Source: a virus
Reading direction: 5' to 3' (one strand)
Virus record (IMG/VR): IMGVR_UViG_3300037199_000073
Coordinates: 1 to 25,829 of that record
Length of the DNA stretch: 25,829 nt
Position 1 is the first letter of the stretch. Each line of letters begins with the position of its first letter. The notes under the pieces are model-generated. The model was given only the letters and a program-made list of their open reading frames with translations, was not told the origin of the DNA and made no database searches. Positions 1-25,829 of the stretch are shown here, piece after piece. A program made the position numbers and the translations under genes.

Positions 1-152
1 CCGTACTTGGCCTCCAGTATCTGCGCCACATTCCCGGTAGTGATGGGCCGCACTTTCCGGGAACGCGAGCGGTAGGGCTGATCGATGACCCCCAGGTGCA
101 GCACCATGCGCGACTGCACACGCCCGCGAAGGCTACCGCTGTCTGGCGCCAT
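1..152 (-). CDS. Partial phage protein, possible neck/tail component (N-terminal 50 aa)
   Basis: An open frame starts with ATG at 152-150 and runs off the left edge. The start overlaps the TGA of the upstream gene by one base (TGATG), the usual sign of translational coupling. The visible N-terminus is basic (GSLRGRVQSRM, then YRSRSRKVRP) and continues without a stop to the edge. Its position after the capsid and head-completion genes suggests a neck or tail-completion protein, but I do not recognise the family. What is certain is the open frame and the coupling; the function is inferred from gene order alone. Confidence 0.6.
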   Translation of the reverse strand, partial: MAPDSGSLRGRVQSRMVLHLGVIDQPYRSRSRKVRPITTGNVAQILEAKY

Positions 153-619
153 CAGCTCACCCCGGTCAGTGCGGGACCAAAGCTCATGGCGATCTCCAGA
201 TACCGTCGGCCATAGGGCGTCTTCAGGCTCTGAATATCGGACAGCGTGAACTGGCGGATGGTATCGGCGTTGATCTGCGCCATCGATGTTGCCTGATTGC
301 TCGCCGCGCTGACCACACCCACGGCGGTGTCGCCAATGCGGTACTTCTTTCTGATGTCCTGCCAGTAGGTCTGATTGGCGGCATCCTGAGCAAGATATAC
401 CGCCCGATCGGCCGCGAAGTTGTAGACCGCTTCCACATACAAGGTCGAGGAGGCAAAGCAGATCCAGCCATTCACGCTATCCATCGCCTCGCATAGCGAT
501 GCCTGGATCACATCAGGCCCGGGCAGTACCGGCGCCGCTGCTGGCGGTGGTAGCAGCGGCAGAGTAGCCTCCAAAAAGGCCGTGTAACCGTCCTGTGTTG
601 GAGGCGACGCGAAGAGCAT
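152..619 (-). CDS. Head-completion or head-tail connector candidate, 155 aa
   Basis: A 155-residue protein begins with ATG seven bases after the preceding stop at 626 and ends by overlapping the next start (TGATG). The first third is rich in proline and alanine (LLPPPAAAPVLPGP). The remainder looks helical and ends near TPYGRRYLEIAMS. There is no signal peptide or membrane segment. In this class of phages the genes just after the major capsid protein usually encode head-completion or connector proteins, so that role is the best inference. The family is not recognised from sequence. Confidence 0.6.
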   Translation of the reverse strand: MLFASPPTQDGYTAFLEATLPLLPPPAAAPVLPGPDVIQASLCEAMDSVNGWICFASSTLYVEAVYNFAADRAVYLAQDAANQTYWQDIRKKYRIGDTAVGVVSAASNQATSMAQINADTIRQFTLSDIQSLKTPYGRRYLEIAMSFGPALTGVS

Positions 620-625
620 CGGCGA

Positions 626-1168
626 TCAGCGGGTGGGCTTGTTCTTCGGCGCCACGCCGTCGGCGGTTGCCTCCGCACCCCTGGCCTGCTCGCTGCCATC
701 ATTTTTCTTGTTGGACTCCGGCACTACCTCGACCTCCATGCGCTTCACCTGTGGAGCGTCGAGTTCAGCTGCCTTCTGCTGCTCGCGGGTGAGCCCTGCG
801 ACTGCCGTGGCGTCGATCATCCGCTCGCTGCGATCGGCTGCGGCTTGCTGATTCGATTTGATCGAAGCACGGATCTTTCTGACATCAATGGGCTGCGTGT
901 CCCAGATGAACCCGCGAGCGCCTTTGATGGCATCATCCGGGCGGCACGCCCCGTAGTGATCGGCCTGCTGCGAAAACAGCTGTTCAAACTCGAAGGCGCC
1001 GAAGTCATCGCGACCGCTGGCCAGCGCGACGGTCTGACCGGCGCGGATTTCCTCGTGCCTGAGCCGGCCAGACCAGTCGGGCTTGTCACTGTCCTTGGCC
1101 TTGACAGGAATCCGGTAGGACAGCGTGTGGTGCTGCAGTGTCGTGTTGGCGACATATATCTTTGACAT
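626..1168 (-). CDS. Unrecognised protein downstream of the capsid gene, 180 aa
   Basis: This 180-residue soluble protein starts with ATG (MSKIYVANTTLQHHTLSYRI) about 8 bases after a GGAG site. The first ~100 residues look like a compact beta-rich domain. The last ~60 residues are charged and low in complexity (EVVPESNKKNDGSEQARG, ending APKNKPTR), probably a disordered tail. It is the first gene after the capsid gene, separated by a short stem-loop. A head-fibre, capsid-associated or completion role is plausible from position. No family motif is recognised. Confidence 0.65.
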   Translation of the reverse strand: MSKIYVANTTLQHHTLSYRIPVKAKDSDKPDWSGRLRHEEIRAGQTVALASGRDDFGAFEFEQLFSQQADHYGACRPDDAIKGARGFIWDTQPIDVRKIRASIKSNQQAAADRSERMIDATAVAGLTREQQKAAELDAPQVKRMEVEVVPESNKKNDGSEQARGAEATADGVAPKNKPTR

Positions 1169-1204
1169 GGGAAGTTGGCTCCGTAAATAAAGACGTGTGG
1201 CAAC

Positions 1205-1222
1205 AGCCGCGCGAACGCGGCT
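1205..1222 (-). other. Stem-loop downstream of the capsid gene
   Basis: On the minus strand AGCCGCG-TTCG-CGCGGCT forms a perfect 7-bp stem with a TTCG loop, right after the capsid stop codon (1226). A T-rich stretch (CTTTATTT) follows about 15 bases later, too far for a textbook intrinsic terminator. It may trim or stabilise the capsid transcript 3' end or partly attenuate transcription. The pairing is seen directly; the role is inferred. Confidence 0.45.
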
Positions 1223-1225
1223 CGC

Positions 1226-2248
1226 TCAATACACCATCGAGATGAGCTGCAGGGCTTCGGGGCGCAGCACCCAGCCTGGTGTCACGCGAATCTCATACAG
1301 CGTATCGACAGCGCCCAATGCCAGCGGCACCGTGATCTCGCGCGGGGCCGGCATGTCGGCATACATGAACGAGCAGCCGCGAAGGTTGGGCTCGAGTTTC
1401 GAGAACTCATTGGTGTCCCACATGGCCTCGTTGGGCTGATCGACTTCGGTCAGCATGAGGATGATCAGATCCGAGCCGCCGGCGCCCTGGCCGATCAGCG
1501 TGTCGTCATAGCACCACTCGATGACATCGCCCTCGAAGCGCTTGGCGATCTCGGCCGCCATCTCGGCGGTCGTCGCAGAACCGGCGCCCAGGCGCTGGAA
1601 GCTCGTGAGCTGCACCACGTTGACGAGACCGAACTGACCGATGACGCGCTGCGGACCAAGGAACACCCAGCGATGCGCCTTGCCGAACTGGTAGGTGCGC
1701 TGCTTGACGATCGACATCTGGTTCAGCAGGAACACCGCCATCTGACCATTGTCGTAGTTCAGCACGGTCGTCGCGCCAAAGGTGTCGGGCGGCAGGCTCG
1801 ACGTATAGGCTCCGGGTGTATTGGCCACGCCCTCGCCGTTACCGCCGTTGTACCCGTACAGGCCCAGATTGCGCAGCGTCTGGTAGATCGTCTGATGATT
1901 ACCCAGTCGATAGCCTTCGGCAATGTTGATGCCCCAGCGGCTCGCATTGGCGGCATCGTGATGATCCCACTCCGCGTGAGAGCGCACGCGGTAGGTCGGC
2001 GTGCTCGCGTAGCCCGGGATCAGATCGACTCCAGGCAGCACGTTGCCAGCCGTCTGGTGCGTGTCGGCGCTGCCGCGGAACGAGAGTTTTCGGATGTAGA
2101 CGTACAGGTCCTCCGGGTCGAGCAGTATGCGCGGCTTGCCATCGGCGAATACGCGCAGAAACTGGGAGGATTGGTTGATCTGCATGAGCACTCCCGGTTC
2201 AATCCGTGATGGGTGAACCTGTGCCCAGGAAGTGGTTAAAAGTGCCAT
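1226..2248 (-). CDS. Major capsid protein, DUF2184-like
   Basis: This 340-residue protein starts with ATG nine bases after AGGAG. Its size, its place after scaffold and protease genes, and its association with DUF1073-like portal, MuF-like and DUF2213-like proteins fit the DUF2184 capsid family. Visible features are an N-terminal arm followed by RILLDPEDLYVYIRKL (about residues 40-55), a Tyr/Gly/Asn-rich central region (LGLYGYNGGNGEG) and a beta-rich C-terminus ending LRPEALQLISMVY. No signal peptide is present. It would assemble the icosahedral shell. I recognise the family from gene order and general sequence character rather than from a catalytic motif; an alternative is another abundant shell protein. 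Confidence 0.75.
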   Translation of the reverse strand: MALLTTSWAQVHPSRIEPGVLMQINQSSQFLRVFADGKPRILLDPEDLYVYIRKLSFRGSADTHQTAGNVLPGVDLIPGYASTPTYRVRSHAEWDHHDAANASRWGINIAEGYRLGNHQTIYQTLRNLGLYGYNGGNGEGVANTPGAYTSSLPPDTFGATTVLNYDNGQMAVFLLNQMSIVKQRTYQFGKAHRWVFLGPQRVIGQFGLVNVVQLTSFQRLGAGSATTAEMAAEIAKRFEGDVIEWCYDDTLIGQGAGGSDLIILMLTEVDQPNEAMWDTNEFSKLEPNLRGCSFMYADMPAPREITVPLALGAVDTLYEIRVTPGWVLRPEALQLISMVY

Positions 2249-2297
2249 GCGTTAAAACTCCTGAGAAAAATTGGAAAAGTTGAAGTCGTTGGCTGCT

Positions 2298-2942
2298 TCA
2301 GATCTCGATCACGATGACCGAGCCGGCCGAATTCCATTCAGCCTCACCGGCCACCGGATTATTGGGCTCGACCACGAAGGAGTTGCCGACGAAGACCTCA
2401 AGGATCTTCGCGATACCGCCAGGGCCGCCGCCGGGAAGCGCACCGGCATTGGGGCCGGCCGCCGTGTATGGAATCACGAGCTGATTGGTGTAATCCCACG
2501 ACAACTGCGCGTACTGCGGCGCATTCGCGAGAGCCGCGGCGTTAGAGGCGGAGATCGGCAGCGCGATCACGGACTCCGAGCCCGGCTCGACGAAGCTGAT
2601 GCTCATGCCGGCAGTGAACAGCGGCACCTGCGACTGCGGGGTCTGAATGCCGGCGAAGGACTGATCCCAGACGGCAAAGCCCGCAAAGTTCGGGCCGCCG
2701 GTCGCCAGCGAGAGCTGCGGACCCTGCAGGTTTTCCACACTCTGCCCGACCTGGCTAGGAAGATTCGCCGCGATCGCGACACCTCCATAGATCAGGCCCG
2801 TGACGGCAGCCGCAATGGAGCCGGCACGCAGGTTGAACCGAGCGTTCGCCTTGGGGTAGAGGCATCCAGCGACCTTGCCGATCGTGTTGGCGCCGAACAG
2901 ACCAGCAGCATTGCTGGTCAGCATTGGGTTGATGTTGACCAT
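2298..2942 (-). CDS. Structural protein, possible capsid decoration or minor head protein, 214 aa
   Basis: This 214-residue protein starts with ATG nine bases after AGGAG (MVNINPMLTSNAAGLFGANT). It is rich in Gly, Ala, Pro and Asn with many short beta-like stretches, and it lacks charged repeats, which resembles virion shell or decoration proteins. A hydrophobic stretch near residues 40-60 (GSIAAAVTGLIYGGVAIAANL) is Gly/Ala-rich and could be mistaken for a membrane helix. The gene lies between the scaffold-like protein and the capsid gene in the same operon. The function is inferred from position only. Confidence 0.65.
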   Translation of the reverse strand: MVNINPMLTSNAAGLFGANTIGKVAGCLYPKANARFNLRAGSIAAAVTGLIYGGVAIAANLPSQVGQSVENLQGPQLSLATGGPNFAGFAVWDQSFAGIQTPQSQVPLFTAGMSISFVEPGSESVIALPISASNAAALANAPQYAQLSWDYTNQLVIPYTAAGPNAGALPGGGPGGIAKILEVFVGNSFVVEPNNPVAGEAEWNSAGSVIVIEI

Positions 2943-2981
2943 GTAGAAAAGTCTCCTGAAAAGTGAGGTGATGCGCGCCGA

Positions 2982-3782
2982 TCAGCGGGCCTGGTTGTTG
3001 ATCTTGCCGAACTGGGTGCCACCGCCCATGAACGGCGCCCACGCGATCGCGGCATCTCCGTGCCAGGTCGTGATCTTGTGGCCGCTCTCGTTGACGCGGG
3101 TGCGCTTGGTGAGAGGCGCTCCCGGAGCGATGTGCACATTGGATGCCGCGATCGAATCGTTGATGATCGCGGCCTCGACGTTCGAGAACACCGCCTCGTC
3201 CACGACACTCGCCAGATCCGAGTCCTTGTAGGCGCGGCTGTGCGGCTGCAAGTCCTTCAGCAGGTTGATCCGATAATTGCGCAGCGATTCGCCGTGCAGC
3301 GGCGCTCTGGCCTGCCGACCCCATGCCTGGCACGCGCTGTCCAGGCGCAGCTGCGCCTCGGCGTACTTGTTTCGGTCTTCGGCTGACAGGATCGCCGGCA
3401 TGCGGCGCTTCAACTCATCGAGTTCCTTGGCGACATTGGTATGACCGAGTGCGATGGCGTCGGCATCCGCCTTGGCCTTGTCGGCATCGGCTTTCGCCTT
3501 GGCGGCGTCCGCCTTTTCCCTATCTTCCTTCTCCTTGTCGGCATCGGCCTTCAGCTTATCGGCATCCGCCTTGGCCTTGTCGGCATCCGCCTTTTCCGCG
3601 TCCGCCTTCATCTTGACGGCAGCGTCGGCTTTCTCCTTGTCGGCGGCGTCCTGCTTCATGCAGACCGCGTCAAGTCGCGCGCTGTCTTTCTTGCGCTCCT
3701 CGGACTCGGCATCCATCTTCTTGTGGAGCGAATCGAGCATGCTCTTGACGGCGTCCAGTTTTTCATCCTCTTTATCAGCCAT
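2982..3782 (-). CDS. Coiled-coil scaffold-like head protein with KADAD repeats
   Basis: I chose the ATG at 3782 (266 aa); a TTG two codons upstream sits closer to the AGGAG and is an alternative. Residues ~1-50 are highly charged and helical. Residues ~55-112 are made of Lys-Ala-Asp units (KADADKAKADAD) that would form a long, very polar helix or coiled coil. The C-terminal ~130 residues are a compact domain (LLKDLQPHSRAYKDSDLA, then IAWAPFMGGGTQFGKINNQ). A gene just upstream of the capsid and downstream of the protease, with a helical N-terminal half, fits a scaffolding or capsid-assembly protein. The long folded C-terminal domain is unusual for a pure scaffold, so a capsid-associated protein is also possible. 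Confidence 0.65.
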   Translation of the reverse strand: MADKEDEKLDAVKSMLDSLHKKMDAESEERKKDSARLDAVCMKQDAADKEKADAAVKMKADAEKADADKAKADADKLKADADKEKEDREKADAAKAKADADKAKADADAIALGHTNVAKELDELKRRMPAILSAEDRNKYAEAQLRLDSACQAWGRQARAPLHGESLRNYRINLLKDLQPHSRAYKDSDLASVVDEAVFSNVEAAIINDSIAASNVHIAPGAPLTKRTRVNESGHKITTWHGDAAIAWAPFMGGGTQFGKINNQAR

Positions 3783-3820
3783 GATCAATTAACTCCTGTG
3801 AAAGAAAAATGTAAAAAACA

Positions 3821-4882
3821 CTAACGATTAGCCATCCGGCTCAGCTCATGCAATTTCAATTGGCGCACTATCACGTCCAACTTGGACCACTGAGCTGGGT
3901 TGGTGGCGTCAACAGAATGCACGCCCTCCATGCCTCGCCCCTGATCCCACACCCCAGTCCCGCCTTTACCTGTTCCTTGTGGGTGCGAGAACAAAAGCGC
4001 GATATGGTCCAACACATCTGGTTCGTTTTCGATGAGTAGCGTCGTGCCATCCTTCATCGTGACCTCAACGCCATCGCAGGTAAGGCCGGGAGAGGTGGAC
4101 ATGCGCTCGGTCTCAATCATCTCGGCGACGTCCATGTCGAAGACTTTGGCGATCGCCCAGACCTCATTGCCTCGGATGAACGGCAGAAACACCGAGCCGA
4201 TGTTGCGGTCCCGGTATTCCTTGGTGTTGAGCATGCTCTTGCGCGGGTGCTCGAGAATCACCGGCAGCCCGTTACAGCGCTGCAGGAACTCCTCATTCAG
4301 ATACAGCGCCGGGTCGCGCCACGGATATTCATCGTGAGACGGCCGGTAGGCGAGTCCCGTACCAGTGATTCGTATCGCCACCAGCAGCATGTTGCTGTAG
4401 CGCTGTGGGCTCGTAAGATCACCGGCCGCCATGGCCTTCGCGATGTCGAGTTCGTGCATGTCGAAGCGCGCAAGCGCCACGCGCGCGCCCGGGTGCAGCG
4501 GCAGCGTCAGGGCGGCGGCGCGACCGGCCCATGCAAACATGTCGTGCTCTTCGTTCAGCACCGGCACGAAGGCGTCTGCGGCGCCCAGAAACGTCGTGAA
4601 GTCCACGCCATCCTTGATGCGCCGCGTCCACGGCGCAAGTTTGCCGCTGTACTCGCCACCGGTTTCCTCGACAAACTCGCGGCGCGCGCAGTCTTCAGGA
4701 GATTCCTCGGCCTCGACACCGCCGCCCGGGAATGCCCACTCGCCGGCATGATCGCGCCCCGTACGTCTCAGCAGCAGCACGCGACCATCGGGCGCCGTCA
4801 GCATGATGCCGGCCGCGCGCAGCGGCTCGACTGACGCCGGCGGCACAGAGGGCGAGGTCGCGCCTGGCTCGCCGTCGCTCAC
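3821..4882 (-). CDS. Nudix hydrolase fused to DUF2213-type head maturation protease domain
   Basis: This 353-residue fusion uses a GTG start that overlaps the previous stop by four bases. Residues ~20-145 form a Nudix domain with an intact box at 54-76: Gly, five residues, Glu60, seven residues, then REFVEETGG, so metal-binding glutamates are present and hydrolase activity is likely. Residues ~155-310 match the DUF2213 family of phage head genes (TGLAYRPSHDEYPWRDPALY, LPVILEHP, MSTSPGL), usually considered the prohead protease or assembly protein. The last ~40 residues look like a linker and a helical tail. A Nudix enzyme could clean a nucleotide pool or bind a nucleoside diphosphate derivative; why it is attached to a head protein is unknown. 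Confidence is high for both domains and low for the substrate. Confidence 0.8.
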   Translation of the reverse strand: MSDGEPGATSPSVPPASVEPLRAAGIMLTAPDGRVLLLRRTGRDHAGEWAFPGGGVEAEESPEDCARREFVEETGGEYSGKLAPWTRRIKDGVDFTTFLGAADAFVPVLNEEHDMFAWAGRAAALTLPLHPGARVALARFDMHELDIAKAMAAGDLTSPQRYSNMLLVAIRITGTGLAYRPSHDEYPWRDPALYLNEEFLQRCNGLPVILEHPRKSMLNTKEYRDRNIGSVFLPFIRGNEVWAIAKVFDMDVAEMIETERMSTSPGLTCDGVEVTMKDGTTLLIENEPDVLDHIALLFSHPQGTGKGGTGVWDQGRGMEGVHSVDATNPAQWSKLDVIVRQLKLHELSRMANR

Positions 4883-5121
4883 GACTTTGACTCGACAGGC
4901 GGCGCGAACACGTAGAAATGCAGCACGCAGTAGGGCTTGTCGGCCGTCACGGCGCGGTGATGCAGCAACTCCACATCCGGCAGCTCAAGCCCGTGTTTCG
5001 CCAACAGCGGTGCCAGAGCGTCGGGCAACTCACTGACAAACGCGTTCAGACGTGTGTTGCCGTCCACGATCGCAAGCTCTCGCAGCGTGCGTTCGGCGTC
5101 GGTTGGCTTGGCGGCTGGCAC
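4879..5121 (-). CDS. Small unrecognised head-operon protein, 80 aa
   Basis: An 80-residue protein starts with GTG at 5121, nine bases after AGGAG (CTAGGAGACTTAATCG). It lies 12 bases after the MuF-like gene and ends in a GTGA overlap with the Nudix-DUF2213 gene. The sequence has a short basic/acidic helical start (PTDAERTLRELAIVDG), a Leu-rich middle and a beta-like end (KPYCVLHFYVFAP). No motif is recognised. Conserved small genes often lie at this place between MuF-like and protease genes. It is probably co-translated with its neighbours. Confidence 0.6.
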   Translation of the reverse strand: MPAAKPTDAERTLRELAIVDGNTRLNAFVSELPDALAPLLAKHGLELPDVELLHHRAVTADKPYCVLHFYVFAPPVESKS

Positions 5122-5133
5122 CGATTAAGTCTC

Positions 5134-6921
5134 CTAGGCGTTGATAGCAGCGCGCACCCGCGCAAGTTCCGCTTTGCCGGCGCCCGTCAGCATGCCGTCC
5201 GGCACGTCACGAAGTGCATACACGTACTCGTAGTGGCACGAGCAGTTTTTTGTTATTATACCTTCAGTGACATACCAGCCACTTTTGACCTGAAGGTTAT
5301 AGACATGGCCAGACCACGAATTCGTCTTGATCTTGACCGCTTTCGTAAGCTGCGCGCGGAAGGGAAATCGTTGCAACAACTCGCCGATATCTTTGGCGTC
5401 AGCCCCATGACCGCGCTCAAGGCGATCAAAGAATGCGGCCTCGACAAGCTCAGGCGCAACCATGCCAGACTCGACATTGACATTGCTGCTGTCGTGAGAG
5501 CCTACCAAGCCGGCGAAAGTGTCCTGGCCTTGGCCAAACGATTCCAGGTGAGCCGCGGAGCAATTATATACAGGCTCAATCAAGCCGGTATTGAACTGCG
5601 CGGGAACTCCGAAGCCGGCGCCATACGCATGGAGCATCTGGGACCTGAAGGTCGCAGCCAGATTACTGACGGCGCGCATAACTTTCTTAAAGGCCGCAAG
5701 CACACCGAACCGCAGCGGGCCGCGATTGCCGCCAAGAGAAAATTTATGGTCGGCTTTGGCGAGCGCGAACTCATCGAGGCGCTGCGGCAGCTCGGCTTGC
5801 CAGTCGATGGACAGACGCCGTGTGGCCGCTACGGCATCGACATAACCATCGGCCCCATCGCCGTGGAAGCTTGCGGGCTCAGTGCAAAGCGACTCACTGA
5901 TGCCAAGTTCTTGCAGCGTGCCAAATACATCCTGAATCATGGGTACGATTCGATCGTATTGATCTTTGCCAGCAGCCCACAGGCTTTGCTGGGGAACTTC
6001 CACGACCTCGTCGCCTTCTTGAATCGAGCCTATTGGCTTCCAGCCGCTGAGCGTAAGAACTGGGTGATTCGGTGTCGCACGCAGCGTTTTACCAGAAGCC
6101 GTAATAAGCTCGGTCAACTCACCGCTGTACCAGCGTCGATACGCCATCTCCACACGATCAGCGAATGGAATCCTTGACTCGCCTGGAAAACAGAACACGA
6201 GGAATCCAGGGGCCTCGATCTGATCGGTGTACTGGTGACCGTCGAGTTTTATCAGGCCGCGCTTGAGCGCCCAGTTGTCGCGGATGACGAAAAACGCGTG
6301 GCGCTTGTCCCAGGCGACGTGCTGCGGCCGCGCATCGTAATCCGGCAGGCCGCGGTGCACGTGCTTCCAGTAGCCGCCGAGCGCCCCGCCGTCGACCGCA
6401 ATGATGTCGTGGATCGCGGATACGAGCTTGTGGCCCTGATCGATAATGACGCGCGATTCCTCGTGGGCGAGTCCTGCGATTCCGCGGCGCACCTTCTCGG
6501 CCTCTTCGGCCTTATCCACCGCGTGGCTTCCGCCCGCCGGTATCGATGTCGCCCAGCCGGTAAAGCGCTGCAACGTGCGTTGCTTACTGGCGCGACGGCC
6601 GAACACAATGAGGTTCGCAGATGCCAGAATCCTTCGGTTCAGCTCCAGGCGCAGCCGCGGCGCGATCTGCTGCAGCGTGAATACCGAGACGCCCGGGTGC
6701 ACGCGCAGCAGCTGCGAAGGCCTGGCAACCGTGCGCGCAAAGATGCGCTCCAGGTGATCGGCGATACGCGCCTGCACCACGTGAGCCGGCAGAAACACGC
6801 TGCCGGCGGCCGCCTCTATGGCGGCGAGCCAGCGCTCCAGCCGCGCCTGACTGTCAAATCCGTGAACCGTGAAGTCGCGAACGGCATCGTTGATGACCGC
6901 GTAGAAATTGTTGCGCGCCAC
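5134..6921 (-). CDS. MuF-like minor head protein interrupted by an intein
   Basis: The 595-residue precursor starts with GTG at 6921, three bases after the portal stop. Residues 1-243 (N-extein) and 560-595 (C-extein, beginning CSCHYEYVYAL) resemble the Mu gpF-like minor head family: a helical region, then RVIIDQGHKLVSAIHD and a His/Trp-rich segment (GGYWKHVHR, RPQHVAWDKRHAFF). Residues 244-559 are an intein. Precise splicing would give a 279-residue protein in which the C-x-C motif follows PGFLVF. MuF-like proteins attach near the portal and help head assembly or go into the host with DNA. The gene lies just after the portal gene, as expected. The Cys-x-Cys at the junction is a conserved-looking site, a typical choice for inteins. 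Splicing is inferred. Confidence 0.85.
   Translation of the reverse strand: MARNNFYAVINDAVRDFTVHGFDSQARLERWLAAIEAAAGSVFLPAHVVQARIADHLERIFARTVARPSQLLRVHPGVSVFTLQQIAPRLRLELNRRILASANLIVFGRRASKQRTLQRFTGWATSIPAGGSHAVDKAEEAEKVRRGIAGLAHEESRVIIDQGHKLVSAIHDIIAVDGGALGGYWKHVHRGLPDYDARPQHVAWDKRHAFFVIRDNWALKRGLIKLDGHQYTDQIEAPGFLVFCFPGESRIPFADRVEMAYRRWYSGELTELITASGKTLRATPNHPVLTLSGWKPIGSIQEGDEVVEVPQQSLWAAGKDQYDRIVPMIQDVFGTLQELGISESLCTEPASFHGDGADGYVDAVAATRRLSIDWQAELPQRLDEFALAKADHKFSLGGNRGPLRFGVLAAFKKVMRAVSNLAATFRSQMLHAYGAGFGVPAQFNTGLIEPVYNCSAAHLESFGQGQDTFAGLVGSHDSSNVNVESGMVAPELVEAAFFDRLERGHGADAKDIGELLQRFPFRAQLTKAVKIKTNSWSGHVYNLQVKSGWYVTEGIITKNCSCHYEYVYALRDVPDGMLTGAGKAELARVRAAINA
5251..5259 (+). promoter_or_regulatory. 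Candidate extended -10 promoter of the antisense endonuclease
   Basis: The plus strand reads TGT-TATTAT in the AT-rich stretch CAGTTTTTTGTTATTATACC. This matches an extended -10 (TGn followed by a 5/6 match to TATAAT), while no good -35 is seen. Transcription would start near 5266 and leave a ~40-base leader before the ATG at 5305. The same bases encode the intein's last residues (Gly-Ile-Ile-Thr-Lys-Asn) on the minus strand, so the AT-rich codons AAA, ACA and ATA may be chosen for the promoter. Inferred, not proven. Confidence 0.4.
5305..6177 (+). CDS. Vsr-like homing endonuclease nested antisense inside the intein
   Basis: A 290-residue protein starts with ATG at 5305, eight bases after AAGG. 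Residues 11-45 (SLQQLADIFGVSPMTALKAI) and 60-95 (ALAKRFQVSRGAIIYRLNQ) are two helix-turn-helix units for DNA binding. Residues ~125-150 form a basic linker (KGRKHTEPQRAAIAAKR). Residues 151-225 resemble the Vsr-like PD-(D/E)xK core seen in homing enzymes of phage introns and inteins: ERELIEALRQLG, Gln170, YGIDI with Asp179, IAVEA with Glu188, then FLQRAKYILNHGYDSIVLIF. It would cut intein-free alleles of the minor head gene and drive intein homing. The whole gene lies within the intein on the opposite strand, and its codons are in register with the intein's. Catalysis and target are inferred; the open frame, RBS and motifs are seen. Confidence 0.85.
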   Translation: MARPRIRLDLDRFRKLRAEGKSLQQLADIFGVSPMTALKAIKECGLDKLRRNHARLDIDIAAVVRAYQAGESVLALAKRFQVSRGAIIYRLNQAGIELRGNSEAGAIRMEHLGPEGRSQITDGAHNFLKGRKHTEPQRAAIAAKRKFMVGFGERELIEALRQLGLPVDGQTPCGRYGIDITIGPIAVEACGLSAKRLTDAKFLQRAKYILNHGYDSIVLIFASSPQALLGNFHDLVAFLNRAYWLPAAERKNWVIRCRTQRFTRSRNKLGQLTAVPASIRHLHTISEWNP

Positions 6922-6924
6922 GCG

Positions 6925-8469
6925 TTACGCCGACACGACGGCGCGAGACGGTAGTCTTGTCAGCGCTGTCCGGAAATTCGCCAGCGAGTCTCGCTTGGCC
7001 GGGTTACTGCGGGGCTCTCCACCCTGCGCGCCTTCCGCGGCAGCCTTAAGCTGCTCGTTCTGCTGATCTTTCTGTTCCTCGAAGTGAGCCTCGAGCGCGT
7101 CGAGGTCAAGATTCAGCGGATGCGGCAGCAGCGTCTTGATCTCGCTCAGGTTGTCGCACAACCACGCCACGACTTCGGTCTTGTTGGCCGGGTCCACCGC
7201 CGGCAGCAGCGTCTCCACCACGGCCACCATGGCCTCGAACTTCACGGCCTCACCCTTGGCTTGCTCGCCGGGGGGCTCCACCAGCATCGAGGGCCAGGTC
7301 GCGCTGAACTTTCGGCACCAGTCAACGAACGCGGCCTCGTGCGTAAGTCCAGCCATCGCTTCCGGATACAGCTCTTTGATGCGCGTCCAGAAGGCGGGCG
7401 CCATCCAGGCCCGGTACCTGACGATGTTGTCGCACCAGTCATAGTCGGGCTTCATGTCGAGCCTGACGCCGTCGATGTACTTCGAGATGTTCTTGGCGTC
7501 CTCGGTACCCTCCGCCATGCCGCCTATCATGGTCTCGTTCTGCAGCAGTTTCGCCGGCATATCGGCGGCGGTCGCGCAGTCCTTCAAGATATTGTCGCGG
7601 GCGAATGTGCCGGCGCCGTCCACGTTCTGCATGTCCAGCGTCTCGATATCTTCAGTGACATCGATTGTCGCGACCTCACCGGTAGTCGCGGCCTTCAGGA
7701 TCTTGCGCTTCAGCGCCGCGATCGCCTGCATGACCTTGCTGATGACGCCGCCAGGCGCCTTCATCTTGGCGATGATCAGCGCGATCTTGCCGGCGATGAC
7801 GTCATTCGCCACCATCGTCTTGACGAACGACTTCAGCGGGAACAGCGCGCGCTGATAGACGCTGCGTCCCGTGAACCCGAAGCCTGAGTCTGTGTACGAG
7901 ATATAGATCGGGTCTTCATTCATCGCCACCCGAAAGCGCGAGCGATGATAATTCTGGCCGAAGCACACGACGCGCGTTGCCTGGTTGAAGTCGGGCGTAT
8001 TGGGCAGCTGGTTCATGATGACCGAGCCCGACATGTTCAATGGGTCGAACACGTTGAAGAATACCGGCAACTCCCAGAGCTTTCTCATGTCGAGCGGCGC
8101 ATCGCTGGGCTTGCCGACGCACCCAAGCACCAGGGATGAGATGCCGTAGACGCGCGACAGTCTGCGAAAGTTAAGGATGTGCTGCTGGCACTTAAGCTCG
8201 GCCTCAACTCTCAAGAACTCCTCGACCACCTCTTTGGGCGAGCCCGGCACCGTGATTGTGCGCGGCTGCGACTGCGCCATCTTGATGGGCGCCTCGGCCA
8301 TCTTAGCGCCCAGCGGATGGTAGAGCAGGATCGTCTTACAGGTCTGATAGGACGGCGCCGCTCCTGGAACGATCTCATCGCACATCAACAGGTCGAGCAG
8401 CGACGACCCAAGGTTCGACGAACTCTCGATGCCGGCGAACGAGGCGTTGACCGGGCTGTCGCTTCCCAT
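6925..8469 (-). CDS. Portal protein, DUF1073-like
   Basis: This 514-residue protein starts with ATG at 8469. It has the character of the DUF1073 (Phage_portal_3) family: a conserved region around residues 85-135 (RVYGISSLVLGCVG), LPVFFNVFDPLNMSGS, FGFTGRSVYQRALFPL, and a helical stem-like region (VMQAIAALKRKILKAA) followed by NVDGAGTFARDN and GMAEGTEDAKN. The portal dodecamer forms the DNA entry vertex and docks terminase. It is placed three bases after the GH26-like gene and three bases before the MuF-like gene. The C-terminal ~80 residues are charged and helical. The same family also contains fusions to an anti-CBASS phosphodiesterase, but no HxT pair of such an enzyme is visible here. Confidence 0.85.
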   Translation of the reverse strand: MGSDSPVNASFAGIESSSNLGSSLLDLLMCDEIVPGAAPSYQTCKTILLYHPLGAKMAEAPIKMAQSQPRTITVPGSPKEVVEEFLRVEAELKCQQHILNFRRLSRVYGISSLVLGCVGKPSDAPLDMRKLWELPVFFNVFDPLNMSGSVIMNQLPNTPDFNQATRVVCFGQNYHRSRFRVAMNEDPIYISYTDSGFGFTGRSVYQRALFPLKSFVKTMVANDVIAGKIALIIAKMKAPGGVISKVMQAIAALKRKILKAATTGEVATIDVTEDIETLDMQNVDGAGTFARDNILKDCATAADMPAKLLQNETMIGGMAEGTEDAKNISKYIDGVRLDMKPDYDWCDNIVRYRAWMAPAFWTRIKELYPEAMAGLTHEAAFVDWCRKFSATWPSMLVEPPGEQAKGEAVKFEAMVAVVETLLPAVDPANKTEVVAWLCDNLSEIKTLLPHPLNLDLDALEAHFEEQKDQQNEQLKAAAEGAQGGEPRSNPAKRDSLANFRTALTRLPSRAVVSA

Positions 8470-8472
8470 CGG

Positions 8473-10488
8473 CTACGCCGTCTCTCGACGCCGCGCGGCC
8501 TCGTAGTGGCGCCGGCCGGCGCGACACGCGCTCTCAAGATCGCAGATCTCAGCCCACGCGGGCGCGCGAGGCGCGATCAGCTTGTTGATGAGCACCGGCA
8601 GCTGCGAGCGCGAGACGGTATTGGTCAGGTAAGTGCCGCCGTTGAGCTGGCAGTTCAGGCACCAGTTTTGCGTGAACGGTACGGATCCCACAAGATTACT
8701 GTCGGTGCTCTGTAGATTCTGATTCCAGATGTTGTTGTCGTAACCGAACAGCGTGGGCTGCGAGCAGCAGTTTTCGACCCCGACTTCAGCGAGCAAAAAC
8801 GGCTTGCCGACGCCCTGAAAGTAAACAGCCGCCTGCGCCGAATCGGTAAGGTTACTGATCACCTGTGACTGAGTGGTCGGGAAGTACATATCCACGCCAC
8901 CGATGTCCCAGAAGGTAGAGCCCGGGTCGTTGGCCGCCGTGCCCCCACCCCCGGAGTTCGAGACATAGGCATAGATCGCGTTGACGCCCTGCGCGCGGAA
9001 ATAGTTGACCACCTGCTGATACAGGGCAACGAACTGCGCATTGGTCGGGTTGGTGCCGCCGGTGCCGTTGGTGCCCCACCACCAGCTGCCGTGTCCGAGA
9101 TTGTTCTCCCAGAACGGTCGCACAATGAGCTTCGGGCCACCAGTGGTGATGGAATTCATCGCCGCGGCTTGCGCGCCGATGCCGCCGTTGCACGGCGAGA
9201 CACCGGTGTACGAAGTGCACCCGGACGCCCCGAACATGAAGATCTGGTAGTAGGAGTTGCCTACCGTGATGACGCCTGGGAACGCGTTATTGCTACCGCT
9301 GAAACCACACCCACCGGCCTGCGACGGGTCGGTCTCCAGCACCGACACCATCACGATGCCGCCGGCGGCAATCCAGCCGTTGGCGGTAGAGATCGCTTGT
9401 GAAGTAGAGGGGGCAGTCCCGGGGCATGTCCCCGGCGTATTCATGTAGATGCCGAGGATCGCTGGCGTCTTGCCGCTGTTGCTGCTGCTGGTGCAGGCAC
9501 CGCTGCTGCCGGCGGTGCACTGCAAGGTTGTCGCGGTCGCAGGCGTCGCGCTGCCCGAAGGCAGGAACTGATCGAGCGGGCTGGTGGAGAACTGGTCCCA
9601 CCACTGGCCACTCACCATGCTGCCGCTGTTACGCAGGCTGTTCATGTACGTCAGCAGGGACGTACCACCACTAGAGCCACCGCTGCTGGAGCTGCCCCCG
9701 CTGCTGGAGCTGCCGCTACTCGAACTTCCGCCGCCACCACCGCCCGCGGCCTTGAAGGCCGCGACATTCATTACCCAGAAGCCACTGCTTCCCTGGGTTG
9801 CGGTAGAGGCGTAAGTGCCGGTGCTGAATACATCCTTGTCCTGAAGGATGTTGCCACTGTTGGTGACGCGGATCGTGTAGCCGCTGCCGGCCGTCGGGGA
9901 CGATCCAAAGACGTAGGCGCCGCCCACCAGCAGCTCGACGCTCTGCGTGGTCGCGACATTGCCGCTACTGAGCGCGGTGCCAGTCGATGAGGCGGCCCCC
10001 GCGGCATGATCCAGCGGCGACGTTCTCGCGATGCCGCTGTATTCCGCGGCGCGCAGATTGATCTGCGGCGTCGTGGTATTGAAGACGACGGTGACAGAAT
10101 TGACGCCCGTGCTGGCCGAGCTGATATTGGGCGCGTAGTAGATGACCTGGCTGGGGCCGCCAGAATTACTGACGACGGCAGACGCGGCAGCGTAGGTGTT
10201 GCCCTGAGTATCGGTGACCGACGAGATGGTGGAGGTCGAGTTGTTCCACCCGATCGCCACGACATTCAGGTCGCCGGCGGCCTGCGCCCCGGTGAAGTTG
10301 ACGCTCAGGGTCGTGCCAGAACCGGTGTCGTTGCCGTTGCCCTGTATGAACTGCGGGGTGGCAAAGCCGGTGTAAGTCGTGAACAGTACGGGGGTCGTGC
10401 CTGCCCACGAGGCGCCGAGCATGGATGCGCCAATCGCATAGACCGCGATGGCCGCGCAGATCAGCGCGCTTTTCAGACGCTCGAGCAT
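8473..10488 (-). CDS. Exported modular glycoside hydrolase, GH26-like (mannanase-type)
   Basis: A 671-residue protein starts three bases after the previous stop. Residues 1-30 form a signal or anchor segment (LICAAIAVYAIGASMLGASWAG). Residues ~45-245 form a beta-sandwich domain common on surface proteins (VVAIGWNNSTSTISSVTD, LRAAEYSGI). Residues ~249-276 are a Gly/Ser linker. Residues ~280-640 look like a GH26 barrel: LGIYMN, GWIAAGGIVMVSVLETD, RPFWENNLGHGSWWWG with candidate acid/base Glu461, and KPFLLAEVG with candidate nucleophile Glu568. GH26 enzymes cut beta-mannans and related polymers, so this is a candidate capsule or exopolysaccharide depolymerase. Many cysteines (for example ENCCSQP and WCLNC) fit a protein that folds outside the cytoplasm. 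The Arg-rich tail (residues 650-671) is unlike the rest and may be a graft. Confidence 0.75.
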   Translation of the reverse strand: MLERLKSALICAAIAVYAIGASMLGASWAGTTPVLFTTYTGFATPQFIQGNGNDTGSGTTLSVNFTGAQAAGDLNVVAIGWNNSTSTISSVTDTQGNTYAAASAVVSNSGGPSQVIYYAPNISSASTGVNSVTVVFNTTTPQINLRAAEYSGIARTSPLDHAAGAASSTGTALSSGNVATTQSVELLVGGAYVFGSSPTAGSGYTIRVTNSGNILQDKDVFSTGTYASTATQGSSGFWVMNVAAFKAAGGGGGGSSSSGSSSSGGSSSSGGSSGGTSLLTYMNSLRNSGSMVSGQWWDQFSTSPLDQFLPSGSATPATATTLQCTAGSSGACTSSSNSGKTPAILGIYMNTPGTCPGTAPSTSQAISTANGWIAAGGIVMVSVLETDPSQAGGCGFSGSNNAFPGVITVGNSYYQIFMFGASGCTSYTGVSPCNGGIGAQAAAMNSITTGGPKLIVRPFWENNLGHGSWWWGTNGTGGTNPTNAQFVALYQQVVNYFRAQGVNAIYAYVSNSGGGGTAANDPGSTFWDIGGVDMYFPTTQSQVISNLTDSAQAAVYFQGVGKPFLLAEVGVENCCSQPTLFGYDNNIWNQNLQSTDSNLVGSVPFTQNWCLNCQLNGGTYLTNTVSRSQLPVLINKLIAPRAPAWAEICDLESACRAGRRHYEAARRRETA

Positions 10489-10491
10489 GGC

Positions 10492-11295
10492 TTAGGCCGC
10501 CAGTTTCATATCAGCGATGCCAGCATCAGCCCACTGTGGCGCGGGCAACTTGACGACATCGCTCAAATTTGCGTTGCCGCCGATGAACCAGGCCGTAAGC
10601 GTAGACCCGTACTTGCAGGCCGTGGCCAAGCCGCCGGCCACCAGCGTGCGGCTGCCGGTGCCCAGCGATGGCAGGAACGTCAGGGTGTCGGTAGTGATCG
10701 CGATCGTGACGGTCGCACTTCCGGGCTGTGCGAAGAAACTCACGCAGGAGCCGGCCGGAAAACCCACCGATGAATTCGCGGGAATCGTGACCGTGCAGAC
10801 CGACCCGCAGTTCATGTCGACCTGCTTGCCGCGGTCGGTGAGTGCGATCTGGTAGCTGCCGGTCTGCGCGTTGGGCGGCAGATCCAGATAGCCAACTGTG
10901 TAGGTGCCGGCCGGCAGCGTCGCATTGGTGGGCGCGCTCACCGTGAAGGTAGTGGCAAAGGCACCCGTGAAGGTGACGTTCCCGCCTATCGTGAAAAGGC
11001 TACTGCCGTTGTTGACTCCGGTACCTCCGTAGAGGCCAGGCAGAATGCTCGACACATCGGACGCCAGGTTGATCGGCACCACGTAGGCGCGAATCTGCGC
11101 AGTCGTGGCAGCGAATCCGCAGTAGCCGCCCGAGCAGCCGCTGCCGGAGCCAACGGCCGCAATAGGCCACAGCTCGGTGCCGACCAGCGAGCCCGACGGC
11201 GTCGCACTGTAGATGTAGGTGCCTGGCGATTGCGCGAACGCCGGGCACGCGATGAGCGCCGCGAGTACCACGGCAACGCTAAGAAGTTTCTTCAT
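10492..11295 (-). CDS. Exported tail-fibre-like protein, 267 aa
   Basis: Starts with ATG at 11295 in an ATGA overlap with its upstream neighbour. Residues 1-21 are a textbook Sec signal peptide (MKKLLSVAVVLAALIACPAFA, then Gln). The middle has LYGGTGVNNGSSLFTIGGNV and TFTGAFATTFTVSAPTN, a phrase recurrent in phage tail-fibre proteins. Paired cysteines (GSGCSGGYCG, MNCGSVCT) would suit disulfides outside the cytoplasm. The C-terminal half is beta-rich. It is probably a virion-surface or exported adhesin-like protein. The fibre relation is from sequence style; the signal peptide is directly visible. Confidence 0.7.
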   Translation of the reverse strand: MKKLLSVAVVLAALIACPAFAQSPGTYIYSATPSGSLVGTELWPIAAVGSGSGCSGGYCGFAATTAQIRAYVVPINLASDVSSILPGLYGGTGVNNGSSLFTIGGNVTFTGAFATTFTVSAPTNATLPAGTYTVGYLDLPPNAQTGSYQIALTDRGKQVDMNCGSVCTVTIPANSSVGFPAGSCVSFFAQPGSATVTIAITTDTLTFLPSLGTGSRTLVAGGLATACKYGSTLTAWFIGGNANLSDVVKLPAPQWADAGIADMKLAA

Positions 11296-11954
11296 GGGAA
11301 TCGGACCCCTTGTCCGCTGGGGAAGAGAATCGCCTGGCCACTGGGGAACAACATGAACTGACCTGAGCTACCGCCGCCGCCGCCGCCAGAGCTGCTGTAG
11401 TTCACGACCCACCAGTTGGCGTTGTCTGATTTGAACTGCGCCGAGGCGTATTGCGAGCCAAGGCTGAACGTCGGGCTGGTATCTATGGTCTGCCCGAGCA
11501 GCGTTGCCACTACGACCGCATTAGATGTGCTGTCGATGCGCTTAACGTAGAGGCTTCCGAAATCCCCTACCGCCGTGGGCAACGTGATCGTGACCGGGCC
11601 GCCAGCCGCGTTGACCAGCACGGCCGGCATGACATCCGACAGCGTGACGTTGCTACTGACCTGGACGTACTGCGAGCCGGTTGCCGATCCCGGGCACGCA
11701 GTAAGCACATAGACCGCGCCGTTGGATAGCAGGCACAAGCCGGTCTGACCGACCGGATTGGGCAGCTGCAGGTAGGGCGGCAGGATGTACTGCGAGAGCA
11801 TCCAGGGCGTGATGTCGACCGTGGCATTACCCTGCTGCGCCGGTATGCGCTCGGTTCCCGCCAAAGGAACTTGGGCGTTATCGTACCCGCCCAGCGCTTG
11901 ACCGAAGACCGGCGCCGCGATGAGCAGCGCCAGCCATGCGACCAGAACTTTCAT
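11292..11954 (-). CDS. Exported tail-fibre-like protein with LFPSGQ repeats
   Basis: The 220-residue protein starts with ATG at 11954. A signal peptide is clear (MKVLVAWLALLIAAPVFGQA). The following segment AQVPLAGTERIPAQQGNATV resembles the start of phage tail-fibre proteins (LTGTE-VPAQQGG type). A beta-rich domain (VTITLPTAVGDFGSLYVKRI) leads to a Ser/Gly linker (SSSGGGGGGSSG) and a C-terminal tail with three related units: FMLFPSGQ, AILFPSGQ and GVRFP. The tail could bind a partner or polysaccharide. The stop overlaps the next start (ATGA). Confidence 0.7.
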   Translation of the reverse strand: MKVLVAWLALLIAAPVFGQALGGYDNAQVPLAGTERIPAQQGNATVDITPWMLSQYILPPYLQLPNPVGQTGLCLLSNGAVYVLTACPGSATGSQYVQVSSNVTLSDVMPAVLVNAAGGPVTITLPTAVGDFGSLYVKRIDSTSNAVVVATLLGQTIDTSPTFSLGSQYASAQFKSDNANWWVVNYSSSGGGGGGSSGQFMLFPSGQAILFPSGQGVRFP

Positions 11955-11969
11955 GGAAACGTGCCGGCC

Positions 11970-12740
11970 TCAGCCCTGCAGCGGATTCTTGCGGCAATGC
12001 AGATGCCCGGTCGCGGTCAGCGCGGCCACCGTGAAGGTATCGACCGCCACCAGGTACTCATTCGTGACCGCGCTCAAGGCCTGGCGCACGTATGGGGTCG
12101 TAAACACCGGATCATTGGTGCCGGTCATCACATTCGCTGCGGTCTCCAGGTCCGTATAGGTACCCAGATTGCCGATCGTCGCAGCGGTCTGCGAGATACC
12201 CTGCTGCAGATTGGTGATCGAGGTCGAGCTCGCCGGCACGTAGAGCACCGATCCCATGCAGTCCCAGTCCCCTACGGGCAGCGCGACTGCGACAAGCGAG
12301 ATGCCGGTCGCCGTGGTGACGGCAGCAGTCGAGGTCAGGTTCGCGGTCGTCGAGGCGCCGGTGGTCGCAGCATAGGTTCCCGCCAACGCGTTTGCAGGTG
12401 ACGTCGACACATAGAAGGTGCCATTTGCGACCGAGATCGGCGTGATCCAGTAGTTGGTCGACGTCGAAAGCCCGGTGGGCGCGTTCGCGGTGATCGTGAT
12501 CGGGCAGGTCCATGCGGTCCCGATCGAGGCCGACGCGTTCCAGGGCGGAGACGGCCACGTGCCTACGGTAGGCGTCGCATTGGTGAACGCCACCGAGGCG
12601 CCCGAGACAGCGCTCGGGCAGTTGACCTCGACGTACTGGCCGGCGTAGGTCTGCGCTTCGGCGGCCGTGCCGGCAATCAGGAGCAGCACGAGCGCCGCCG
12701 CGAGGCCAGCGAATACAGCGGACAAGGACTTGAGCTTCAT
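11970..12740 (-). CDS. Exported protein of unknown function, 256 aa
   Basis: Starts with ATG at 12740, eight bases after AGGAG. The signal peptide is long (MKLKSLSAVFAGLAAALVLL, then LIAGTAAEAQ), with cleavage expected after AEA. Residues 35-150 are rich in Thr, Ala and Ser and look like repeated beta strands (ITANAPTGLSTSTNYWITPI). A conserved-looking helical or beta patch follows: ISLVAVALPVGDWDCMGSVL, then ITNLQQGISQTAATIGNLGT. The C-terminus has HLHCRKNPLQG. Three cysteine-containing motifs would be compatible with export. Domain is not recognised. It sits 15 bases upstream of the next cassette gene. Confidence 0.65.
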   Translation of the reverse strand: MKLKSLSAVFAGLAAALVLLLIAGTAAEAQTYAGQYVEVNCPSAVSGASVAFTNATPTVGTWPSPPWNASASIGTAWTCPITITANAPTGLSTSTNYWITPISVANGTFYVSTSPANALAGTYAATTGASTTANLTSTAAVTTATGISLVAVALPVGDWDCMGSVLYVPASSTSITNLQQGISQTAATIGNLGTYTDLETAANVMTGTNDPVFTTPYVRQALSAVTNEYLVAVDTFTVAALTATGHLHCRKNPLQG

Positions 12741-12830
12741 GGTCGAACTCCTGAAGGTTTGAAGAAAAGGAAATTGAAAATGCTTCGCTCTACCGCCAGG
12801 CGGGAGCGGGAATGCTATGCGGGCTCATCC

Positions 12831-15158
12831 TTAGTGAATGCGGCGGCGTAGCTGGCGCTTGAGAACCTTGATCTCTGCCTGCTGTTCTTGCATGGCTTTG
12901 ACCAGCACCGGAATCAGGCCGACATAATCAGCGGTATTCGGTTTGCCTTCGCTATCCAAGCCGACCAATGTTGGCAGTACAGGCGCGACTCCTTCAGCTG
13001 TGAATCCATAAAGCTGATGATCTGGGTCGCCATGGTCAGCATTCAAATAATAGCTAACTGGTGTGAGCGCTTCGATCTGCTTCAGGCCGACATCTAGCGG
13101 CTCTATGCCGTGCTTGAATCGCTCACTTGATGTGCCGAGACAGATTCCAATGGTTCCAGAGCCGTAGTACAGCGCATGCGAAGTCGTGTCCACGCAGACA
13201 CTAGCGTCGGTATGAGTGGCATCGGACGCTATAGTCGGTATCTCAACCAATCCGCTTGTAGGCTGCAAGATGAGAGCACCCGCAGCATTGGCTACCCATA
13301 CATTACGGGAATTAACGGTGTCATACAGATAAAGCTGATTAGGTGAACCCTGATACATTCCCAGATGCCATTGCTCAGTCCCGTTGTCCTGAAATACAAG
13401 TTCGCCCTGAGAACCGGTCGAAGTACTTGTCGTATTCAAAATGAGTTCGGTATTGCCAGCAGCGCCCTGCGGCAGCACCGTGACATATCCATTGTCATTC
13501 GCTCCGGAAAAGGAACCGGGGGCCAGTGTGATAGAGCCCCCGACGCTGCTGCCGCTACCCCCGGTCTGTCCTTGGATTGTCGTCGATAGCCCATTCGTTG
13601 AGGCTGCGGCTGTCGGATAAGTAATATTCAGTCCAGCCTTCGCGGAAACGAGGGTGGCAAAGTTGTAGGCGCCGCTTCCAACATCGTTGCCTGCAATCAA
13701 CGTGGACGCTGCTGTATAGCCCAGCATATTGGCTGCGGTGACTGCGGTCCCGGCTCCGGTGCCGATCAATGACGTATAAGCTTCATTGGCCTCCAGCGTG
13801 CCGCCTACAGCCGTGTTGGAAAAGATGCTGTTGGCGGTCGTTGACCACCATTTATAGGCGATATTGTGATGGATTAATACGTTGGTTGCCGGTGTGTACG
13901 CAGCAGCACAGCTATAGGCTCCCACCGTGACGCCATCGCCTTCACAATAGTTATCGTGAATATCGATGTTACTTGCGGTGTACATTACGAGATAACCCCA
14001 CGCACTGACGCCGCTGCCTAACACGCAACGATTGTTAGCAACCACGCCGCGATTGTCAGATCCGCCGCCGTTGTAACCGTTAACTGCAACGCACTGAGCG
14101 CCGTTGTTGATCGCTAGATGAATTGTATTTCCCAGAGCCTCGAAACCAATGGAGTTGGCTGCGCTGGAGTCGGTGTTGATTCCGGTGAATGAAATGCCGT
14201 CAGCGCCACTGGCGGCGGTGTTTTTGATCGAGCAATAGTTGAAGTTGATGTGAGTGTCGGTGAAGCCGCCCCAGTTATCGTAACAGCCATCGACCATGTT
14301 GATCGAACTGTTATTGGTGACCCATACATCTGTGGAACCAATATTCGCTACTGAATCATTAGATCCGTTGAAGAAGTTGTCATGTACAAAAACGTGTGAA
14401 ACCCCGGCGAACTGCAACGTATGCGGCGAACCGGAGCCAAAACCTGCGATAGTGTTCGGAAAAACGAAGTTGCAACCACTTACCTCAAAATTCGTCCCGG
14501 TGGTTTGCCAGAAAGCCGGCCCAACGGCACCCCCTGACCAACTTGCGTATGGCGCTGCCGTTATCGTTGCCCCCTCACAACGCACATGCGTATTCGATGG
14601 CAGCGCGTTAGAACCTGAGATCAAGTAGTTCCCAGGTGGAAATAGCAGAGTCGCGCCGGTAGATGGAATTGCAGCTATCGCCAGAGCAATCGCGGCCGTG
14701 GAGTCGGCAATGCCGTTAGGATTCGCCCCATAGCTCGGATCAATAACATTGATCACGAAACCGGGGATGTGATTGCTGGCAGCGCTCACCGTCTTGTTAG
14801 AGAGCGGAGTGGTGTTGGTCGCATCCAGGATCGTGCTGCCATTTGAGGCGGTAACGCCGGCTGGAAGCGAAGTATTGGCGACAGGCGCGGCCGACGAGCC
14901 CGTGTTATTTGACAGAATGCTGTCCGCCGCGATGGCCGCAAGACCCCCGGTGCTGCAGGCACCATTGATCCAGGCACCGGCCGGAAGCGCCGTCGAACTC
15001 CAGATCAGGCACTGATTGTTCGTGGCTCCGCTGATCGAGAGCGGCGGCGCGGCACCGCTGACACCGCCATAGTTGACGGTCTGGGCGAGCGCGGGCACCG
15101 CGAACAGCAGCGTCACGACAAGCGATAGACAGCGCTTCATTGAGGGTACTCGCTTCAT
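12831..15158 (-). CDS. Exported beta-helix tailspike-like protein with C-terminal S74 peptidase
   Basis: 775 residues. Two possible starts: ATG at 15158 (ATGA overlap with upstream stop) or Met7 at 15140, which begins a good signal peptide (MKRCLSLVVTLLFAVPALAQ). Residues ~135-190 (DPSYGANPNGIADSTAAIAL, LLFPPGNYLISG) open a right-handed beta-helix as in pectate-lyase-like tailspikes, continuing with short strands to ~500. The last ~100 residues are an S74 intramolecular chaperone: SSERFKHGIEPL, with candidate catalytic Ser677/Lys682, then LKQIEALTPVSYY and a helical QEQQAEIKVLKRQL end. Such domains trimerise fibres and cleave themselves off. A signal peptide on an S74 spike is odd. The middle is noticeably more AT-rich than flanking genes, suggesting acquisition from elsewhere. 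Confidence 0.8.
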   Translation of the reverse strand: MKRVPSMKRCLSLVVTLLFAVPALAQTVNYGGVSGAAPPLSISGATNNQCLIWSSTALPAGAWINGACSTGGLAAIAADSILSNNTGSSAAPVANTSLPAGVTASNGSTILDATNTTPLSNKTVSAASNHIPGFVINVIDPSYGANPNGIADSTAAIALAIAAIPSTGATLLFPPGNYLISGSNALPSNTHVRCEGATITAAPYASWSGGAVGPAFWQTTGTNFEVSGCNFVFPNTIAGFGSGSPHTLQFAGVSHVFVHDNFFNGSNDSVANIGSTDVWVTNNSSINMVDGCYDNWGGFTDTHINFNYCSIKNTAASGADGISFTGINTDSSAANSIGFEALGNTIHLAINNGAQCVAVNGYNGGGSDNRGVVANNRCVLGSGVSAWGYLVMYTASNIDIHDNYCEGDGVTVGAYSCAAAYTPATNVLIHHNIAYKWWSTTANSIFSNTAVGGTLEANEAYTSLIGTGAGTAVTAANMLGYTAASTLIAGNDVGSGAYNFATLVSAKAGLNITYPTAAASTNGLSTTIQGQTGGSGSSVGGSITLAPGSFSGANDNGYVTVLPQGAAGNTELILNTTSTSTGSQGELVFQDNGTEQWHLGMYQGSPNQLYLYDTVNSRNVWVANAAGALILQPTSGLVEIPTIASDATHTDASVCVDTTSHALYYGSGTIGICLGTSSERFKHGIEPLDVGLKQIEALTPVSYYLNADHGDPDHQLYGFTAEGVAPVLPTLVGLDSEGKPNTADYVGLIPVLVKAMQEQQAEIKVLKRQLRRRIH

Positions 15159-15526
15159 GGGGGATACATCGAAAGTGAAACCGTGGGGCTCGTGCCGCCG
15201 CTGAGCGCCGTCAGATTGCCGCGCACGTACGGGTAGTTCGGGACGGCGGTCGTGACCGCATAGGTCGCGTTGCTACCGCCCAGGTTGAAGCTCGCCAGGA
15301 TGCTCCAGCCGACGCTCGGGTCCTGCGTGACCTCGACATTGACGGCTGCTGTCGCGCCGCCGGTGACGCTCGCCTGGAAACTGGAACTCGGGTAGTTCTT
15401 CCATGAAAACTGCGCGCCGGCGCCGGTCGCGGTGACGGCTTTGAGCAGATAGGTGCCAGGGGATGCGGCGAGCACAGGCAACGCGAGCGCCAGCAGTGCG
15501 GCGAGCCGCGACAATCGTCTGATCAT
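15155..15526 (-). CDS. Small exported beta-rich protein, 123 aa
   Basis: I chose ATG at 15526, which overlaps the upstream stop by one base (TGATG) and follows GGAG; a start five codons further upstream is possible. Residues 1-21 are a signal peptide (MIRRLSRLAALLALALPVLA, then AS). The mature ~100 residues are beta-rich (SFQASVTGGATAAVNVEVTQ, VGWSILASFNLGG), like a small immunoglobulin-type or carbohydrate-binding fold. It ends with TGA overlapping the tailspike start. It may be a partner of the adjacent tailspike. No family is recognised. Confidence 0.65.
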   Translation of the reverse strand: MIRRLSRLAALLALALPVLAASPGTYLLKAVTATGAGAQFSWKNYPSSSFQASVTGGATAAVNVEVTQDPSVGWSILASFNLGGSNATYAVTTAVPNYPYVRGNLTALSGGTSPTVSLSMYPP

Positions 15527-17733
15527 CAATGCAGTCTCCACTGGGTTGCAATGTAAGTCGCGTTCGCACAGCCCGATGGCGGAATGTAGACGAGCTGCGC
15601 GTTGGCGGTGCGAAACTGATTGGCAGCGGTTGAGCTGCCGGACAGGCTCGGGAACTCCAGTAAATCGGTTGTGCTCTGATCGCAGATCAGAATCGTGAAG
15701 CCCTGCGGCACCCCGCTCCCCGACAGCCCGGTGATCGTGGTGCCGCCGGATGCCGCGGTGATCAGCAGCAGATTGGTAGTGCCGGCCGTATAGCCGGCGG
15801 GCGAATAATTGTTGACGCTCGATCCGGGAGCGGCGTCCGAGACCGCGCTTCCATACGGGTTGAACCCCGTGGCATTGGTCAGGTTGATCGCGGACGGCGT
15901 CCCGAGATTCGGTGTGACCAGCGTCGGTGACGTGGCCTGGACCACAGCTCCAGATCCGGTCGTGGTCGCGGCCACGATCTGATGCGATGAATTCGAGGCC
16001 AGTGCGGCCGAGCTGGCCGGGATCGCCGCGCCATTGATCTGTCCCACCACGGTCGCGAGCGAGCCAGCGGTGTTCGTCATATCCCCGGTGTGCGCAGGCT
16101 CTTGAGCCGCTTGCAGTGTCCCGGTCAATCCGGTGGTCTGAAGTCCCGTGCCGTTCGTCAGAGTCACGGATGATGGCGTGCCCAATGCCGGAGTCACTAA
16201 CGTGGGCGATGTCGCCTGGACAGTAGCGCCGGTTCCGGTGCTCGTGGTGTACGAAGTGACACCAGATCCTGCAGACGTCTGCACTACTCCGGATAGCGCC
16301 GGCAATGCAGTAGCAGGCAGCCCCGTGGCATTGGCTAAATTGATGGCAGAGGGCGTGCCGAGTGCCGGCGTCACCAATGTGGGCGACGTGGCCTCGACAA
16401 CAGATCCGCTGCCCGTGATTGAGGCGCCGACCAGCTGGCTTGAGGAATTCGAGGCCAGCACCGTTTGAGACGCCGGCACGACCGCGCCATTTACGCGTAC
16501 AACGGCCAGCGCAAGTGACCCCGCCGCATTGGTTGCATCCCCAGTGTGCGCGGGCTCTTGCGCAGCCTGCAGAGTTCCGGTCAGTCCCGTGGTCGGTAGG
16601 CCCGTGCCATTGGTCAACACTACCGCGCTCGGCGTACCCAGTGCCGGAGTCACAAGAGTAGGCGAAGTCGCCTCCACCACGGCGCCCGATCCCGTGACGG
16701 TGGCCGCGACAATTTGACGCGATGAGTTCGAGGCTAGCGCGCCGGTGCTCGCCGGCACCGCGGCTCCATTGACCTGCGCCACGACTGGATTCGGATAAGT
16801 GCCACTCAGGTCACCGGCCGCCGTGCCCGTGGGCGCAGCTCCCGTGATGCTGACCGATGCGGCAGCGGTGAGGCGGCCGTCGACGCCCACGGTGAACTGG
16901 CCCACGTGCGTGCCATCGCCGTAGCTCGCCGCGGTGACCGCAGTCGCCGGGATCGCGGCGGCCTGCAGGTTCGTGGCGTTGGCAAGATTCAGCGCTGAGG
17001 GCACGCCAAGGGCTGGCGTCACGAGCGTCGGCGAGGTCTGGAGCACGACCGGGCCTGAGCCAATGGTCGATGCGGCCGTCAACTGATGAGAGGAATTCGA
17101 TGCAATGACGGCCGCGCTCGCCGGCACGGCAGCGCCGTTGACGCCGGAAACCGCGACCACGCCGGCGTTCGATATAGAGGCATCCCCGCTCACGGTCTGC
17201 GGCGCGTAGGCGGTGCCGCCGGAATTGCCAATCGGGATCTGCGCGGACGTCGGCGCCGTCGATGAGTTCAATCCGCCCAAGCTCGTGCCGAGCGTACCCG
17301 TGATGCCGCCGACGCTCAGATTGATTGATGTCGCGGTCGAACCGGCCGATGTCGTGACCGGCCCCGTAAATGCCGGCAGCGTACTGAGCACGGTACCGCA
17401 TTGCCCATTGGCGTACAGCACGAGACTCGACAGCGTGCCGGTGCACAGGCTCCACTGCGCCGTGATGTCCGAGAAGATAACGCTGCCAGCGGTGTTCAGA
17501 TGACTGCCGACGCCGAACATCTGGTAGAGCTGCGCGAGCTGCAGATCGAGCTTACCGCCCACGACATACAGTTGATCGCCGCTATTCGTGCCCGACGGAC
17601 CGCTCGTCGTGCACAAGATATTGCCGGGCTGCTGACAATAGATCGGCGCGAACTGCGCGTGCGCGCGATCGACGTGCACGCCAAGCGCAAGCAACACCGC
17701 GACTGCGAGCAGTGCCCGCATGTAATGTCTCAA
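15526..17733 (-). CDS. Exported tail-fibre-like protein with tandem modules, 735 aa
   Basis: The TTG at 17733 has GGAGG seven bases upstream; ATG at 17721 (Met5) is an alternative. Either gives a signal peptide (MRALLAVAVLLALGVHVDRA, cleavage near AHA-Q). The body is built from repeated units: five copies of TSPTLVTP-x-LG-x-PS followed by LxNxTGL, and four copies of an (A/V)(V/I)PASxxxxASNSS unit. These repeats are typical of phage tail-fibre shafts. The C-terminus (NYSPAGYTAGTTNLLLITAA, then GFTILICDQSTTDLLEFPSL) looks like a compact beta domain that might cap the fibre. Export of a fibre is unexpected. Confidence 0.75.
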   Translation of the reverse strand: MRHYMRALLAVAVLLALGVHVDRAHAQFAPIYCQQPGNILCTTSGPSGTNSGDQLYVVGGKLDLQLAQLYQMFGVGSHLNTAGSVIFSDITAQWSLCTGTLSSLVLYANGQCGTVLSTLPAFTGPVTTSAGSTATSINLSVGGITGTLGTSLGGLNSSTAPTSAQIPIGNSGGTAYAPQTVSGDASISNAGVVAVSGVNGAAVPASAAVIASNSSHQLTAASTIGSGPVVLQTSPTLVTPALGVPSALNLANATNLQAAAIPATAVTAASYGDGTHVGQFTVGVDGRLTAAASVSITGAAPTGTAAGDLSGTYPNPVVAQVNGAAVPASTGALASNSSRQIVAATVTGSGAVVEATSPTLVTPALGTPSAVVLTNGTGLPTTGLTGTLQAAQEPAHTGDATNAAGSLALAVVRVNGAVVPASQTVLASNSSSQLVGASITGSGSVVEATSPTLVTPALGTPSAINLANATGLPATALPALSGVVQTSAGSGVTSYTTSTGTGATVQATSPTLVTPALGTPSSVTLTNGTGLQTTGLTGTLQAAQEPAHTGDMTNTAGSLATVVGQINGAAIPASSAALASNSSHQIVAATTTGSGAVVQATSPTLVTPNLGTPSAINLTNATGFNPYGSAVSDAAPGSSVNNYSPAGYTAGTTNLLLITAASGGTTITGLSGSGVPQGFTILICDQSTTDLLEFPSLSGSSTAANQFRTANAQLVYIPPSGCANATYIATQWRLH
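15886..17037 (-). repeat. Five degenerate direct repeats in the fibre-like gene
   Basis: About 48-base units coding for the SPTLVTP-x-LG-x-PS segment recur near 15886-15933, 16166-16213, 16341-16388, 16621-16668 and 16990-17037. Most differences are at third codon positions. The spacing is about 280, 175, 280 and 369 bases, so the 280-base module appears twice. The pattern fits growth of the fibre shaft by unequal recombination. Confidence 0.7.
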
Positions 17734-17754
17734 GGCAATGCCTCCGCGTGTGTT

Positions 17755-18231
17755 TTAAGGTGAGCGCACGATCTGAAACATCGTGCGCTGCTGGTAGGAG
17801 CCGCCGAAGCCATCGGTGACGATCACCGTCAGCACATGCGTCTCGCGCGAGCGCGATACCGAGATCATCTCGTTCTGTGCCGAGGTGATCATAATCGTGT
17901 TGCCGCGGCCCACGGGCAGCGTGGTGGGCGCTAGGATCTCGGCTCCGCTGAGCAGATCATCGATGCGGTACTGAATACTGGACGGGATGAACGAGGCTCC
18001 GGTCGGATCGAAGTACGCGGTCTGGTAGGACGCCGCCGAGCCAATCAGGTACGCCGGCTCGTTCACAGTGATGCCGGGCTGTCCCGGGTTCAACGGCGTG
18101 AAGATGGCTGAGCCGAACTGAACGGCAGTCAAGTACCAGGTGCTGTCGATCGTGACCTGCGCACTGTCGATCGTGATGGCGCCGGCCGGCAGCGCAAGTA
18201 GCGCCAGCACGATTGCGAATGCGCGTTTCAT
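17755..18231 (-). CDS. First exported protein of the cassette, 158 aa
   Basis: ATG at 18231 is placed five bases after AGGAG, preferred over a GTG two codons earlier. The signal peptide MKRAFAIVLALLALPAGA is followed by ITIDSAQVTIDSTWY. The mature part is beta-rich with LNPGQPGITVNEPAYLIGSA and IQYRIDDLLSGAEI, and near the end SRSRETHVLTVIVTDGFGGS, which resembles an Ig-like or cadherin-like strand set. There are no cysteines in the mature part. It begins the signal-peptide cassette directly after the terL gene; its ribosome site overlaps a relic of a second terL end. Function unknown. Confidence 0.65.
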   Translation of the reverse strand: MKRAFAIVLALLALPAGAITIDSAQVTIDSTWYLTAVQFGSAIFTPLNPGQPGITVNEPAYLIGSAASYQTAYFDPTGASFIPSSIQYRIDDLLSGAEILAPTTLPVGRGNTIMITSAQNEMISVSRSRETHVLTVIVTDGFGGSYQQRTMFQIVRSP

Positions 18232-18240
18232 CTGCACTCC

Positions 18241-18264
18241 TCAAAAGCCGAGCGAATTACCGCA
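18241..18264 (-). repeat. Relic second copy of the terL 3' end
   Basis: Twenty-four bases read C-G-N-S-L-G-F-stop, and match the true terL end at 18280-18303 (F-G-N-S-L-G-F-stop). Nineteen of 24 bases agree and four of five differences are synonymous. The 15-base spacer (18265-18279) is TA-rich. The relic's TGA overlaps the AGGAG of the next gene, suggesting it came in with that gene from a related phage. Confidence 0.75.
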
Positions 18265-18279
18265 TGAGGACTTTATTAA

Positions 18280-19716
18280 TCAAAAACCCAGAGAATTGCC
18301 GAAAGCCAATGCTAGGCCATAAGAAAATGCGTCAAGCAAATCATCTTGCGCGTTCCGATCGACTTTAACCGCGGCATCGAATCCTACTATCTGCGCGACT
18401 AGGTGATTCTTGTCGACGCCCTTGTAGTTGACGGTCTTCGCGCGCGCGAACTCCGTGAGCTTCACCTGCCCCAGATGCACGTAGCCGCTGACATCCAGGC
18501 AGCGCTCGGACTTGCCCATCGCGGTGAGTTTGGACTCAATCGGATAGGCCTCGAGCCCGAGGTTGAGCGCCTGCTGCAAGAGGATCGTGCCAGAGCTCTT
18601 GTCCTCGATGTGCGCGCCGCGCGTGCCGGCGATCGCCTTGCACTCGTTGGCGTAATAATCGAGCTTCTGAAAAACGCTCGGCAGCCAGTTGATCAGCAGC
18701 GCGCCATCGATCTGCTTGTACTCCCAGTCCAGGATGTACAGCGGATACTCGCACACGTTGTGCAGGTCGACCGCCCAGTAGACGACGCCGCAGCCATCGT
18801 TCTCCTGGCCGGTTTTCATCGCCGTGTCGATCGTGGCAAAGACGCACGTCGGATGCAGCGGCATACCGGCGGCGCGCCCATCGATGAGCATCGAACCCAG
18901 GCTGAAGAAGGAGCCAGAGGGCAGGCGGTGAATGCGGCCTTCCCAGATGTGCTCGACGCGCATGCGGGCGGACATGCGGCCGCCCTCATCTACGGCATCC
19001 TCGATGCGCGAGAGGTCCGCCTGGCGCTCGAGCTCCAGATCCTCGGGGAACCAGGGGTTGCGATCCCAGTTCACCAGCTTGACGTAGGAGCCCGGAAAGT
19101 GCCGCTCGATGCTCTTCTTGCCTTTGACGAAGAGCTTATAGGTGGCGTCGTCCTCCTCGAACGCGTTGAACGTCACCCAGATCTCGGGCGGCGTATCGCT
19201 GGTCTTTCTGATCGTCTTGGTCAGGATGTCCCAGCTGAATTCGCTAACCGCCTGGGCTTCCTCGACCCAGACAATGTTGATGCCGTACGTGGACTTGATC
19301 TCCGAGACATCGGAGCGCAGGCCCATGAAGATGAACTCGGAGCCCATCGTGGACTTGATCGAATTCTGGGTGACGCGAAAATAGTCCGCGTACCCCATGT
19401 TCTCGATCTCGGCGCGCAGCATCGCGTGCACCGACTCGGCAATCGACTTCTGGATCTCGCGTGTACACAGCACGCGAATCTTCACGCGCGCCGCCAGCCA
19501 TATCAGCGCCTTGGCGACTGACGTGCTCTTCGCCGAACCGCGCCCGCCGTAGTAGACCTTGTAGCGCGCCTGCCGCGTGAGCAGCGGCATGAAGTCATCG
19601 GTGAGCTGAAGCTCCCCTGGCGCCGGCGGCGGCGGTCGCACCAGCCGTCTGGGGCGAAAAATATCTACCGGGACGTCGTCTGGATCGAAGTTAGGAAACA
19701 GCTGCGTGTTCAGCAT
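18280..19716 (-). CDS. terL: Terminase large subunit
   Basis: A 478-residue DNA packaging motor. The ATPase half has Walker A YYGGRGSAKST (residues 55-65), Walker B INIVWVEEA (146-154) and coupling motif WVTFNAFEE (~180-188). The nuclease half has an RNase H-like triad candidate set: Asp297 in ATIDTAMK, Asp372 in IEDKSSG and Asp462 in DDLLDAFSYG. Length and motif order fit a full-length enzyme of the PBSX/T4-like type. Its ATG overlaps the small-subunit gene by 26 bases and follows a GAGGGAG site. The enzyme docks on the portal, cuts concatemers and pumps DNA. It is not followed by the portal gene as in many phages, but by the signal-peptide cassette. Confidence 0.95.
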   Translation of the reverse strand: MLNTQLFPNFDPDDVPVDIFRPRRLVRPPPPAPGELQLTDDFMPLLTRQARYKVYYGGRGSAKSTSVAKALIWLAARVKIRVLCTREIQKSIAESVHAMLRAEIENMGYADYFRVTQNSIKSTMGSEFIFMGLRSDVSEIKSTYGINIVWVEEAQAVSEFSWDILTKTIRKTSDTPPEIWVTFNAFEEDDATYKLFVKGKKSIERHFPGSYVKLVNWDRNPWFPEDLELERQADLSRIEDAVDEGGRMSARMRVEHIWEGRIHRLPSGSFFSLGSMLIDGRAAGMPLHPTCVFATIDTAMKTGQENDGCGVVYWAVDLHNVCEYPLYILDWEYKQIDGALLINWLPSVFQKLDYYANECKAIAGTRGAHIEDKSSGTILLQQALNLGLEAYPIESKLTAMGKSERCLDVSGYVHLGQVKLTEFARAKTVNYKGVDKNHLVAQIVGFDAAVKVDRNAQDDLLDAFSYGLALAFGNSLGF

Positions 19717-20203
19717 CTGCCGGCGCTCCCTCGGCGCTCTGTTCGGGTTCCGCCGTCGCGTCTATCGTCTGCCCCGTGGGCGCCTCGAGCGCTATCGGCT
19801 TCACGGTGTTATAGAAGTCGTTGAGGCTGGGCGCCCTGGTCGGAGCCTCGCCTTTGTTCTCAAGCTCCGATGCACGTGGCTTATCGCCTTCCTCGATCTG
19901 CCCGCACAGCACCTTGCCCAAATAGATGATCATCGTGCGATCGCCGTCCATCGCCATCTCGAGCTGCTTTTTCTTGATCTCCATGCGCGTTCGCACCTGG
20001 CCGCGGCGCACCGCCTCGATATAGCGCAGCCGATTCTTCACGCGCGCAATGGTGCGACGCGAACAGCCGAGCATCACGGACATGTCTTCGTCACTCGGAA
20101 ATAGCCGCGAATAGAGCTCGACCATGTCGAGATCGATCTTCTTGCGCGGCCGCCCCGTGGCGGCGGGCGGCTTATTGCTGGGATCTTTTTTCAGGTCGGG
20201 CAT
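19691..20203 (-). CDS. terS: Terminase small subunit
   Basis: A 170-residue protein starting with ATG after a weak AGGA. Residues ~24-62 form a helix-turn-helix (PSDEDMSVMLGCSRRTIARV) for binding the packaging site. Residues ~68-105 are helical with GDRTMIIYLGKVLCGQ, a common feature of small terminases where a ring forms. The C-terminal ~65 residues are acidic and low in complexity. It overlaps terL by 26 bases. The N-terminus is basic (GRPRKK). Together with terL it starts packaging. Confidence 0.85.
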   Translation of the reverse strand: MPDLKKDPSNKPPAATGRPRKKIDLDMVELYSRLFPSDEDMSVMLGCSRRTIARVKNRLRYIEAVRRGQVRTRMEIKKKQLEMAMDGDRTMIIYLGKVLCGQIEEGDKPRASELENKGEAPTRAPSLNDFYNTVKPIALEAPTGQTIDATAEPEQSAEGAPADAEHAAVS

Positions 20204-20422
20204 CGCATGTCCTGGGCCGCGCGGGCGCCTTTATCCTGTCCGACCGCCGAGCACCGGGGCTCGTCAGATTCTCGCTCAGGTGCGCCCGACAATTTTCGCG
20301 GGGGGTGTATCCATGACGTGACAACGACTCTACATGAGTGCGCACGCTCAAATCTATTGGCAGGAAATATCACGTGAAAACAGCTCTACGGGAACAATAA
20401 AGCTATTTGCTGCGCTCAAGCA

Positions 20423-20451
20423 TTGCACGGTCTGGCGGCAGCGGTCACAAT
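20423..20451 (+). promoter_or_regulatory. Sigma70-like promoter for the ASCH gene
   Basis: TTGCAC (20423-20428), a 17-base spacer, and CACAAT (20446-20451) make a reasonable sigma70 promoter facing the ASCH gene. Start of transcription would be near 20458, giving a ~25-base leader. It is the only strong-looking promoter found on the plus strand outside the intein. Confidence 0.5.
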
Positions 20452-20474
20452 CTCTATGTGGGACACATATAGAG
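20452..20474 (+). promoter_or_regulatory. Inverted repeat at the ASCH transcript start, beside its ribosome site
   Basis: CTCTATGTG-GGA-CACATATAGAG is an inverted repeat (9 pairs with a two-base bulge). Its right arm runs into the AGAGGAGG ribosome site. As DNA it could be an operator overlapping the start of transcription; as RNA a hairpin that hides the ribosome site. Either would allow control of this gene; which one is not shown. Confidence 0.45.
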
Positions 20475-20482
20475 GAGGTCAC

Positions 20483-20842
20483 ATGGCAACACGTTTACCA
20501 GAGACGCTAGCGCGGGCGTTGTCGATCCGTCAGCCGTACTGCGATCAGATATTTCGAGGCACGAAGCACTGCGAGTATCGCTCGCGGCGCACGCGCATTC
20601 GCGGGCGCGTCTATATCTACGCCGGGCTCAAACCAGGCGACGACCTTGCGGGATACGAAAGCGTGCATGGCATCTTGCCCAAGGGGCTGATCGTCGGCAG
20701 CGTGGAGATCATCGACTGTCGCGTGAGCAGCTGCTACGACGACACGTGGGACTGGGTGCTGTCTAACCCGAAGCGCTATCGGACTGCGCTGGCGGTGACG
20801 AATCAGCCGCAGCCTTCTTTCTGGTTCCCGCGCTTCGCCTGA
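20483..20842 (+). CDS. ASCH-domain protein
   Basis: A 119-residue protein on the plus strand. ATG at 20483 has a near-perfect AGGAGG four bases upstream, so I prefer it to an upstream TTG. The ASCH signature GxKxxExR is intact (GTKHCEYR, residues 26-33) following ALSIRQPYCDQIF. Later strands are RGRVYIYAGL, GLIVGSVEII and the end QPQPSFWFPRF. ASCH proteins bind RNA or modified nucleosides; some hydrolyse N4-acetylcytidine. The last 80 bases overlap the end of the parB-like gene on the other strand. A role in RNA or nucleotide modification, or as an accessory gene acting early in infection, is inference. Confidence 0.85.
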   Translation: MATRLPETLARALSIRQPYCDQIFRGTKHCEYRSRRTRIRGRVYIYAGLKPGDDLAGYESVHGILPKGLIVGSVEIIDCRVSSCYDDTWDWVLSNPKRYRTALAVTNQPQPSFWFPRFA

Positions 20843-21557
20843 CCGGCGGCGCATCATCGGCGATGGGCATTCCCAGAAGACGCATCAAAACATGACCGTT
20901 TTGATACCTCAATTGAGGTAGCTCAAACGTCTTCTGAAAGCGCTCGACTTCATCGGGCGTCTTGAAAACGAACACGAGGAAAAACTCGTTGGCAGCCTTG
21001 TCGGCGTTTGCCTTGGTGATGCTGTCGTACTGCGAGGCCACGCTCGCCATCTTCTGCGCGAAGGCGGCCAGATCCTCGCGCCGATTGTCGAAGACGTCGG
21101 TGCCAAAATAATTCACCATGTCGGTATGCGAGAAGCCGGCGCCCTCGAGCGTCACGGCCTCATCATCGAACATCGTGCGCAGACGCTCCCAGTCCCACTC
21201 GCCCATCGCCTGATCGTTGTTGAGCAGGAGGTTGAGTTCTTTTTCGCGCGCCTCATCGACATCGATGACCGCGACTTTGAGGGTGTAGTCGCTGCTGCCT
21301 TGAATCGAATCCAACTGCGCCATGCGTTGGTGGCCTGATACAAGTGTGCCGGTGCGTTTATTCCACACTGGCGGCGCCACCATGCCATGACGCTTCAGCG
21401 CTATGCGCAACTGTTGACGTGCGGCTTCTTTCAGCACCCTTGGATTATAGGCAGCGCCTTTAAGGTCTCGCCGATTCATTTCGACGACATCGTAGTTTTC
21501 AAGGCCAGCATCGCGCAAAGACGAGGCCTTCTTTACCGGCTCAATAGCCTCAGACAT
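20763..21557 (-). CDS. ParB-like nuclease-fold protein
   Basis: 264 residues. The ParB/Srx-like domain spans ~20-130: VVEMNRRDLKGAAYNPRVLK, LRIALKRHGMVAPPVWN and the signature SGHQR (74-78), then VAVIDVDEAREKELNLLLNN. Residues ~130-225 are a helical domain. The tail (TRKKAAADSSPPAQSDSASG) is disordered and encoded antisense to the ASCH gene's end. Phage proteins of this kind often accompany DNA methylases or other modification enzymes, and can be DNA-binding or nucleases/NTPases. Its start overlaps the HNH gene by eight bases. No partner helix-turn-helix typical of partition ParB is obvious, so plasmid-style partition is not favoured. Confidence 0.8.
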   Translation of the reverse strand: MSEAIEPVKKASSLRDAGLENYDVVEMNRRDLKGAAYNPRVLKEAARQQLRIALKRHGMVAPPVWNKRTGTLVSGHQRMAQLDSIQGSSDYTLKVAVIDVDEAREKELNLLLNNDQAMGEWDWERLRTMFDDEAVTLEGAGFSHTDMVNYFGTDVFDNRREDLAAFAQKMASVASQYDSITKANADKAANEFFLVFVFKTPDEVERFQKTFELPQLRYQNGHVLMRLLGMPIADDAPPVRRSAGTRKKAAADSSPPAQSDSASG

Positions 21558-22098
21558 TGACGTGTCTCCACGTCTTTCGCGCCCTGACCTGTGTGACTGT
21601 CGTTTTGCTTATGCCTAACATACCGGCCAAAGCGCGCGTCGATAACCCGGATAGCAAGATCTTGCGCACCTTACTCTCATCCAGTTTAGCCATCCCATGA
21701 TCTTCTCCGCGACGATTCATCCCATACCCGGTTGAGCTTCGGCGGTCAGCTGCATTCTCTAGCGGCGTACCCCACGCAAGATTTCTCAGCGCATTGTCTG
21801 CGCGATCATTGTTCTTGTGTCGAGTCTCCTGCCCCGCAGGACGAGGACCGATAAATGCCGTGAGGACTAATTTGTGAATGAAAACGTCAAGCCTTTGACG
21901 TTCCCCGCCGACGTAACGAAACAGAGCCACTTTGACGTAGCCTTTGTATGTCTGGCGCGCCTTCAGTGGCTTCCACTCTGTGCCGATGCCGCGACACCCG
22001 ACAGCCCCTACAGTGGTGCGATGCCATGCGCTCCACACTGAACCATCGTCACCGACGCGATAGCCAGGGAATCCTTCGATCTCGCGATATTCAGTCAT
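21550..22098 (-). CDS. HNH homing endonuclease with NUMOD4 and C-terminal helix-turn-helix
   Basis: A 182-residue enzyme. NUMOD4 lies at residues 4-24 (YREIEGFPGYRVGDDGSVWS). The HNH_3 domain has IHKLVLTAFIG (His75), RHKNNDRADNALRNLAW (His94, Asn96, Asn97, Asn102). A C-terminal HTH (~138-172, STRALAGMLGISKTTVTQ) replaces the usual intron-encoded NUMOD helix and probably aids DNA recognition. It is a free-standing selfish gene inserted between the PP-loop and ParB-like genes with overlaps of four and eight bases, so its neighbours remain co-translated. It probably cuts a nearby sequence in phages that lack it. Confidence 0.9.
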   Translation of the reverse strand: MTEYREIEGFPGYRVGDDGSVWSAWHRTTVGAVGCRGIGTEWKPLKARQTYKGYVKVALFRYVGGERQRLDVFIHKLVLTAFIGPRPAGQETRHKNNDRADNALRNLAWGTPLENAADRRSSTGYGMNRRGEDHGMAKLDESKVRKILLSGLSTRALAGMLGISKTTVTQVRARKTWRHVNV

Positions 22099-22799
22099 GA
22101 CGCCATTTTAGCAGAGGCGCGCTCACCCAGGCCGAACCATTCATGGCGTCGCACAATGGCCTCCGTGTAGGGAAACAACCCGCGCACACGCTCGTAGTCG
22201 GCCGGGTGATGCCGGTACAGGTGAATGATCTCGTAGTCGATCAGATCCACCGCGGAGCTATCCCCGGTCTCACCGTCTGGGATCGGAATGTTGCGGGCCT
22301 TCAGATAGCTTAAGACTTCCCAGCTCTTCCAATGCTTGAGCGGAAAGTAGAAGTCCGACTTCGTGCGCTTCTGGTTCGCCATGCGCATACGGCGGAACGG
22401 GCCGTCAGCTTTCTTCTCGCCGGTGAGCACGAGCGTGGCGCCACTCTCACCCTTGAGCCAGTTATAGACCTTGCGCTCGGTGAAATCCTCAAGCAGACCA
22501 TCGAGCTCTTTGTGCTCATCGCAGTAGAAGCCGTCGCGCAGATAGCCGATGACTTCCATCATCGGGATGCGAATCACGGTGACGTTGAACAGCTGCTCGG
22601 CGCGCCTGACTTTGGCCTCTTCAAACTCCAGGCCGGGGACAAAATAGTTGAACCAGCACACCACTTCATCGAAGAAGCGCAGCGCGATATCCACCGTGGC
22701 GAGCGAATCCTTGCCGCCAGACAGGCCTACCAGAACTCGTTTATGCGTGAGCGCGAGCTGCTGGCATTCCGCAATCGTGTCGGCAAGGTGGTTGGCCAC
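22095..22799 (-). CDS. PAPS-reductase-like PP-loop ATPase
   Basis: 234 residues from a GTG start with no good ribosome site. The PP-loop motif SGGKDS (residues 27-32, in VLVGLSGGKDSLA) binds ATP or PAPS. Then come VVCWFNYFVPGLEFEEAKVR, VTVIRIPMMEVIGYLRDGFY and ATLVLTGEKKADGPFRRMRM, all in the order expected for the family. The C-terminal Cys motif of true CysH enzymes (ECGxHG type) is absent, so sulfate assimilation is unlikely. Phage relatives might adenylate or thiolate bases, as in tRNA thiolation or phosphorothioate systems. It sits in an operon with a ParB-like gene; that pairing hints at DNA modification but no Dnd partner is seen. Confidence 0.85.
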   Translation of the reverse strand: MANHLADTIAECQQLALTHKRVLVGLSGGKDSLATVDIALRFFDEVVCWFNYFVPGLEFEEAKVRRAEQLFNVTVIRIPMMEVIGYLRDGFYCDEHKELDGLLEDFTERKVYNWLKGESGATLVLTGEKKADGPFRRMRMANQKRTKSDFYFPLKHWKSWEVLSYLKARNIPIPDGETGDSSAVDLIDYEIIHLYRHHPADYERVRGLFPYTEAIVRRHEWFGLGERASAKMAS

Positions 22800-22817
22800 A
22801 GTGGTGGACCGCAGGGA

Positions 22818-22955
22818 CTACTTTTTCTTCGCGGCCCCCTTCTTGGATTTGGATTTCTTTCCGCCGCCGCCGCCTTTACTGCCTTCGGCGAGCAGGGTCG
22901 CGCGCACGACTTCCGGGTGCACGGGACGCTGCGTGTATGAATGAATCTGATCCAT
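22818..22955 (-). CDS. 45-aa protein with Gly run and Lys-rich tail
   Basis: ATG at 22955 follows AAGGAG by seven bases and ends with TAG at 22818. The first 25 residues are MDQIHSYTQRPVHPEVVRAT then LLAEG. The rest is SKGGGGG followed by KKSKSKKGAAKKK, very basic like tails of DNA-binding histone-like proteins. The gene is 18 bases upstream of the PP-loop gene and may be co-translated. Strong ribosome site and clean ends support it despite its size. A nucleic-acid-binding role is inferred from charge only. Confidence 0.7.
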   Translation of the reverse strand: MDQIHSYTQRPVHPEVVRATLLAEGSKGGGGGKKSKSKKGAAKKK

Positions 22956-23015
22956 CGAGATTTCTCCTTGGGAGTTTAGAGACACAGAGACTGGGTGGCC
23001 GGCTAGCGACGCGAC

Positions 23016-23046
23016 GCCCGAGCGGGGTTACTTAAACCGCCCGGGC
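23016..23046 (-). other. Long GC-rich hairpin in a non-coding gap
   Basis: Within the ~190-base gap 22956-23147, GCCCGGGCGG and CCGCTCGGGC form a 10-bp stem with one G-U pair on the minus strand and an 11-base loop (GGTTACTTAAA on the plus strand). No T-run follows, so it is not a classical terminator. It may protect or process RNA. The rest of this gap shows no convincing gene; an overlapping 66-codon frame lacks a ribosome site. Confidence 0.45.
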
Positions 23047-23147
23047 CTCGCATCAACAACCGAGGAGGCGCCGACGTTTCCCCTCGGCCCGCACGAAGGG
23101 GATAAACGCGCGGCAAAGTGTAACCGAAAACGCCGGCACCATAATCG

Positions 23148-23345
23148 TCAGCGGTGTCGATCACGCCGGAATGATACGTCAGCTCCTGAGCGCTCATCAT
23201 CAAGCGCTCGCGCCAATGCTGCGCCAGCTTCGGTACTGGTGTCGATCTTCACGTCGGCGCGCAATACGCGATCGCGCTTGTCCTGCGCCGTCGGCGGCAG
23301 CGGCGTGAAGCTGATTATCGGCGGCGTGGTTTTCATTGTGCCCAT
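23148..23345 (-). CDS. Small unrecognised phage protein, 65 aa
   Basis: ATG at 23345 follows AAGGAGCAGG, so initiation is well supported. The second in-frame ATG (MKTTPPIISF) is three codons later. It begins with a proline-rich stretch (TPPIISFTPLPPT), then an amphipathic segment (DKRDRVLRADVKIDT, AALARALDDERS). No motif is recognised. It is followed by the non-coding gap with a hairpin. Confidence 0.55.
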   Translation of the reverse strand: MGTMKTTPPIISFTPLPPTAQDKRDRVLRADVKIDTSTEAGAALARALDDERSGADVSFRRDRHR

Positions 23346-23357
23346 GATCCCTGCTCC

Positions 23358-23801
23358 TTACGCAACCGCTGCGGGCGGCGCGAGTGTCTTCGGCTTGACG
23401 CGATCTACCCATGCCGGATGCAGTACCTCGCTGATCAGGCGCACGACATCGATCGGCACCGGCATATCGTCGGCCCACTTCGTCCACGTCTTGGACTTGA
23501 TCACCCACTCCATGGCCACCTTGTCCCAGCGCCTGACGATCTTCCAATACCCATGGGTGCGCGCCTCGTTCAGAATCACCGCGACCTGGTTGGCCGTCGC
23601 CTCGGTCGGACAGGTGATGCACGCCGTGCCTGGCTTGTCCTCGAAGCCCTCCTGGTTAGTGACGAACCAGTGATCGGCATAGCGCGGCTCATCCGAATCA
23701 TCGGCCGCCGCCACATAGCCCTCGACATGCACATGAGCGGCGTGCAGGGCGGCGAGCTTCGCCTGACGATGCGCCTTAGCCGTGCGAACTGTGAATGGCA
23801 T
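23358..23801 (-). CDS. Unrecognised phage protein, 147 aa
   Basis: ATG at 23801 follows AAGGAG by eight bases. The first 30 residues are basic and His/Ala-rich (AKAHRQAKLAALHAAHVHVE). Then come WFVTNQEGFEDKPGTACITC, a Cys-x-x-Cys pair (ITCP), and NQVAVILNEARTHGYWKIVR. The C-terminus is Pro-rich. The pattern suggests a small soluble protein that might bind metal via the cysteines, but no family is recognised. Confidence 0.6.
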   Translation of the reverse strand: MPFTVRTAKAHRQAKLAALHAAHVHVEGYVAAADDSDEPRYADHWFVTNQEGFEDKPGTACITCPTEATANQVAVILNEARTHGYWKIVRRWDKVAMEWVIKSKTWTKWADDMPVPIDVVRLISEVLHPAWVDRVKPKTLAPPAAVA

Positions 23802-23812
23802 CGGAGAACTCC

Positions 23813-24271
23813 TTACGGGGTATCGGTCTTGACGACATCGTCCAGCGTGAGCTTGCCCGGGATCAACTTCAGCTTCGGCACGTTGCGACGCATGTACACG
23901 TACCTGTCCTCGGGGTCGAGATGCAGGCGCGGCGTCAACTCGCCAAGGCCGTACGTGCTCTCAGCCAGCAGCAGGCCGTCGCACTTGAGATAGTCGTAAA
24001 GCGCGCGCTGCATCATGGCGTTGATATCGAATGCCGCATCGGCAAAGGCGTCTGCCAGCAGGTGAGACGGCACAAAATTGACCGTCACATCTACCATCCT
24101 GGGTGCCAACTCGCCGGTGTCGTCGAACAACCAGTCGATGGTCATCGGACTCACACGTCGACGCGTCGGTAGAAAGATCACGCGGCCCGGATGGCGCGGA
24201 TCTTCGTCGACGGCCACGCGTGGAGCGCTTGCCATGCGATCGCGAAAGAACTGCGCGCGGTCGATGATCAC
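23813..24271 (-). CDS. Unrecognised phage protein, 152 aa, with an LDPED motif
   Basis: GTG at 24271 overlaps the previous stop by four bases (GTGA). The protein has RRVSPMTIDWLFDDTGELAP, a helical stretch (HLLADAFADAAFDINAMMQR) and near the C-terminus LDPEDRYVYMRRN. The last motif nearly repeats a segment near the N-terminus of the capsid protein (LDPEDLYVYIRKL), also at the DNA level. Whether this reflects common origin or chance is unknown. Function unknown. Confidence 0.6.
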   Translation of the reverse strand: MIIDRAQFFRDRMASAPRVAVDEDPRHPGRVIFLPTRRRVSPMTIDWLFDDTGELAPRMVDVTVNFVPSHLLADAFADAAFDINAMMQRALYDYLKCDGLLLAESTYGLGELTPRLHLDPEDRYVYMRRNVPKLKLIPGKLTLDDVVKTDTP

Positions 24272-24522
24272 GTTGGCCCCACCGGCTGACGCCCGTACCG
24301 CATCTCAAGCATCTGTTTGAACTCCTCGATACCCGCTCGCAGTTTAGCAACATGCGCGGCATCCGGCTGAATCCACAAGCGATACGCGGCAGTCTGGGCC
24401 GGCGTGCGCCTGCGCTGGTAGCTGAAGTGCACGTAGTCGCTGCGCGCCTTTGGGTGGCGAGGATTGCGGGGCATGAGTGGTAACGGGCGCCTTTCAGGAT
24501 GGGTATGTGCCAAAACAGACAT
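24268..24522 (-). CDS. Unrecognised small basic protein, 84 aa
   Basis: The frame is open from a TTG at 24552, but that codon lies in or at the T-run after the terminator, so I chose ATG at 24522; ATG at 24474 is a further option. No candidate has a good ribosome site. The protein is basic (RNPRHPKARSDYVHFSYQRR) with a helical C-terminus (AAHVAKLRAGIEEFKQMLEM). It ends in a GTGA overlap with the next gene, evidence of real coding. Function unknown. Confidence 0.5.
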   Translation of the reverse strand: MSVLAHTHPERRPLPLMPRNPRHPKARSDYVHFSYQRRRTPAQTAAYRLWIQPDAAHVAKLRAGIEEFKQMLEMRYGRQPVGPT

Positions 24523-24524
24523 CG

Positions 24525-24540
24525 ATTTTCGCTCGAAAAT
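24525..24540. promoter_or_regulatory. Perfect 7-bp inverted repeat, possible operator
   Basis: ATTTTCG-CT-CGAAAAT is a perfect palindrome with a two-base centre, placed between the terminator and the start of the next gene. Such sites are often operators. No clear -10/-35 pair is visible next to it, so the role is a guess. Confidence 0.35.
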
Positions 24541-24555
24541 GCCTATAAACAAAGC

Positions 24556-24580
24556 AAAAAGCCAGCGATTAGGCTGGCTT
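24556..24580 (-). terminator. Intrinsic terminator on the minus strand
   Basis: The minus strand reads AAGCCAGC-CTAATC-GCTGGCTT followed by TTTG: an 8-bp stem (arms 24573-24580 and 24559-24566) running into a T-tract (24556-24560). On the plus strand no T-run follows, so it acts only on leftward transcription. It would end the transcript of the gene at 24742-25350, so genes further left probably need a new promoter or antitermination. The 161 bases from 24581 to 24741 hold no gene that I can recognise. Confidence 0.75.
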
Positions 24581-24741
24581 CGTGCTCGAACAGGGGATTG
24601 TGCTCCACAGACGCCGAGACGGCCGCGTAAGAATCTGGCGGCTTGCTTGCGCGACGCGAAATCTACGGCAGTTTAATCCTGCTGTCAAATCTGGTCGCTT
24701 CTGCGAACTTCGGCGCGCATCCGAAGTCATTCCCATAAAAC

Positions 24742-25350
24742 CTACGTCTTGGACTCGCCGAGCTTACTCTGGACGATCTCGGCGGCGGTGCCCAGCCATT
24801 GCATCCAGATGAACTTCACGGCCATGAATCGGCCCGACAGCTCGCGCCTCCATACCCGCTCGGTGACGCCCTGGTAGATCCAATACAGATCCGGCACGCG
24901 AAAGACCGAAGCGAACAGATCCTCGTCCAGCACCATTTTACTGATGTGTTCGACGTAGGGGCGTTGCAGTTGATGCACGTCGATGACGGTTTCGGGCCAG
25001 TCGTGTTGCCGGCGCAGGCGATTGGCCTCGCGCGTGAGTTCCGCGTGCAGTCGCCAGTAGTTGGCCTGGCTGCCGGCGAACGATAGACCCGCGGCCATGA
25101 ACTCGCGCTCCGGGCAGCCGGCTGCGGCCATTGCCAATTCGGCCATCGTGTAGCTGGGCTTGACGAACGATGGCGAGGATTTACCACGCGCCCGGGATTC
25201 AGATGGTCGCAGCAGCACCGCATAGGACTTGCCGTCTCGCACCACCATGCGCACGTCGGCGCGTGCTTTCTTCTTGGGGGCCACGCGAGCTGCCGCAGCA
25301 CCATCGATACCGTGCGGCAACATCAGGGCGTACAGATCCTCGGCTTTCAC
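24742..25350 (-). CDS. Unrecognised phage protein, 202 aa
   Basis: The GTG at 25350 overlaps the previous stop by four bases (GTGA) and has GGGGGAAG just upstream, so the frame's upstream extension to 25497 is rejected. The N-terminus is VKAEDLYALMLPHGIDGAAA. Then come RADVRMVVRDGKSYAVLLRP and a helical, Trp/Arg-rich part (QANYWRLHAELTREANRLRR, LYWIYQGVTERVWRREL). The C-terminal helix is AVKFIWMQWLGTAAEIVQS. No family recognised. An intrinsic terminator follows about 160 bases after the stop. Confidence 0.65.
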   Translation of the reverse strand: MKAEDLYALMLPHGIDGAAAARVAPKKKARADVRMVVRDGKSYAVLLRPSESRARGKSSPSFVKPSYTMAELAMAAAGCPEREFMAAGLSFAGSQANYWRLHAELTREANRLRRQHDWPETVIDVHQLQRPYVEHISKMVLDEDLFASVFRVPDLYWIYQGVTERVWRRELSGRFMAVKFIWMQWLGTAAEIVQSKLGESKT

Positions 25351-25604
25351 GCGCTTCCCCCGATCTGTGCACTGTCCTGAAATTGTTTGAGCAGCATAAA
25401 CGTGTCGGCCGCCACGGCTTCCGGATCGGACACAATGGTCCTGTCGAGACCAGGCAGCCGGTGTCCGCATCGCTCCTCGTAAAGCCGCTCTGCCCATTCA
25501 GGATTAGATGCGCCCTCGATAACGATGTGATTATCATCGAAGTGCTTGAGCATCGCGGCGATGAATCGGCGTTTGAATTCCGACACCAGCATCTTACCTT
25601 TCAC
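25347..25604 (-). CDS. Unrecognised phage protein, 85 aa
   Basis: GTG at 25604 has AAGGAG five bases upstream and overlaps the preceding stop by four bases (GTGA). An ATG four codons later is less well placed. The protein is helical and charged (SEFKRRFIAAMLKHFDDNHI, NPEWAERLYEERCGHRLPGL). No motif is recognised. Confidence 0.65.
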   Translation of the reverse strand: MKGKMLVSEFKRRFIAAMLKHFDDNHIVIEGASNPEWAERLYEERCGHRLPGLDRTIVSDPEAVAADTFMLLKQFQDSAQIGGSA

Positions 25605-25774
25605 GCCGGCTCCTTGAGCGCGAGTACGAAGTCGATCGCTTCCCTGAGCGCGTTCTCGAAACCTTCCCGCACCGGTGACTTGCCGTATCCAGGCGGCGGT
25701 GCAATTCGAGCGATTGCCGGCGCGTGTTTCATGAACAGCGCGGTGATCAGTGTTTGCTTCTGCGCCTCAGTCAT
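25601..25774 (-). CDS. Small unrecognised phage protein, 57 aa
   Basis: ATG at 25774 overlaps the upstream stop by eight bases (ATGACTGA) and the stop overlaps the next GTG by four. The sequence begins MTEAQKQTLITALFMKHAPA and has IARIAPPPGYGKSPVREGFE and a helical end (ALREAIDFVLALKEPA). The tight overlaps on both sides argue that it is real. Function unknown. Confidence 0.65.
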   Translation of the reverse strand: MTEAQKQTLITALFMKHAPAIARIAPPPGYGKSPVREGFENALREAIDFVLALKEPA

Positions 25775-25829
25775 TGGTCACCTCGAATGGCAGTGCTTCC
25801 ATCGCATCACGGTATGCGCGGTTGTCTAT
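25767..25829 (-). CDS. Partial phage protein (C-terminal 20 residues)
   Basis: An open frame enters from the right edge (IDNRAYRDAMEALPFEVTND) and stops with TGA at 25767, overlapping the next ATG by eight bases. Too little is visible to assign a function. The overlap pattern fits the gene string that follows. Confidence 0.5.
   Translation of the reverse strand: MDNRAYRDAMEALPFEVTND

Follow-up and report, generated by a model that had tools for sequence, protein, structure and literature searches.

A MuF-like head gene on the minus strand (595 aa) of a 25.8-kb IMG/VR virus record (IMGVR_UViG_3300037199_000073, positions 1 to 25,829, hereafter the window) is interrupted by what we interpret, with a probability of about 0.9, as a mobile intein coded on both strands, with a Hint splicing domain on the minus strand and a homing nuclease on the plus strand (Table 1). 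The two conserved frames, the location of selection on each of them, the nuclease homology and fold, and the natural polymorphism of the insertion site are observed directly; expression, DNA cleavage, protein splicing and cleavage-driven insertion are inferred. In the proposed mechanism, the minus strand would supply a Hint domain that continues the reading frame of the head gene, which would allow the host protein to be restored post-translationally, and nearly the same DNA read on the plus strand would supply a nuclease composed of a helix-turn-helix (HTH) array and a Vsr-like domain, translated from a start codon that, like its ribosome-binding site, is the complement of block F of the intein. 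Alleles without the intein would be the substrate of this nuclease, cut at the insertion site (in most cases the NC[RK]C codons of a MuF-like gene), and the cassette would be copied in when the break is repaired from an occupied allele.

Table 1. Coordinates of the head gene, its intein and the opposite-strand elements in the window
Feature	Position	Strand	Basis
MuF-like minor head gene with intein	5134..6921	-	phrog_324 head morphogenesis E 6.5e-7; phrog_15127 head protein E 2.5e-48
N-extein	6193-6921	-	
C-extein	5134-5244	-	
Intein, 316 aa, CFPGES ... IITKN	5245..6192	-	Pfam Intein_splicing E 1.6e-7; family alignments
Intein block B, TPNHP	6061..6075	-	alignment
Intein block F, HVYNL; endonuclease ATG lies opposite its His codon	5293..5307	-	
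Intein block G, GIITKN	5245..5262	-	
FHGD motif of the sense frame, opposite IAVE of the antisense frame; both fixed	5857..5868	-	alignments, per-codon entropy
Antisense homing-endonuclease gene (putative), 290 aa, ATG start	5305..6177	+	ORF, homologues, codon test, predicted structure
First HTH unit (aa 10-43)	5332..5433	+	HTH_7 E 1.7e-9; predicted helices
Second HTH unit (aa 60-93)	5482..5583	+	HTH_28, HTH_58 matches; predicted helices
Vsr-like nuclease domain (aa 148-248)	5746..6048	+	VIA-align, profile match, conservation
Shine-Dalgarno-like GAAGG, 8 nt before ATG	5292..5296	+	sequence; family pattern
Possible extended -10, TGTTATTAT	5251..5259	+	family codon bias; suggestive only

The MuF assignment of the window extein rests on its match to phrog_324 (E 6.5e-7) and on Phage_Mu_F matches of other family members; no Pfam match was obtained for the window N-extein. 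The first residue of the intein is Cys at 6192 and the last is Asn at 5245 (LVF/CFPGES ... IITKN/CSC); the intein satisfies the criteria for a Cys1-type Hint element, namely Cys1, block B TxxH, a terminal Asn, Cys+1 and a frame continuous with both exteins, with a Pfam Intein_splicing score slightly below the curated cut-off (E 1.6e-7). Because Lys rather than the usual His precedes the terminal Asn, splicing of this copy is not guaranteed; the penultimate His is also missing in other inteins of the family. In the sense-frame model, the Hint core is confident (pLDDT >90) and a partly confident stretch extends to about residue 125, followed by pLDDT values of 36-50 for most of residues 128-247, so that the sense region opposite the endonuclease is predicted to be mostly disordered.

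A first-pass annotation, made from the letters alone, had recognised in the minor head gene an intein with Hint blocks A, B and F but without an endonuclease in its own frame, and had placed on the opposite strand a 290-codon gene (5305-6177) with a ribosome-binding site, two HTH units and a Vsr-like core. Both descriptions hold: Cys1, TPNH and HVYNL are present, Pfam and profile searches matched no endonuclease family in the sense frame of the intein gene, and the antisense gene was confirmed with all the named elements, including GAAGG. Its ORF lies wholly within the intein in codon-on-codon antisense register, with the ATG 60 nt from the C-terminal end of the intein, as had been stated, and the stop 15 nt, not 13 nt, from the N-terminal end. 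Searched separately, the two products gave a Hint match on the minus strand, and HTH families and a profile match to the homing endonuclease I-Bth0305I (3r3p, E 2e-4) on the plus strand; the proposed division into a splicing-type and a nuclease-type product is thus supported by domain and fold evidence, with the activities themselves inferred.

The AF2 model of the antisense protein (mean pLDDT 92.8) contains two HTH units and a nuclease domain, for which a Vsr-like fold is confidently predicted. Structural comparison by VIA-align ranked Vsr itself first (1cw0, Z 10.9, 110 aligned, 2.6 A), NGO0050 third (3hrl, Z 9.7) and I-Bth0305I fourth (3r3p, Z 9.0); the profile search supports 3hrl as well as 3r3p, and Pfam MTES_1575 is matched by 25/89 family endonucleases. 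The Foldseek ranking, headed by SurE at poor rmsd and without any match at E <0.001, was not relied on by itself. Conserved residues of the nuclease domain (E153, Q170, Y176, D179, A186, V187 and E188) include the core YGIDI...IAVEA, in which the window protein has Gly in place of the nearly invariant Asn177 of the family. With respect to the EDxHD motif, E153, D179 and E188 are conserved, and no conserved His-Asp pair is apparent in alignments (active sites were not superposed).

At the codon usage of the GC-rich window, a 290-codon antisense frame would stay open by chance with a probability of about 0.05, and ORF length alone is therefore weak evidence; in the AT-rich Aaphi23 the corresponding probability is 3e-5. 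The evidence beyond chance comes from conservation across phages, selection seen at the antisense wobble position, HTH and nuclease homology, and codon bias at the start site. A tblastn search of 50,697 phage records with the antisense protein returned 112 records, all at <60% identity. In each of the 12 records examined, an intein-bearing gene contains the match on its opposite strand (most of these genes are head genes; that of Rctr197k encodes a deaminase). The start codon is exactly 60 nt from the C-terminal end of the intein (66 in Rctr197k), and between the stop and the N-terminal end there are 3 to 45 nt. When IMG/VR was scanned at the DNA level for the core motif YNxD...GxxAVE of the endonuclease, at least 120 loci were recovered, and a query with the Aaphi23 homologue yielded 16 further loci, some overlapping; the window endonuclease or the Lennon endonuclease (see below) as sole query found no related loci in IMG/VR. 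By HMM, the endonuclease is present in 149/149 loci examined (120 of them gathered by the endonuclease core motif alone), with an opposite-strand intein N-domain in 146 and C-domain in 134; the three loci without an N-domain match sit at contig or locus ends. The same arrangement is found in 12/12 loci of bacterial genomes (including Paenibacillus, Mycolicibacterium, Gordonia, Chloroflexi and Zixibacteriota), and the antisense frame, whose openness in relatives had been proposed as a check, is found in every locus of both sets. Interrupted host genes encode MuF-like proteins, Phage_min_cap2, dCMP deaminase and terminase, and the commonest insertion site is NC[RK]C. No free-standing copy of this Vsr-like endonuclease was seen among loci found with the AVE-core motif, and divergent free-standing relatives would be missed because the scan requires that core. 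One Paenibacillus chromosome (sp. P25) carries two copies of the antisense-endonuclease intein (L156 and L162). One locus (L124) has a stop in the intein frame across the endonuclease region with the antisense frame open, representing either a pseudogene or a sequencing error.

The register of the two frames, in which antisense wobble falls on sense position 1 and sense wobble on antisense position 1, allows selection to be assigned to a strand. Across 29 non-overlapping pairs, differences at sense positions 1/2/3 numbered 2457/1067/1697 in the intein middle; the Hint regions gave 452/203/596 (N-terminal) and 113/81/230 (C-terminal), and the exteins 365/272/745. Position 1 exceeded position 3 in the intein middle in 28/29 pairs, with one tie. 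Substitutions there peak at the antisense wobble, and selection in this region therefore acts on the antisense protein. Thus, the antisense frame is under purifying selection, and in the exteins and Hint blocks selection acts on the sense frame. The Fisher p of 4e-55 for middle vs. extein is to be taken as an effect size, since lineages share ancestry and p-values overstate the evidence when loci are related; codon counts used automatic Cys1 boundaries, some of them off by several codons, and were not recounted with corrected boundaries. Per-codon entropy is in line with this partition, with antisense constraint at endonuclease codons 13 to about 190 and sense constraint at block B (242-277). 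At IAVE/FHGD both strands are fixed and even the wobble positions are nearly so; being constrained on both strands, FHGD looks dual-coded, and the intein itself probably uses this motif, in a role that remains unexplained.

Codon choice around the start site of the endonuclease provides a further trace of the opposite frame. Of 90 endonucleases, 67 begin 60 nt from the intein end and 80 have an ATG start; opposite the start codon is the block F His, and opposite the Shine-Dalgarno sequence is Asn-Leu. The block F His is CAT in 62/67 (CAT makes up 39% in exteins) and the Leu is CTC in 51/67 (22%), a bias with p about 1e-20, uncorrected for relatedness or for the several positions tested. Judging from these codon frequencies, the start codon and Shine-Dalgarno sequence of the putative endonuclease are what skews the codons of block F. 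An antisense -10 element in block G is no more than a suggestion: codons there lean to antisense TGnTATAAT, at least 7 of 8 positions agreeing in 14/63 loci vs. 2.2 expected from synonymous draws, in a test that was devised after inspection of the upstream sequences and in which neighbouring registers are also in some excess. A scan for the sigma-70 consensus found no promoter. A terminator-like hairpin with a T-run (window 5227-5242, plus strand), just upstream of the endonuclease start region, is not above chance (1 found vs. 1.5 expected in shuffles).

Natural variation at the insertion site is most evident in Gordonia Vividuovirus, where MuF exteins are 97-99% identical and three states occur at the same codon boundary: empty alleles (Geodirt, Rofo, Ailee), the 948-nt antisense-endonuclease intein (Vivi2 and Affeca, with Fosterous and Angelicage assigned by insert length) and an unrelated 825-nt intein (Lennon, Nordenberg and Barsten, with Sitar assigned by match). 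The gene thus fulfils one criterion for a homing endonuclease, namely location inside a mobile element that is present or absent at one exact site in close relatives. The intein has also been transferred recently between phage genera: coliphage Snoke and Salmonella phage SGPC have 95.6% identical intein DNA and N-exteins 74% identical in protein, and close Salmonella and E. coli relatives (Jerseyvirus) without the intein are common. Very probably it is the antisense enzyme that spreads the intein, with cleavage being inferred.

The unrelated Lennon-type intein (L151:1201-2025; also L154 and L168), at the same MuF site, has an antisense ORF of its own (L151 1312-1902, minus strand) with a LAGLIDADG-like motif, AAYVAAFIDGEG. 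Ordinary endonuclease genes that stand free in Cyanophage PP and Caulobacter phages match this ORF (tblastn E 2e-6 to 8e-6). Lennon and Barsten differ at sense positions 1/2/3 by 51/6/16 inside the antisense ORF, compared with 12/17/34 beyond its limits (Fisher 1.5e-7). Antisense selection is better established here than the class of nuclease, since the Pfam LAGLIDADG_3 match of the product is weak (E 0.26). With the Vsr-like and the unrelated Lennon-type cases taken together, the antisense arrangement appears to have arisen at least twice.

Several other explanations deserve consideration. A conserved sense middle domain (FHGD...VDVV), combined with codon complementarity and GC-rich usage, might leave the opposite frame open and seemingly conserved as a by-product; the exact codon-complement register, the chance openness of about 0.05 in the window, and the double constraint on FHGD within the partly confident stretch of the sense model are all compatible with this. 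We consider it extremely improbable, given that substitutions in the middle peak at the antisense wobble in 28/29 pairs, that openness in Aaphi23 has a chance of only 3e-5, that the antisense product is homologous to unrelated HTH and nuclease proteins, that start-site codons are biased, and that the sense middle is predicted to be mostly disordered. Absence of homologues, neutral evolution of the antisense frame or lack of nuclease similarity would have refuted the first-pass annotation; each was likewise examined, and none of them held.

Even a real and selected antisense gene could encode a DNA-binding regulator or a repair or defence nuclease instead of a homing enzyme, as HTH arrays are the strongest family matches and Vsr itself is a repair nuclease. 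Such a function is very unlikely for a gene that is inside inteins in every locus found, has conserved nuclease residues, is present or absent at a single exact site and has recently moved between phage genera. That the window copy is a dead relic, no longer homing or splicing though its ancestors did, is unlikely: Lys replaces His before the terminal Asn, and Gly occupies the position of N177, but both frames are fully open, Y176, D179, A186, E188, C1, H43 and N316 are retained, and other members also lack the penultimate His.

The endonuclease of a textbook mobile intein has no source other than the spliced precursor, of which it is a part, and in the "fractured genes" of split inteins a Vsr-related EDxHD endonuclease is found on the same strand between the split-intein halves. 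The two-strand intein resembles canonical mobile inteins in that a Hint domain surrounds an endonuclease-coding region and homing into intein-free alleles is inferred, and it differs in that their endonuclease is an in-frame precursor domain, whereas here it is a separate antisense gene. I-Bth0305I and the fractured-gene enzymes share the Vsr-like catalytic domain and the association with splicing elements in phages, but they are read on the same strand, in introns or between split-intein halves, whereas the present enzyme carries an HTH array and is coded antisense to an intein that is intact. Endonuclease domains of inteins have been described as always located at one conserved insertion site (PMC6801210). 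Nuclear group I introns with antisense homing endonuclease genes are known (PMC9548176), and likewise combine a self-splicing element with a homing gene on the opposite strand; in these, splicing occurs at the RNA level, in myxomycete rDNA, with the gene in a peripheral loop, whereas the present element splices at the protein level, occurs in phages and has the endonuclease gene entirely within its own coding sequence. ShiLan-type insertions in phage methylases contain hidden out-of-frame HNH genes (PMC11855218), similarly overlapping an open insertion in a phage gene and found via other frames, but on the same strand, without a splicing domain, of the HNH class and without a detectable ribosome-binding site. 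The inteins of Snoke and KMB36 have been noted in public annotation and in PMC11162368, with the antisense gene unmentioned. No earlier report of an antisense endonuclease in an intein was found in open-access literature (subscription papers were not covered), and this recurrent intein architecture is apparently unreported.

Overall, it is fairly probable that these elements constitute a new architectural class of mobile intein, selfish cassettes coded on both strands, which use one strand for splicing and the opposite one for a complete nuclease expression unit, with its start site in block F and possibly its -10 in block G. In this reading, the class originated two or more times, with two unrelated kinds of nuclease (Vsr-like and LAGLIDADG-like), and escaped notice since only the host gene is visible in annotations. 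Antisense coding would free endonuclease expression from the late head gene, and it could explain inteins that are seemingly endonuclease-free yet clearly mobile. A natural near-complete opposite-strand overlap, codon-on-codon, with selection visible on both strands in many diverse phages, is also a strong model in which to study overlapping coding and look for hidden homing enzymes.

Other minus-strand genes of the window include a DUF2213 phage protein fused to a NUDIX domain (3821-4882), a phage gene with a Glyco_hydro_26 domain (8473-10488, E 8e-11) adjoining a portal-like gene, and an ordinary HNH_3 endonuclease gene (21550-22098) adjoining a PAPS-reductase-like gene (22095-22799). A further minus-strand gene (15526-17733) encodes a 735-residue protein with many TSPTLVTPALGTPS-like repeat units, perhaps a fibre or surface protein.

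Follow-up and report, generated by a model that had tools for sequence, protein, structure and literature searches.

The window analysed here is the whole 25,829-nucleotide stretch of the IMG/VR virus record IMGVR_UViG_3300037199_000073. Between its genes for the large terminase (terL) and the portal protein lie eight tightly packed open reading frames on the minus strand, S1–S8, at (nearly) the coordinates at which they were first noted:

18280..19716 (-): terL (large terminase), upstream border of the cassette; Pfam Terminase_3, 3.8e-36
17755..18231 (-): S1, 158 aa; leader MKRAFAIVLALLALPAGA followed by a small beta domain of Ig-like type; signal-peptide (SP) score 9.28
18178..18231 (-): S1 signal peptide
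15526..17733 (-): S2, 735 aa; leader (AHA↓Q), then a long repetitive fibre; 6 Cys; SP 9.45
17656..17733 (-): S2 signal peptide
15155..15526 (-): S3, 123 aa; leader, then a small domain, fold unassigned; 0 Cys; SP 9.62
15467..15526 (-): S3 signal peptide
12831..15158 (-): S4, 775 aa, tailspike-like; 12 Cys once the leader is removed; SP 10.34
15084..15158 (-): S4 signal peptide (ALA↓Q)
11970..12740 (-): S5, 256 aa, fold unassigned; four Cys; SP 9.64
12654..12740 (-): S5 signal peptide
11292..11954 (-): S6, 220 aa; leader, then a G-x-ERxxAxQ...TVDITP fibre N-domain; SP 7.86
11901..11954 (-): S6 signal peptide (VFG↓Q; cleavage site by eye)
10492..11295 (-): S7, 267 aa; leader (AFA↓Q), then a fibre; SP 9.64
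11233..11295 (-): S7 signal peptide
8473..10488 (-): S8, 671 aa; leader, beta domain (by eye), Ser/Gly linker and GH26 domain; SP 7.54
10402..10488 (-): S8 signal peptide (cleavage site by eye)
6925..8469 (-): portal protein, downstream border of the cassette; Pfam Phage_portal_3, 1.2e-11; PHROG 146, 1.3e-41

The most probable start of S3 is the ATG at 15526; for S2 it is either the TTG at 17733 or an ATG four codons further on.

Export signals on all eight genes

Signal peptides were scored with our own n/h/c-region scorer (not SignalP) at a cut-off of 6.9, and all eight products carry the features of Sec signal peptidase I substrates, namely a positive n-region, a hydrophobic core and an AxA-type site. 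S1–S8 score 7.5–10.3 and every other gene in the window 3.5 or less, bearing out the original prediction of eight consecutive signal-peptide genes between terL and portal. The S8 leader, MLERLKSALICAAIAVYAIGASMLGASWA, is the least typical of the eight, and Gln recurs among the leaders at position +1 after AxA sites. Against a background of 748 genes from other phage loci, each scored at the best of several starts, the leader rate was 2.5% and the longest run was one; eight leaders in a row are therefore not due to chance. Nor is the Ala/Gly/Ser/Thr-rich composition of these proteins the explanation, because within S1–S8 the 6.9 cut-off was reached at 0/96 internal start codons and at 0/2,245 internal residues. 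Chance and composition were rejected as sources of the leaders on these two counts.

Lipobox-like (SPII) stretches were seen by eye in two places: LIAC in S7, which also has its AxA-type site, and LAAGC in the gene at 15258-16388 of contig L060.

Domains and folds

The description of the products as fibre-like holds for S2, S4, S6 and S7 and fails for S1, which is Ig-like, and for S8, a GH26 enzyme; S3 and S5 have no assigned fold. S4 ends in a Peptidase_S74 chaperone (PF13884, 1.6e-8) with its Ser/Lys pair in SSERFK (by eye), preceded, after the leader, by a pectate-lyase-like region read from the sequence by eye; the S74-bearing homologues found for it are cyanophage tail fibres. Known S74 (endosialidase-type) tailspikes resemble S4 in this domain and Ser/Lys pair; S4 itself has a signal peptide and 12 cysteines. 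The repeats of S2 (TLVTPALGTPSAxNLTNATGLP) also occur in the leader-less podophage fibre MW202483/L048, and S7 has its C-terminal domain in common with a minor tail protein family (PHROG 8780, 3.3e-7) and also with leader-less fibres of named phages (L047, L048). These three elements are the fibre or spike domains that the cassette has in common with known proteins. S6 matches PHROG 37034 (5.7e-6), and a family alignment underlies its N-domain assignment.

The GH26 assignment of S8 (Pfam, 8.3e-11) includes both catalytic Glu residues, with the acid/base in RPFWENN and the nucleophile in LLAEVG aligning with beta-mannanase 2whk. S3 falls in PHROG 16217 (2.3e-4; function not assigned). An AlphaFold2 model of S1 is a beta sandwich with pLDDT of about 65–80 over residues 60–158, and a fold search with it returned weak matches, mostly Ig-like or beta-sandwich; the model of S5 (mean pLDDT 33) gave no usable fold.

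Relatives keep the leaders while genes are exchanged and relocated

The closest relative, contig G001 (MCP 93–94%, portal 72%), has seven genes between terL and portal, all leader-bearing. Clear counterparts exist there for S2, S3 and S5 only; the other cassette genes have been replaced, with leaders still on 7/7. The S2 homologue (1270 aa) and the S3 homologue (67% identical) both have leaders, and that of S5 is 74% identical with all four cysteines (C41, C79, C161 and C249) invariant. Leaders diverge faster than mature parts both in S5 (11/29 identical positions against 178/225) and in S2 (8/26 against 98/192), as expected of functional leaders. Related cassettes keep their signals in general but not for S1, the counterparts of which in G001 and G003 lack the leader, so export is dispensable for this protein.

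Two near-complete genomes of 67–72 kb, G002 and G003, carry leader-bearing cassettes downstream of a baseplate gene. In G002, two Tat-type leaders (RRKFLL and TRRTAL) stand alongside Sec leaders and are predicted to be another signal for the same destination. A search with the S6-type domain without its leader (query A6) returned L060, L061 and again the L050 contig; the domain is also present in G002 and G003, and in every case a leader lies directly in front. The original placement of the genes inside a head operon is accurate locally, between terL and portal, whereas in G002, G003, G009 and the two cultured phages described below the equivalent genes occupy other positions in the structural region.

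Searches with S1, S2, S3 and S5 gave no match in named phages, and those with S2, S3 and S5 in viral contigs matched G001 only. Portal alignment yielded four distant loci, with a leader cassette in 0/3 examined (L059 left out). In the search for a host, one query of bacterial genomes with the portal gave no match, and 398 genomes from one phylum together with 274 from one class gave none either, a result that is uninformative for want of a positive control.

Tunturi_1 and Tunturi_2 (PP887698 and PP885685) are cultured Tunturiibacter (Acidobacteriota) podophages with complete genomes (PMC11924767). In Tunturi_2, leader-bearing fibre or spike genes stand in an almost unbroken row, ORF12, 13, 14, 16 and 17, whose mature products contain 20, 10, 20, 1 and 34 cysteines, respectively; ORF14 is 32% identical to a cassette spike of G001. 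Tunturi_1 is nearly identical and has the same leader feature; among 16 genes compared between the two, the leader-bearing ORF17 is the most diverged (81% versus 97–100%), an indel turning 34 cysteines into 32. Unlike in the window, the cassette here follows the tail gene ORF11, and the head genes are unrelated at the level searched. The terms ‘signal peptide’, ‘structural protein’ and ‘mass spectrometry’ are absent from the main text of PMC11924767.

These relatives bear on whether the arrangement is an artefact, either of misassembly with bacterial secreted-protein genes or of wrong start codons, a concern raised by a metagenomic contig with no isolate. The arrangement is, however, repeated in the independent record G001, the Tunturi isolates carry the same feature, the GC content of the cassette (61.6%) nearly equals that of its neighbours (59–61%), and ribosome sites are good for S1 (with a strong Shine–Dalgarno sequence), S2 and S5. 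An artefact is accordingly most improbable, and misassembly was rejected on the strength of G001, GC content and the isolates.

Cysteine parity and leader cleavage

Among leader-bearing proteins that contain cysteine, the mature count is even in 31 and odd in 5, compared with 133 even and 153 odd in controls (Fisher, 3.5e-6); with the leader retained in the count, the first 29 proteins gave 17 even and 12 odd. It was the initial 12 proteins, all with even counts (12/12), that drew attention to the pattern, and the later extension set alone gave 19 even and 5 odd (binomial p = 0.003, by hand from counts). As the even excess is seen only with the leader removed, it indirectly supports cleavage, export and disulfide folding. 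The odd counts in five leader-bearing proteins are a point against the main reading proposed below.

The hydrophobic N-termini could instead serve virion proteins as anchors or in assembly, with folding in the cytoplasm, where tailed-phage fibres normally fold and where stable disulfides are rare; S1, found both with and without its N-terminus, would fit. This we consider improbable given the recurrence of AxA sites with Gln at +1, the divergence of leader sequences with n/h/c properties kept, the substitution by Tat leaders in G002 and the dependence of the even-Cys pattern on leader removal. Retention of leaders during gene swapping, together with the Tat-type leaders and cysteine parity, supports export beyond the leaders themselves. 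The predicted cleavage, export and disulfide bonds have statistical support, and export with leader cleavage is, in our assessment, highly probable.

A proposed route from the periplasm to the virion

Leaders, gene order, domains and the persistence of leaders in relatives can be read directly from the DNA. From these we propose that the cassette encodes the phage's interchangeable fibres, spikes and glycan-active proteins, each produced with an export signal at its N-terminus. Sec machinery of the host (and Tat in one relative) would carry the proteins across the inner membrane, signal peptidase would cut off the leader, and most of the proteins would acquire disulfide bonds as they fold in the periplasm. 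We infer that at host lysis the finished proteins meet phage particles coming out of the cytoplasm and are added to them as appendages: the S4 spike with its S74 chaperone, the S2, S6 and S7 fibres, and S8 with its mannanase-type domain.

Exported proteins might also never enter the virion, acting instead as a secreted, soluble or surface-bound set that loosens extracellular polysaccharide, helps progeny to spread or covers receptors on host and debris. The GH26 domain of S8 with its intact catalytic pair fits such a role, as do pectate-lyase, MBG, He_PIG and CHB_HEX domains in other cassette genes and the differing position of the cassette among relatives. In G002 and G003, moreover, a leader-less fibre-like gene directly follows the baseplate wedge gene, so receptor binding need not fall to the leader set; an assignment of the leader genes as receptor-binding proteins by elimination was dropped for this reason. 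Set against this, the S74 chaperone, fibre repeats and common C-terminal domains are of virion-fibre type, the set, at about 3,200 residues and mostly made up of long fibres, is large for a decoy, and the cassettes lie within structural operons. We regard a non-virion set as a possible but less probable outcome. A further point against a virion role is that bacteria have several of these domains (GH26, MBG, He_PIG and CHB_HEX) in their ordinary secreted proteins.

The S74 chaperone, the S7 domain, placement in the structural region and the divergence of ORF17 narrowly favour a virion role, which, given export, is somewhat more probable than not. Of the three uses originally proposed, among them exclusion at the host surface, virion parts assembled via the periplasm are therefore narrowly favoured, with a secreted polysaccharide-degrading set as the main rival. 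Taken as a whole, the reading of the cassette as fibres and spikes exported with cleavage, matured in the envelope and then joined to virions has a slightly better than even chance of being correct. That a recurring class of tailed phages exports fibre and spike sets through Sec or Tat, oxidises them in the periplasm and adds them to particles at or after lysis is a tentative generalization, slightly less probable than not.

The data suggest that some phages export their fibres from the cytoplasm before folding, contrary to the textbook route. If so, an exported Cys-rich fibre set would represent a different maturation route, in which host export machinery becomes part of virion assembly. The cultured Tunturi phages make the question testable now, and annotation pipelines would gain a recognizable feature in signal peptides on fibre-like genes.

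Comparison with known systems

The open-access PMC papers searched gave no account of tailed-phage fibre sets bearing signal peptides or of a module like this one, and we know of no natural case of post-lysis attachment of a whole fibre set. In named phages, leaders are missing from nine fibre or fibre-like genes located at or next to homologous matches, and the products have only 0–3 cysteines. The fibres of Limnohabitans phage YIMV22061 (Autographiviridae) and the podovirus MW202483 have the S7 C-terminal domain in common with the cassette but differ from it in having no leader and only 2 and 3 cysteines, respectively.

Filamentous phage coat proteins (pIII and pVIII) are virion proteins that the host exports and its signal peptidase trims ahead of assembly, which takes place at the inner membrane without lysis; the cassette, in contrast, sits with the terL, portal and capsid genes of a tailed dsDNA phage. 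Lambda Lom and Bor, T5 Llp and N15 Cor are phage proteins with export signals that act in the host envelope, but each is a single small protein, whereas the cassette comprises up to eight, mostly long and fibre-like, in a structural operon.

A leader cassette between terL and portal

The eight consecutive signal-peptide genes originally predicted between terL and portal (S1–S8) are borne out: all eight score 7.5 to 10.3 with a leader scorer of our own build (n-region, hydrophobic core and -3/-1 rule; not SignalP), against 3.5 or below for window genes outside the cassette. None of 96 internal start codons of S1–S8 exceeded the cut-off, nor did any of 2,245 residues taken in turn as a start; 2.5% of 748 genes in other phage loci passed, never two adjacent. 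As no tail-tube, baseplate or lysis gene was recognized in its 25,829 bases, we take the window to be a fragment.

Features of the cassette and of S1 homologues
terL, minus strand: cassette border (Pfam Terminase_3, 3.8e-36)
18231 to 8473, minus strand: S1–S8 in transcription order, between terL and portal
17755-18231, minus strand: S1, with signal peptide, downstream of terL
portal, minus strand: cassette border (PHROG 146, 1.3e-41)
L051 (relative's locus) 6722-7153, plus strand: S1 homologue without signal peptide, same place downstream of terL
L019 (relative's locus) 9561-9941, plus strand: S1 homologue without signal peptide, same place downstream of terL

S1 is modelled by AlphaFold2 as a small Ig-like protein. 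S4 has a C-terminal Peptidase_S74 chaperone (1.6e-8) plus, judged by eye, a region resembling pectate lyase; S8 carries a GH26 domain (8.3e-11) in which both catalytic Glu residues match β-mannanase in alignment. The C-terminal domain of S7, common to minor tail protein family PHROG 8780 (3.3e-7), is also present in fibres of Limnohabitans phage YIMV22061 and podovirus MW202483 which, unlike S7, have no leader, the latter fibre also carrying S2-type repeats. S6 has a short N-domain found again in relatives. No fold was recognized for S3 or S5; in S5 each of the four Cys is conserved, and structure modelling gave no usable result.

Relatives and other phages

In the closest relative, G001 (IMGVR_UViG_3300005921_000013; MCP 93-94%, portal 72%), the cassette at this position is longer, with clear counterparts of S2, S3 and S5; others are swapped for different fibres and spikes. 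Retention of the signal in relatives' cassettes held in part: each of the seven G001 leader genes has one although some are replacements, whereas the S1 counterparts of G001 and relative G003 are leader-less. In G001 a stop codon lies just upstream of that counterpart, which starts MADTIDTTGQTIDS where the window has A|ITIDSAQVTIDS; in G003 a leader-less S1 homologue is all that the terL–portal interval holds. Between the window and these two relatives, S1 has naturally acquired or lost its export signal. In loci L001 and L002, portal directly follows terL and the cassette is absent. Separately, S8 (8473-8600, minus) and a 538-aa G001 fibre (L044 1539-1620, minus) share the C-terminal stretch KLIAPxAPAWxxxxDL, outside which they differ.

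In G002 and G003 (72 and 67 kb; MCP 71%) the fibre-like genes with leaders are located elsewhere. They lie downstream of a gene for a baseplate wedge protein (PHROG 6, 5.6e-22), and the lineage is therefore probably contractile-tailed. In G002, two of the leaders, MPNRRKFLLSAGASLA and MIVTRRTALAGVGATF, are of the Tat type. Three leader genes occur in L050 (genome G009), and more in L060 and L061, loci reached with an S6-type domain query from which the leader had been removed. Proteins that, judged by eye, share a GVNLSGLxY stretch have a Tat leader in G002 (L068 5034-7340, minus) and none in L050 (12925-15783, plus). The leader of L060 15258-16388 (plus) contains a lipobox, LAAGC; its product is possibly a phage lipoprotein within a fibre cassette.

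A G001 spike query reached the cultured phages Tunturi_1 and Tunturi_2, which have Acidobacteriota hosts and are podophages by morphology (PMC11924767). The main text of that paper makes no mention of signal peptides. Tunturi_2 has leaders on ORF12, 13, 14, 16 and 17; none was found among the structural genes checked in Tunturi_3 (same host strain) or Tunturi_4, barring the latter's short ORF22 (8.1, from an alternative start). In this small sample the feature tracks the phage, not the host.

Evidence for export

Leaders diverge faster than mature proteins, with their properties retained, in S5 (identity 11/29 versus 178/225) and S2 (8/26 versus 98/192), and about equally in S3 (13/20 versus 70/103). 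Tat leaders stand in for Sec leaders in G002, which we count towards export. After leader removal, proteins with any Cys had an even number in 31 cases and an odd number in 5, compared with 133 and 153 among leader-less genes of the same or related phages (Fisher 3.5e-6), although some proteins are homologous and the counts partly non-independent. The parity pattern was first seen in the window and G001 (12/12 even) and then put to the test in additional phages, where 19 proteins were even and 5 odd (one-sided binomial p = 0.003); with leaders left on, the first 29 proteins gave 17 even and 12 odd. It is less informative for the two G002 Tat-leader proteins because Tat substrates fold before export. 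ORF17 has 34 versus 32 Cys between Tunturi_1 and Tunturi_2, changed by an indel. Nine fibre or fibre-like genes of named phages, at or beside homologous matches, lack a leader and contain 0 to 3 Cys. Beyond the observed leaders, gene order, domains and recurrence, these statistics support cleavage, export and disulfides, and the cassette proteins are very probably exported.

Proposed destination of the cassette proteins

Some phage fibres and spikes can attach to particles in extracts. We propose that the cassette proteins would likewise join virions as appendages at lysis, a reading favoured by their fibre- and spike-type build, by the S74 chaperone and by their position among structural genes. 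A secreted set would also fit, and suits the glycan-active and secreted-type domains. Against appendages stands, too, a fibre-like gene in both G002 and G003: it adjoins the baseplate gene, has no leader and encodes about 730 aa. Export together with virion attachment stands at marginally better than even. Our searches of the open-access PMC literature turned up no account of tailed-phage fibre sets bearing signal peptides, and we file the cassette as a variant of the phage fibre module; if virion proteomics confirmed attachment, it would count as a new assembly route.

Other genes of the window

The head-morphogenesis (MuF-like) protein (5134-6921, minus) is intein-interrupted (Pfam Intein_splicing 1.6e-7, just below the curated cut-off). 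Its relative in L056 is about as long (602 aa), whereas those of L001 and L016 are about 280 aa. In the head operon, 3821-4882 (minus) has a NUDIX domain (2.9e-19) fused ahead of a DUF2213 region. A PAPS-reductase-like gene (22095-22799, minus) adjoins an HNH endonuclease (21550-22098, minus); Tunturi_2 ORF58 is likewise annotated PAPS reductase. An ASCH-domain gene (20423-20842, plus) runs in the opposite direction from the genes around it.
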